From Ophiura sarsii (taxonomy: Eukaryota > Echinodermata > Ophiuroidea > Amphilepidida > Ophiuridae): a stretch of DNA of 64,000 nt. The position numbers and the translations under genes are program-made. The stretch covers positions 158,440,996 to 158,504,995 of the forward strand of contig CM069441.1 in NCBI GenBank assembly GCA_035610835.1, read 5' to 3'. Below the pieces are notes generated by a model, which was not told the DNA's origin, ran no database searches, and saw nothing but the letters and a program-made list of their open reading frames with translations. Positions 1 to 64,000 of the stretch are shown piece by piece (position 1 is the stretch's first letter; the number at the start of each line of letters is the position of its first letter).

Positions 1-1270
1 TCTAACACCATTCTAATGACATGCTTGATCAACCACGAGTACTTAAAACGGGTCGTCTTGCAACTTTTTATGGGGGAAGATGTTTGAGGAAAGGGTCATT
101 TTGCTAATTTTTAATGGACATCCATTAGTAAATAAAACATTCATTATTTAAGGTTAAGGATGTCCATATGAGCGCCAAGACAAATAAACTAGATTTCAAA
201 TGCCGTTTCTATTAGTGTCGCATTTGCTTTATCATATCAACAAATAATATACTTGATTAAAGTAGGAGGTAAAATTTGTGCTAGAATGTTTCAATTTTAC
301 ACATGGATGATTTGTTTCAAAAATAGGACACAACTTTTTATTGCTCTAGATAGGCTAAAGCAAATTCAACCAAACAAACGGGGTCTGAAATGTAATTTAC
401 GAGGGTCATTCAAAAGTTCCCCCTCCCTTATTACATTACTAGTATTATGAATGTCAGCCTCATAACATTTGTCGTGATTATAGCTCTGAATCATAGCTAC
501 TAATAATTATAGTAAATGACAATTGATATCTGTTTCACTTTTGATATGATGCGGTCAAACCCTGAGACTAATATACCTTAGGTATATTAGTCTCAGGTCA
601 AAGCCGCCGGACAGAGATTTTGGACAACGGAAACGGAAAATTACCTTAAAAATAAATATAATTATGTTTTTCAGGGTTTCCGTATGTTAGATATATTATA
701 TAAGCATGATTTTAATGCTGAAAATGGAAATCAATGAATGATATCTGATCAAATTATAGTATTATCATGAATATAAGATAATATAAGTAATATAAACTCT
801 TTTAGGCTTGCAAATAGTGTAATATCAACTCAAGCTATGGGGCATACTTGAATACTGATAATAATTAGTATAATTTTCGTTGTTACAGCTCAAGCAACAG
901 TGATGCCTCGTATGTTAAATCTTTAACATGATAGTCACTTTATGAGTTTTCATTATGTGCAACCTTCAGAATAGTCAGTCAGGTTGTCAATGATAAACAA
1001 TTATCTCTTTGGGAGACTTGTAATCCCTCTATTTAGTCCGGTATTTTGAAAATCACTTAATTAGTCTTATGAAGGTAAAATATTTCTTTTTTCAGGGTTC
1101 TCTAGGCGAGGGGTAAACCTATGGTTGTCCTAATCAGGTTCTGGTTAATCAGAGGGCATATTGTTTCCAAAGAAATCAGTCACCTTTATTTATTATAGTC
1201 TGTTAAAGAGATATCTGACATTTAGAACGGTTTTAATTGACTGATAGGTATGTTTTACCTCTAACAATAA
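1..1270. other. AT-rich sequence, no gene recognised
   Basis: No reading frame here looks like a known protein or has exon-like borders. The only structure I see is the short hairpin at 561-597. The stretch is probably intergenic or intronic. Confidence 0.5.
561..597. repeat. Perfect 17-bp-arm hairpin
   Basis: The arm CCTGAGACTAATATACC is followed by TTA and then its exact reverse complement. No flanking duplication is evident. It may be a relic of a foldback element. Confidence 0.7.
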
Positions 1271-1522
1271 TGAGGACCCTAGATCTAAAAGGGGGTTAAG
1301 TCACATTGAGAAAAATGGCAAAAACTGGGTTTCATTGTGTCCATATGTGTGGACTTGACCCACTCGGGGTGTACCTCCCATGGACTATTACACAGCTTTA
1401 CCACATGACTTAACTGTAACATTTGAACAGAGGGTGCAGAGATCCTCCTTGTAGCAGAAATTGATACTAACTACAATTTCACAAGATTGTGACTTAACCC
1501 CCTTTTAGATCTAGGGTCCTCA
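1271..1522. mobile_element. Foldback MITE, 252 bp
   Basis: The element begins TGAGGACCCTAGATC and ends with the reverse complement GATCTAGGGTCCTCA. The inverted arms match without mismatch for about 34 bp, through AAAAGGGGGTTAAGTCACA. It has no coding capacity. The flanks (AATAA and ATTGG) do not give a clear target duplication, so the superfamily is unknown. Confidence 0.7.
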
Positions 1523-1756
1523 ATTGGCCAAATGAATAGCACTTCGGCGATATTTTGCTGTTTTTCATCCGTTTCCGTCACACTAAATGTAAGTTTGGTT
1601 TTCACTGCATCCCCAGAAAAGTACAATTACTTAGATCAATTTACAATGAATTTGTAGCAGAGGTTCCAAACTACAATTGTGAGGATATTTCATAAGACTG
1701 GCTTATATAATATTAAAGTTATGAGGTAGGAGGTAGAACTTATTGAATGACCCTCA

Positions 1757-2782
1757 CAGGGGCGGACTAGCCACTGTGGCGTTCGCTTGGTTCTGGGCCT
1801 CTCACTGGCCGGTTACTCACAAAGTTTTCCGAAAACTCCCCTTGTGTAAAGCATTTTCGGGCCGTTTTGGACTCAAATTTGTCCTAATCCCCCACAAGCG
1901 GTTGGTCCCCGCACGACTTCTCCTGTTTACTCCAACAGATTATGAGATTATATCGACTTATAGAAGCAAATAGAGTAGTGCAATTAATTTGCATACAGCG
2001 GTCATGCTCACCTTTAGCCGTTTTTGATTATTGATTGATCGAGGTATATTTCATTCATGCAGTAAAGTGTCGGCATATTTATATTTGATCGTGTTTAGTT
2101 TATGTAGTAGATATTTGTCGGGGGTGGGGGGCGTATTTGTTGTTATTGTCTAATTTAATTGTAAACACCGTGGGTTGGTAAACTGCTTTTATTCATATTA
2201 TAGGTGTATTTATTTATTTATTTATTTATTATTTATGCTATAATCTTCAGATAGGGACAATGTTGTGGTTTTAAACAAACTCTTTGAACTTTCTTCTACA
2301 TCTTGAATAAGTTGATTGAATTTCTTTCTTCAATTGTCTTGTTTTTACTCTATATGTCGTACCGATTTTCAGACGAGAACCCAGTATTTCAGCACCAGCG
2401 AAATTCTTGAAAGAATCTCGTGCGTGATGTCAAAATCCAATTTACAACCACATACTCAACCCTTGCCTTGTGGGAGTGCGTGCTCAAACCACTGCTCAAA
2501 CAATTTACCCCAAACAGATCGATCGATTGCATCGTGATCGTGATGGTTGTCAAAGTCGCGCGGTCCAGGGCACTCAAGTGATTATATTATGCTAATTTAA
2601 GTCAATCGGTTTGAAGTCAATTACTGATATAATCTCATAATCTGCTGGAGTAAACAGGAGAAGTCGTGCGGGGACCAACCGCTTGTTAATCCCCCCTCCT
2701 CGCTACGCTGACATTGTCAAAAACTTCGGGCCGCTTTAATAATTTTTCCACGGCCGCTTTCAGGTGTCCCGGTCCGCCCCTG
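1757..2782. mobile_element. hAT-like non-autonomous element, 1.03 kb
   Basis: The left end is CAGGGGCGGACTAGCC and the right end is GGTCCGCCCCTG. The flanks GACCCTCA (1749-1756) and GACCCTGA (2783-2790) match at 7 of 8 positions, as expected for an 8-bp hAT target duplication. A second inverted pair, rich in GCGGTTGGTCCCCGCACGAC, lies at about 1899-1965 and 2625-2690. No transposase frame is visible. A tail-like segment near 2150-2200, including AAACACCGTGGGTTGGTAAA, recurs at 63740-63770. The hAT assignment is inferred from TIR and duplication length. Confidence 0.7.
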
Positions 2783-2853
2783 GACCCTGATAGTTATATT
2801 GAAGCTCATGTTAAAGGTATTATTATGTGATCTTTCCAGGGAACGCCCTCAAC

Positions 2854-3412
2854 CAGTGGCGTAACAGCCGGGGGGAAGGGGGGGGGGGGGGGGGGGGGGG
2901 GGGAGGGGGTGCACAGTGCCCCCCCTGAAGGTGCTCAGCAGGAAATTCAAAACCTACCCACCAGGAAAAATGGGGGGAAGGGAAAAGAGGAAAAGAAGGG
3001 GGAAAGGGAAAGAAAAGAGAGAGAGAAAGGAAAAAGGGAGGAAAAAGGAAAAGGAGAAAAAAGGGGAAAGAAAGAAAAGAAGAAAGGGAAAGAAAGAAAA
3101 TTTCGCAGTACAAAAAGCACAACAGTCAACAAATTGTTGACTGTTGTGTTTTTTGTACTGCCAAATTTTGTGACCGTGCGAAATTTTGTGACCGTGCAAA
3201 TTTGTGACCTTGCGTAATTTTTGTGACCGTGCGTAATTTTGTGACCGTGCGATTTTTGTTGACACTACACCCCCCACTTACGTGAAATTCATGAGGTGAC
3301 TGACTGGGGAAAATTTGGGGCAAACCTTTTACGAAAAATTCCGGGACGGATTATTCTAACCAGATTTTTTTTGGCTGTGCCCCCCTGACAACCAACCTCT
3401 GTTATGCCCCTG
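2854..3412. mobile_element. hAT-like element nested in a TTAA MITE
   Basis: The ends are CAGTGGCGTAACAG and CTGTTATGCCCCTG, flanked by a perfect 8-bp duplication CCCTCAAC (2846-2853 and 3413-3420). Inside are a run of about 23 G, a GGGAAAGGAAAAG-type purine tract at 2968-3100, a hairpin at 3105-3163 and about five imperfect 18-bp repeats of AATTTTGTGACCGTGCG at 3163-3250. Open frames across the purine tract are low-complexity artefacts. Confidence 0.8.
3105..3163. repeat. Imperfect hairpin inside nested hAT-like element
   Basis: GCAGTACAAAAAGCACAACA is mirrored by TGTTGTGTTTTTTGTACTGC around GTCAACAAATTGTTGAC. It sits between the purine tract and the AATTTTGTGACCGTGCG repeats, so it is part of the transposon interior. 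Confidence 0.65.
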
Positions 3413-3758
3413 CCCTCAACATCGAAAAACAAAAATTGAAAGTAGATTTTCTTGCAGATTTACATTTCTGATCATAAATCGTACACACATTCCAAGTTAC
3501 AGGGCGATACGATTCTTAATTACTTCAAAATCATCGTTTTAGAGTGAAAATAAACTGTTGGGATAACATGACAGTTTATATTTTCAATCTAAATTTACTC
3601 TAAAACCATGATTTTGAGGTAATTAGGAATCGCATCGCTCTGTAACTTGGAATGTATGTACAATTTATGATCAGAAATGTAAATCTGCAAGAAAATCTAC
3701 TTTCTAAAAAAAATCATGAATAGAGGGCGCTCTCTGGAAAAGATCACATAATATGCCT

Positions 3759-4107
3759 TTAATATCAAATCCAAATATGAATTGTTTAATGATCAAAATA
3801 ACACATTCCTCAAAAACACACTTTTCTCTCTTAAAAGTGGCACAAGTTTAAGTGATCGTACCTGATTAAACATATCTTAGATTAAGAAAAGTAAATACAA
3901 TTAATTTCAAAGCCAACTGTACACCAAGTGACGATAAGCTTCACTGACTTTGAAGGCCTTTTTCTCCAATTCAATAATTCAGCAGTGATTAACTTCAATT
4001 TATCATAATTTAACTTTCGAATGGCCTATTATACCAACTTGTCATTTTAAACCCGAGGACATCTACTTTCTGAAAATGCGTCTTAACCCTCATTTTGTGG
4101 TGCCAGG
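3759..4107. other. Unassigned sequence before the long duplication
   Basis: AT-rich sequence with no exon-like frame. It is unique within the window up to about 4107, where similarity to 19300 onward begins. Confidence 0.4.
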
Positions 4108-4270
4108 TCACATATTTAGAATCAACATGAGAAATGCAATGAAATAAGTACAAACATGGCAAGTATTGGTTCAGTAATCCTTGAGATAGACCTTGAAAGT
4201 TGGGAAAGGTTTCTGAAAAATCTGTTTTGTATATAAATGGTAAAACCGATAGCCGCGTGGAAAGAGTTAA
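4108..4270. mobile_element. Partial MITE of the TTAACACTTTCC family
   Basis: Contains the family core (CATATTT-GAATCA-CATGAGAAATG) and the right end AGCCGCGTGGAAAGAGTTAA. The left TIR is missing, because this is where similarity to copy 2 begins. Confidence 0.6.
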
Positions 4271-5119
4271 GACCCCATTTTTCTTCAAAAAACCGCTCTG
4301 AAGCCCATGTTTTTGAGCCGCTGGATGGCACACCCCTACCCCAAAATAAGTTGAGTGCCCCCCCCCCCCCCCCCCGGGTGTGCACCCTTTATTTATGGAC
4401 ACCCACACACTGTAGAAGTAATGGCCCGTATTCTTGTACGTAGTTAAACACAGTTAAGCTAAACACGCGTCTAACTTTGACTTTAGACGCATCGTTTAAC
4501 TAGACTGTAATTCTTGAAAATTTGTTTTACTTAAATACGAATCTAACTCACAAAAAAGTGTCTAACTATAAACATGGGTATGGGTGGTAGTTTAAGGCGT
4601 GTTTAATTAAACTCATACACCAACTGTATGCCTTGAATAATCACTCAACCGTGGCTGCTACAAGCTGACGTTCAGATCGTGTAGTATTTAAAATACACGT
4701 GCTTTTGAGGTATTCGGTCGATATCTATTGTAACCAATTAGGGTCACAACAAAAATAAATACCTGTATACAGTAACGCACGATCACTCTGGGGACGAGAT
4801 TCGAGGAGTTTAAAACCGTGTTATGTTAAATACGTTGGTTAAAAGATAAACTCGTGTTAATGCAATTTCAAGCTGGTGTCGCATTTATTCTTTATGTAAT
4901 AATGATTTCAAGATATACAGCAGAAATATTCACCAATACCAACAAAAATAAATATTAAGATTATTACATTAATACCAATAAATTACAATTTTTCTCACAA
5001 TGATATTAGAAGTTGGTGGGATTAAATTGATAAATTCAATTAATGAGTTACATATGAGGAGCATTATTTATTGTACATTAAGTAAACTATCATTTTAACA
5101 GAAACAGAATGTCACAATA

Positions 5120-6077
5120 CAGGGTGTGTCAAAAAAAGTTGTCCCAGGTAAAACATGATTTTTAGGTCATGAAAAATATAAAAATTGCACATGATATGGT
5201 ACTTATCATGTTCAGCAATCTTTAATGTGCCATAAGAATTTGTTTCTATCCATTTTGGAGCTTTCGTTCTCCAGTTATGGCGTATCAAATTCAGTTTTGG
5301 CCACTTTTAATGTGCAGAGAACTCTTTTATTAGAATCCTCATTCAGCGTGTAATTGAACATAATCAATCAAATCAATGATAATCTACCTACTACATGTAC
5401 ATGTTGATAGTTAGTTCACAGAAAACCATATTTTCATCCATATTATCCATGAAAAACCACAGAATATTTGAATAGTAGATGTATTTTCAGTGGCGGATCC
5501 AGGATTAAAATTTACGGGGGGCTGACAAAAAAAAATCGTAAAAGGGCCCCAATCTTTTTTTGCCGTCAGCTCGTGAAATTCAGCTAAGTGGGGGGGGGGG
5601 GGGGGGGGGTGGGGGTAGCGATGTGGTTGTCCCAAAACCGGGAAAAAATAATCGCAGGGTACAAGTGGCAAATGTACCGACGGAACCTACCTATGTCTCT
5701 GAAAAAGGTAAAGTGGTACACAAAAAAGGTATATTGTCAAATTTTACGGGGGCGCGTACACAAAAAAGGTATATTGTAAAATTTTACGGGGGGCGCCCGC
5801 CCCCAAAGCCCCCCCTGTATCCGCCACTGATTTTACACGATACATTGATGTTTTCAGTTGAAAATCCAATTCTTGTCCAAAGTGATATTTGCACTCTTGT
5901 TACTGAACTGATCATATCTCGGGAGTTAAGGAGTGAAACTTAATTAATGGGATCAAGTGTATTTGACAGAGGACTAATTGAGCTTACCAACACTATTTAT
6001 TTGAAAACAAAAACCATGGGATGTATTTTGAGTTATTTTTCTGACCTCATGTGACACCTGTTTTTAGACACACCCTG
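5120..6077. mobile_element. TA-flanked TIR element, CAGGGTGTGTC ends (copy 1)
   Basis: TA followed by CAGGGTGTGTCAAAAAAAG at the left is mirrored by TTTTTAGACACACCCTG plus TA at the right. The counterpart is 20819-21843. A hAT-like element (5488-5829) is nested here, while copy 2 carries a TTAA MITE at a different point. No transposase frame is seen. The TA target suggests a Tc1/mariner-like relative, which is an inference. Confidence 0.65.
5488..5829. mobile_element. hAT-like MITE, absent from copy 2
   Basis: The ends are CAGTGGCGGATCCAGG and CCTGTATCCGCCACTG (one mismatch between arms). The matching place in copy 2, near 21187, reads straight through GTATTTTACACGATAC, so this is a filled site. 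Only a 5-bp repeat ATTTT is visible at the junctions, shorter than the 8 bp expected of hAT. The interior holds a poly-G run and GTACACAAAAAAGGTATATT repeated twice. Confidence 0.8.
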
Positions 6078-6130
6078 TATAAATGATTATGCACAATACA
6101 ATGTATGCACACCTTAACGTCATAGATTAA

Positions 6131-6504
6131 AGGTATATTATGTGATCTTTCCATGGAACGCCCTCAACATCGAAAAAAAAATTGAAAGCAGATTTTCTTG
6201 CAGATTTACATTTCTGATCATAAATCATACATACATTCCAAGTTACAGGGCGATACGATTCTTAATTACTTCAAAATCATGGTTTTAGAGTGAAAATAAA
6301 CTGTCGGATATCCGACAACTTATTTTATTCTAGTCTAAATTCACTCTAAAACCATGATTTTGAGGTAATTAGGAATCGTATCGCTCTGTAACTTGGAATG
6401 TATGTACGATTTATGATCAGAAATGTAAATCTGCAAGAAAATCTACTTTCTAAAAAAAATCATGAATAGAGGGCGCTCTCTGGAAAAGATCACATAATAT
6501 GCCT
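6131..6504. mobile_element. TTAA palindromic MITE family A, absent from copy 2
   Basis: TTAA (6127-6130 and 6505-6508) flanks AGGTATATTATGTGATC at the left and GATCACATAATATGCCT at the right. Both arms fold almost end to end around GTCGGATATCCGAC. Copy 2 has a single TTAA at the same place (about 21895), which proves the element ends. Confidence 0.88.
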
Positions 6505-7601
6505 TTAAGGGATTAAATCATATTTCAGCGTTGTGCATCACCAATCTACAACGGTGTTCTGCATGGTTTATTTCACAAGGGCAACGCCCGATGGAAATAA
6601 ACATGCAGCACGCGCAGAACGCAAGTTGTCGATTGGTGATGCACAACGCTGAAACATGATTTAATCCCGTTCAACAACGACTAGGGATTTCAATGCCATT
6701 TCATAAATAGACAATGCAAATAAGAACATATTTTAATGCAGGCCTACGGTACTTCATTATTAACAATTTCATTCAATTTAAAAAAAACTAAAATGACAAA
6801 CTAACCTATAATAATTAAGTTCCTGTAAGTTTCAAAACTCTATGAAAACAGTTGGCATGGTTATTCCAAAAACAACACACATTGCGACTGCGATCGTGTA
6901 TCGCGTGAAAACATTATTAGCGTGGTGCGGATATCGGCATGATAGTTGCCCATAGCAGCGTTGTTTAACTCAAATCGACAACGCTTCGCTACTGTACTTA
7001 AGGTATGGGGGAGTTGTTGAATGTCGATTAGGATACTCTTACTGTATGCAGGTGATTTGCAAACAGGATATTCACTTCAAATCTTGGTCTGTCATTTGTG
7101 ATAATTGAAACTGTATGAATCTACATAACCATCATACATATTAGACAATTTACTGCCTTAGTAGTAAATGAGGTATCAAAGTTGTCACTTTTTTGCATAC
7201 AATTCCCTAAACATGGGGTATCCCAAATCGCAAAAAATCCACCAATAAAAACACTCCTAAAAGTGGTTCAGGATTTCAAACCCCTTCAGCAGCACCTCCC
7301 CCCATCAAACAATAATCTGAGTACCCCTCCCCCGGGGTTCAAAAGTTATGACCTCTCTTTTCTCTAATAAGTGTGGACTTTGGCGGAGTATATCTGCCAA
7401 GGTCCTATATTAGCAAAAGAAAACATCTAGTAGCGTTATACACATTGCAAGTTACTTAGTAGTGATTTTATTTACATGCATACACATGCAATAAATAGAA
7501 ACCGTGTAATACACTCAAATAGTACCTGTACAACAAAATCAAGCATTTTACAGAGTATTCGTGAGCAAATCAAAGAACCCTGTATTTATATATAGTTCAA
7601 A

Positions 7602-7817
7602 ATGTGATGTGATCAAGCGAAATGAGTCACATGTCAGCAGTTTTCAATTTTGATATTTGTCCATCATTCAAACGTAGGTGGATGCTACAGTATGTTTTTA
7701 AACAATTTACCAACTGAGAAAACAAAGTAAAACATAACATAAGAATTTATCACTTCTTTTAAACTCAAAATCAATATACCCTACATTCAACTCATATCAC
7801 TTGATAGCATCACATAT
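7602..7817. mobile_element. MITE with TGTGATGTGATCAAGC ends (copy 1)
   Basis: The left end ATGTGATGTGATCAAGC is mirrored by CACTTGATAGCATCACATAT at the right. Relatives are at 23033-23275, 40906-41159 and 62914-63164. The interior shares CAGTTTTCAATTTTGATATT with the third copy. No coding capacity. Confidence 0.65.
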
Positions 7818-8353
7818 TTGGTTTTTAAACTCACGAGTCAACCTAGTAGGTCATGAGAGATAGAAGAAGTCCAATAAAAGGTTCCTGAATTCACAGATTC
7901 TTTATTGATTTGCTCATGTCATCCTTCTTTTTGGCTTATTTATGATATTTAGGATATTGTTATAATACTGATAAACATGTTATAGTACAGCAATCATATT
8001 GTACACAGCAAATATCTTAATTCATGTTAACTTGTTAGATAAAATCCGTGTAATGCATGTTGGTTTCTTCATAGGTGTTTTAACCCCCTGGGGTCTACCT
8101 GTCTATCTAACAGTGGTTCTGATTGGTTTATTACAAGATGTACTTATATGAATAGCTAATTCAAATGCAGCTTGTAAAATGTTTCACTCCAATCTTAATC
8201 AGGGATACATTTATTCTAACAATGTCTCTCATTGGTGCACTAAATGATGTATCCATCTTTTTAACCAATCGGCCGGTAGTTCTCAGGGGGTTAACTGTAC
8301 AAATGGCTGCAGTGCACCTATGATGTATACCTATGCGATCAACAAGCCTTGAA

Positions 8354-8534
8354 TTAACACTTTCCAAGCGGCAGGCGTCAGCAGACAACATTCCAAAATC
8401 TCACAAAATGTTTCAAAAATGTCAAAATAATTGAATTTCATTACCATATTTGGAATCACCATGAGAAATAGTTTTTGAAAAGAAATCTGTTTTGTATAAT
8501 ATGGTAAAACAAAAAGCCATGTGGAAAGTGTTAA
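8354..8534. mobile_element. MITE of the TTAACACTTTCC family
   Basis: TTAACACTTTCCAAGCGGC at the left is mirrored by GCCATGTGGAAAGTGTTAA at the right. The interior carries AATTGAATTTCATTACCATA. The terminal TTAA may be the target duplication. Relatives are at 4108, 17605, 19245, 23823 and 34581. Confidence 0.75.
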
Positions 8535-8665
8535 GCATACATGAACTAGGAGCTACTTTTGACAAAGGTTGCTCCTGGTCCTATACTTTGCTGTGCAAAA
8601 TTTGAAAAAACACCAAGCGCTAAAACTTAGTAACCAGGGGTAAACAAACCAGAGCTCCTGCTTAA

Positions 8666-9022
8666 AGGTAGATGACCCGATCACATTTTCGTAACACAGA
8701 ATTATTTCAAACATACGGAGATTTTCATATCATATGAAAGCTCGTATTTTTCTCATCATCATACTGAAATTTGACGGCCTAAATCGGTATAATTACGGAG
8801 AAATCGATGAAATAACGTCGAATTACCGCGAATGGTGGTAACCACCGATATAGTTTGTGTACAACTCAATGGGTACAGTTCACAGCATCTTGTGCATCTA
8901 AAATAAGAACCATTAGAGCTATGCAACTCAAACTTTGGAACACGACTTTTTTAAGGATGACCTTTCATGTAGAATAGAAAACTTCAAGTTGAAAATCGGA
9001 AATGTGATCGGGTCATCTACCT
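8666..9022. mobile_element. TTAA MITE family B, absent from copy 2
   Basis: TTAA (8662-8665 and 9023-9026) flanks AGGTAGATGACCCGATCAC and its reverse complement GTGATCGGGTCATCTACCT. Copy 2 at about 24157 reads CCTGCTTAATTTAAG with a single TTAA, so this site is filled only in copy 1. Family B also occurs at 30559-30910. Confidence 0.9.
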
Positions 9023-9229
9023 TTAATTCAAGTTTGGTGATCAATAAAAAATGTGAGACACTAGGTTGTTTATGGCTAGAGTCTGCAGTGATATCATCAC
9101 ACAACTTGTGAAAACAGCATATAACATCTTTACAGTTCTTGTGAATCTGGTATAGTTTGATCAGTTCCAAATTGGCTAAGCCTCCTTTTTACACCAGTGA
9201 ATTAATACAGAAAAAACGCTGACCTGCAT

Positions 9230-10134
9230 AAAAGCAACAAGCGCACCGTGCATTATATGTGTGACGCGTTCGTGCGGCCAAAACCATGTGTGTGTGGCGA
9301 TAATCGCGCCCTAACGCTGAGATTACTTATGCGCAAGAGAGATAAAAATTCAATTTTTCTCGCCAATTTGGAACTGATTTAACTATAGACACTCTATGAA
9401 TATGATACATATTGGGAAACTTAAAGGGAGCCGCTATTAGAATCCTTCAGCCTCACAAAGCATTTCAGCAACTTGGTCAAAACCTTCACACAACATTTGT
9501 CTCACGATTCATTACTATTATGCCGTATGTACATCAATTAAGATACATCTTCCGAATAAATAACTATAATCAAGCTGGGATATTTTGTGAAGAAAGATGG
9601 ACGAACTGAGAACATATGATCAGTTCTATCATCTCAAAATAAACTCTGAAAAGTATGAATGTGATGTCAAGAGTCCAGGCCAGGGTGTGAGTGAGTGTAC
9701 TCAGTGATCACAACTAATTATCAGTTATGAGAGCAAAGATTGTCTGTGCAGTCTCAGCATATTTATATAACTGTAGTGCCAAAACAGCTTTTTCACAAAT
9801 TTTGCCAAACATGGGATTAACTTATTGGATTAGTAGCTGAAGATCATCTGATCTCCACCTTCTTATACATAGTCGAGATCAATATTTCCATCAGATAAAT
9901 CCTCTTTAGCTCCATCAGATCCTTTTTCACAAAAGCAAAACATGAGATATTCAAAATATCAAAGTTCTTTAAAACATCTGTAAATTGGATTGAAGTCACA
10001 TTAATTGTACTGTACTACTTGCAAGAGGATTTATTTCTTAAAGACCCTCGGTTAGCAATGTAATAAACCTTTAATTACAAAGGATCTAGTCAATGTGACC
10101 TAGTACTATAGAGACAGAAAGTGATGTTGTTCAA
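9230..10134. other. Near-identical block shared with copy 2
   Basis: About 900 bp matches 24361-25260 with only one 4-bp indel (near 9628) and one substitution (9835) by eye, far fewer differences than in neighbouring parts of the segment. The first 130 bp is CpG-richer than its surroundings (GTGACGCGTTCGTGCGGCC). A 65-codon frame at 9412-9609 is identical in both copies but has no recognisable domain. It could be a conserved noncoding or regulatory block, an unseen exon, or a recently recombined or converted tract. Confidence 0.5.
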
Positions 10135-12583
10135 GAACTCTTTGGTATGTGACTAAATGTTCTCATGATATCCAAGATAAATCCTGGCATATTCAGGGTC
10201 TATATCACTGCATAACTCTTGATGTCATAATCATATTCCAGATAAAATGCCTAAATTTCATCTTAATTACAAACCCAACATAATCTTAACACAAATAGAT
10301 ACTGAGTCCTAAATGCATTGTTTTGCATGGTCATATAGTGTTGATCATTGATTATATACAATTAATATCCTTATCATTACTTCAATAGCAAATAATGCAC
10401 CAGACCTCCACAGTAAAATGATTCAAAGGTTGATGCAAGCTTATTACATGAATTTCACATTTCAAACAGTACAGTGATTGACATAAGCACTCATAATAAA
10501 TAATGGGCCCTTACATTCCGAGGCTCAAATATTATTGAATTGATTAGAAAGATCAATAAAATTAAGAAAATATTGAGGTGACCTCACAAGGCTATTTAAA
10601 CACTATTATTCCCATGAGAACTACCTGCCGATTGATGGAAATTTAGGTGTTTTTTTTCAAATATCGTGCCAATCAGAGACAATGTTAGAATAATTACAAT
10701 TTTCAAAAAGATTAGCATAACATATTTTCATAAGCAAAATTAGTACAAGATGGTTATATCATGTAATTCACAAATGAGAATTCTTGAAAGAGAGACAGGT
10801 AGTTCCCAGGGCATTAAATTACCTCAATTGGGACTGTAAATGACAAAATGCTTTAGGAGCTAGAAAATATGTATCGAAGTTACATATTTTGGATTTGGGC
10901 ATAGGTTTCCTCAAAATGATGGACTATCATTATGACCTCTGATGAATATACACCTATTTGAAAACTTAAGGCCACTAAATGAAAATTGTTTCACATACCC
11001 CACGCGCATAAGTATGTGGAGTCACTTTTTCTGCATAACCCTACGCCAGGAGGCCAATTTGGGCTTCTTTTTTTATAGTTTTCCAAAAAGAAGGGGGGGG
11101 ATTGGGCCAAAAACACAATACAAAAAGAATTTCTGCATTAAATAAAACATAGCTATTTCTTTCTAAAAAAATAACATTTATGTATGTGAGACAGCCCTTT
11201 TTTTGGCCTTAATTGAACACACCAAACATTATGCACCACCAAACCAAATAAGATGCAACATAATTATAGAGTTATTATTATCAACTTTAACATTAACAGA
11301 CATGGGATAAAATATAGAAAAAAGGAAGAAATGAATATCTATAACAACAAAAAATTCAGAAGAAAATACATAATCTGTATATTTACAAGTTGAAAAAGTG
11401 AAAAATATATTTTTATAATAACAATAACATAATGAAATACCAAGTCAGGGTCAGAAATTCGAGGAGAATCCGAAAATCCATTCTCGCAAAGATTCGCGCT
11501 GGTAGAGTTGCGAAATCCAAGTTGATTTTCGCAAAATCCTTTGCAAGAATCTAAATGGATTCTATTCTCCCCTGCAAGTAAATTCAAGACTAAACAAATG
11601 TTTGTTGACTTATTGATCAAGTTGATAAACCATAGGGCAAAAAAATAAAATTTGTTTGCTTGTCCTCGACTGAACGCCCTAACTTTGGGGCCGCCCCATT
11701 TGTTTATTTTTTAAATTGCAAAAAGAAAGGAAAAAAGTTTTTTAATTTTTTAAAAATCAAATTAAGGTCATATCTCTTTAGAATACTGCGTAAGAATGGT
11801 GTGTCAATACTCGAGGTATATCTCAAATAATCATGGTAATCTTGATGTGTAAATATAGCAGCCATGACACTGTCATGACCCACAGTTATAACTAATATTG
11901 AAAGGGGGGGGGGGCGGTGTACTCAAAATATTTGTTGATGTGGTGTGCCACTGAAGGTATGAAATCCTGACCAAATATTAGGTGTTTTGACGTAAAAGAT
12001 GTCTAGTTTTGCTGGGTTTCTTTCATGATTTTGGACTCATGTTTTGTTGTTATGTTATTTAGAACCAATGTTTAGGGTTTTCCATCACAAATCATAAAAG
12101 GAATTTTTGCAAAAAGGCAACTCATTAGAGCAGCTACCCGTACACCTTCTATACCACTCCTCCCCTCCCTGGGTATTGAAATCTTAGTCTCACCTTAAGA
12201 TGATTTTGATAGCCGCATGGAAAGTGTTAAGATGATTTTGATTTGCAGTACATGCATAGCATCACATGTAACAGACTAAAATATCCAAGGGAACTGATTC
12301 AGACTTCAATGTGTAAATATAGAATGTCTGACTCATACAATTCTTCATCATGTGCAACGTTTATTAATTACTCATGCACTTATGCTGAACCCTTAATGCT
12401 GGCATCAATGTGCATATTGAACCTACCCTCCTCAAGGTTAGTCAAAGATTAGATGTTTAATCTTTGCCTAGTTATATTTCTGAAGTGGTGAAACTTCAAC
12501 TAATTTATATTTTGGAAAGGTGAATCTATGGCGAATCTTCACCTACATTTCAACTTTTTCAATATACATGATTTATTACTATA
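10135..12583. other. Unassigned part of duplicated segment
   Basis: AT-rich sequence collinear with 25261-27780. No exon-like frame is seen. A right-end fragment of the TTAACACTTTCC MITE (AGCCGCATGGAAAGTGTTAA) sits at 12212-12231. A long G run at 11904-11914 is much shorter in copy 2. Confidence 0.5.
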
Positions 12584-13108
12584 AACACAACACCAAAAGT
12601 AAGTCCCCCCCTAAACAATTCGTCATAACATCGTAAGATAAAACATTTTACCAATAAAACTTAGTTCGAAATAATCCTATGACTGTTTCCAAAGTGGTGT
12701 TTGAAAATGAAAGATGTCCATGACTTCATGGCTGAATAAGCTCAAAAATAAGACAAAAACTGCCCTTCTCAAAAGTCACAACTCACTATGCTAATATCTG
12801 AGCCAAGAATGGGATTTACATGGCTGAATGATCATGAATTGATTACACATTACAGTAAATTTTGCTCAGCCACGGGTACTTTTCCATTAGTGAGAAGCAA
12901 TTCATAAACTTTTGTGACTTTTGAGAAGGGCAGTTTTTGTCTTCCATTTGAGCTCATTCAGCCATGAAGTAATGGAAATCTTTCATTTTCAAAGATCACT
13001 TAGGAAACAGTCATAGGATTATTTCTAACTAAGTTTTATTGGTAAAATGTTTTATCTTACGATGTTAGGACGAACTGTTTAGGGGGGACTTACTTTTGGT
13101 GTTGTGTT
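12584..13108. mobile_element. Foldback element with TA duplication, absent from copy 2
   Basis: AACACAACACCAAAAGTAAG at the left is mirrored by CTTACTTTTGGTGTTGTGTT at the right, and the arms pair for roughly 200 bp each. TA flanks both ends (12582-12583 and 13109-13110). Copy 2 at about 27780 reads TTACTATAGAACAAACAC with one TA, so the empty site is preserved there. Probably a Tc1/mariner-type MITE (inference from TA). Confidence 0.88.
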
Positions 13109-14960
13109 TAGAACAAACACAGTGCACTGGAGTGGTGTTCCTTCACCCCCAAAATGTCAGGAAAGGTTTAATCTGGACCTATTTTTTTCCTGAAGGAAGG
13201 CGAATACAGGTGAAGGCTTTAGTAGGGTAGGTTCACGATTTAAACTGATGCCTGCATAAATACACTTGGTCACACAGAGTTGCCTTGCTAAGATTTAAGA
13301 GAGAAATATGACCATATGGAACTTGGTATCAGATTATCAGCCGTATTTCATTTCATAATTTTTGGCGACGGAAAAATAAGAAACCCTGTTCTACGGGCCA
13401 ACTGACCTCTCAGGTTGAGTCTGTCGGTATGGCTATTTTTTCCCCTTCAAAATTATCGTAATTTAAGCGATTGATATGCCAACAAATATTTGGGTCAGAA
13501 TTTATTCGCATGCTTACATTTGTTCACCAATTCTTGGGCTAGTAGAACAGGTTTTTTTCTGTTGCCTTATGGCTTATAATATGCCTAACAAATGGTCAAA
13601 TTGGACAATGAGATTAGGTGGAAAAACCATTGCTCACTGTGCCAACTTTGTAATCATATAACCCAATTGGTCTCAGTACAAAATCCTTAAGATAATACTT
13701 GGATAACAAAAAAACAGTGCTCTGAGACAGTTTTAAGCTACTGGTAGTTCCTTACATCTTCAAACGAGAGATATGTAATTGAGTTTAACACAGGAAACAC
13801 TAATTTTGTCCATAATTACATAACAATTAAAATGTAACTTCACAACTGATTATTGGATAAATCAAATTTACCGATTAAGAGGATTGGATCTAGTTACACA
13901 CCTTTTTGGATACAAATAAAATCTTAGTCTTTCACAACTAATTATGGCAGCATATCGCTGGTCTTTTGACAACATTGTGACCAAATTTTACAAATTGAAT
14001 TTACAGCAAGCAACACAGCAACATGTTTTTCTCAGCCTTAAATATATTTTACACAGTAGAAGCAAGTGTGTTTATATTCCAACACCACAACCACCAATAA
14101 CCACTAAATGCGCTGTTTCTATTTAGTACCAAAAGGCGGTGACATATGGAAGTTCATCAAAATACGCACAAGGCAAAGCGTATCCAAGCAAACCGTCACG
14201 CTATACTCCCATCTTAGTAACCCGCATGTGAGCGCAACACAAACAATGTTTTCATGCATGGACTGCAAGCATAACATGGTGCGTGGAATGTTATCGCCAC
14301 TAATATAATCGATGACTGTTTCTATTCAAGATCACTACTACAATACTGGGTTATTTTAGTGGTGATCGCATATTTCTTTTCAAGCCAGCACCACCAATCA
14401 CCACCTTTATGTTTTCAAATAGAAACATGCAGTCACACAGTATGTGATTAAGTAATCCAAGATTCTAGAAAATATTTTCTCTATTAAAGTTGCTGGAATC
14501 TTTCAGGATTGACGATCGATCATATTTCAACTAATCATCGCCAATTGATTGATCATTAGATATTGTATTTACACAGAGAGAAAGTGGTCCATTTTGGGCG
14601 ATTGATTGTTATAACAACTGTTACTGCGCCTACAGGACAATCAATCCTCTAAAGTTTGACCATCGGGTCAGTGTGAAAAGTCTTTATTGATCAATATTTG
14701 GACAATCAATACATGCATGCCACTGCCACATACAAATCACACAGTTGCCAGACTTAATAAGCAGGCTATATATAGAGAACATGCCATGATACCAATATCC
14801 AATTGACAATTATGAGGTGATGTTGGGTAATGTCAGCCTCATGTAAGAGCGGGCAATATTATTGATAAGTTTTACAGTAGCTGTTTAAGCAATCAGTCAC
14901 CACTAAAACGGGACTTCTGTATAAAAAGATAATGAGTGATGATTGATTGAATGTATATTA
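13109..14960. other. Unassigned part of duplicated segment
   Basis: Collinear with 27780-29663. No exon borders or protein similarity recognised in either orientation. It holds many short TTGATTGAT-type motifs around 14500-14950. Confidence 0.4.
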
Positions 14961-15200
14961 GGCTATATTAAAAATCTCTTTTGTCTCAAAGCTCTTCAGT
15001 TTTTCAAAACCTAATGCGGAATGCATTTTTTTTTAATATAAAATATTGAAATCCTTGTAAAAGTGACCTTTTGTATTTTGAATGTGATCAATGAACAGCT
15101 GAAAAATCGGTGACATTTTGGGATTTTTTCTTCTTCTAACGCACATCAATTAACTAACGCGCGCAGGAGCTTTGAGACAAATGATTTTTTTAATATAGCC
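14961..15200. mobile_element. PIF/Harbinger-like MITE (copy 1)
   Basis: GGCTATATTAAAAATC at the left and TTTTTTAATATAGCC at the right, each flanked by TTA (14958-14960 and 15201-15203). Subterminal TTGTCTCAAAGCTC is mirrored by GAGCTTTGAGACAAAT. A relative at 18106-18324 has a provable empty site with a single TTA. A 3-bp TTA duplication suggests PIF/Harbinger (inference). Confidence 0.75.
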
Positions 15201-15463
15201 TTATGCATTATAAATCAATTACTACAAAGTGGCAAGCAATTTCCTAAAGATCAATAATCAATGCAAAAAGGTATATTTAACTTCTGAAAAGTAAACATTG
15301 ATCCATGATATAAACATACAAAAGAGCCATGTATGTAGTGGCAATTGTTATCTATATCATATCAATAACGTAAAGTCAATTCTTAATAATGGGACAAACA
15401 GTTGGAAGATGGTTCACTGCAACAACACATATTGTTGTATTAAGATTGGGTTCTACCTGTGAG

Positions 15464-16044
15464 CCCGGGGTGCTCAGTGGTTATTGAAAGTAGGGTATCA
15501 TGCGCGTCCAAGAAATCACGTAATTAGGGTGGTTTTTGAGGCCGGGGCACGATACGTACGTAACGTGTTTAGGGTATCAAAACAAGGAAAATCAGGAAAA
15601 AGGGTATACTTTTCATACAATGGTCTAACGTATTTAGGGTCCTTATTTTCTTCAATCTATGAGAATTTTTAAATAGCCGCAATTTATTCATTTGGCTTTC
15701 GATGAATATGGAGGAATTCAAGAGCGGGTTCAAGAGATCTGATCTTAAACACCATTTGTTTCATACTACCAAAAAAGGGAAGGAAAATCAGTGTTTCGGT
15801 CACTAATACTAGACAAATTACGTGCTTAGGGTACGTTAGGGCAAGGAGTTATCATCAAAGTATTTGGATTACTTGTTTAGGGTATGAAAATACTGAAATT
15901 ACTTGCTTAGGGTATGTAAAACACTGTCCTTACTTGTTTAGGGGGTACTTTTTCACATTTATGCAATTACTTATTTAGGGTACTTTTTGAAAGTCCTTGG
16001 ACGCGCATGATACCCCCCTTGTATTGACCACTGAGCACCCCGGG
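15464..16044. mobile_element. hAT-like element, absent from copy 2
   Basis: The element starts CCCGGGGTGCTCAGTGG and ends CCACTGAGCACCCCGGG. The inverted arms extend to about 49 bp, including the TATCATGCGCGTCC segment. An exact 8-bp duplication CCTGTGAG lies at 15456-15463 and 16045-16052. Copy 2 near 30202 has a single CCTGTGAG. The interior carries eight or so degenerate TTACTTGTTTAGGGTAT units. No transposase frame. Confidence 0.9.
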
Positions 16045-16582
16045 CCTGTGAGTAAGCTATTACAAATTAGTCTAGTAAAAAGACTTCTATTGTAAAAGTC
16101 ACACAGATTTACTCTGTACTACACATCATGCAGTAGACTATGGGCTACCCCAAAGAAGATTTCTTGATGTACCCCCATCATGCTTAGCGCCCCTACAGTA
16201 CCAGCAGGGCTTATCACCAAAACAACAGCTGGAGGTCGTCTGACCTCTACCATAGTAATACATGGTGCAGATAGGGTAAACTTGGCCACAAATATGAAAG
16301 AAGTTGAATCCTAACTAAAACTTGTATTTATAAAAATATAGGGTCTTTAAGAAAATCAAGAGAGGACTGTATTAAAGACACATCAATCATATAACTTGCA
16401 ACAGGATTTTCTTAAAGACCCTCGTTTAACAATTTTATAAGCATTTCCTTGCACCGTAATGTCGATGGGAACCAGTAGACACTGGTGACAGAAATCAGTG
16501 GTCATGTGATGAAAGTGAGCATCCTGGGGTGCATCAAGAAATCTTACTCTTTTTGTAGGTTTAAAATTGCTACATCGGCACC

Positions 16583-16657
16583 GACAGCCTAGCTGCTCCA
16601 GTGGTATGACATTTGCTTTGGGACCGCAAGGTACTTGGTTCAAATCCCAGTACCGTC
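16583..16657 (+). ncRNA. tRNA-like sequence (Pro-GGG-like), SINE head or pseudo-tRNA
   Basis: An A-box-like TAGCTGCTCCAGTGGTA and a B-box-like GGTTCAAATCC are correctly spaced. The anticodon arm TTGCT-TTGGGAC-CGCAA would give anticodon GGG, with one stem mismatch. The acceptor stem has three mismatches, so a functional tRNA is unlikely. The same sequence is conserved at 31122-31196. Confidence 0.55.
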
Positions 16658-16862
16658 AGAATTTTATATAAAACCTTTGCTTTAATTTCAAATAATTATT
16701 CTCAAAATAGGGACAGAGTTTCTACTTATGCCTAGTCTAATTTGTGATAGCTTACTCATAGGTAACACTTAATTAAAGTTTGGAAATATAGAACTGTTTC
16801 TCAACAGCATTCCAAGAAAAATTGCAAATACAGCGGCCATAAGTTTACTCCACCCAAACTTC

Positions 16863-17329
16863 TCATGTCTGTGGTGTGATTTGTTCTTCTGTTCCTACAG
16901 TATGTTTTTGTGATGGTTCTGGTTGTGGTTTATCCTGCGATAATGTTGGTTGTGTTACTGGTAGGGAAGGTGTGGAGTCCGACTCCTCTTTGCAAGAACA
17001 GAATGGGAATGTTCCACAGCAAGGCTGTGCCCACGGTCTGGGTAACATCCGCAGAAAACTAAACTGATATGGCACATGACTTAATGTAGCCTTATGTTCA
17101 TCTATAGCTGATTCAACTTTTAGTAAGATATCCCTAACGTGAGGGTCCTTATGGTTAAGCGGTGTTGTTTCAGATGGATCCATCGTGATGTCATAAACCA
17201 ATGGTGGGTTATGATTATCTATTGATGAACCAAAACATTGACATGCATATGTGTTGAAGCAGCCTTCTACACCATGTGGGCCAGGCATTAAGCGGACACT
17301 GTTGTAAACCACTTTGTAGGTATTTGAAT
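16863..17329 (-). CDS. Steryl-sulfatase-like last exon, second copy (E')
   Basis: The minus-strand exon starts after a TATACAG acceptor in phase 1 and runs to a stop at 16863. Its protein begins (D)SNTYKVVYNSVRLMPGP, then GCFNTYACQCFGSS, PPLVYDITMDPSETTPL and a Cys-rich PWAQPCC region. This matches the C terminus of human STS (GCFATHVCFCFGS, DPxExNPL, PWLQLCC; family knowledge), followed by a longer Pro/Gln/Ser-rich tail. It differs from the 31401-31867 exon at about five of 149 residues. No upstream sulfatase exon is visible between it and the gap at 18420. It may be an alternative last exon, a pseudo-exon, or the other haplotype of exon E. Confidence 0.85.
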
Positions 17330-17604
17330 CTGTATAAATGGGACAAAAAATTAAAAAAGAACATCTAGATTAGTATCATTGTAGTATATTGCTGAAAACA
17401 ATATCATCAGTAACATCAAGTTTCAAACCCCACATATTAGATGTCTTGCTTTTCAGTTGTAGAATGCCATTGCAATTTAATTCTCTAAAGAAATGTTGGA
17501 AGCTTTGACAGATTGTAAATTTCAAGTAGAAAAACCACCAAATCTATTACAATCCTTTCAAATGATAATGTGACTACAGACACCTTTATGAGCCCAGGGT
17601 GTTG

Positions 17605-17846
17605 TGTAACATTTTCCACGCAGCAGGCGTCTGCAGACGACAGTTCAAAAATTGAACAAAATGTTTCAAAAATGTCAATATTATTACATTTCATCACCAT
17701 ATTTTGAACCACCATGAGAATTGCATTACATAACTACAAACATACCTAGTATCGGTTCAGTAATTCTTGAGATGGACTAAGAAAGTTGGGAAAGGCTTTT
17801 AAAACATGTTTTGTATAGTAAAACAAATAGCCATGTGGAAAGTTTA
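17605..17846. mobile_element. MITE of the TTAACACTTTCC family
   Basis: GTAACATTTTCCACGCAGC at the left is mirrored by GCCATGTGGAAAGTTTAAT at the right. It has the family interior (CATATTTTGAACCACCATGA). The counterpart in copy 2 is 34581-34793. Confidence 0.65.
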
Positions 17847-18020
17847 ATATATTATTATGACATATTCCACATCTCATGATTGAATGCTAATGTACATGGT
17901 ACCAATATCTGTTAGTCGCTCCACTGTTCCATCCAAGGACGGCAGATTTACAGGGTGTACCAAAATGATTTATACGTGTTTGAAAAAATATTATAAATAT
18001 AAAAACAGCGTTGCAGTCCA

Positions 18021-18070
18021 AACATGTCTCCTATTGCAGGTATTTAAATACCTGCAATAGGAGACATGTT
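18021..18070. repeat. Perfect 50-bp palindrome
   Basis: AACATGTCTCCTATTGCAGG runs through TATTTAAATA into its exact reverse complement, with no loop. Copy 2 at about 34978 has only the right half (AATACCTGCAATAGGAGAT). Either an arm was duplicated in copy 1 or one was lost in copy 2. Confidence 0.85.
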
Positions 18071-18105
18071 TTCTACTTTCATCAAGATATCTTTATCGGT
18101 TCTTA

Positions 18106-18324
18106 GGCTATATTAAAAAAATCTTTCGTCTCAAAGCTCTTCAGTTTTTCAAAACCTAATGCGGAATGCGGTTTTTTTAAAGTTTTTTTTAATTTTTAAA
18201 TATAAAATATTGAAATCATTGTAAAAGTGACCTTTTGTATTTAAAATGATGTGATCAATGAAAAATCTGAAAATCTGTGAAATGTGCGCGGGAGCAGGAG
18301 ACAAATGATTTTTTAAATTTAGCC
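18106..18324. mobile_element. PIF/Harbinger-like MITE, absent from copy 2
   Basis: GGCTATATTAAAAAAATC and AAATTTAGCC ends are flanked by TTA (18103-18105 and 18325-18327). Copy 2 near 35026 reads GGTTCTTATATGG with one TTA, proving the 3-bp duplication. Same family as 14961-15200 and 29664-29942. Confidence 0.85.
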
Positions 18325-18419
18325 TTATATGGTATGACATTCTTGCAAATTGGTGAAAACCTGTTTTCACTCTCAGTTTATTTTGTTAATAAACCTACAT
18401 CAAACTTCAAAACTCTGCT

Positions 18420-18519
18420 NNNNNNNNNNNNNNNNNNNNNNNNNNNNNNNNNNNNNNNNNNNNNNNNNNNNNNNNNNNNNNNNNNNNNNNNNNNNNNNNN
18501 NNNNNNNNNNNNNNNNNNN
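18420..18519. other. 100-N assembly gap
   Basis: Exactly 100 N, the conventional placeholder for a gap of unknown size. Copy 1 of the duplicated segment ends at the gap, and LINE sequence begins directly after it. Order and distance across it should not be trusted. Confidence 0.99.
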
Positions 18520-19167
18520 CACAGTACAAAATGCTCGACACAACTCTCGAAGAGACGAACCACACAAAGTACCTCGGTATCTACCTGCAGAGAGATCTCC
18601 GATGGAATCGTCAGACTGAGAATGCAACTGCAAAGGCAACGCGAGTGCTCGACTTTGTCAAACGCAACTTCTATCATACCACCCCCTCAATCAAAGAGAA
18701 GTTGTACCACACCCTTGTACGCCCACACCTGGACTACGCCACTGCTGCATGGGATCCTCATACCAAAAAGAACATTGAAGACATTGAAAAAGTCCAACGG
18801 CGCGCAGCAAGATTCGTCACAAACACCTATGGGGAAGACACAAGCATCACCAAAGTCCTAGACACACTCAAATGGTCTCCACTTAAAGACAGACGCAAAA
18901 ACCACAGACTCGCCTGCCTTCATAAGATGATCAACGGGCAGATAGACATAAATCACGAAGACTACACCACACCGAAGACATCAAGAAACAGACGAGGCCA
19001 CACGCAGCAATTCCAACAAAAGCATCCAAGAACAGACACATACGCCAACTCATTCTTCATGAGGACCCATCAAAGACTGGAACAAACTCTTACCCGAAAT
19101 GGTTGAAAACACTGACCCGTCCAAGTTTAGAACTGCCCTTTCCCGCCCTCTCCGTTCCACCAATTAA
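18520..19167 (+). pseudogene. LINE reverse transcriptase 3' end (CR1/L2/jockey-like), truncated
   Basis: The frame from the gap edge encodes the region after the RT catalytic core: HTKYLGIYLQRDLRWN, VRPHLDYATAAWDPHT and VQRRAARFVTNTY. These are hallmarks of ORF2 C termini of CR1/L2/jockey-like non-LTR elements. An extra base near 19066 shifts the frame; the other frame continues as IKDWN, LLPEMVENTDPSKF and LSRPLRSTN, then stop at 19167. The 5' part is lost in the gap. The 3' flank has a poly-C run and ends near CATCCAAGATCCAAG, tail-like. Confidence 0.85.
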
Positions 19168-19244
19168 CCCCCCCCCCCCCCCCACGTCGCACCTCCAGTC
19201 AAAAACTCTGTACGAGTATTTGGAGGTTTACACCATCCAAGATC

Positions 19245-19451
19245 CAAGGCGTCTGCAGACGATTTCTATGTCCAAATTATTGAATTTCATTACCATATTA
19301 AAGTTTAGAATCAACATGAGAAATGCAATGAAATAAGTACAAACATGGCTCGTATTGGTTCTGTAATCCTTGAGATAGACCTTAAAAGTTGGGAAGGTTT
19401 CTGAAACATCAGTTTTGTATGGTAAACCGATAGCCGCGTGGAAAGTGTTAA
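19245..19451. mobile_element. MITE of TTAACACTTTCC family, left end altered
   Basis: Contains AGGCGTCTGCAGACGA, then ATTGAATTTCATTACCATAT, and ends AGCCGCGTGGAAAGTGTTAA. The left TIR is replaced by LINE 3' tail sequence. The left edge of duplicated copy 2 falls inside it. Confidence 0.6.
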
Positions 19452-19796
19452 GACCCCATTTTTCTTCAAAAATCCGCTCTGAAGCCCGTGTTTTTGAGCC
19501 GCTGGATGGCACACCCCTACCCAAAAATAAGTTGAGTGCCCCCCCCCCATTCTTTATTTATGTAGAACTAATGGCCCCGTATTCTTGTACGTTAGTTAAA
19601 CACAGTTAAGCTAAACACGCTTCTAACTTTGACTTTAGACACATCGTTTAACTAGACTGTAATTCTTGAAAATTTGTTTTACTTAAATACGCGTCTAACT
19701 CACTAAAAAGTGTCTAACTGTAAACATGGCCCATGGGTGGTAATTTAAGGCGTGTTTAACTAAACTCATACACCAACTATATGCCTAAATCCATTA

Positions 19797-20435
19797 GGCT
19801 GGGTTCACATAGGAGTATACGGTATACGGTATTCGCTATACGCTATCGGTATTCGCTATACGGGCACGGCGAGTCACATAGGGTAGCACGCGAGCCTACT
19901 CGTAGTAGAGTCATTACCTTAGTTTCTTAGTGAACTTGTCAACTAGAACCATTTAAAAGAAAAATGAGGTCCCATGCATTTCTCAAAAGTGACGGGAACG
20001 TTCTTTTATAGCAAAAATTCAAAATGGCCGCCATACTGGGCCAAAAATTCAAATGGGCACACCAAATTGTTCGGCTGAGCACAAGGATTCCGAAAAGTAT
20101 AGTAACAAAGGCGTCCTATTGTTCCTAACTTACCCTATTCTACGCAATAAATTGTTTATAAATCGTGATAGGGGAAATCAGAACGCCTGTACACACGAAT
20201 TGCAGCCCGCCACATCCAAACAGGACGGTATACGGTGCACGAAAATCGAACACGCACGATTTCCCGGTATACTATACTATACTACACTATACGCAGGTAT
20301 ACGGCCTTTTCGAATAGTGCCGTCGTATGTGGACCCATGTATTATGAAATTACATTGTTTCGATTTAAGCTATACGCGTGCCCTGCAAAACGTGCACCGT
20401 ATACCCAAATAGTATACTCCTATGTGAACTCAGCC
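19797..20435. mobile_element. TIR element with TA duplication, absent from copy 1
   Basis: GGCTGGGTTCACATAGGAGT at the left is mirrored by ACTCCTATGTGAACTCAGCC at the right. TA is at 19795-19796 and 20436-20437. Copy 1 near 4740 reads AATTAGGGTCACAAC with one TA. Both ends carry GTATACGGTATACG-like subterminal repeats. No transposase is seen, and the 119-codon frame inside is not recognisable. Confidence 0.8.
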
Positions 20436-20818
20436 TAGGGCCACAACAAAAATAAATACCTTATACAGTAACACACGATAACTCTGGGGACGAGATTCGT
20501 GGAGTTTAAAACCGTGTTATGTTAAATACGTTGGTTTAAAAGATAAACTCGCGTTAATACAATTTCAAGCTGGTGTCGCATTATTCTTTATGTAATAATG
20601 ATTTCAAGATATACAGCAGAAATATTCACCAATACCAACAAAAAATAAATATTAAGATTATTTACATTAATACCAATAAATTACAATTTTTCTCACAATG
20701 ATATTTAGAAGTTGGTGGGATTAAATTGATAAATTCAATTAATGAGTTACATATGAGGAGCATTATTTATTGTACATTAAGTAAACTATCATTTTAACAG
20801 AAACAGAATGTCACAATA

Positions 20819-21843
20819 CAGGGTGTGTCAAAAAAAGTTGTCCCAGGTTAAAACATGATTTTTAGGTCATGAAAAATCATAAAAATTGCACATGAAAATG
20901 GTACTTATCATGTTCAGCAATCTTTAATGTGCCATAAGAATTTGTTTCTATTATTCATTCTCAAGTTATGGCATATCAAATCCAGTTTTGGCCACTTTTA
21001 ATGTGCAGAGAACTCTTTTTATTAGAATCCTCATTCAGCGTGTAATTGAACATAATCAATCAAATCAATAATAATCTACCTACTAGGGCCTACATGTACA
21101 TGTTGATAGATAGTTCACTTTGAGCAGAAACCATATTTTCATCCATATTATCCATGAAAAACCACAGAATATTGAATAGTAGATGTATTTTACACGATAC
21201 ATTGATGTATCCTTTAAATCATCATTGGAATCTCAAATGCAGTGTTTCAGTTGAAATCCAATTCGTGTCCAAAAGTGGCCAAAGTGAGATTTGCACTCTT
21301 GCTACTGAACTGATCATATCTCGGGAGTTAAAGGCATATTATGTGATCTTTTCCAGAGGGCGTCCTCTATTCATGATATTTTTTAGAAAGTAGATTTTCT
21401 TGCAGATTTACCATTTCCGATCATAAATCATACATACATTCCAAGTTACAGAGCGATACGATTCCTAATTACCTCAAAATCATGGTTTTAGAGTGAATTT
21501 AGAGTGAAAAATATAAACTGTCGGGATTCCGACAGTTTATTTCACTCTAAAACCAATGATTTTGAAGTAATTAAGAATCGTATCGCCCTGTACTTGGAAT
21601 GTATGCATGATTTATGATCAGAAATGTAAATCTGCAAGAAAATCTGCTTTCTATTTTTTTTCGATGTTAGAGGGCGTTCCCTGGAAAGATCACATAATAT
21701 ACCCATTAATTAATGGGATCAAGTGTATTTGACAGAGGACTAATTGAGCTTACCAACACTATTTTTTTGAAAGAAAAAAACCATGGGATGTTTTTTGAGT
21801 TATTTTTCTGACCTCATGTGACACCTGTTTTTGACACACCCTG
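20819..21843. mobile_element. TA-flanked TIR element, CAGGGTGTGTC ends (copy 2)
   Basis: Counterpart of 5120-6077. Its right end reads TTTTTGACACACCCTG then TA. It contains the nested TTAA MITE at 21332-21703 and lacks the hAT-like insertion found in copy 1. Confidence 0.65.
21332..21703. mobile_element. TTAA palindromic MITE family A, absent from copy 1 at this site
   Basis: TTAA (21328-21331) precedes AGGCATATTATGTGATC. The right end is GATCACATAATATACCC. The centre is GTCGGGATTCCGAC. Copy 1 near 5928 reads GGGAGTTAAGGAGTG, so the site is empty there. The right junction is slightly rearranged, so that end is approximate. Confidence 0.8.
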
Positions 21844-22696
21844 TATAAATGATTATGCACAATACAATGTATGCACACCTTAACGTCATAGATTAAGGGA
21901 TTAAATCATATTTCAGAGTTGTGCATCACCAATCTACAACAGTGTTCTTGCATGGTTTATTTCACGAGGGCAACGCCCGATGGAAATAAACATGCAGCAA
22001 TGCGCAGAACGCAAGTTGCCGATTGGTGATGCACAACGCTGAACATGATTTAATCCCGTTCAACAACGACTAGGGATTTGAATGCCATTTCATAAATAGA
22101 CAATGCAAATAGGAACATATTTGTAATGCAGGCCTACGGTACTTCATTATTACAATTTCATTCAATTTCAAAAAACTAAAATGACAAACTAACCTATAAT
22201 AATTAAGTTCCTGTAAGTTTCAAAACTCTATGAAAACAGTTGGCATGGTTATTCCAAAAACAACACACATTGCGACTGCGATCGTGTATCGCGTGAAAAC
22301 ATTATTAGTGTGGTGCGGATATCGGCGCGATAGTTGCCCATAGCAGCGTTGTTTAACTCAAATCGACAACGCTTCGCTTACTGTACTTAAGGTATGGGGG
22401 AGTTTTTGAATGTCGATTAGGATACTCTTACTGTATGCAGGTCAACAGTGATTGCAAACAGGATATTCACTTCAATGTTGGTCTGGAATGTGCATAACCT
22501 TGTCATTTGTGATAATTGACACTGTCTACATAACCATTATACATATAATTTACTGCCTTAGTAGTAAATGAGGTATCAAAGTTGTCACTTTTTTGCATAC
22601 AATTCCCTAAACATGGGGTATCCCAAATCGCAAAAAAAAATCCACCAATAAAACACTCCTAAAAGTGGTTCAGGATTTAAAACCCTCCAGCAGCAC

Positions 22697-22732
22697 ACCC
22701 CCCCCCCCCCCCCCCCCCCCACCCCCCCCACC
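22697..22732. repeat. Long poly-C run with one interruption
   Basis: About 33 consecutive-type C residues, broken by ACCCCCCCCA. Copy 1 has only short C tracts (CCTCCCCCCATC near 7305). Run length in an assembly is unreliable. Confidence 0.7.
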
Positions 22733-23032
22733 ATCAAACAATTATCTGAGTACCCTCCTCCGGGATTCAAAAGTTATGACCTCTCTTTTCTCTAATAAGT
22801 GTGAACTTTGGCGGAGTATATCTGCCAAGGTCCTAGATTAGCAAAAGAAAACATCTAGTAGCGTTATACACATTGCAATTTACTTAGTAGTGATTTTATT
22901 TACATGCATACACATGCAATAAATAGAAACCGTGTAATACACTCAAATAGTACTAACTGTACAACAAAATCAAGCATTTTACAGAGTATTCGTGAGCAAA
23001 TCAAAGAACCCTGTATTTATATATAGTTCAAA

Positions 23033-23275
23033 ATGTGATGTGATCAAGCGAAATGAGTCACATGTCAGCAGTTTTCAATTTTGAAATTAGTCCATCATTC
23101 AAACGTAGGTGGATGCTACAGTATGGTAAACCCGCCCCACTAAAATCGAACTTCTAGTTTTAAACAATTTTACTGAGAAAACAAAGTAAAACATAACATA
23201 AGAATTTATCACTTCTTTGTAACTCAAATCAATATACCCTACATTCAACTCATATCCCTTGATCGCATCACATAT
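23033..23275. mobile_element. MITE with TGTGATGTGATCAAGC ends (copy 2)
   Basis: Counterpart of 7602-7817. The right end CTTGATCGCATCACATAT preserves the inverted match to the left end better than copy 1 does. It holds an extra about 27-bp segment near 23125 (AAACCCGCCCCACTAAAATC), also present in the relative at 40906. Confidence 0.65.
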
Positions 23276-23822
23276 TTGGTTTTTAAACTCACGAGTCAAC
23301 CTAGTAGGTCATACATGAGAGATAGAAGAAGTCCAATAAAGGTTCCTGAATTCACAGATTCTTTATTGATTTGCTCATTTCATCCTTCTTTTTGGCTTAT
23401 TTATGATATTTATGATATTGTTATAATACTGATAAACATAGTACAGCAATCATATATTGTACACAGCAAATATCTTATGTTAACAAATGCCATCTCAAAT
23501 TGCTAGGTAAAATCCTTGTAATGTATGTTGGATTCTTCATAGCTGTTTTAACCCCCTGGGGTCTACAGTGGTTCTGATTGGTTTATTACAAGATGAACTC
23601 ATATGAATAGCCAATTCAAATGCAGCTTTTAAACTATTTCACCCCGATCTTTATCAGGGATACAATTATTTAAACAATGTCTCTGATTGGTGCAATAAAT
23701 GATGTATCCATCTTTCTGACCAATCGGCCGGTAGTTCTCAGGGGGTTAACTGTACAAATGGCTGCAGTGCACCTGTGCTTACACCCCTATGATGTATACC
23801 TGTGCAATCAACAAGTCTTGAA

Positions 23823-24028
23823 TTAACACTTTCCAAGCGGCAGGCGTCAGCAGACAACATTCCAAAATCTCACAAAATGTTTCAAAAATGTCAAAATGAA
23901 ATTAGTCAAAATAATTGAATTTCATTACCATTATTTGGAATCACCATGAGAAATACTGGGAACGGTTTCTGAAAAGAAATCTCTTTTGTATAATATGGTA
24001 AAACAAAAAGCCATGTGGAAAGTGTTAA
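23823..24028. mobile_element. MITE of the TTAACACTTTCC family (copy 2)
   Basis: Counterpart of 8354-8534, with the same TTAACACTTTCCAAGCGGC and GCCATGTGGAAAGTGTTAA ends and about 25 bp more interior. Confidence 0.75.
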
Positions 24029-27000
24029 GCATACATGAACTAGGAGCTACTTTTGACAAAGGTTGCTCCTCATCCTATACTTTGCTGTGCAAAATTTGAA
24101 AAAACACCAAGAGCTAAAACTTAGTAACCAGGGGTAAACAAACCAGAGCTCCTGCTTAATTTAAGTTTGGTGATCAATAAAAAATGTGAGCCACTAGCTT
24201 GTTTATGGCTAGAGTCTGCAGTGACATCATCACACAACTTGTGAAAACAGCATATAACATCTTTACAGGTCTTGTGAATCTGGTATAGTTCGACCAGTTC
24301 CAAATTGGCAAAGCCTCCTTTTACACCAGTGAATTAATACAGAAAAACGCTGACCTGCATAAAAGCAACAAGCGCACCGTGCATTATATGTGTGACGCGT
24401 TCGTGCGGCCAAAACCATGTGTGTGTGGCGATAATCGCGCCCTAACGCTGAGATTACTTATGCGCAAGAGAGATAAAAATTCAATTTTTCTCGCCAATTT
24501 GGAACTGATTTAACTATAGACACTCTATGAATATGATACATATTGGGAAACTTAAAGGGAGCCGCTATTAGAATCCTTCAGCCTCACAAAGCATTTCAGC
24601 AACTTGGTCAAAACCTTCACACAACATTTGTCTCACGATTCATTACTATTATGCCGTATGTACATCAATTAAGATACATCTTCCGAATAAATAACTATAA
24701 TCAAGCTGGGATATTTTGTGAAGAAAGATGGACGAACTGAGAACATATGATCAGTTCATCTCAAAATAAACTCTGAAAAGTATGAATGTGATGTCAAGAG
24801 TCCAGGCCAGGGTGTGAGTGAGTGTACTCAGTGATCACAACTAATTATCAGTTATGAGAGCAAAGATTGTCTGTGCAGTCTCAGCATATTTATATAACTG
24901 TAGTGCCAAAACAGCTTTTTCACAAATTTTGCCAAACATGGGATTAACTTATTAGATTAGTAGCTGAAGATCATCTGATCTCCACCTTCTTATACATAGT
25001 CGAGATCAATATTTCCATCAGATAAATCCTCTTTAGCTCCATCAGATCCTTTTTCACAAAAGCAAAACATGAGATATTCAAAATATCAAAGTTCTTTAAA
25101 ACATCTGTAAATTGGATTGAAGTCACATTAATTGTACTGTACTACTTGCAAGAGGATTTATTTCTTAAAGACCCTCGGTTAGCAATGTAATAAACCTTTA
25201 ATTACAAAGGATCTAGTCAATGTGACCTAGTACTATAGAGACAGAAAGTGATGTTGTTCAACAACTCTTTGGTATGTGACTAAATGTACTCATGATATCC
25301 AAGATAAATCCTGGCATATTCAGGGTCTATATCACTGCATAACTCTTGATGTCATAATCATATTCCAGATAAAATGCCTAAATTTCATCTTAATTACAAA
25401 TCCAACATAATCTTAACACACGTAGATATAGAGTCCTAAATGCATTGTTTTGCATGGTCATATAGTGTTGATCATTGATTATATACAATTAATATCCTTA
25501 TCATTACTTCAATATCAAATAATGCACCAGACCTCCACAATAAAACGATTCAAAGGTTGATGCAAGCTTAGTACATGTATTTCACATTTCAAACAGTACA
25601 GTGATTGACATAAGCACTCATAATAAATAATGGGCCCTTACATTCAGAGGCTCAAATATTATTAAATTGATAAGAAAGATCAAGAAAATTAAAAAAATAT
25701 TGAGGTGAACTCACAAGGCTATGCTATTTAAACACTATTATTCTCATGAGAACTACCTGCCGATTGGTGGAAATTTAGGTGTGTTTTTCAAATATCGTGC
25801 CAATCAGAGACAATGTTAGAATAATTACAATTTTCAAAAAGATTAGCATAACATATTTTCATAAGCAAAATTAGTACAAGATGGTTATATCATGTAATTC
25901 ACCAATGGGAATTCTTGAAAGAGACAGGTAGTTCCCAGGGCGTTAAATTATCATGTAATTCACCAATGGGAATTCTTGAAAGAGAGACAGGTAGTTCCCA
26001 GGGCGTTAATTTACCTCAATTGGGACTGTAAATGACAAAATGCTTTAGGAGCTAGAAAATATGTATCGAAGTTCCATATTTTGGATTTGGGCATAGGTTT
26101 CCTCAAAATGATGGACTATCATTATGACCTCTGATGAATATACACCTATTTGAAAACTTAAGGCCACAAAATGAAAATTGTTTCACATACCCCACGCGCA
26201 TAAGTATGTGGAGTCACTTTTTCTGCATAACCCTACGCCAGGAGGCCAATTTGGGCTTCTTTTTTTATAGTTTTCCAAAAAGAAGGGGGGGGGGGGGATT
26301 GGGCCAAAAACACAATACAAAAAGAATTTCTGCATTATTAAGCATAGCTATTTCTTTCTAAAAAAATAACATTTATGTATGTCAGACAGCCCTTTTTTTG
26401 GCCTTAATTGAACACACCAAACATTATGCACCACCAAACCAAATAAGATGCAACATAATTATAGAGTTATTATTATTAACTTTAACATTAACAGACATGG
26501 GATAAAATATAGAAAAAAGGAAGAAATGAATATCTATAACAACAAAAAATTCAGAAGAAAATACATAATCTGTATATTTACAAGTTGAAAAAGTGAAAAA
26601 TATATTTTTATAATAACAATAACATAAAAATAAAATACCAAGTCAGGGTCAGAAATTCGAGGAGAATCCGAAAATCCATTCTCGCAAAGATTCGCGCTGG
26701 CCGCTGGTAGAGTTGCGAAATCCAAGTTGATTTTCGCAAAATCCTTTGCAAGAATCTAAATGGATTCTATTCTCCCCTGCAAGTAAATTCAAGACTAAAC
26801 AAATGTTTGTTGACTTATTGATCAAGTTGATAAACCATAGGGCAAAAAAATAAAATTTGTTTGCTTGTCCTCGACTGCCCGCCCTAACTTTGGGGCCGCC
26901 CCATTTGTTTATTTTTTAAATTGCAAAAAGAAAGGAAAAAAGTTTTTTAATTTTTTAAAAATCAAATTAAGGTCATATCTCTTTAGAATACTGCGTAAGA

Positions 27001-29663
27001 ATGGTGTGTCAATACTCGAGGTATATCTCAAATAATCATGGTAATCTTGATGTGTAAATATAGCAGCCATGACACTGTCATGACCCACAGTTATAACTAA
27101 TATTGAAAGGGGGGCGGTGTACTCAAAATATTTGTTGATGTGGTGTGCCACTGAAGGTATGAAATCCTGACCAATTATTAGGTGTTTTGATGTAAAAGAT
27201 GTCTAGTTTTGCTGGGTTTCTTTCATGATTTTGGACTCATGTTTTGTTGTTATGTTATTTGGAACCAATGTTTAGGGTTTTCCATCACAAATCATAAAAG
27301 GAATTTTTGCAAAAAGGCAACTCATTAGAGCGGCTACCCGTACACCTTCTATACCACCCCTCCCCTCCCTGGGTATTGAAATCTTAGTCTCACCTTAAGA
27401 TGATTTTGATAGCCGCATGGAAAGTGTTAAGATGATTTTGATTTGCAGTACATGCATAGCATCACATGTAACAGACTAAAATATCCAAGGGAACTGATTC
27501 AGACTTCAATGTGTAAATTTAGAATGTCTGACTCATACAATCCTTCATGTGATGCAACGTTTATTAATTACTCATGCACTTATGATGAACCCTTAATGCT
27601 GGCATCAATGTGCATATTGAACCTACCCTCCTCAAGGTTAGTCAAAGATTAGATGTTTAATCTTTGCCTAGTTATATTTTTGAAGTGGTGAAACTTCAAA
27701 TAAGATATATTTTGGAAAAGTGAATCTATGGCAATCTTCACCTACATTTCAACTTTTTTAATATACATGATTTATTACTATAGAACAAACACAGTGCACT
27801 GAAGTGGTGTTCCTACACCCCCAAAATTGCAGGAAAGGTTTAATCTGGACCTATTTTTTTCCTGAAGGAAGGCGACTACAGGTGAAGGCTTTAGTAGGGT
27901 AGGTTCAAGATTTAAACTGATGCCTGCATAAATACACTTGGTCACACAGAGTTGCCTTGCTAAGATTTAAGAGAGAAATATGACCATATGGAACTTGGTA
28001 TCAGATTATCAGCCGTATTTCATTTCATAATTTTTGGCGACGGAAAAATAAGAAACCCTGTTCTACAGGCAAACTGACCTCTCAGGTTGGGTCAGTCGGT
28101 ATGGCTATTTTTTCCCCTTCAAAATTATCGTAATTTAAGCGATTGATATGCCAAAAAATATTTGGGTCAGAATTTATTTGCATGCTTACATTTGTTCACC
28201 AATTCTTGGGCCAGTAGAACAGGGGTTTTTCTGTTGCCTTATGGCTTATAATATGCCTAACAAATGGTCAAATTGGACAATGAGATTAGGTGGAAAAACC
28301 ATTGTTCACTGTGCCAACTTTGTAATCATATAACCCAATTGGTCTCAGTACAAAATCCTTAAGATAATACTTGGATAACAAAAAAACAGTGCTCTGAGAC
28401 AGTTTTAAGCTACTGGTAGTTCCTTACATCTTCAAACGCGAGATATGTATTAATTGAGTTTAACACAGGAAACACTAATTTTGTCCATAATTACATAACA
28501 ATTAAAATGTAACTTCACAACTGATTATTGGATAAATCAAATTTACCGATTAAGAGGATTGGATCTAGTCACACACCTTTTTGGATACAAATAAAATCTT
28601 AGTCTTTCACGACTAATTATGGCAGCATATCGCTGATCTTTTGACAACATTGTGACCAAATTTTACAAATTGAATTTATAGTAAGCATCACAGCAACATG
28701 TTTTTCTCAGCCTTAAATATATTTTACACAGTAGAAGCAAGTGTGTTTATATTCCAACACCACCACCAAACAACCATCAATAACCACTACATGCTCTGTT
28801 TCTATTTAGTACCAAAAGGCGGTGACACATTAAAAGTTGGTGCTCTTGGAAGTTCATCAAAATACGCACAAGGCAAAGCGTATCCAAGCAAACCGTCACG
28901 CTATACTCCCATCTCAGTAACACGCATGAGAGCGCAACACAAACAATGTTTTCATGCATGGACTGCAAGCATAACATGGTGCGTGGAATGTTATCGCCAC
29001 TAAAATAATCGATGACTGTTTCTATTCAAGATCACTACTACAATACTGGGTTATTTTAGTGGTGATCGCATATTTCTTTTCAAGCCAGCACCACCAATCA
29101 CCACCTTTATGTTTTCAAATAGAAACATGCAGTCACACAGTATGTGATTAAGTAATCCCAAGATTCTAGAAAATATTTTCTCAATTAAAGTTGCTGGAAT
29201 CTTTCAGGATTGACGATCGATCATATTTCAACTAATCATCGCCAATTGATTGATCATTAGATATTGTATTTACACAGAGAGAAAGTGGTCCATTTTGGGG
29301 GATTGATTGTTATAGCAACTGTTACTGCGCCTACAGGACAATCAATCCTCCAAAGTTTGATCATCGGGTCAGTGTGAAAAGTCTTTATTGATCAATATTT
29401 GGACAATCAATACATGCATGCCACTGCCACATACAAATCACACAGTTGCCAGACTTAATAAGCAGGCTATATATAGAGAACATGCCATGATACCAATATC
29501 CAATTGACAATTATGAGGTGATGTTGGGTAATGTCAGCCTTTAGGTAAGAGCGGGCAATATTATTGATAGGTTTTACAGTAGCTGTTTAAGCAATCAGTC
29601 ACCACTAAAACGGGACTTCTGTATAAAAAGATAATGAGTGATGATTGATTGAATGTATAATTA
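24029..29663. other. Unassigned part of duplicated segment copy 2
   Basis: Collinear with 8535-14960 minus the family B and foldback insertions. No exon-like frame is recognised. It includes the near-identical block 24361-25260 and the short tandem duplication at 25888-26010. Poly-G at 26286-26298 is longer than in copy 1. Confidence 0.45.
25888..26010. repeat. 61-bp tandem duplication private to copy 2
   Basis: The unit TATCATGTAATTCACCAATG through CAGGGCGTTAA occurs twice in a row (25888-25948 and 25949-26010). Copy 1 has one unit at about 10758-10820. The two units differ by GAGA versus GAGAGA. Confidence 0.88.
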
Positions 29664-29942
29664 GGCTATATTAAAAATCTCTTTTGTCTCAAAGCTCTTC
29701 AGTTTTTCAAAACCTAATGCGGAATGCATTTTTTTTTTTTTTTTCAATATAAAATATTGAAATCCTTGTAAAAGTGACCTTTTGTATTTTGAATGTGATC
29801 AATGAACGTCTGAAAAATCGGTGACATTTTGGGATTTTTTTAATTTTAAAAAAAAATTACACAAAAAAGATTTTTTTCTAACGCACATCAATTAACTAAC
29901 GCGCGCAGGAGCTTTGAGACAAATGATTTGTTAAATATAGCC
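29664..29942. mobile_element. PIF/Harbinger-like MITE (copy 2)
   Basis: Counterpart of 14961-15200, with the same GGCTATATTAAAAATC end and TTGTCTCAAAGCTC subterminal sequence. It is longer because of a T run near 29730 and an A-rich insert near 29845. Confidence 0.75.
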
Positions 29943-30558
29943 TTGTGCATTATAAATCAATTACTACAAAGTGGCAAGCAATTTTCTAAAGATCAATAAT
30001 CAATGCAAAAAGGTATATTTAACTTCTGAAAAGTAAACATTGATCCATGATATAAACATACAAAAGAGCCATGTATGTAGTGGCAATTGTTATCTATATC
30101 ATATCAATAACGTAAAGTCAATTCTTAATAATGGGACAAACAGTTGGAAGATGGTTCACTGCAACAACACATATTGTTTTACTAAGATTGGGTTTCTACC
30201 TGTGAGTAAGCTATCACCAATGAGTCTAGTAAAAAGACTTCTATTGTAAAAGTCACACAGATTTACTCTGTACTACACATCATACAGTAGACTATGGGCT
30301 ACCCCAAAGAAGATTTCTTGATGTACCCCCCTCATGCTTAGCGCCCCTACAGTACCAGCAGGGCTTATCACCAAAACAAACAGTGCCACACATGTGTTAA
30401 AGTAATTAACAGCTGGAGGTCGTCTGACCTCTACCATAGTAATACATGGTGCAGATAGGTAAACTTGGCCACAAATATGAAAGAAGTTGAATCCCAACTA
30501 AAACTTGTATTTATAAAAATATAGGGTCTTTAAGAAAATCAAGAGAGGACTGTATTAA

Positions 30559-30910
30559 AGGTAGATGACCCGATTTTCAACTTGACGTTTTCTATTTTAC
30601 ATGAAAGGTCATCCTTCAAATTGTTGCATTCCAAAGTTTGAGTTGCATAACTCCAATGGTTCTATTTTTAGAAGCGCAAGGTCAAAAGACATGTGCCCAT
30701 TGAGTAGTACACAGACTGGTTGGTGGTTAACCACCTTTGGCATTGGCAGTAATTCACCACATTTTAGCCTATAATTTCCAAATGAAACATTTCTGGCCCC
30801 TAATATTTTACAGACATAATGAGAAAAATATGGGGATTCGTGTGATACCAAAATATCTTGATCTGAAGAAAAAAATCATAGCCCCAAAAAAGTGATCGGG
30901 TCATATACCT
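30559..30910. mobile_element. TTAA MITE family B, absent from copy 1 at this site
   Basis: TTAA (30555-30558 and 30911-30914) flanks AGGTAGATGACCCGAT and GATCGGGTCATATACCT. Copy 1 near 16374 reads CTGTATTAAAGACAC with a single TTAA. It is quite diverged from the 8666 copy inside, which suggests an older family with long-lasting activity. Confidence 0.88.
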
Positions 30911-31121
30911 TTAAAGACACATCAATCATATAACTTGCAACAGGATTTTCTTAAAGACCCTCGTCTAACCATTTTATAAGCATTTCCTTGCACTGTAATG
31001 TCGATGGGAACCAGTAGACACTGGTGACAGAAATCAGTGGTCATGTGATGAAAGTGAAGCATCCTGGGGTGCATAAAGAAATCTTACTCTTTTGTAGGAT
31101 TAAAATTGCTACATCGGCACC

Positions 31122-31196
31122 GACAGCCTAGCTGCTCCAGTGGTATGACATTTGCTTTGGGACCGCAAGGTACTTGGTTCAAATCCCAGTACCGTC
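31122..31196 (+). ncRNA. tRNA-like sequence, copy 2
   Basis: No difference from 16583-16657 over this stretch by eye: the same A-box and B-box and a GGG anticodon loop. The weak acceptor pairing argues for a SINE head or pseudo-tRNA. Confidence 0.55.
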
Positions 31197-31400
31197 AGAA
31201 TTTTCTATAAAACCTTTGCTTTTAATTTCAAATCATTATTCTCAAAATAGGGACAGAGTTTCTACTTATGCCTAGTCTAATTTGTGATAGCTTACTCTTA
31301 GGTAACACCTAAGTTTGGAAATATAGAACTGTTTCTCAACAGTATTCCAAGAAAAATTGCAAAATACAGCGGCCATATAAGTTTACTCCACCCAAACTTC

Positions 31401-31867
31401 TCATGTCTGTGGTGTGATTTGCTCTTCTGTTCCTACATTATGTTTTTGTGATGGTTCTGGTTGTGGTTTATCCTGTGATAATGTTGGTTGTGTTACTGGT
31501 AGGGAAGGTGTGGAGTCCGACTCCTCTTTGCAAGAACAGAATGGGAATGTTCCACAGCAAGGCTGTGCCCACGGTCTGGGTAACATCCGCAGAAAACTAA
31601 ACTGATATGGCACATGATTTAATGTAGCCTTATGTTCATCTATAGCCGATTCAACTTTGGCTAAGATATCCCTAATGTGAGGGTCCTTATGGTTAAGCGG
31701 TGTTGTTTCAGATGGATCCATCGTGATATCATAAACCAATGGTGGGTTATGGTTATCTATTGATGAACCAAAACATTGACATGCATATGTGTTGAAGCAG
31801 CCTTCTACACCATGTGGGCCAGGCATTAAGCGGACACTGCTGTAAACCACTTTGTAGGTATTTGAAT
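31401..31867 (-). CDS. STS-like: Steryl-sulfatase-like gene, last coding exon (E)
   Basis: The exon follows a TATACAG acceptor and starts in phase 1, completing a Gly-to-Asp codon with the G left by exon D, to read RPRI-D-SNTYKVVYSSVRLMPGP. It encodes the C-terminal subdomain: GCFNTYACQCFGSS, DITMDPSETTPL, a helix (DILAKVESAIDEHKATLNHV), then FSFLRMLPRPWAQPCC and a Cys pair (FCSCKEE), as in STS. A Pro/Gln/Ser-rich tail of about 40 residues, not in human STS, precedes the stop. About 180 nt past the stop the minus strand has ATTAAA (near 31220), a possible poly-A signal. The protein is expected to be a membrane-bound ER-lumenal sulfatase, if the missing N terminus is intact. Confidence 0.9.
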
Positions 31868-32156
31868 CTGTATAAGTAGTACAAAAAATGAATAAAGAAC
31901 ATCTTGATTAGTATCATTGTAAATTCAATATAGTCTATTGCTTAAAACAATATCATCAGTAACATCAAGTTTCAAACCCCAAATAGATGTGTCTTGGCTT
32001 TTTTTTCAGCTGTAGAATGCCAAGTTGCAATTTAATTCTCTAAAGAAATGTTGGAAACTTTGACAGATTGGAAATTTCAAGTAGAAAAGTCAACAAATCT
32101 ATTACAACCCTTTCAAATGATAATGGGACTCCAGACACCTTAATGTGCCCAGGGTG

Positions 32157-34569
32157 CAGGGTTAGCAGTAACTTTAAAAATCGGGAGTTCTCAAAGCTCC
32201 TGAACCCCCCCCCCCCCCCTGAATTTTAAAAAGTGGGAGCTCAATCCAAAAACCAGGAGTTCTTGAAAATTCTTTGAAAATTCTATCAAATCCAGTAACT
32301 CGTAAATTTAGTGCCAGCGCGCCTATATTACCAGGTAATTGTTTTATACAAAAATAAAACAGACAGTTTTTTATCTTCACTTTTTGACCATTTGTTTACA
32401 TGTCAGGCTCAGGTGTTTCACTGTCTGTATTGCTACAAAGTGTCAATACTGGTTTGAACACTTTTTATCATAGTTATAGGATCGAGAATGTATTGAGTTA
32501 TTATATAATAACCTTGGTTATTATTTATTGTAGTGGTATATTAGGCTTATTATTCTCTCAGGGTTCCCAGACTTTGTAATCTGTTGGAAAAATCGCGATT
32601 TGTTAGGTGTGTTAAAAATACACAAGTCTTCCGAATTCTGAACCTTTGCATTTGTCGATCTTTTGACAGTCATTTGTTATCCAAATTTTCAGATAGTTTT
32701 ATACACAAAATTGCTCCCAAAATGTCGCGACCAGGTTTATAGTATTTTCTCTATTATTTGCTCTACGATTCAGAGGACATATTGACGGTAAAATTAGCCA
32801 AAAAAAGTGACTCGAGATACGTATTTTTCCCGATCAAACTGTACACAACGCATTTGTGCAACATGTGCATGAGGAAAATTTAAATATGAGAAGTTAGGGG
32901 GTCTTACATCAAAACATCGTCATAAACAGTCTCTGTATCGACGTGTTCGATCTAACTAGGTACCGTAAAACGGGGTGGATAGGGACAGTTTCAGCACTCT
33001 CTAGATTGTAGTTTTTTCAATGTAGCCTCATGAGCCAAACTTGTCCACCTATAATGCCTTTGAACTGCCACTATAAATAATTTAAAATATGTGATGGGTA
33101 TATATATTTTTCTTACAGAGGTCGGTGTCCCTATTCACCCCGACGTCGGGGTGAATAGGGACAGCATTTTTCTGGGTAGGGAAATCACTAGAATTGAAGA
33201 GTTTTTACCTGTTTTATTCTACATATGGGTGAATATGGATAATGAGCGAGTTGTGAAAAACCAAAACAATCACTTTTAATTAGTTTTTACCATTATAACT
33301 ATTCAAAATTATTTTTCTTAGACGTGTCAGTTAATATAGGTAAAGAGTTATTTAGGTGCTTGACGATCATAAAATATGTTATTCTTTGAATTGAGCTTTA
33401 ATTGATATGTAATAATTCAGTATCAAATGTTCATCTTTTCTACAAATATGGAGACAAATATTATGTGTCATTAAATGTTAAAAATACTAGTGAACAAAAT
33501 AGCACCCTCATCTCTCGGAATATTAGCATAAAGTATATCTGGCACACTTTTGGAGTTGGTTTATGACATATTAAAGTTATAGTTTCAGTTTTAACAATAA
33601 ATATGAACATTTCTGGTCAACAATGGCAAAATAACAGCTAAAAAATTGAAGCTTTCAATCAAGCGTTCATAGAACTGGGTCAATAGGGACATATATACAC
33701 TTATCCAGACCATAGTTGTTTTCTTGTACCCAAATGAGTCAAACTTTTGAGATGATATTATGTCCACATAATAAGCCTTTCAACTGCTCTTTCAAAAAAT
33801 TAAATATATGGAGTGGGTATAATATTTTCATTAAAAATGTTGGTGTCCCTATTGACCCCAGATTTTACAAATTTTACGGAAAAAATGCAAAAAAAATTGA
33901 AATGTAAAATCCTTTCAGAATTTCTTACCAATGTCAAAGAGTATGTTGAAGAACCTTAACAGCTAGGTTCTGGTGCATTTCCAGCTCATTTGCTCAAATT
34001 ATGCAGTTAGGAGCAGGAAAGTTTTGACCACTCCATTTTGTTAGTGTTTTTTCGGACACCTTTATTTTCGATACCCTGGGCTCCACATTTGTTCTTTCAC
34101 ATCAACTGAACCATTTCCTGAACACTATTATATTGCTCTTTAAACATTTGGAAAAAAGAAAAAAATTATACAGAAAATACAAAAAATTGACATTTCAAAA
34201 ACTTTTCCCATTTTGTCCCTATTCACCCCAATGTCCCTATTCACCACATTTTACGGTACTTTAATTGTGTAGGAACGACCGAGATAGGGTATGTAAAAGA
34301 GATACAAAATCAAAATAAGGCTACCTATGAAATTATTACGAAACCATTATTATTAATGTTGCTGTCGGCCCGTCATTCGATGATGTTTTATAGATTTCTG
34401 GTCTGCCGACCGGGCGCTAGGATGAGCAAAATACCTTTCCTTGCCTGAGAGCAGTGCTAAATTTCTGACGCGCGCTGCACTCCCTAACTGATGGGAAAAT
34501 ATTATTTATGGCGCGCACTCGGAGAAAACGGCGCTGTGCGCGCCAAAACACCATTTAGCGCGAAGCCAG
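32157..34569. mobile_element. hAT-like 2.4-kb insertion in the intron, absent from copy 1
   Basis: An exact 8-bp duplication CCAGGGTG lies at 32149-32156 and 34570-34577. Copy 1 near 17597 has one copy in CCCAGGGTGTTGTG. The left end is CAGGGTTAGCAGTAA. The right end, read inward, is CTGGCTTCGCGCTAA, matching at about 10 of 15 positions. A second element (32961-34258) is nested inside. No transposase frame seen. Confidence 0.8.
32961..34258. mobile_element. Nested TIR element with TACCGTAAAACGGGGTG ends
   Basis: The left end TACCGTAAAACGGGGTG with GATAGGGACA is mirrored by TGTCCCTATTCACCACA with TTTTACGGTA at the right. The motif GTCCCTATTCACCCC recurs at least six times inside on both strands (about 33127, 33150, 33678, 33845, 34215, 34232), including an inverted pair meeting at CCCCGACGTCGGGG. 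No transposase-like frame. Superfamily not assigned. Confidence 0.72.
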
Positions 34570-34580
34570 CCAGGGTGTTG

Positions 34581-34793
34581 TGTAATACTTTCCACGCAGC
34601 AGGCGTCTGCAGACGACAGTTCCAAAATTGAACAAAACGTTTCAAATGTCACTATTATTTAATTTCATCACCATATTTGGAACCACCATGAGAATTGCAT
34701 TCAGTAATTCTTGAGATGGACTTAGAAAGTTGGAAAAGGCTTTTAAAACATCTGTTTTGTATCGTGAAACTAATAGCCGCGTGTAAAGTTTAA
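34581..34793. mobile_element. MITE of TTAACACTTTCC family (copy 2 of 17605)
   Basis: TAATACTTTCCACGCAGC at the left and GCCGCGTGTAAAGTTTAAT at the right, with the family interior. It lies just 3' of the hAT-like insertion's target duplication. Confidence 0.65.
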
Positions 34794-35135
34794 TATATTA
34801 TTAGGACATATTCCATATCTCATGATTGAATGCTACATGGTACCAATATTTGTTAGTCGCTCCACTGTCCCATCCATCCAAAGACGGCTGATTTACAGGG
34901 TGTTCCAAAATGATTTATACCGTGTTTGAAAAAATATTACAAATATAAAAACAGCATTGCAGTCCAAATGAAATACCTGCAATAGGAGATGTTTGTTTCC
35001 TACTTTCATCAAGATATTTTTATCGGTTCTTATATGGCATGACATTCTTGCAAATAAGTGAAAACCTGTTTTTCACTCTCAGTTTATTTTGATAATAAAA
35101 CCTACACCAAACTTCAAAACTGCTGCTTAAGAAAG

Positions 35136-35892
35136 TTAGTATTCAATCACAAACAGACAGCACACATTAAGGGGTAACAGGTTACATCTACATTGAAAGT
35201 TAAACATTTGAGTGTGTTATGATATTATTTCATTTATGTAAATCATTTTCTTTCCTTTTTTATCACTGTGTATTATACCTATAAAATTTAAATGGCATTA
35301 CTGACATACCGGTACATAACTTTGTAAATGGTAATTATTACAATGAATTTGAAACTTGTATCATGAGTATTGCATGCAATTGTAGAATTTCTCCTCTACC
35401 CCACTCACTGTGTACAACATGCAGGTCTATACAGTGAATGTAGTGCGCGATGGTTCAGAGAGTCACATAAAGCTGTTGGTCCCGTGTATTCACCCTGAAC
35501 ATGTTAAAAGCTGCAGACCTTATCATTATAGTCGGCGTCAGAGAAGTTCGGCACTTTTTTCTGTGACAACTGCGTACAGCGTAAACAAGGAAGTGCGTTG
35601 TAGAACAGCGTCACAACAGTGGTATCCTTGAGAAGTCGACGCGTCGCTGTATCTCTAATCCGCTTAGTCGCGATTGTATCTATGGGTCACGAATGTCCCC
35701 ACCCACACGCTCATTAACTAAACGCATGTGTTGGCAGTTTTAAAAAGTGCCTAAAGTATTCTGATGACGACTATAAGAGTAGGGTATCATCCCGGGTCTG
35801 TTATCTCTACAAAAACCTAGGTATCAGAGGGCTGCACACCTATCCCAATTGTGGAGTTTGTTGCAGTAACCGACAGATATGGATAGAGATAA
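35136..35892. other. Unassigned intron sequence
   Basis: Lies between the end of similarity to copy 1 and the 60-bp array. No repeat or exon is recognised. Confidence 0.45.
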
Positions 35893-36612
35893 GAACTTAC
35901 CTATTCTAGGTCTATATCGCACACCATGCATATAACCTCCGCAATAATGATAGAACTGACCTATTCTAGGTCTATATCGCACACCATGCATATAACCTCC
36001 GCAATAATGATAGAACTTACCTATTCTAGGTCTATATCGCACACCATGCATATAACCTCCGCAATAATGATAGAACTTACCTATTCTAGGTCTATATCGC
36101 ACACCATGCATATAACCTCCGCAATAATGATAGAACTTACCTATTCTAGGTCTATATCGCACACCATGCATATAACCTCCGCAATAATGATAGAACTTAC
36201 CTATTCTAGGTCTATATCGCACACCATGCATATAACCTCCGCAATAATGATAGAACTGACCTATTCTAGGTCTATATCGCACACCATGCATATAACCTCC
36301 GCAATAATGATAGAACTTACCTATTCTAGGTCTATATCGCACACCATGCATATAACCTCCGCAATAATGATAGAGCTTACCTATTCTAGGTCTATATCGC
36401 ACACCATGCATATAACCTCCGCAATAATGATAGAGCTTACCTATTCTAGGTCTATATCGCACACCATGCATATAACCTCCGCAATAATGATAGAGCTTAC
36501 CTATTCTAGGTCTATATCGCACACCATGCATATAACCTCCGCAATAATGATAGAGCTTACCTATTCTAGGTCTATATCGCACACCATGCATATAACCTCC
36601 GCAATAATGATA
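35893..36612 (-). repeat. Twelve 60-bp repeats each carrying exon end and splice donor
   Basis: Twelve almost identical 60-bp units. Read on the minus strand, each has 52 nt of exon D's 3' end (encoding [17 protein letters not shown] plus one G) followed by the first 8 intron bases. Donor dinucleotides start at 36560, 36500 and so on every 60 bp to 35900. By donor type six are GTAAGT, four GTAAGC (the four nearest the exon) and two GTCAGT. The unit length is a multiple of three and has no stop, so the whole array stays open and every donor is in phase 1. Such homogeneity implies recent expansion or ongoing homogenisation. Confidence 0.95.
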
Positions 36613-36842
36613 GAGAAATTCATGATCAGACATGGCATCCTTATTAGTTAACAATGGCATCATATCTTTGCCATCTATGACACGGTCTTGTGGAGGTGGG
36701 ATTCCCACTACGCTGGCTATCGTTGGCAGAATGTCCATGATATGGGTTGGCTCAGAGATTTCTATTCCTGGTGAAATGATCCCGGGATAACGGACTATGG
36801 TTGGTACTCTGATTCCTCCTTCGTATGAGCTTCCTTTACTAC
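36561..36842 (-). CDS. STS-like: Steryl-sulfatase-like gene, penultimate exon (D)
   Basis: The exon starts after an AATACAG acceptor (phase 1, completing Gly) and reads [20 protein letters not shown], then [34 protein letters not shown] and [23 protein letters not shown]. This parallels human STS from GIYKGGK..WEGGIRVPG through NMDIFPTVA, RIIDGRDLMPLL and SDHEFLFHYC (family knowledge). The end given here uses the first of twelve candidate donors. That choice yields the length expected from STS, and using more distal donors would add up to eleven 20-residue repeats. The frame open from 36738 to 35824 is this exon read on through the array. Confidence 0.92.
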
Positions 36843-37205
36843 CTGTATTAGTGAAATAGTGAAAATAAATGTTGAAAGGTTTTTATGCTTCTTATACATT
36901 ATGGGTACAAATCTAAGCATTGGGTTGGATAATTTCATAATACTTTAAGAAAATTAATTCTTCTTAAATCCTGAACATTCTACTTAATGTGTCATCCTGA
37001 AGATATACATGTAAGTATGGGAATACAAAAACCAGGGGCAATTTTCAATGAAAATGTTGTTCAATTAAAAGGTTGCTCCCGGTGACATAATTTACATAAG
37101 AACAGGCATCTTGAGGTTTAGCGGGGGTTAAATTTGCTCTCTGCTCCTGCTTATTTCAAGCCCTATCTACAGCTAAACCGTCTACATGTATATACATGTA
37201 CCTAC
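36843..37205 (-). other. Intron C-D, 363 bp
   Basis: Donor AAAG|GTAGGT at 37205 and acceptor AATACAG|GT at 36843. Short and free of recognisable elements. Confidence 0.8.
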
Positions 37206-37901
37206 CTTTATATATGCCATTCCATCCTCCTTCTCGTACTAGATCATGTGTATGTTCCTCCACATGACCACCATTATCAGATGTAAGATACACAAATGTA
37301 TTATTATCGAACCCAAGACGTTTAATTGCCGACATAATTTCACCCAAGCTGTAATCCATCTCCTCAATGGTATCACCATAAGGACCATGCTTGCTATGAT
37401 TTGTAAACTTCTCGGAACTAAAGAGGGCGGTATGAGCTTGGAGGAATGACATGGTCAGCATGAATGGCTTGTCATCATGGTCGGTTTCCAGGAAGTTGAT
37501 CGCTCTCTGTGTCATTCTATCTGCCAGCCGGTCATAGGTCAAAGGTTGCTCGATGACCTCTCTATTCTCAAGTATTAAGCAGTTCATCATTTTGATTCCA
37601 TGTATAAAAGCATAGAACCCGCCACAAGTCAACGATGCTATGGTAAACAGTATGAAGAATCCAAAACGCCCAACAATATTGCGTTTCTTCAGAGCATATG
37701 CCCCCCAGAGCAGGAACGCATAGGTTATAAATATGTCACGGTATATGTGTTCATCCCAAGCCACAAATACATTGCTGTCCCCACGACAATCTCGCAAGTT
37801 GGTGAGTGGTACGCCGTAGAAGGAATCGAACCCCTGACCGATAGGATCCTGGCAACTGTTGTTATCGTTATTCTCACAGTGTATACCAATATGCCATTTA
37901 C
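37206..37901 (-). CDS. STS-like: Steryl-sulfatase-like gene, large catalytic and membrane exon (C)
   Basis: 696 nt from a CCTACAG acceptor to an AAAG|GTAGGT donor, phase 1 at both ends. It opens with (G)KWHIGIHC, whose Lys and His are active-site residues in the sulfatase family. It continues SFYGVPLTNLRDC, then two hydrophobic stretches (IFITYAFLLWGAYAL and FGFFILFTIASLTCGGFYAF), which match the transmembrane hairpin of human STS. Next come EVIEQPLTYDRLADRMTQRA, QAHTALFSS (catalytic His), HGPYGDTIEEMDYSLGEI, TSDNGGHVEEHTHD (metal-binding Asp and Asn; human STS has Gln at the second) and GWNGIYKG (catalytic Lys). Visible active-site positions are conserved. The frame extends into the intron up to 38100, but splice sites and homology end it at 37901. 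Confidence 0.95.
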
Positions 37902-38031
37902 CTGTAGGGTAAAACAAAAGCAATATATCAATTACTCTAATAATTCTGTTAATAAAAACATTAAATAAATAAACAAAGAGTCGCTCAATTGCGATGTTTA
38001 GGTTTATTATTGTATCAGTAATGCCCATTAA

Positions 38032-38303
38032 CCCTAACTCTAGTACACCACACGGCAACAGCTTTGTTTTCCGACCCCCAAAATTCACCAGAAAGGTCAC
38101 CCCAGCACCCCGGGATTTGAACCACGGACCTCCATCACCAGGGCCCAGATCCTAGCCACTACACCTCGGCTGTCAGTCGACACTCGGCGAGTATATTCGC
38201 CTCGTTATAAAGCCTGGGTCCGTTTTGTAGCCCAAAAACCTGCGCGTCTGGTTATAAAAACATTTTTTCCGCCCAGTTGCCGTGTGGTGTAGTAGAGTTA
38301 GGG
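38032..38303. mobile_element. piggyBac-like MITE with tRNA-like core
   Basis: TTAA (38028-38031 and 38304-38307) flanks CCCTAACTCTAGTACACC at the left and GGTGTAGTAGAGTTAGGG at the right. The arms match for about 30 bp with one mismatch and end in CACACGGCAAC/GTTGCCGTGTG. TTAACCCTA is the classic piggyBac end (family knowledge). The middle carries a minus-strand tRNA-like sequence. Confidence 0.8.
38098..38175 (-). ncRNA. tRNA-like SINE core inside the TTAA MITE
   Basis: Read on the minus strand: an A-box-like segment GTGTAGTGGCTAGGATCTGG, then B-box GGTTCAAATCC at about 38112-38123, then GGGGTGCTGGGGTGACC. This is the usual start of tRNA-derived SINEs. No good acceptor stem, so not a functional tRNA. 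Confidence 0.6.
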
Positions 38304-38798
38304 TTAAGGTCTGAATATATGAATATGGCCAATAAAATAAGCTGACTCTTATTACATGGTAAGTGGTTTTTTTTGTAAAAGTTGTTATGGTAATTTCATT
38401 TACGCAAGTCATCTTTTATGTAGCACCCTATATGACACCCTGTATGTATTACATATCCTCTTTAATATCTATGGCACCTCATAATTGTCACATCTGTTTG
38501 TCTAATACCAGACTAATTACATTAACACCAGTTGACATTAATACCATACAATATTAGATTTGTGAAAACAAACACTAACACAAGGTTATCCACCATGGGT
38601 CACTACTCATAACACTGGCTTTGACATTGGGTACTTCATTCATAATGAGGAAAAGAAGTTACCATTTCTTTGCTACCTATAAATAGGGTTGATTGGGGGA
38701 GCAGTTTCTGTAAAATAACTGGTTTGCTTATTACTCAATATTAATTTCCATCCATTTCTATCTGTTGGCAGTGGCAAATAGTTAAAAATGTCTTGATT

Positions 38799-39061
38799 CA
38801 GTGGCTAAGCCAGAAGGGGTTAGGCAGGGGTCATACCCCCTCCAATATTTGAGTCATGTCAGTCGAAATCTGCATCGTCAGTTGAGATTGGTAAGTCAAT
38901 TATCGAATGCTTGTTTTTTCGCGCTGGTTTTGGGAACACCACGTTTCAACCCCCCACCTCTCAAAATTCTGACCCGGCGGCAATTCGCTAAGTTGACTTT
39001 CTGGTAACCTTGTCAGTTCACTTTCATTTTTTGCCCCCCCCCCCCCCAATATATGCCACTG
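38799..39061. mobile_element. hAT-like MITE, 263 bp
   Basis: CAGTGGCTAAGCCAGAAGGG at the left and TATATGCCACTG at the right, flanked by an exact 8-bp duplication TCTTGATT (38791-38798 and 39062-39069). It contains a poly-C run of 14. Confidence 0.87.
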
Positions 39062-39207
39062 TCTTGATTAACCCTAACCTTCCTGGACCTTACAAATCTC
39101 TACAGTGCTACAATCTTGTGCCGTGCAGCGGCCCCATCAATCTCCTGCCACGCTTAGCGTGTGGTTCAACTTGTTAAAAATAACTGAAGTTTCTTGAACA
39201 TCACCAG

Positions 39208-39245
39208 TGTAGCTAAGTCGGTAGAGCATCAGACTTGCACGCCCG
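39208..39245 (+). ncRNA. tRNA-like fragment (5' half)
   Basis: GTGTAGCTAAGTCGGTAGAG followed by CATCAGACTTGCACGCC resembles the D and anticodon arms of a tRNA or a tRNA-derived SINE. The B-box half is missing. Confidence 0.45.
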
Positions 39246-40905
39246 TTTTTCTCCCTTGATAGTTTAATTCTGAAAAACACACCTGGGAGTTAATATGCTG
39301 CAAATTAGGGAAGGGCAATTTCCAATGATGATCATGTGTAACCATTCTGAATATGAACTGAACCAACCCGGAATTATATTATGATATTAGCTAGGAAGAA
39401 TGCATGCATTAAGCAATGGAAAATGTAACTGGAGTTAATTTTACAAAACAGAAAATAGCCTTGCCAACTAGTGCAATGCCAGCAAATTATTCAACTATTT
39501 TCCACCTTTCAATATTTAGGACTTTTAAAAACTAAATTTGACTGCAGGTGATGAAAACAACACCTAAGTTTTACGAACACAGACCTCTCAGGTAGGGTTG
39601 GTCGGTCAGGTATGTGTTATTTATTTTATTTTTCAAACAAATTGGTGACTTTTCAACAATTTTCAAAACAATTTCAATTAAAAAAAAAAAAATGTGTAAC
39701 AAAATAAAAATAAAATAAAATATGGGCCTGTAGAACGTTATTAACCCTATAATCATTTGCACACATCTTAACCAACAGATATAAACAAACTACATTCTAT
39801 GAGAATGAGATATCACAGTATCTCCCACTCCGGGTCCCACTCCTTAACCCTATCTCTTACAAGTACTACGATTCACTATGGCCAAACAAAATCTCCAAGC
39901 GCATGCTACAGCATTGATTCGATTATGTCACTGTCCGAAATTGCTGCCTGGGGCATCGTTGGCACAGTACTAGTCATGTGCGGTCCAGGGGCCAACATTT
40001 TGTTGGACAAAATATTCATACTTTGTCCCCCTCCCCCCGATCCACACCAAATACATAGCATGGCTGGTTATGCATTGAGTTTCCTTGCGGTTTGAAATGC
40101 GTCTTTTAAATGCCTGTTTATTATTATTATTATGGTTAATATGGACATGCACTAGTATGCATAACACATCAGATCTTGGTGCGCCCAAATCTAAAATAAC
40201 ATGATTCTGATTCATGTTTGCATTATGCATATGAATCATGACATCTTATGATGCAGTATAATTATACAACATGATAATTGATAAAATATGCTTGTGACAA
40301 AAAACCCACCCTGTTATGGGTAAGTGGACCTCTCAGGTACATGTAGGGTCGGTCGGTAGGACAGGGGTTTTTTCTCGAAATTTTCAAAAATGTTCTTTTT
40401 CCCCCCCCTTTTTTTTTTTAATTAAAAAAAAATGGGTCATTCGGGCCCGCAGAACATGTTTTTTTTGTTACGTCATCTTCAAGAGAAACTGGGTGCCAGT
40501 TCTGTTGTACTAATATAGTGGCCCTAATACAAACATAAATCGAGAGAAACGTGATGAGATCAGACCCTGGTTTATTAATCAATCTCATAAATGTCACCGT
40601 AATCCCAAAGGCAATTAATTTGTCCTTTCCCCTTTGGCATTACTCAGTATTACTGCTTCCTTCGCTACGACTCACACCATGAACGTATTGCCATGCTAGG
40701 ACATGTTCCGCATATACACATTGATTTTTTTCACTGGCCCATTTTCCCTTCATTTTGATGATTGGCTTTTAGGACACAAAGCACGGGGTAAGGAGCTGTA
40801 AGTTAGGAAGGGGGGTAACAACAACTAAATTTTAATGTGTCATAGCAATGTTTTACTTACGATGTATGGACAAATACAGGACCAATTTTTAGAATAGGAA
40901 CAGAA

Positions 40906-41159
40906 TATGTGACATGATCAAGCAAAATGAGTCGCATGTCGGCAGTTTTCAATTTTGATATTTGTCCATCATTTTATAAAGCAGGTGGAAAATCTACAGT
41001 ATGGTCCAAACCCCACTAAAATTAAACTTGTAGTTTTTTAAAAGTACAAACAATTTAACAACTGAGAAAATAAAGTAAAACATAAGAACTTGACACTTCT
41101 TTTTACCTGTAACTCAAAATCAGCATTACCCACTCACTCTGTTTGATCGCGGCACATAT
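40906..41159. mobile_element. MITE with TGTGATGTGATCAAGC-like ends (intron copy)
   Basis: TATGTGACATGATCAAGC at the left and GTTTGATCGCGGCACATA at the right. The interior matches 7602-7817 (CAGTTTTCAATTTTGATATT, AACATAAGAACTTGACACTT). It is a more diverged member. Confidence 0.62.
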
Positions 41160-41674
41160 TATATACTTTTATGCTCACAAATGTCAGTCCCCATTCCCCC
41201 ATCCCTCTGAAATCCATGAACCATCTCATACAACATCCAACCAATTTTATGACTATAAAAATACATCGGCCGTCATTGATGAAAGAGTAAGAGCAATGTT
41301 GGTATACAGTTAGTCAGACACAGAAATTAATCTTCTAGGATTGATAATCGGTTTAGTTAGAGAGATCTTTTGATGCGATTACATTTGTCAATCAATACAT
41401 AGACATTAATTTGCTTGGTTTAGTTTGAGATCAATGAGATATTTATGGATAAGTAGCATAGGTAGTCATTGGTCGATACAGCAGAAACCAATTTATTAGT
41501 GTTTGTAATTAGATTGAGTTTGCTAAAAACATAATACCCCTCCCCCCTCCCCAGGGCTTCGGCAGCCAGCCGTGTTGGCTGTGTTTCACACGGTCATTTT
41601 GAAAAATACACAGCCAATTTTCTTGACGCACAGGTTGAATTTCCCATCCAGGTATTATTTAAATTTTCTTTCTT

Positions 41675-42390
41675 CAGTGGCATGGCTAGGTTTTTCAAAA
41701 GGGGGGAGACATACTTGTGAACTGACTAGACTTAAACGTCTAAACAAATGTGCGCGTATGGCACAAACATTTGCTCTTTTACACTAATTTTGCCATGATT
41801 TAGGTACGTTTTGGCTTCACAAGCATTGCTATCTTTGTACTAATTTGACCGTCATAATTCCATTATTCCCTTTATCAAATGAAACTACTGACAGTGCCAA
41901 TCTCAACATACAGACAGGTGCAGCCATCATCCCCATGCACCCCCCCCCCCCCCCCCCCACCCCACCACCACCTACTGACAGTGCCAATCAGGCCTGTCGG
42001 AAGGGATTTTAAAGTAGTATGGCACGAGTGGGGGTTAGGGGCGAAGGGGCTCGTTAATAGCACTTAAAATAAATTATATGGAATAATGATCAACTGTTAA
42101 ATATTGTGTCCAGTGCAGTTAAGTCATAGATTACAGTCTATGATATTAATAGTACAGTATACTATAGGTACGTGTTATGCCTTATTATGTTCTCTCGAAT
42201 ATTTTTAATTTTTTGAAGAAAACAAATCTCTCTTTTTTTATTTACTTTTTTTTTTTTAAACTTTTTTTCTTCTTCTTTTTCTCCCCCCGGAAAAGTGGTA
42301 GCGGTTCCGACGGGCCTGGTGCCAATCTCAACATATAGACAGGTGCAGCGATCATCCCCCTTGCACCCACCCTTTCTGGCTACGCCACTG
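41675..42390. mobile_element. Probable hAT-like element, 0.7 kb
   Basis: CAGTGGCATGGCTAGG at the left and CTGGCTACGCCACTG at the right. Flanks TCTTTCTT and TCTTCTAT agree only partly, so the duplication is uncertain. The phrase GCCAATCTCAACATA with ACAGGTGCAGC occurs twice (about 41897 and 42322). A poly-C run sits near 41940 and a T-rich tract near 42240. Confidence 0.6.
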
Positions 42391-43306
42391 TCTTCTATAC
42401 TGGACTTGAAATACAAGTACATAAAACATGGAAAGCATGTGTCCAATTGAATTGGTGCAGTATGCGTGTGCAGTAGCACATATGCAAAAAGTGGATTTTC
42501 TTAAAAGAGGTGTCCCGCAAGCATACAATTGTGTATTATATGTTAGAAACATAATTATCTAGCCCAAATTTGTAATTATATAGAACAAAACACCACACTT
42601 ATGACCAAAAACAAATAAAAAACGCAATCTCTCAACATGCACTTTTTAAAATTTGCGGTGATCGAAAGTCCCAGTGTCGTCGCTTATATATTAAATGAAT
42701 ACTTGTTTTGACATCAAATAAATATGAACTACAAATGTATGTACCATGCTTGAGTTGTAAGGCCAAACAGAATCATTTTGCAAAAAAGCCAAGTGCTGTG
42801 CGATTTATTTATTTAAAAGCTATGAGGTATGCGATTTCTATTTTTTAATTATTTGTTGCTAATCCAAGTTTACATAGAACCTTTTTTATTTCTTTTTTAC
42901 CCCCCCCCCCACCCCCAAAAAACCCCTTTTTTGAGGGGGGGCCTCACCCTCAGTGCGTAGACCTACGCGCCAAAGCTCATTTCACATACCAATGCGCGCG
43001 GGCTTCTGAGACAAACCTTCTTCTTTGTTTGGCCTAACAGTAGTTCTATTGAGAGAAAAGGGCCAACCCCTTTTTAGGCCAAATAAAAAATGAACATTAG
43101 CATCAGAACTATGATATAAAAAAGATTTAAAGAGGCCTCTTCCCCTTTAAAGTTTGCAAAGTTTATCGTTAACAAGGGCAATTTTGCATTAAAAAGTAAT
43201 AAAAAAGAGGAAAAAAAGGACCTTTTCCTTCCTTTTTGGGAAAATAGTCTGAACTTTGCCTTACTTCGTGATCGATTACAATTGTGAATAATGAATGTTT
43301 GCTTAC

Positions 43307-43429
43307 CTACAAGCGCTGTAGCATACCCCTGATCTTTAAGCATCTCTGCATATGTGGTTTCATTTGATGGTAGACCTACTTTAGATGATAAGAATGGTAC
43401 GATGCGCATGATATTTCTAGATGCCATAC
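43307..43429 (-). CDS. STS-like: Steryl-sulfatase-like gene, 123-nt exon, copy B
   Basis: Acceptor TTTTATAG|GTATGG and donor TTGTAG|GTAAGC, phase 1 on both sides. It encodes (G)MASRNIMRIVPFLSSKVG, then LPSNETTYAEMLKDQGYATA and LVG, joining exon C as LVG-KWHIG. The human counterpart reads GGLPTDEITFAKLLKDQGY then STALIGKWHLG. It is the exon just before the GKWH exon in this family. A homologous exon of identical length lies 1.1 kb upstream (44538-44660). Confidence 0.93.
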
Positions 43430-44537
43430 CTATAAAACAGAGCATGGAATGATAAAGTATGATGAATCTCATGAATAAAGCCATGGTAATAATGGAATAA
43501 CATCATGCATGTACACAAAGCCGCTGTATAAGGATAATGGGGTCCCAGGTGGGTACTCAATTGATGATGGAATAAACTTTATCGTGTTTCTAAAATACAT
43601 AAAAAATACAAAATTATTATTGTTTGAAATTGAAACATCTGCAATATAAAGTTGAACATGTTTCCTACATTATATGTTAATTTCATTGAAATATCTTTTT
43701 TTGTTCTCGTGTGGCAAGACTTACTCAAAAATCGATGAAAAACGTGTTTTCAATTCGTTAGTTCAAAAATTTCACAGACCTTGAAAAGCCATCGGCAAAT
43801 CTGATTTAACGCGTTGTTTCTTCTCACACCTAACTACTTTTATTATTTAAATTGATCATTTTGACCAAAATTAAAATCTACCATCTTTACCAGAAAGTCT
43901 GCTTTTTTCATCAAAAATGTCAGATTTTCAAAATCAAAATTTGTATGAAAGCTGGGCGTTTGCGCAAGATATGTGAAATGGTTTGATGGACGAAAGAATG
44001 AAGTAAAAAGAGCTAATTCCAACAAATAAAGACTTTGCTGTCAGCCTTCGGACTTGAGAAAATATGTGTAGTCTTGATCTAATTTACACTAATGTTAGAG
44101 TAAAACCATCTCAGGACTGCAGTCTTCAAAGTGGAAGATACATTATTTCATTATGTTCCCAGTCCCTTAACACTTTTGGACCGGTGATTAGACATTTCGC
44201 CAGTAATAAATCATCTAAGGATGTGTCTATTTCCCACTATGTGGTCCAATTAATACACTGCAAAGGACATAATTATGCCCAAAGGGCATAAACTAACCTT
44301 CATAACCTTTAAGATGACCACATAATCAGCGGTTGACAAAATCTTAGATAATTTATTACCGGCGAAATGTCAAAATCACCGGTCCAAAAGTGTTAAGGGA
44401 TGGGAACATAATGTATGATGCTTAGCTGTATGGAGAAATACATGGAATGGTTGAATTTAATTGTAACGCTATCTGATAAGCCAGGAATGATCTGCATGGA
44501 ATGTGGTGGAAAATTACAACGCTGCAATACAACCAAC
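43430..44537 (-). other. Intron between the two duplicated exons, 1.1 kb
   Basis: Contains a foldback at 44149-44413. Otherwise no recognised feature. Confidence 0.75.
44149..44413. mobile_element. Foldback MITE between the duplicated exons
   Basis: CATTATGTTCCCAGTCCCTT at the left is mirrored by AAGGGATGGGAACATAATG at the right. The arms continue through AACACTTTTGGACCGGTGAT to ATAAATCATCTAAG, about 72 bp each with few mismatches. TTAACACTTT inside the arm resembles the TTAACACTTTCC MITE end. The loop has CATTATGCCC-type short inverted text near 44270. Confidence 0.75.
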
Positions 44538-44660
44538 CTATGAGGGCGGTATTATAACCCGTATCTTGTAGAAGTTCTGCATAAGTTGTCTCGTTTGATG
44601 GTAATCCGCCCTTGGCGGATAAAAATGGTATTACCCTCATGATATGTTTGGAAGCCATAC
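44538..44660 (-). CDS. STS-like: Steryl-sulfatase-like gene, 123-nt exon, copy A
   Basis: Acceptor ATCTGTAG|GTATGG and donor CTCATAG|GTTGGT, phase 1 on both sides. It encodes (G)MASKHIMRVIPFLSAKGG, LPSNETTYAELLQDTGYNTA and LIG, about 73% identical to copy B over 41 residues. Both copies have intact splice dinucleotides and no stops. Either can be used alone, and including both also keeps frame. The donor GTTGGT is weaker than the GTAAGC of copy B. Most likely a duplicated exon pair used alternatively, but it could also belong to a second neighbouring gene copy. Confidence 0.88.
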
Positions 44661-47377
44661 CTACAGATAAAATTGTAATCAGAAATTTTAATGATCAAAT
44701 GTTATCATTTAATAATGTAATAGTATTTAATAATCACAACTCCCATATCATTGATTTGAATTTGTCCAGAAATTACAAGATTCAGTTCTAGTGTTCTGTG
44801 ATCCAGGGACCAGAAAATCCTACTGCCAAATCATGTTCAGAAGGAAGAGGAAATACAATTGCGCTACAGAAAGAATAAAGACCTTGGCTATTGTGTTACC
44901 AATATAAAGTTCCAGGAAGAACCCTTTGAATTCCTGACCTTTATTTCACATTTTTATTCAGTTAAGTTTCAATCACCATAAAACATACATCTGTCCCGAC
45001 TCCTGAAACAAAAAGCTGATATTAAGATTAATACAAATAGTGTGTTTATTTATTCAAGTAGCAGTGAATTCTATTATAGATAAAAGTCTTTAAATCCCCG
45101 TAGTTTTATATTACAGGAATGGTACGTACAATACAATAGATTCTGTGAAGGTAGGGTTTACCCAAATCATAAATACTGGACAGCAATGCCCAAATATACC
45201 TCAGCTCCAGTCACAGGTTGACTAGTCAAATTGAAGATGGGTGAAGTTATCAGGTAAAGAAATCATTTCTTTAAGTATTGAAACAGATTTGAGTTTATAA
45301 CAACCGAGTCACCACAATACTGCAACCCTAACCAAACCAATTACACATTTGCATTGCAAATTTCTGCTCACTTGGTAAATAGGAGTGGGCTATAAATGGG
45401 TCATTTTTTGTTTCGCTTTTAGGTAACAGGTTTTTTTAAATTCCATTTGACCTATCTCAACATGAAACATTTTCAGTCAGGGGTCCAAGAAAAAAGGGTG
45501 CAGCACCCTCTTGTCACAATATCTGATCCTTGTGGAGTGGATTTGAGTACAATTTACATTGATTTAGACACCAAAATCACAGCAATATGCCAGAAAATGA
45601 GTAATATCAAGGATCTTGTTCTCAAATCACTCCCACAAAAAAAAAAAAAAGTATGGTGACACAAGAGGGCGCTGCACACCTTTTTCTCGGACCCCTGACT
45701 GAAAATGTTGTGATTTTATGTTGAGATAGGTAAAATGGAATAGAAAAAACCATACCTGAGAAATATAACATAAAAAAGCATTTTTGACCTCCGTATAGCC
45801 CGCTCCTACTGTAAACAATACACTGAATCTGTTTAAACACAAATGCTGGTATTAGCTTATCATGGCCCCATATGCTATCAGCAACAATCGATGTTGATGT
45901 TGTTGCTTAAACAACACTTCTTGAATTTGTATGCGACCTACTTTATGTATAGCTAGGTTCAATCTCCAGGAGTTCTATGTATGTGATCTGACTGTATAAA
46001 TACCCTCACGAGCAAAACACTTTAAAGCAATGTATTTGGTTTTAAAGGGACATTAGTAGAGGTTATGTCAAAGAATCAATTTGGGGTGTCTGGAAGTAAA
46101 GGGTTCAACAAAAGAAAGTATACCACTTGTTTATGTCATTTTGAGTAACTTTCAATTTGTTTTTGTCCAAACAGGCTAGATAGGCATTTAGATGAATCTT
46201 TTAGGCATAATTTGATACCAAATTTGCCCCCTAACAACAAAGATAAACCGTGATTAGCACCATTTAAAGGAAAATATCCCATTTTCAAAAGTCGCATTTC
46301 CAATACACAGCACGAGAAGAAAGGGCCAATTGTTAACACACACATATGCCGTATTTATCCTGTACTGCTAATTGAAATGTAAACTGATGCATGGGTGAAG
46401 GATTTGTGTAAAGGAATGTTAATGGATGGGGAGAACATGGACAGATTAACCAAATTAGGTGAAAGATTGGACAGGATAAAGTGGCACTACAAAGTGAACA
46501 TTTAAGGTTGTATTTCCTCATTTAAATGTTGGTGGGTATTCCCCTCCATTTCCCATACTTTCACAAATGGTTGCAGGTTTAACTGTCACTGGTTTAACAA
46601 AGGTTCAGTATCGTAAAGATAATGAGGAGTCTGTTGGTGTATCCTTGGTGTAATTCATTCATGAGTTAGACTGGTGATAACCCCTCTTTATTAAAAGAAA
46701 ATGTACTTTGAGGAAATATACAGCGTGTCTCCAAAAAACTGGGTCCAAAAACTGCAGAGCTTATAACTTGAAAAGTAGAAAACTTAGCTGCTTCATATAT
46801 AAGGAGCTACAGGTAAATACCCCTGGCCTCAATTGGTAAAATTATGAGACCAATCGAATGGCAACTTGCTGAAATACAAAGCTTTCAAAAGAGCATGGTC
46901 AGAACCCATTTTTTTCAATTTAACAATACCCCCCGCCCCCCCCCCCCCCTTCCTTTGCATCTCTGCATTGTGTGCAAGTTTTCCCTGTATGGTGTTTATA
47001 TTCGCCGAAATAACTTATGTTTGGTAACAAAGGTTTAAATTACAGGTATTTTGGATCAATATTCAGCATTAGAAAAGGTATTTATACTTTTTAATCGCCC
47101 TTATTACGAATTTCCCGAGAAAGAATAAATAAAATCAAAGGCAAAACTTTGATGAAGTCAGTACGATGCGCAAATGCAACGAATGGACGGTTAATGAGCA
47201 AAATCAGAAAAAAACGGGATCTGACCACGCTGTATTCAAAGCTTTGTGTTTCAAAAACCTTACATCCGAATGGTCTCACAATTTCACCAATTTATTTCAG
47301 ATATTTCAGATATATTTATTTTTCTTTACCTAAATATTGAGCAGCTATGCTTCCTACATTACTACTACTACTACTAG
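44661..47377. other. Mostly unassigned sequence upstream of the duplicated exons
   Basis: I looked here for the preceding sulfatase exons (metal-site DD and CxPSR) and did not find them. Apart from the foldback at 45441-45740 and an AGCGTGTCTCCAAAAAACTG repeat end at about 46722, nothing is recognised. A similar repeat end in the opposite orientation lies at about 55650-55672. An ACTACTACTACTAC stretch closes the region. Confidence 0.5.
45441..45740. mobile_element. Foldback MITE, 300 bp
   Basis: TTCCATTTGACCTATCTCAA at the left is mirrored by TTGAGATAGGTAAAATGGAA at the right. The arms continue through ATTTTCAGTCAGGGGTCC and AGGGTGCAGCACCCTCTTGT, about 80 bp with several mismatches and a short insert. 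Confidence 0.75.
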
Positions 47378-50332
47378 ATTTCACGGGGAGGTAAGTAAAC
47401 AAAGCGTAAGCAAATTTGATACAATATCAAGAACATGTCCTACATGTATACATAATCCAGACGGGCCCTAAATAATCCGAATATCGCAGGTGCTTTTGAT
47501 AATCCAGGTATACATGTTGTCTTTCCAGATACCTATGGAGGCCTCCCATGTGACCTGAAATGCAGGTACCCGTTGTCCCATTATATCCAGGGCCCCCAAA
47601 TGCCTAAGCTCTACCCCTAATCCAGTTACCACAGGTGCCCTTAATGGCACCGGATACCACATAATCCAGGTACTGCAGTGTGCCGTTATATCGAGATACC
47701 CGGTGCCTTACTGTATCATTTAAGTAACTTGAATTAATCGCGGGCAGTAATAGTCATACCACAATAGGCAGAGGTGAGTAATATCAAAGCGTTATAAATG
47801 CTTATATAAATATCAAGAGTATGTCCTTATTCAGGTACCCAGGGCAGGTACCTAAAGTGCCCTTGATATAATGTAAGTGACATGGTACCCTTAATACACC
47901 ATGCGCCTAGGCCCAATGTGCTCTTAAATAATACAGATACCCATGTTCCTAATCCAAGTACTCCACGTGTTCTTAATACACCGGTTGCCCATAGGTCTAG
48001 GCCCTACCCCTCACAGATGGCCTTAATAACCCAGGTACCGCATTTGCCGGCATTATATCCATACCAATGTACCCGTATTATATCCAGTTTATAATGGAAA
48101 GGGCATGTATAGGTGCCGAAGCTATAATAGCGGGTGGTTAGTCACATCAAAACGTATAAAGATGAGGGTATTGTAAAACAGCAAGAGTATGTCGTTGATA
48201 CTCCATGTATCCTAGGTGCCCTTAATACTGACATTGGTACCACAGTGTCCTTAATAATCCATATATACCATGTGCCCTTAATAAATCCATGTATGCCATG
48301 CATGTATAACACATGGTGCCCTTGATTATTCAGGTACCACCCATGTACTTTAATAATCAAGATGATGTATTAGTGATCTAATATAGGACCTCCATGGACT
48401 ATGTTGTTTATTTTGAATAGAATATTAAGGGCACCCGTGATAACTGTGTATGCGGCTATTAGGGCCTACGTGGATTAATAAGGACACCTGTACGATGAAT
48501 GGTTATTCAGGTGTAGGAATACTTAAAATATTCAGAGTATCTGAATTGCCTTAATATCCCCTCCCCCAGTTATTACCCCCTGTCAGCTCATGTCCCTACC
48601 CATTTTGTACCCCAAATAATACAAAACTGAAAGTAACTTAAAATTAGCTTTAAAATGTCTCTTCCGATTCTTTTATTGCCCCGTCACCCCGTTTTCCTCC
48701 TTTAAAATGATGATATGTGTGCCATCCGGGTTTTGTTTGGCCTATTTACTTAAAATACATTATTCCTCCAATAGGCATGTAGGGCCTAAACGTATGTAAT
48801 CCCTTTGTCATGTTTGTTGTGTTCTAAATAAGGCCTTCCGAGATACTACCTAATACACCCTTAAAATCCAGTTATCACAGGTGGCACACCTGCGCATAGT
48901 ATATATATCCAGGTAATTTGAGACTATCTGCGTTTTATAGTGAACCCGTAATCCAGATACCACTGATGCCCTTACTTATCCAGACACTCTATAATAATCA
49001 TGATAATATACTACACGTTCCGTTTATCCACATGCCCATGTGCCCTTATATCCAGATTATCAAGTAAGGGAAGTGCGGGGAGGAGGAGGTGGCTTTAGGG
49101 TATGATGGGGCAATACCGTACGTTCCGTTTATCCAGATACCCATGTGGCCTTAGTAAGACCGCTTTACTATTATATCCATATTATCAAGTAAGGGAAGTG
49201 CGGGGAAGGGGGCTTAGACCTTAGGGTATGATGTGACAATCCCCTAATTTACGTGCTATATAAGCCGCACGGCGAATAAGCCGCAGCACCTCAAATTAAG
49301 ATTCAGACCTCATCGTATACAGTAAGCCGCACCGCTGTATAATAAGTCGCACACAGAAAATGAAAGGGGTGTGTGTGGGGGAGGGGTGTGTGTGAGGGGT
49401 GGGGGTCGACCATGACCCACCAGCCAATAGCTTCATGACCAGCCATGGGGTTAGAACTGCATGAGTGACTCCATCAAATGTATTTTCCTTCAGCCACTGC
49501 AGTCACTTTAAATATGTTTTCCTGGATACGGTTTGCGCCTTGCTCCCAGTTTCTTTATTAAAATAAAGGTATTGGCTTTATGATTAATGTTTTGTTCGTG
49601 TCAAATTGCTCTCGTTACATTTGATTGTACTGTACGGTATGCACCGCGGAGCAACCGTACGGACTGCCTGCATTCACCGTTTACAATGTACAGTTTGCGC
49701 CACAAACGCGTACACACTTTGTCTGCGTCATTACGTGTGCGCCGAATCGCGTGCGCCATGTTAAACGCGTGCGCCATGTTAAACGCGGTCGCGCAGCAAC
49801 AACAACGGTTGGTATGGTACCGCCAGTTTCTTTATCGTTAGCAAACTCCGCGTTCATCTATGTTATTAATGTGAAAGTGTCACTTTAAGATCTGCGTAAG
49901 AGTTTTTGTTTACATTTAGAAAATGTCGTCACATATTTTAATTTGTTGGATGTATAGTCCCGTATAAATGCTTGTTACTATGCGTTCTTTAAGAATAACA
50001 AACAGCCGCATATACAGAAATGTAGCTATATCCCTGAAGAAAATATTTTGGGTGAAGACCATATGTCATCACTCATTCCGAAAACCACAATTTGTGTCCG
50101 AACAGTAACTACTCGAGTAAAAGAAATTCAACATTTCGGATTTTCATATGTGATCCTTTCTGCGCATGTCTGAAAACGGGAAAAAACGGGCATTGAACTA
50201 TCTAATTAACTCGTGTATTAGAGGCGCAATTACCACGCTTTTTCAGTTGAAGAGGGACGCGAGTGTAAAATTATATTGAAATATCTAATAAAACCATGTT
50301 CCGAAAATTAGTATTACTAGCGGGCACCAGCG
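47378..50332. repeat. Duplicated block of degenerate short repeats, unit 1
   Basis: Starts AGATTTCACGGGGAGGTAAG and ends near TTCCGAAAATTAGTA. Much of it is a decayed repeat of 25-33 bp of the type TAATCCAGGTACCACAGGTG followed by CCCTTA, recognisable dozens of times between 47450 and 49240. The last third is different: GC-rich text (CGCGTGCGCCATGTTAAACG, twice in tandem at about 49745) and a stretch ending CATATGTCATCACTCATTCC. The unit recurs at 50354-52556. Confidence 0.75.
49258..49360. repeat. AAGCCGCA-type short repeats
   Basis: ATATAAGCCGCACGGCGAAT, AAGCCGCAGCACC, GTAAGCCGCACCGCTG and ATAAGTCGCAC follow one another. They resemble a decayed dispersed repeat fragment. No matching stretch was seen in the second unit of the block. 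Confidence 0.5.
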
Positions 50333-50343
50333 CTTCGCGCTGG
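50309..50343. repeat. GC-rich hairpin at the block junction
   Basis: AGCGGG-CA-CCAGCGC-TTC-GCGCTGG-AC-CCCGCT forms a 13-bp interrupted stem with a 3-nt loop. It lies between the two units of the duplicated block and is missing at the outer edges. Confidence 0.7.
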
Positions 50344-50353
50344 ACCCGCTAGA

Positions 50354-52556
50354 AGATTTCACGGGGAATAAGTAAACAAAGCGTAAGAAAATTTGATACA
50401 ATAATCAAGAACATGTCCTATACACATAATCCAGACGGGGCCCTAAATAATCCGAATATCGCAGGTGCTTTTGATAATCCAGGTTATACATTGCCTTAAT
50501 CTAGGTAGGCCTACGTTTGTGTTTCCAGATACCTATGTAGGCCTCCCATGAGACCTGAAATGCAGGTACCCGTTGTCCCATTATATCCAGGGACCCCATA
50601 GGCCTAAGCCCTACCCCCTAATCCAGTTACCCCAGGTGCCCTTAATAATGCACTTGATACCACATAATCAAGGTAGGCCCACTGCAGTGTGCCGTTATCT
50701 CGAGATACCCAGGTGCCCTTACTTTATCATAGTCAAGTAAATTAAACGCGGGTGCGAAGATAGCGGACAGTAAAAGTCATATCACAATAGGCAGAGGTCA
50801 GTAATATCAAAGCGTTATAAATGATTATATAAATATCAATCAAGAGTATGTCCTCAAATAATTCAGGTACTAAGGTGCCCTTGATATAATGTAAGTAACA
50901 TGGTGCCCTTAATACACCATGAGCCTAGGCCCAATGTGCTCTTAAATAATACAGATACCCAAGATCTTAATCCGAGTAGGCCTACTCCATCAACGTGTTC
51001 TTAATACCCCCAGTTATACTCCTGTCAGCGCATGTCTCTACCTATTTTGTACCCCAAATAATAAAAAGTTGAATTTTAATGTCAAAATTGAAAGTTACTT
51101 AAAATTAGCTTTTAAATGTCTCCCCGTGCAAGTGTCGCCACTGTTCATATGCACATACTGTATCCAGGTAATTCAGTAGGCCTACGTTCTGAGCGTTATA
51201 GTTTTATAGTCGGTCGTTTAGTTTTATGGTCGGCGTAGTCTATCATCAAGATCACTTGTACCATTTCACGCTTGTACTTGAGCACAATGTGTGCCATCCG
51301 GGTTTTGTTCGGCCTATTTACATTAAATTATTAGTCCTCCAATAGGCATGTGGGGCCTTAACATATAGTATATGTAGTCCCTTTATCATGTTTGCTGTGT
51401 TCTATAAAGCCTCCCGAGATACTACCTGAGTGTACACCCTTAAAATCCAGTTATCACAGGTGGCCCACCTGCGCATAGTATATCCAGGTAATTTGAGACT
51501 CGTTTTATAGTGAACCCCGTAATCCAGATACCACGGATGCCCTGAATAATCCAGACACTCTATAATAATCATGATAATGTACCACACGTTCCGTTTATCC
51601 AGATGCCCCATGTGCCCTTATATCCAGATTATCAAGTAAGGGAAGTGCGGAGGAGGTGGCTTTAGGGTACACTATTAGAAAAAGGGTGCTTCAGAGGGGT
51701 TCTTGGCTGTCCCGTATAATGGTTTAAAGGTTCTTTGATTTTAAAGGCCCCAAAAGGTTCTGTAGAGAACCTTTAGAGGTTCGAAAGACCAATGTTTGCC
51801 CATATTTGCCTATTTTGAACCTTAAAACGGTTCTTTTTGGAACCTTTTAAGGTGATATAAAGGGTTCCATACGGGACAGCCAAGAACCCCTGAAGCCTGA
51901 AGCATCCTTTTTCTAAGAGTGTACGGACTGCCTGCTTTCACTCTGCTCCGTTACAATGTGCACGGTTTGTGCCACAAACGCGTACACTTTTTGTCTGCGT
52001 CATTACGTGTGCGCCGAACCGCGTGCGCCATGTTAAACGCGGTCGCGCAGCACAACATAGAAACGGTTGACATGGTACTGCCAGTTTCTTTATCGTTAGC
52101 AAACGTCGCATTCATCTATGTTACTAATGTGAAAGTGTCACTTTAAGATCTGTGTAAGAGTTTTTGTTTACATTTAGAAAATGTCGTGAAATATTTTTAT
52201 TTGTCGGACGTATAAATGCTTGTTACTATGCGATCTTTAAGAATAACAAACAGCCGCATATACAGAAATGTAGCTATATCCCTGAAGAAAATATTTTGGG
52301 TGAAGACCATATGTCATCACTCACTCCGAAAACCACAATTTGTGTCCGAACAGTAGCTACCCGAGTAAAATAAATTCAACATTTTGGATTTTCACATGTG
52401 ATCCTTTCTGCGCATGTCTGAAAACGGGGAAAAACGGGTATTGAACTATCTAATTAGCTCGTGTATTAGAGGCGCAATTACCACGCTTTTTCAGTTGAAG
52501 AGGGACGCGAGTGCAAAATTATTATTGAACTATCTAATCAGGCGAGGGACCGAAAA
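50354..52556. repeat. Duplicated block of degenerate short repeats, unit 2
   Basis: Starts AGATTTCACGGGGAATAAGT and ends ACCGAAAATTAGTA, matching unit 1 at both ends but shorter by internal deletions. It contains a 252-bp MITE (51670-51921) that unit 1 lacks near 49660. The 2.9-kb TIR element begins 8 bp after its end. Confidence 0.75.
51670..51921. mobile_element. MITE with TA duplication, 252 bp
   Basis: CACTATTAGAAAAAGGGTGC at the left is mirrored by GCATCCTTTTTCTAAGAGTG at the right; the arms continue through GGGGTTCTTGGCTGTCCCGT. TA flanks both ends (51668-51669 and 51922-51923). The interior carries GGTTCT/AGAACC repeats. Unit 1 of the surrounding block lacks it. Confidence 0.82.
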
Positions 52557-52564
52557 TTAGTATA

Positions 52565-55491
52565 TGGCTCATTCCATGAAGTTGGGGCATATTATGTGAC
52601 ATCCAAGTGAAATTTTCAAAATGGATATTTCCCAACTCTTTCTTCTTTTTTAGGTTCTACATTTACCAAAGTCCAATGTAGAACCTTTTTTTTTTAATGT
52701 AACATTTGGTGTAAAATAACCGCACATGTTCAACAGTTGGATGACATTTCCAAAAATCCTGATGCTACATGGACACCATTTCCCATTTCCATATCATTTT
52801 CTAATAAATTAGCTTAAGATGTGGGCCAAGTTTCTATACCTCAATTAACTACTTGCAACCACAAATACATGAAAAGAAACCAGATTTGTCTAGGTTGAAC
52901 ATAACTTAACGAACAAGACATCGTAGATTAACTGTTTTATGTAAAAACTCATTGAAAAGTGACTCTTTATTTTGCAATTTGTATAATGAATTTAAATAAA
53001 GTACATATCAATATTTGTTTGATGTAAAGTACTCTATAAACCATGCACATTGATTACATTATAGTCATAAAGTAAGTATATGAAGTATTATTTACCTGTA
53101 TAATGTTATAAAATGCACTACCGATGCTACATGGACACCGCGTCTTGTAACATTGTTAATAATAAGACTATTCATACTGTTACAATTATAATTACAAGTG
53201 TGAATGGTTTGTCTACTTGTTCATCATATCAAGTAGATACACAGAGTGAATTGCTTGAAATTTATCTAAACACTGTTCATGTAAAATTTACCTTTTCTGT
53301 GTACTTAAGTATTACGATGCTACATGGACACCGTGCCCTAAAATATTTGGAACAGCTTGAACAGGTGCATCTTTTTCAGATCAATAGAGAGGATGTACTA
53401 TGATGTTAACTTTTTATGTTATAAGCACACGATAAAATTAATAACATGGATTGTAAAACTACAAATTACACAAAAAGATAACCTGCCATGAAGCATAAAA
53501 CATAATTACCTATGATACACATACACCATTTCTTTCAATTACACAATAACAATACACCATTGATCAAAGAAACTTAAGATGTCCACTGAAACAAACTTCA
53601 TGCAGTGTTGTTCTTAAAGTACCCTTTGTGATCTTAGTCTCTTTGCTCGTTTCTGATTGAATCATCCTCTATTATTGATAAAGATGATTGAAAAGTTTGA
53701 TCACTTAAAAAGTCAGTTTGCAAAAAAATAATTTAATTGCCATGATGGATTTCTTTGGAAAGGTACTAGTTTTTGAAAATGATGGGTTCCTTGTCTTCAT
53801 CTCCATAAATTCCAGAACGATAGAACTGTCTTCTGAATTAATGTCAAGAACCTGCAAAGCAAAACAAAATAAACCCTATGGCTTAGTATCTTCATGGAAC
53901 ATTGTGTATTGATATTGGAGTAGATTATTTATTCATGTTGCACTTTTTGTGTTGCAGGAAAATATTTATATTAAAATCATGCTGGAGTATTTTATTTATT
54001 ATTCATTTAACATGAAAAAGAATAGCAAAGGATAGAGAACTTAAATGATTTACAATTATTTGTTTTATTTATAGTAAATAAAACTAAAATAAGGGAATGT
54101 TTATTGTGAATTCAGTGAAATGCTAATGGAAATGGTGTCCATGTAGCATTGTGTATTAATATATTTCATTAGATATACATCTCTCATAATACGCCTTTTT
54201 TTCTGTTAAGTGTAGTAAAATGTAGGCAATGTTTTGAATGTTTTGGGTGATGGATAATTTCGAATGGGGTAATTGTTTTAGTCTAATTAGGCAAATTTTA
54301 TGAAATCCTACATGGACATGGTGTCCATGTAGCATCGTATTGGTAAGCTATATTATTAGCATTAAAAGAGCAAAAACTAATTCATTATTAACTTCAAAGT
54401 TTATTAATGATGTGATTCTACAAAAATTACAATTTCAATGAACTATAACGATACTCAATGCAAAATATTGCCCATGCTATGCCCGATGCTACATGGACGC
54501 CAAATTATTATGGCGTCTGTGACTCAAAATTAATATCATAACATGAAAAGAAATTCTGATTCAGTGTTTCCCTTTCAATAAAAATGCATTAATAAATACA
54601 GACATACAAGCAACATTAAGAAATAATTACAATCGCACTTACCATTCACAAAACTATCCACTGTTTACATTTTGATGCTACATAAAAGTCCCGATGCTAC
54701 AACGGGACATCAGCGACTGAAACCTTGATAAAACTAGCCCACATGTGGCAAATTCCAAACAAACCTGATAGCTATTGACCTCTATCCTTACAAAAAGAAA
54801 TATGGAATGTTTTATTTATCTCCAGGGGGGGATTCCCACAAATTGCATAGGATGTTTATCACGATGCTACATTTTATGGTTAGGACACCATGCACACGGC
54901 ACGGTATACTTTTTCATGAATATATGGAATGGTCTTCATGAAATTTATTCTCATTTGCAATAGTTTTCAATTGATAAATGCTCTTAATTTTGGAAAATAA
55001 TTCAAAAATGTATGATAGAGAACTACCCCCATTCAGCAATGAAAACTCCCGATGCTACACGTGTATATTTTGTGGACACCGTGCGTAGCATCGGAAAGGC
55101 AATTTTCATGTTGCTTGGGTGAAAAATCAGTCCAGCGTGACGAGGTGTTTTGGTCAGTAAACTATGAATACATGTATCTTTTATTAATCAAATTGATTTC
55201 CAAGCAATTCTATGATAGTTTTGCTTACATAAAACTCATATTAATTGTTGTGTTTTCCATGTCACGTTTTTTAGCAAAAATGGTCTTGGACACCACCTCA
55301 TTTTTTCTTTTTTTTTTCTTCAAGGAAGGGTCGATTTTTTTTTTTTTTTTCATGGCTCAATACTATAACCTAGTACTGTTTTTGGACACTAAAATTTTTT
55401 GATATACACATAGAGTAAAACCGTTTATAAGCTGCCTAAAGTACCAAATTCTGCTATTTTAACAAATGCCCCAACTTCATGGAATGAGCCA
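52565..55491. mobile_element. 2.9-kb TIR element with GATGCTACATGGACACC repeats (copy 1)
   Basis: TGGCTCATTCCATGAAGTTG at the left and CAACTTCATGGAATGAGCCA at the right, with 26-bp near-perfect arms, flanked by TA (52563-52564 and 55492-55493). About ten full or partial copies of GATGCTACATGGACACC lie inside: plus strand at 52761, 53123, 53316, 54485, 54673, 54693, 54863 and 55051; minus strand at 54134 and 55084; and a palindromic pair at 54306-54336. None of the frames looks like a transposase. The 96-codon frame at 53113 is broken in copy 2. Confidence 0.88.
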
Positions 55492-56105
55492 TATAGATAT
55501 AGATAATCATTTATAAAGCGCATTAACAAGTGGTATCTATGCGCTGTACAACTATAACAAACTACTAAAGACCAATTTTAAAACTCATAAATTTAGACAG
55601 CAAAGATTAAAACCCAACTGCCAGCAGGTGGCTAGAAGTATTTTGAACCCAGTTTTTTGGGACACGCTGTATAAATAACTATATTCATGTAGGATTGATT
55701 GGATTATCAAAACCAAATGGATTTCACCTGAATAAGCCATCCACTCATGCATGCAGATATCCATTAAGGGCGATGATTATTGGATTCTAACACGATGCTA
55801 TTTGTTCCTATAGGTACACATAGCAATACATCATTAAATTGATAGAATAAACCAACATTATTCCTAGAATTTTGTCTGCTGCTTACATTAGAAGACAATA
55901 CCAAGTTTTTTATTTTTTTAACAAATTCTGTTCCAAGGCATGGGGTGGTATAAGTAGAGGTGGAGAGGGTATAACCCTAACCGCACTGAATCTCACTAAA
56001 TCTCACTGCCAGAAACTATCTCCAGGCACGTGCTGCTGCATTGCCGCGAGTGACGTCACCTACCGCAGGCATATGTGGCCACGGAGTTTGTGGCCGCATA
56101 TGACC
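55492..56105. other. Unassigned sequence
   Basis: Contains the end of a dispersed repeat (CCCAGTTTTTTGGGACACGC at about 55650) related in inverted orientation to 46722. A frame at 55872-56108 has no recognisable domain. Confidence 0.45.
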
Positions 56106-56200
56106 TAGGGAGTTAGCTCAGTTGGTAGAGGGACAGACTTAGGTGCGGATGGTCCGGCGATCGAATCCCGGGGGGTGCTGGGTGATTTTTCGGGTAAAAA
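56106..56200 (+). ncRNA. tRNA-derived SINE head
   Basis: GGGAGTTAGCTCAGTTGGTA with GAGGGACAGACTTAGG gives a good A-box region, and GATCGAATCCCGG at about 56158-56171 gives a B-box. It then reads GGGGGTGCTGGGTGATTTTT, similar to the GGGGTGCTGGGGTGACC after the B-box at 38098, so the two may be related SINEs. The acceptor stem does not close, so not a functional tRNA. Confidence 0.6.
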
Positions 56201-56677
56201 AAATAGCACTTTTTCCCCCCCTCCCCCCGATACGCACAAAAAACTAGCTTTACTGGTTAGGGTTAATTACCACCTCTGGTTCAAACAATGTGATTTTGTA
56301 GGTGCTGCTGGTGAATCATCAGAATCAGGTCGCATCAACTAGGGTGCAGCCAATTTCTATCGCAAACCTATCCGCACTTAGATTGTAACATCCACCGTTT
56401 TTCAATGCAGCTCCCCAAATACCATTGGGTCAAGGAAGTTTTTGATAACCGAAACAACTGATCACTGATTTTGAAAGCAGGAGGAAACCGGAGAACCTGG
56501 AGAAAACCTACATGTACGAGAGTGTACAGGGATCGTGATAAACCAAATTCACATAAAGCCCGCTGTCGTGTTCAGAATTGACCCGCTTTGATATAAATGT
56601 GAATGGTATTAATGTATTGGAGTGTCTCTAAATTTTCCTTAATGGTAGTCACAAGTCACAATACACAAGTCCAGTCT

Positions 56678-56703
56678 CCCCCCCCCCCCCCCCCCCCCCC
56701 CCC
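56678..56703. repeat. Poly-C run of 26
   Basis: An unbroken C homopolymer. Its length is unreliable in assemblies. Confidence 0.9.
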
Positions 56704-56816
56704 ATGACAAAAACAAATGTACGCCATTGACATTGGAACAGACTTTTTACTTACTTTTAAAATAACAGCAGCTAGCTTATTAGCAAAAGGTCTTGAAAGC
56801 TAATAGTGGAGGGTAT

Positions 56817-57261
56817 TGGGCTATTCCATTTGAAATCCTTACACCCCTACGGAAGATTTTTGTTGTTGAAAAAAAGTAATAAAAAAAAAGTGTTTAACTT
56901 TTTATTTAGAAATTACAAATTTGTCACCTAAATGACCTCAATTGACCCCTTTGTGGCCCTACTGTGAAATATTTATTATCCATGCCACCAGACTTTGTCT
57001 TTTCAATATCAAAATTTAGTTGAATTATGAACCTCAGTGTACTCCAGTGTGATTTGGTCATTCTTTGGAAAATAAAAATAAAAAAATGAAAAATAAAATT
57101 GACCTACCGACCCAAAAAAAAATTAGGTGAAAGGGCAATCCAACCTTCTTTTTTAGGCCTAACACAGGAGTGTATTTCAAATAGAGGCACCCATGCATGT
57201 AACCCCATGAATTAGATAATGCCTTCCATAGGGGTGTATGGATTTCAAATGGAATAGCCCA
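56817..57261. mobile_element. Foldback MITE, 445 bp
   Basis: TGGGCTATTCCATTTGAAAT at the left is mirrored by ATTTCAAATGGAATAGCCCA at the right; the arms include CCTTACACCCCTA versus TAGGGGTGTATGG. Flanks ATTGGG and CCCATT extend the symmetry. No target duplication is assigned. Confidence 0.75.
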
Positions 57262-57485
57262 TTGCCCACGTAATACTAACTAATAATGACGATGGAGCGA
57301 GCATCGTGATGATACTATTCAGACATAGCCTTGATCATCATTGATTTTTAATTTGCAATTCATCTGAGAATAGCTAACACATTTTATATTACCTACCACC
57401 ATAATTTAACAAAAAAGACCCTAAAAAAAAGGTAGTAAATTTCGCACAAATCCAACGATGCCTATAAAATCAGAGATATTTATTA

Positions 57486-57560
57486 GATTTGGCTCTGATG
57501 GCTACCAGCATAATTACGATCAATTTGGCTCTGATGGCTTCCAGCATAATTACGATCATT
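57486..57560. repeat. Two-copy 37-bp direct repeat
   Basis: ATTTGGCTCTGATGGCTACC and ATTTGGCTCTGATGGCTTCC, each followed by AGCATAATTACGATCA, stand side by side. Confidence 0.85.
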
Positions 57561-57591
57561 ACAGTTACACCTTTCCAGAATTGTATAAGTA

Positions 57592-57750
57592 TTGTACATT
57601 GTATCCTACTCCTTTGAGGATAATTTGCCGGTGAACGATTATCAGTCTAAAGGTGTCAAAATCAGTTTAAAGGTGTCAAATATGAATTTAAACCCGACCA
57701 AATGCATGTTTATGGATGTCACCTTTGCGATGGATCCATCGATACTTACA

Positions 57751-57782
<32 letters not shown>

Positions 57783-58345
57783 TTGTATGATCAAAACCTT
57801 CATTGCACTGACACGGTGAAGATTCTGGGCATAAAAATTGCTAAAGATCTAAAATGGAACACCCACATTGGTGACATTACGAAACGTGCAAGAGGACGGC
57901 TATTTATGCTTAACATCCTAAAACGGCATGGGCTAAGTGTTAAAGACCTGGTAACAATCTATGTTGGTTTTGTTCGCCCCCTTCTTGAGTATGCTCTACC
58001 AGTATGGCATCCTGGTCTGACAGAAAATCTCCACTATGATTTGGAGCATATTCAGAAGAGGGTGTGTAGAATCATCTTAGGTTTTAACTACATAGGCTAT
58101 CAGGATGCCTAACATGTGCTATTCCGAAACTCAGGAACCGTAGAGACCAACTTTGTTTAAACTTTGCTAAATCCCTTTTAAAATCTAATGAATTCCGTGG
58201 TTGGTTACCAAAATCTAGAGATGAACAAGTGCATAATATGACTCTCCGTAGTGCTCACAAAATAACTGTTCCTAAAACACGTACCCTACGTTATGCTCGT
58301 AGCTCAATTCCATACATGGTCAAACTCTTAAATCATACATTATAG
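57592..58345 (+). pseudogene. LINE reverse transcriptase 3' end, frameshifted
   Basis: The frame starts around LNPTKCMFMDVTFA, passes a poly-C run at about 57750 that shifts the frame, then reads VKILGIKIAKDLKWNTHIGD, FVRPLLEYALPVWHPGLTEN and IQKRVCRIILGFNYIGYQDA. These are typical of CR1/L2-like ORF2 C termini. After a further frameshift at about 58100 it continues RRDQLCLNFAKSLLKSNEF, GWLPKSRDEQ and RYARSSIPYMVKLLN to a stop at 58343-58345. A 5'-truncated, dead copy. It belongs to a different family from the LINE at 18520. Confidence 0.85.
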
Positions 58346-59128
58346 TTCTGTTTCCAATCGGGGGTGGGTTGTTGTGTTATGCATGCTTAGTTATTTCTAT
58401 GAATATATATTGTTTCTATTATTATCACATATTGTTAATATTGTTGTAATTCAGCATTTTGCTGCGATAATGATATGTTTAAAAAAAAATTTAAAAAGGT
58501 GGAGAGGACCTGTTTCTACAGAGCTGTTAGCAGGAATGTTCCGGTTAATGCCTCTCTGTAGAAACACACTCATAGATCATAGAATCTGAGACTTGCCCTT
58601 TTAATTATGGCCTACTGTAAGTCAAGGTAGTAAGTCAAGGCACTCTATACAAATGTACAAGCTATGCATATATTGCATTGGATGACTAAAAATACACAAG
58701 TGAGGCACGTGGTCAATGCTGTAAAATGTTGTGTTGCCCACAGCGACCGACCCTCAAATCTCACAAATCAGGGTCTCAATTTTTTAGATGATCCCAAATT
58801 ATCAAAATATTACTAATTTCTGCTTGAGATGAATAAGTGAAATTGACATTTACCAATATTGTCTTGACATGAACCACACTACAGTCGGTAATATTTTTCA
58901 ACCAAAAAAATAAGAAAAATAAGAAAAAAAATTTAAAAATGTTGGCACTAGAGGCAACACAACAATTTTGTTTTGCCTAATCTAATATATTTCTTGGTAA
59001 CATAATTATCATGGCAACAGACAATCAAGTATTAATCAAAATCACTAATGAATACAACATTACTCCATAATTTATGTTCATGTACAGCAACTAAAAATAG
59101 GAGAGAAATGGACAAAATTAGTACAATA
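58346..59128. other. Unassigned sequence
   Basis: AT-rich, possibly including the LINE 3' tail. No feature recognised. Confidence 0.45.
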
Positions 59129-62052
59129 TGGCTCATTCCATGAAGTTGGGGCATATTATGTGACATCCAAGTGAAATTTTCAAAATGGATATTTTCCAAC
59201 TCTTTCTTCTGTTTTAGGTTCTACATTTACCAAAGTCCAATGTAGAACTTTTTATTTTAATGTAACATTTGGTGTAAAATAACCGCACATGTTCAACAGT
59301 TGGATGACATTTCCAAAAATCCTGATGCTACATGGACACCATTTCCCATTTCCATATCATTTTCTAATAAATTAGCTTAAGATGTGGGCCAAGTTTCTAT
59401 ACCTCAATTAACTACTTGGAACCACAAATACATGAAAAGAAACCAGATTTGTCTAGGTTGAACATAACTTAACGAACAAGACATCGTAGATTAACTGTTT
59501 TATGTAAAAACTCATTGAAAAGTGACTCTTTATTTTGAAATTTGTATAATGAATTTAAATAAAGTACATATCAATATTTGTTTGATGTAAAGTACTCTAT
59601 AAACCATGCACATTGATTACATTATAGTCATAAAGTAAGTATATGAAGTATTATTTACCTGTATAATGTTTTAAAATACACTACCGATGCTACATGGACA
59701 CCGCGTCTTGTAACATTGTTAATAATAAGACTATTCATACTGTTACAATTATTTGAGTGTGAATGGTTTGTCTACTTGTTCATCATATCAAGTAGATACA
59801 CAGAGTGAATTGCTTGAAATTTATCTAAACACTGTTCATGTAAAATTTACCTTTTCTGTGTACTTAAGTATTACGATGCTACATGGACACCGTGCCCTCA
59901 AATATTTGGAACAGCTTGAACAGGTGCATCTTTTTCAGATCAATAGAGAGGATGTATTATGATGTTAACTTTTTATGTTATAAGCACACGATAAAATTAA
60001 TAACATGGATTGTAAAACTACAAATTACACAAAAAGATAACCTGCCATGAAGCATAAAACATAATTACCTATGATACACATACACCATTTCTTACAATTA
60101 CACAATAACAATACACCATTGATCAAAGAAACTTAAGATGTCCACTGAAACCAACTTCATGCAGTGTTGTTCTTAAAGTACCATTTGTGATCTTAGTCTC
60201 TTTGCTCGTTTCTGATTGAATCATCCTCTATTATTGATAAAGATGATTGAAAAGTTTGATCACTTAAAAAGTCAGTTTGCAAAAAAATAATTTAATTGCC
60301 ATGATGGATTTCTTTGGAAAGGTACTAGTTTTTGAAAATGATGGGTTCCTTGTCTTCATCTCCATAAATTCCAGGACTATAGAACTGTCTTCTGAATTAA
60401 TGTCAAGAACCTGCAAAGCAAAACAAAATAAACCCTATGGCTTAGTATCTTCATGGAACATTGTGTATTGATATTGGAGTAGATTATTTATTCATGTTGC
60501 ACTTTTTGTGTTGCAGGAAAATATTTATATTAAAATTATGCTGGAGTATTTTATTTATTATTCATTTAACTTGAAAAAGAATAGCAAAGGATAGAGAACT
60601 TAAATGATTTACAATTATTTGTTTTATTTATAGTAAATAAAACTAAAATAAGGGAATGTTTATTGTGAATTCAGTGAAATGCTAATGGAAATGGTGTCCA
60701 TGTAGCATTATGTATTAATATATTTCATTAGATATACATCTCTCATAATATGCCTTTTTTTCTGTAAAGTGTAGTAAAATGTAGGCAATGTGTTGAATGT
60801 TTTGGGTGATGGATAATTTCGAATGGGGTAATTGTTTTAGTCTAATTAGGCAAATTTTATGAAATGCTACATGGACATGGTGTCCATGTAGCATCATATT
60901 GGTAAGCTATATTATTAGCATTAAAAGAGCAAAAACTAATTCATTATTAACTTCAAAGTTTATTAATGATGTGATTCTACAAATCAATTACAATTTCAAC
61001 GAACTATAACGATACCCAATGCAAAATATTGCCCATGCTATGCCCGATGCTACATGGACGCCAAATTATTATGGCGTCCGTGACTCAAAATTAATATCAT
61101 AACCTGAAAAGAAATTCTGATTCAGTGTTTCCCTTTCAATAAAAATGCATTAATAAATATAGACATACAAGCAACATTAAGAAATAATTACAATCGCACT
61201 TACCATTCACAAAACTATCCAATGTTTACATTTTGATGCTACATAAAAGTCCCGATGCTACAACGGGACATCAGCGACTGAAACCTTGATAAAACTAGCT
61301 CACATGTGGCAAATTCCAAACAAACCTGATAGCTATTGACCTCTATCCTTACACAAGAAATATGGAATGTTTTATTTATCTCCAGGGGGGGGATTCCCAC
61401 AAATTGCATAGGATGTTTATCACGATGCTACATTTTATGGTTAGGACACCATGCACACGGCACGGTATACTTTTTCATGAATATATGGAATGGTCTTCAT
61501 GAAATTTATTCTCATTTGCAATAGTTTTCAATTGATAAATGCTCTTAATTTTGGAAAATAATTTAAAAATGTATGATAGAGAACTACCCCCATTCAGCAA
61601 TGAAAACTCCCGATGCTACACGTGTATATTTTGTGGACACCGTGCGTAGCATCGGAAAGGCAATTTTCATGTTGCTTGGGTGAAAAATCAGTCCAGCGTG
61701 ACGAGGTGTTTTGGTCAGTAAACTATGAATACATGTATCTTTTATTAATCAAAGCGATTTCCAAGCAATTCTATGATAGTTTTGCTTACATAAAACTCAT
61801 ATTAATTGTTGTGTTTTCCATGTCACGTTTTTTAGCAAAAATGGTCTTGGACACCACCTCATTTTTTATTTATTTTTTCTTCAAGGAAGGGTCGATTTTT
61901 AATTTTTTTTTCATGGCTCAATACTATAACCTAGTACTGTTTTTGGACACTAAAAAAATTTGATATACACATAGAGTAAAACAGTTTATAAGCTGCCTAA
62001 AGTACCAAATTCTGCAATTTTAACAAATGCCCCAACTTCATGGAATGAGCCA
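59129..62052. mobile_element. 2.9-kb TIR element with GATGCTACATGGACACC repeats (copy 2)
   Basis: Same ends as 52565-55491, with TA at 59127-59128 and 62053-62054. It differs by scattered substitutions and a few small indels over 2.9 kb, and all motif copies are retained in the same places. Flanks are unrelated to copy 1, so it moved as a unit and is not part of a wider duplication. Confidence 0.88.
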
Positions 62053-62344
62053 TATACATTAAAAAAGTATAGTTCTATGTATTATAGTTGATGATGGCAT
62101 TGAAAGCCTCTGAATACAAAATATGCATGGTTTATTGATACTACTGTAATGTATGTAGGCCTTGACAGCAAAACAACACAATGTCAAAACAAACTGTAAG
62201 AACATATCCTAGGCTGGATACAAATCTTGCTGAATTAGTGTTGTTACACTTAGACATTCAGTCATGGACTTGATCAAAGTCTAGCATCGTTTCCATGGAT
62301 GTATGTTATTAACAATGGGACAAATGATAAGCACTATAGTTTAC

Positions 62345-62504
62345 AGGCCTGGAAAAAATGTGGAATTCAGGAAGCTCCTTCCCTGGAAATTTTGGTATTG
62401 GGAGGGAAATGTTGCTTTTCCAAATAAAGAAATAGTGGGAAATCTTGCTTTCTTTCTGGGAAATGTTGCTTGCTTCCCGGGAAATAAACATTTTTCCAGC
62501 CCTG
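62345..62504. mobile_element. hAT-like MITE, 160 bp
   Basis: CAGGCCTGGAAAAAATG at the left and CATTTTTCCAGCCCTG at the right. Flanks ATAGTTTA (62337-62344) and ATAGTTAT (62505-62512) share their first six bases, a decayed 8-bp duplication. The interior repeats GGGAAATGTTGCTT. Confidence 0.75.
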
Positions 62505-62913
62505 ATAGTTATAGTGACGGCACCCGCATAATTTTTGCAGATTTTGGCTTTTATTGTAAAAATTGCCTGATATTAGCTTGAATTAGACATTTCAGACCAA
62601 TTTTAAGCTAGTTTTAAATTAAGTGATTTTGACATTAAAAGTCAACGTTCGTGATTGTTTGGGGACAACAGAGGTGGGACTTGAGCTGGCACTGCCCCAC
62701 CCCCCCCCCCCCTTCCCCCATAGTGCCGCCACTGACTATATTTCAAATAATAAATTAACTGATCACAAAAATATCTGAACCATAAGTCCACCGTTACCCT
62801 GATGCTTCGCAAGTTGAGCTGCCATTATGAATGTTTTGTCATACATGTATAAGTTAGAGATTCTCCTGACAGAACAAAGATACAGTTAGGTTAAGATTGT
62901 ATACTCGACGACG

Positions 62914-63164
62914 TGTGATGTAATCAAGCAAAATCAGTCTGAAGTCGAAAATATCTTTTCAGTTCTCTACTTGATTGTATGGTTATTTGCACAGCTTCAA
63001 CTTGGCAGAAAACCACTCTCATATGAATGCTTGATTACAAAGATAGCTATTGAAATGCTTTCAAAACAATAGAAAAGAAAAGAAATGCTAACCTCTGTTT
63101 GCTTAAAATATCTCAAAATCAATATTTCTGACTTGGACTGACTTTGCTTGATCACATCACATAT
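62914..63164. mobile_element. MITE with TGTGATGTGATCAAGC-like ends (fourth copy)
   Basis: GTGTGATGTAATCAAGCAAA at the left and TTTGCTTGATCACATCACAT at the right. The inner AATCAGTCTGAAGTC is mirrored by GACTTGGACTGACTTT. The interior is unlike the other copies, so the relation rests on the ends. Confidence 0.6.
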
Positions 63165-63658
63165 TACTGATTTGCATTCAGATAATAACACATGTCCTCA
63201 AACAAATAATATAATATTTGTTATTACATGAACAATTGAACATATTGGTATTTTCATTTATAGTTGTTTTCATTTATAGTTGAATAGGCCTGCAAATTGC
63301 CAAAAGGATATAAGTTTTTTTAAGAAATCACTACAATTCCAGCTGCACTCTGGAGGAACAGAAATTCTCATGACACTTGATTTGTGACGTAGCACATCAA
63401 AATGGGGACTTTGCAGTTGTGTTTTTTTAGAAATATGAACATGGACAGAAAAAAAAGAAGAAAATAATAAGAATTTAGGAATCATTTTCACCCGTAAGAT
63501 CTGAATGCCTTGATCAATTTTGTGTCATTTTAAAGCTTAGAAAATGCTCTATCTAAGAGCATATATAATACACTCAAAAGTGTCTTCTCCTGCAAAGTCC
63601 CCCTGTTTTGATGTGCTGCATTACTTATTAACTTGGTTGTTATACAAATTGTCTGAGT
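63165..63658. other. Unassigned sequence
   Basis: AT-rich. TTTTCATTTATAGTTG occurs twice in a row at about 63252. No exon seen. Confidence 0.4.
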
Positions 63659-63780
63659 TCAGGGTTCGAGTCCTCGCCGGTGAATGTCCTTGCTTATTTT
63701 TCGTTAGGACATTTGCAGGTGTTTGTTAATTGTCTAATTGTAAACACTATGGGTTGGTGAACTGCTTTATATTTATGTCT
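63659..63780 (+). repeat. Dispersed repeat with B-box-like start
   Basis: AGGGTTCGAGTCCTCGCC matches a tRNA B-box, and 80 bp later GTAAACACTATGGGTTGGTG with AACTGCTTT matches 2160-2195 inside a hAT-like element. This suggests a SINE body or tail shared by both places. Confidence 0.5.
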
Positions 63781-63990
63781 TCCCTGTTAAAATCCCCACA
63801 TCTAAATACAGACTATGGTCAATGTTTACTATAGAAATCAACCTGTTCCATTTATAGTTGTATTGAGATGAATGCAATGCTGATCAATAACCAATGATGA
63901 AAAGGTCAATAGCTTCTTGATGTTTAATAAGCTGTCCTAAGGGAGTTAACCTTAAAGATGAGATTCAAAATCACCATACGGCAATGACCC

Positions 63991-64000
63991 CCCCCCCCCC
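63991..64000. repeat. Poly-C run at window edge
   Basis: The window ends inside a C homopolymer, one of at least ten G or C runs of ten bases or more in the window. Confidence 0.85.

Follow-up and report, generated by a model that had tools for sequence, protein, structure and literature searches.

The window analysed in this study, the whole 64,000-nt stretch of Ophiura sarsii DNA, carries exons B to E of a predicted steryl-sulfatase-like gene, and exon D of this gene ends in a tandem array with twelve splice donors (donors 1-12). The gene has five exons and four introns, all of phase 1, and the exons were placed by homology and splice signals. Exon A, which contains a CTPSR motif, lies 184 bp past the window end (C1:158505179-158505449). 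Exon B (43307..43429) and exon C (37206..37901) follow on the minus strand. Exon D (36561..36842, minus strand), the fourth coding exon, was placed by homology to human STS; it is 282 nt long when it ends at donor 1 and has phase 1 at both ends. Exon E (31401..31867, minus strand), placed by homology, is the last coding exon and holds the stop codon. The D/E intron (31868..36560, minus strand) is, by subtraction, 4693 nt long from donor 1 and 4033 nt long from donor 12. The five exons are intact, with no frameshift and no premature stop.

The homology searches showed that exon C aligned to residues 111-341 of human STS 1P49 (E 3.7e-51) and exons D and E together to residues 345-555 (E 5.6e-61). 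The alignments cover the membrane hairpin region and the C-terminal part of STS. The CTPSR motif, the active-site motif of the STS family, is present in exon A and in the assembled protein. The 612-aa product of donor 1 was searched against a large protein collection; 7013 proteins passed, and the best 120 of the 7013 were listed. The best of these 120, with 77% over 83% of the query, was a steryl-sulfatase-like protein from Amphiura filiformis; three sea-star proteins (60-62%) ranked next by identity among them. The relatives carry the sulfatase Pfam domains PF00884 and PF14707 in precomputed annotation. A sequence-only reading of this DNA had called the gene an STS-type sulfatase, and both the homology to human STS and the protein-collection matches agree with it. 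The predicted product of donor 1 is a complete steryl-sulfatase-like enzyme of 612 aa.

A second copy of the last sulfatase exon was found at 16863-17329. It differs from 31401-31867 at 12 of 468 compared bases, five of them in silent codon changes and seven in five residue-changing codons; its frame is open and its acceptor is intact. Two collinear copies, 4115-18419 and 19304-35127, with blocks approximately 82-97% identical, stand on either side of a 100-N gap (18420-18519). The first copy breaks off at the gap, at a point that corresponds to 35127, approximately 765 bp before the array. The pair looks like haplotypes left unmerged where contigs join, or else like an incomplete tandem duplication; if the duplication were real, 16863-17329 could be an alternative last exon. 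The window also contains a 2.9 kb direct repeat (52553-55498 and 59114-62059, 98% identity, 6.6 kb apart) and three fold-back stretches of 0.4-0.5 kb with arms of about 80-83% (12582-13110, 6127-6508 and 21333-21703), the last two of which form a related set with 3412-3762. Two open frames, 18520-19106 and 57651-58112, resemble by eye the end of a retrotransposon reverse transcriptase. Rfam gave no matches in the window at gathering scores.

The tandem array (35892..36614, minus strand) was reported by Tandem Repeats Finder with 12.1 copies, a period of 60, 99% matches and a score of 1404; the runner-up among the program's 33 rows for the window scored 231. Each of the 12 units of 60 bp consists of the last 52 nt of exon D and 8 nt of intron, and every one (12/12) carries ATAG|GT[A/C]AG[C/T]. 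On the minus strand, the donors (ATAG|GT...) are spaced exactly 60 nt apart, with first intron bases at 36560, 36500, 36440, 36380, 36320, 36260, 36200, 36140, 36080, 36020, 35960 and 35900 for donors 1 to 12. Donor 1 (36555..36560), which yields the 612-aa enzyme, reads GTAAGC, as do donors 2-4 (36375..36500; first intron bases 36500, 36440 and 36380). Donors 5-10 (36015..36320) read GTAAGT, apart from donor 6 (36260), which reads GTCAGT. Donor 11 (35955..35960) is again GTCAGT, and donor 12 (35895..35900) is a GTAAGT that runs into unrepeated intron. With the units aligned in register, 58 of the 60 columns are invariant across all 12. The two variable columns are intron +3 (A, but C in units 6 and 11) and intron +6 (C in units 1-4, T in units 5-12), so both fall within the 8 intron bases and none in the 52 exon bases. 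Chance is excluded as the source of the array itself.

With a unit of 60 nt and a phase-1 intron, every donor is in frame. The length of exon D with donor k is 282 + 60(k-1) nt, with a maximum of 942 nt. Donor 1 gives a CDS of 1839 nt (612 residues plus stop), and donors 2-12 add 60 nt per step, which takes the products from 612 to 832 aa. All 12 built products share exon E and are open to the normal stop; each has one stop, the terminal one, at codon 613, 633 ... 833. The sequence-only reading had described a 60-bp unit across the exon/intron border (52 + 8 nt) with 12 donors, GTAAGC in the four nearest the exon, GTAAGT in most distal ones and GTCAGT in two, and phase 1 splicing that would add a 20-residue segment 0 to 11 times. 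The sequence bears out the unit and the donor types, and the 12 built products bear out the phase. The in-phase layout is weaker evidence than the array itself, because by our own reasoning approximately 1/3 of duplication lengths would be divisible by 3 a priori, and because a phase-1 GTAAG donor reads xGT-AAG, without a stop.

The DNA of the unit has 12 matches in the genome, every one within the array, and thus occupies a single place in the 1.57-Gb genome. Exon D gave 24 rows in the genome: one full match (its own exon), four array units and 19 other sulfatases with 35-55% identity, and the steryl-sulfatase gene is apparently single-copy. Four of the 19 sulfatase-like loci were examined (L014, L015, L016 and L020); in these, the reading frame continues past the exon D/E border, and therefore no intron is present there. 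For comparison with other species, 18 relatives were chosen from the 120 listed and aligned in 19 rows with the query. All 18 align to the donor 1 product without insertion at the junction, and human STS and the 18 relatives run gap-free through RPRI|DSNTYK. The donor 1 product and all 18 relatives have a single HYC...VR..P segment with nothing inserted before the next strand, whereas the products of donors 2-12 differ. Among four short unnamed proteins, the match begins at the start of exon E in P0121 and P0122 and within about one residue of it, by eye, in P0131; the start of the match in P0134 is less clear. The starts in P0121, P0122 and P0131 are as expected if those relatives have an intron at the same place. 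Since the unit occurs at one place in the genome and 18/18 relatives have one copy, the expansion is lineage-specific; it is probably young, and perhaps confined to the individual.

The effect of extra units on the protein was considered on the Amphiura protein P0001, which AlphaFold2 modelled from a 25-row alignment with a mean pLDDT of 75.7 (79-87 in blocks 351-380). Against human STS (8eg3 and 1p49), the model scores a TM of 0.85-0.86 when normalised by query length and 0.79-0.80 when normalised by target length. It shows strands at 354-359 and 362-368, a loop at 369-376 that holds the junction, and a further strand at 377-384. One unit thus corresponds to one predicted β-hairpin plus linker. 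The unit is made of two strands and the junction lies in the next loop, and therefore each unit would add a whole hairpin with the chain direction restored. In the repeated segment, Y443, C444, R452 and P455 (numbered as in the query) do not vary across the 19-row alignment, and each extra unit would add one more such cysteine. The corresponding cysteine of human STS presumably sits in a disulfide. Extra units appear from the model to be topologically possible and chemically risky.

The sequence-only reading had also proposed that the array sets the length of the C-terminal domain. The in-frame additions of 20 residues hold good, but the units fall inside the conserved C-terminal sheet beside an invariant cysteine, at a position where 18/18 relatives have no insertion. 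For these same reasons, the long forms may fold poorly. We consider it highly improbable that splicing acts as a dial for the number of β-hairpins, giving graded sulfatases with a longer C-terminal sheet whose range is set by allele length. AlphaFold2 without an alignment, applied to exon D plus the array, returned a β-solenoid for the array (array strands mostly at pLDDT 89-96, the exon D part below 50). This fold was discounted as an artefact of a known type, because AlphaFold2 makes such folds from random repeats: ten-fold repeats of random 20-residue units came out as β-solenoids in 36 of 50 models (PMC11795689).

The flanks suggest how the array may have arisen. The left flank is TTTCTCTATCATT, the array interior is GTAAG-C/T-TCTATCATT and the right flank is GTAAGTTCTTATC. 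The triplet TCT is common to both flanks and can have primed the first duplication, which would have left the ancestral GTAAGT as the present donor 12. Judging from the flanks, donor 12 is probably the ancestral donor. The +6 C of donors 1-4 is the base of the left flank (CTCTATC in the exon, GTAAG-CTCTATC in the array). The two GTCAGT units are spaced five units apart, and one substitution followed by a block duplication could account for the pair. As read from its units, the array is young or homogenised, because the 52 coding columns show no divergence, and selection is not implied. Selection on the coding part had been considered, since variation is found in the 8 intron bases alone. The idea was dropped and no conclusion drawn, because the flank can explain the +6 C and a block duplication the GTCAGT pair, which leaves one independent change.

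The strength of the donors was estimated as the pairing energy with the 5′ end of U1. GTAAGC (donors 1-4) gave -9.7 kcal/mol, GTAAGT (donors 5, 7-10 and 12) gave -10.8 kcal/mol and GTCAGT (donors 6 and 11) gave -6.7 kcal/mol. The remaining three donors of the gene gave -9.3, -9.6 and -11.7 kcal/mol, and the remaining GT sites in the unit reached -4.2 at best. Compared with the other donors of the gene, 10 of the 12 donors therefore have a normal predicted strength, within the gene's own range, and two are weak. The minimum-energy fold of a 983-nt stretch had donors 1-4 paired at 0.79-0.84 and donors 5-12 at 0.43-0.70, although such folds are unreliable for repeats. This predicted pairing counts against donor 1, if anything, and carries little weight.

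The array, its donors, the frame, the intact gene and the absence of the array from the relatives examined are shown by these data; the choice of donor, the use of several donors and any variation of copy number between individuals are inferred. A tandem expansion would have copied the end of exon D with its donor until the steryl-sulfatase gene held twelve copies, most of them presumably capable of binding U1. Donor 1, with a strength like that of the gene's other donors and the shortest exon, would give the conserved 612-aa enzyme, and the downstream donors would compete for minor in-frame forms with at least one extra 20-residue unit. We give even credence to this reading, in which donor 1 is the main site and makes the conserved enzyme and the downstream donors leak into longer in-frame forms. 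Against donor 1 as the main site, the downstream GTAAGT donors are slightly stronger than donors 1-4 by the U1 energies. Competition among identical strong donors often ends in favour of the one closest to the acceptor, which here would be donor 12 rather than donor 1. The searches of the protein collection gave no near-identical protein among the matches listed for products of the gene with or without extra units. A query of exon D, one extra unit and exon E gave 30 proteins, the best of which (75% over 58% of the query) covered exon E only. The sources 'lgn' and 'ena' of this collection are taken by us to include assembled reads. The sequence-only reading had proposed a VNTR that directly tunes splice choice; as far as one assembly goes, this is a plausible proposal.

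The array may instead be inert, which we regard as unlikely though worth serious weight: exon definition would pick donor 1 almost always, the other eleven units would be spliced out as intron, and the phase would be accidental. The conserved protein is the product of donor 1, which also gives the shortest exon (282 nt), and extra units occur in none of the 18 aligned homologues nor in any listed database protein. The pattern of variation needs no selection either. For donors 5, 7-10 and 12 to stay completely silent, an extra signal would nevertheless be needed, because their local sequence is that of donor 1 and their predicted U1 pairing is slightly stronger. Human IFI6, in which downstream units are used, also speaks against an inert array.

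A little less probable is that the donors near the acceptor win. Many units would then be present in most transcripts, the normal enzyme would be minor, and the allele would amount to a partial loss of function, perhaps confined to the animal that was sequenced. Donors 5, 7-10 and 12 are of the stronger class (-10.8 vs -9.7) and less paired in the predicted fold, the inserted units would adjoin the invariant cysteine of the C-terminal sheet, and the array is missing from the aligned relatives. A loss-of-function allele fits poorly with five exons free of frameshift or stop. An exon D of up to 942 nt would also be unfavourable if exons are recognised across long introns, as is generally held.

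An assembly error, with one or few units multiplied or the unit count wrong, is very unlikely. In its favour are the near identity of the copies and a scaffold gap in the window, at which the probable second haplotype breaks off; the break corresponds to 35127, approximately 765 bp before the array. However, 720 bp is short for long reads, and the chromosome-scale assembly (first scaffold 159.6 Mb, 748 scaffolds) suggests that long reads were used. The order of the variants (four C-type, then T-type, with GTCAGT five apart) is also unlikely to be invented by error. We place next to no belief in new small introns or exons within the array, an intron gain through duplicated AG|GT sites: each unit has two AGGT (GGAG|GTTA and ATAG|GTAA), each after codon base 1 so that removal is frame-neutral, but the two smallest introns of this kind would measure 24 nt and 84 nt, the pyrimidine tract is poor by eye, and the piece duplicated in potato came with a complete acceptor, including its branch site and tract (PMC4974935).

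The locus is a natural test of which of many near-identical donors the spliceosome chooses with one acceptor. The units differ at two intron positions only, and the effects of position, +6 (C/T) and +3 (A/C) are therefore separable in one long-read cDNA experiment. The locus also shows a tandem repeat arising over an exon border with the reading frame unbroken. Should several donors be in use, the locus would be a counterpart of human IFI6 with a larger unit, in an enzyme that has a solved homologue.

Several known systems resemble this array in part. In potato RdRp, a tandem duplication over a splice border led to intron gain (PMC4974935). The duplication there, as here, spans an exon/intron border and multiplies splice signals; the acceptor side was duplicated and a new intron formed in potato, whereas here the donor side is present twelve times without a good acceptor. 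The MSY2 minisatellite of human DDX3Y holds transcription starts in the repeat, with donors downstream of it (PMC3039753). In both cases a tandem repeat adjoins exon ends that are, or here would be, alternatively spliced, and the present array differs in having one donor per unit. Human STS is a homologous protein (exons C and D+E vs 1P49) and, unlike the array gene, has a single copy of the segment, as the 18 aligned relatives do.

The closest parallel is human IFI6. Its unit is 12 nt, and its isoforms differ by 4 residues, in frame. The reading frame is preserved in IFI6, and here it is preserved in the product of every donor (12/12). The donor minisatellite of human IFI6 was reportedly described by Turri, Cuin and Porter in 1995 (Nucleic Acids Res 23:1854). 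Two downstream repeat units of IFI6 (G1P3, 6-16) serve as donors and three mRNAs are made, of which the 130-aa form predominates (PMC4526556). In both genes, a tandem repeat at an exon end supplies several donors, and 12/12 units are donor-bearing here. The design is thus already known, since a minisatellite with several donors has been published for human IFI6. IFI6 alone has this same design among the cases compared in detail (PMC2572611, PMC4526556, PMC2915984, PMC12783039, PMC3039753 and PMC4974935), and further published cases are possible. Unlike that of IFI6, the unit here is 60 nt, mostly coding, and includes a piece of a conserved enzyme fold, with donors known from sequence alone. 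What is new is the size of the unit, together with the correspondence of each unit to one predicted β-hairpin of a conserved enzyme.
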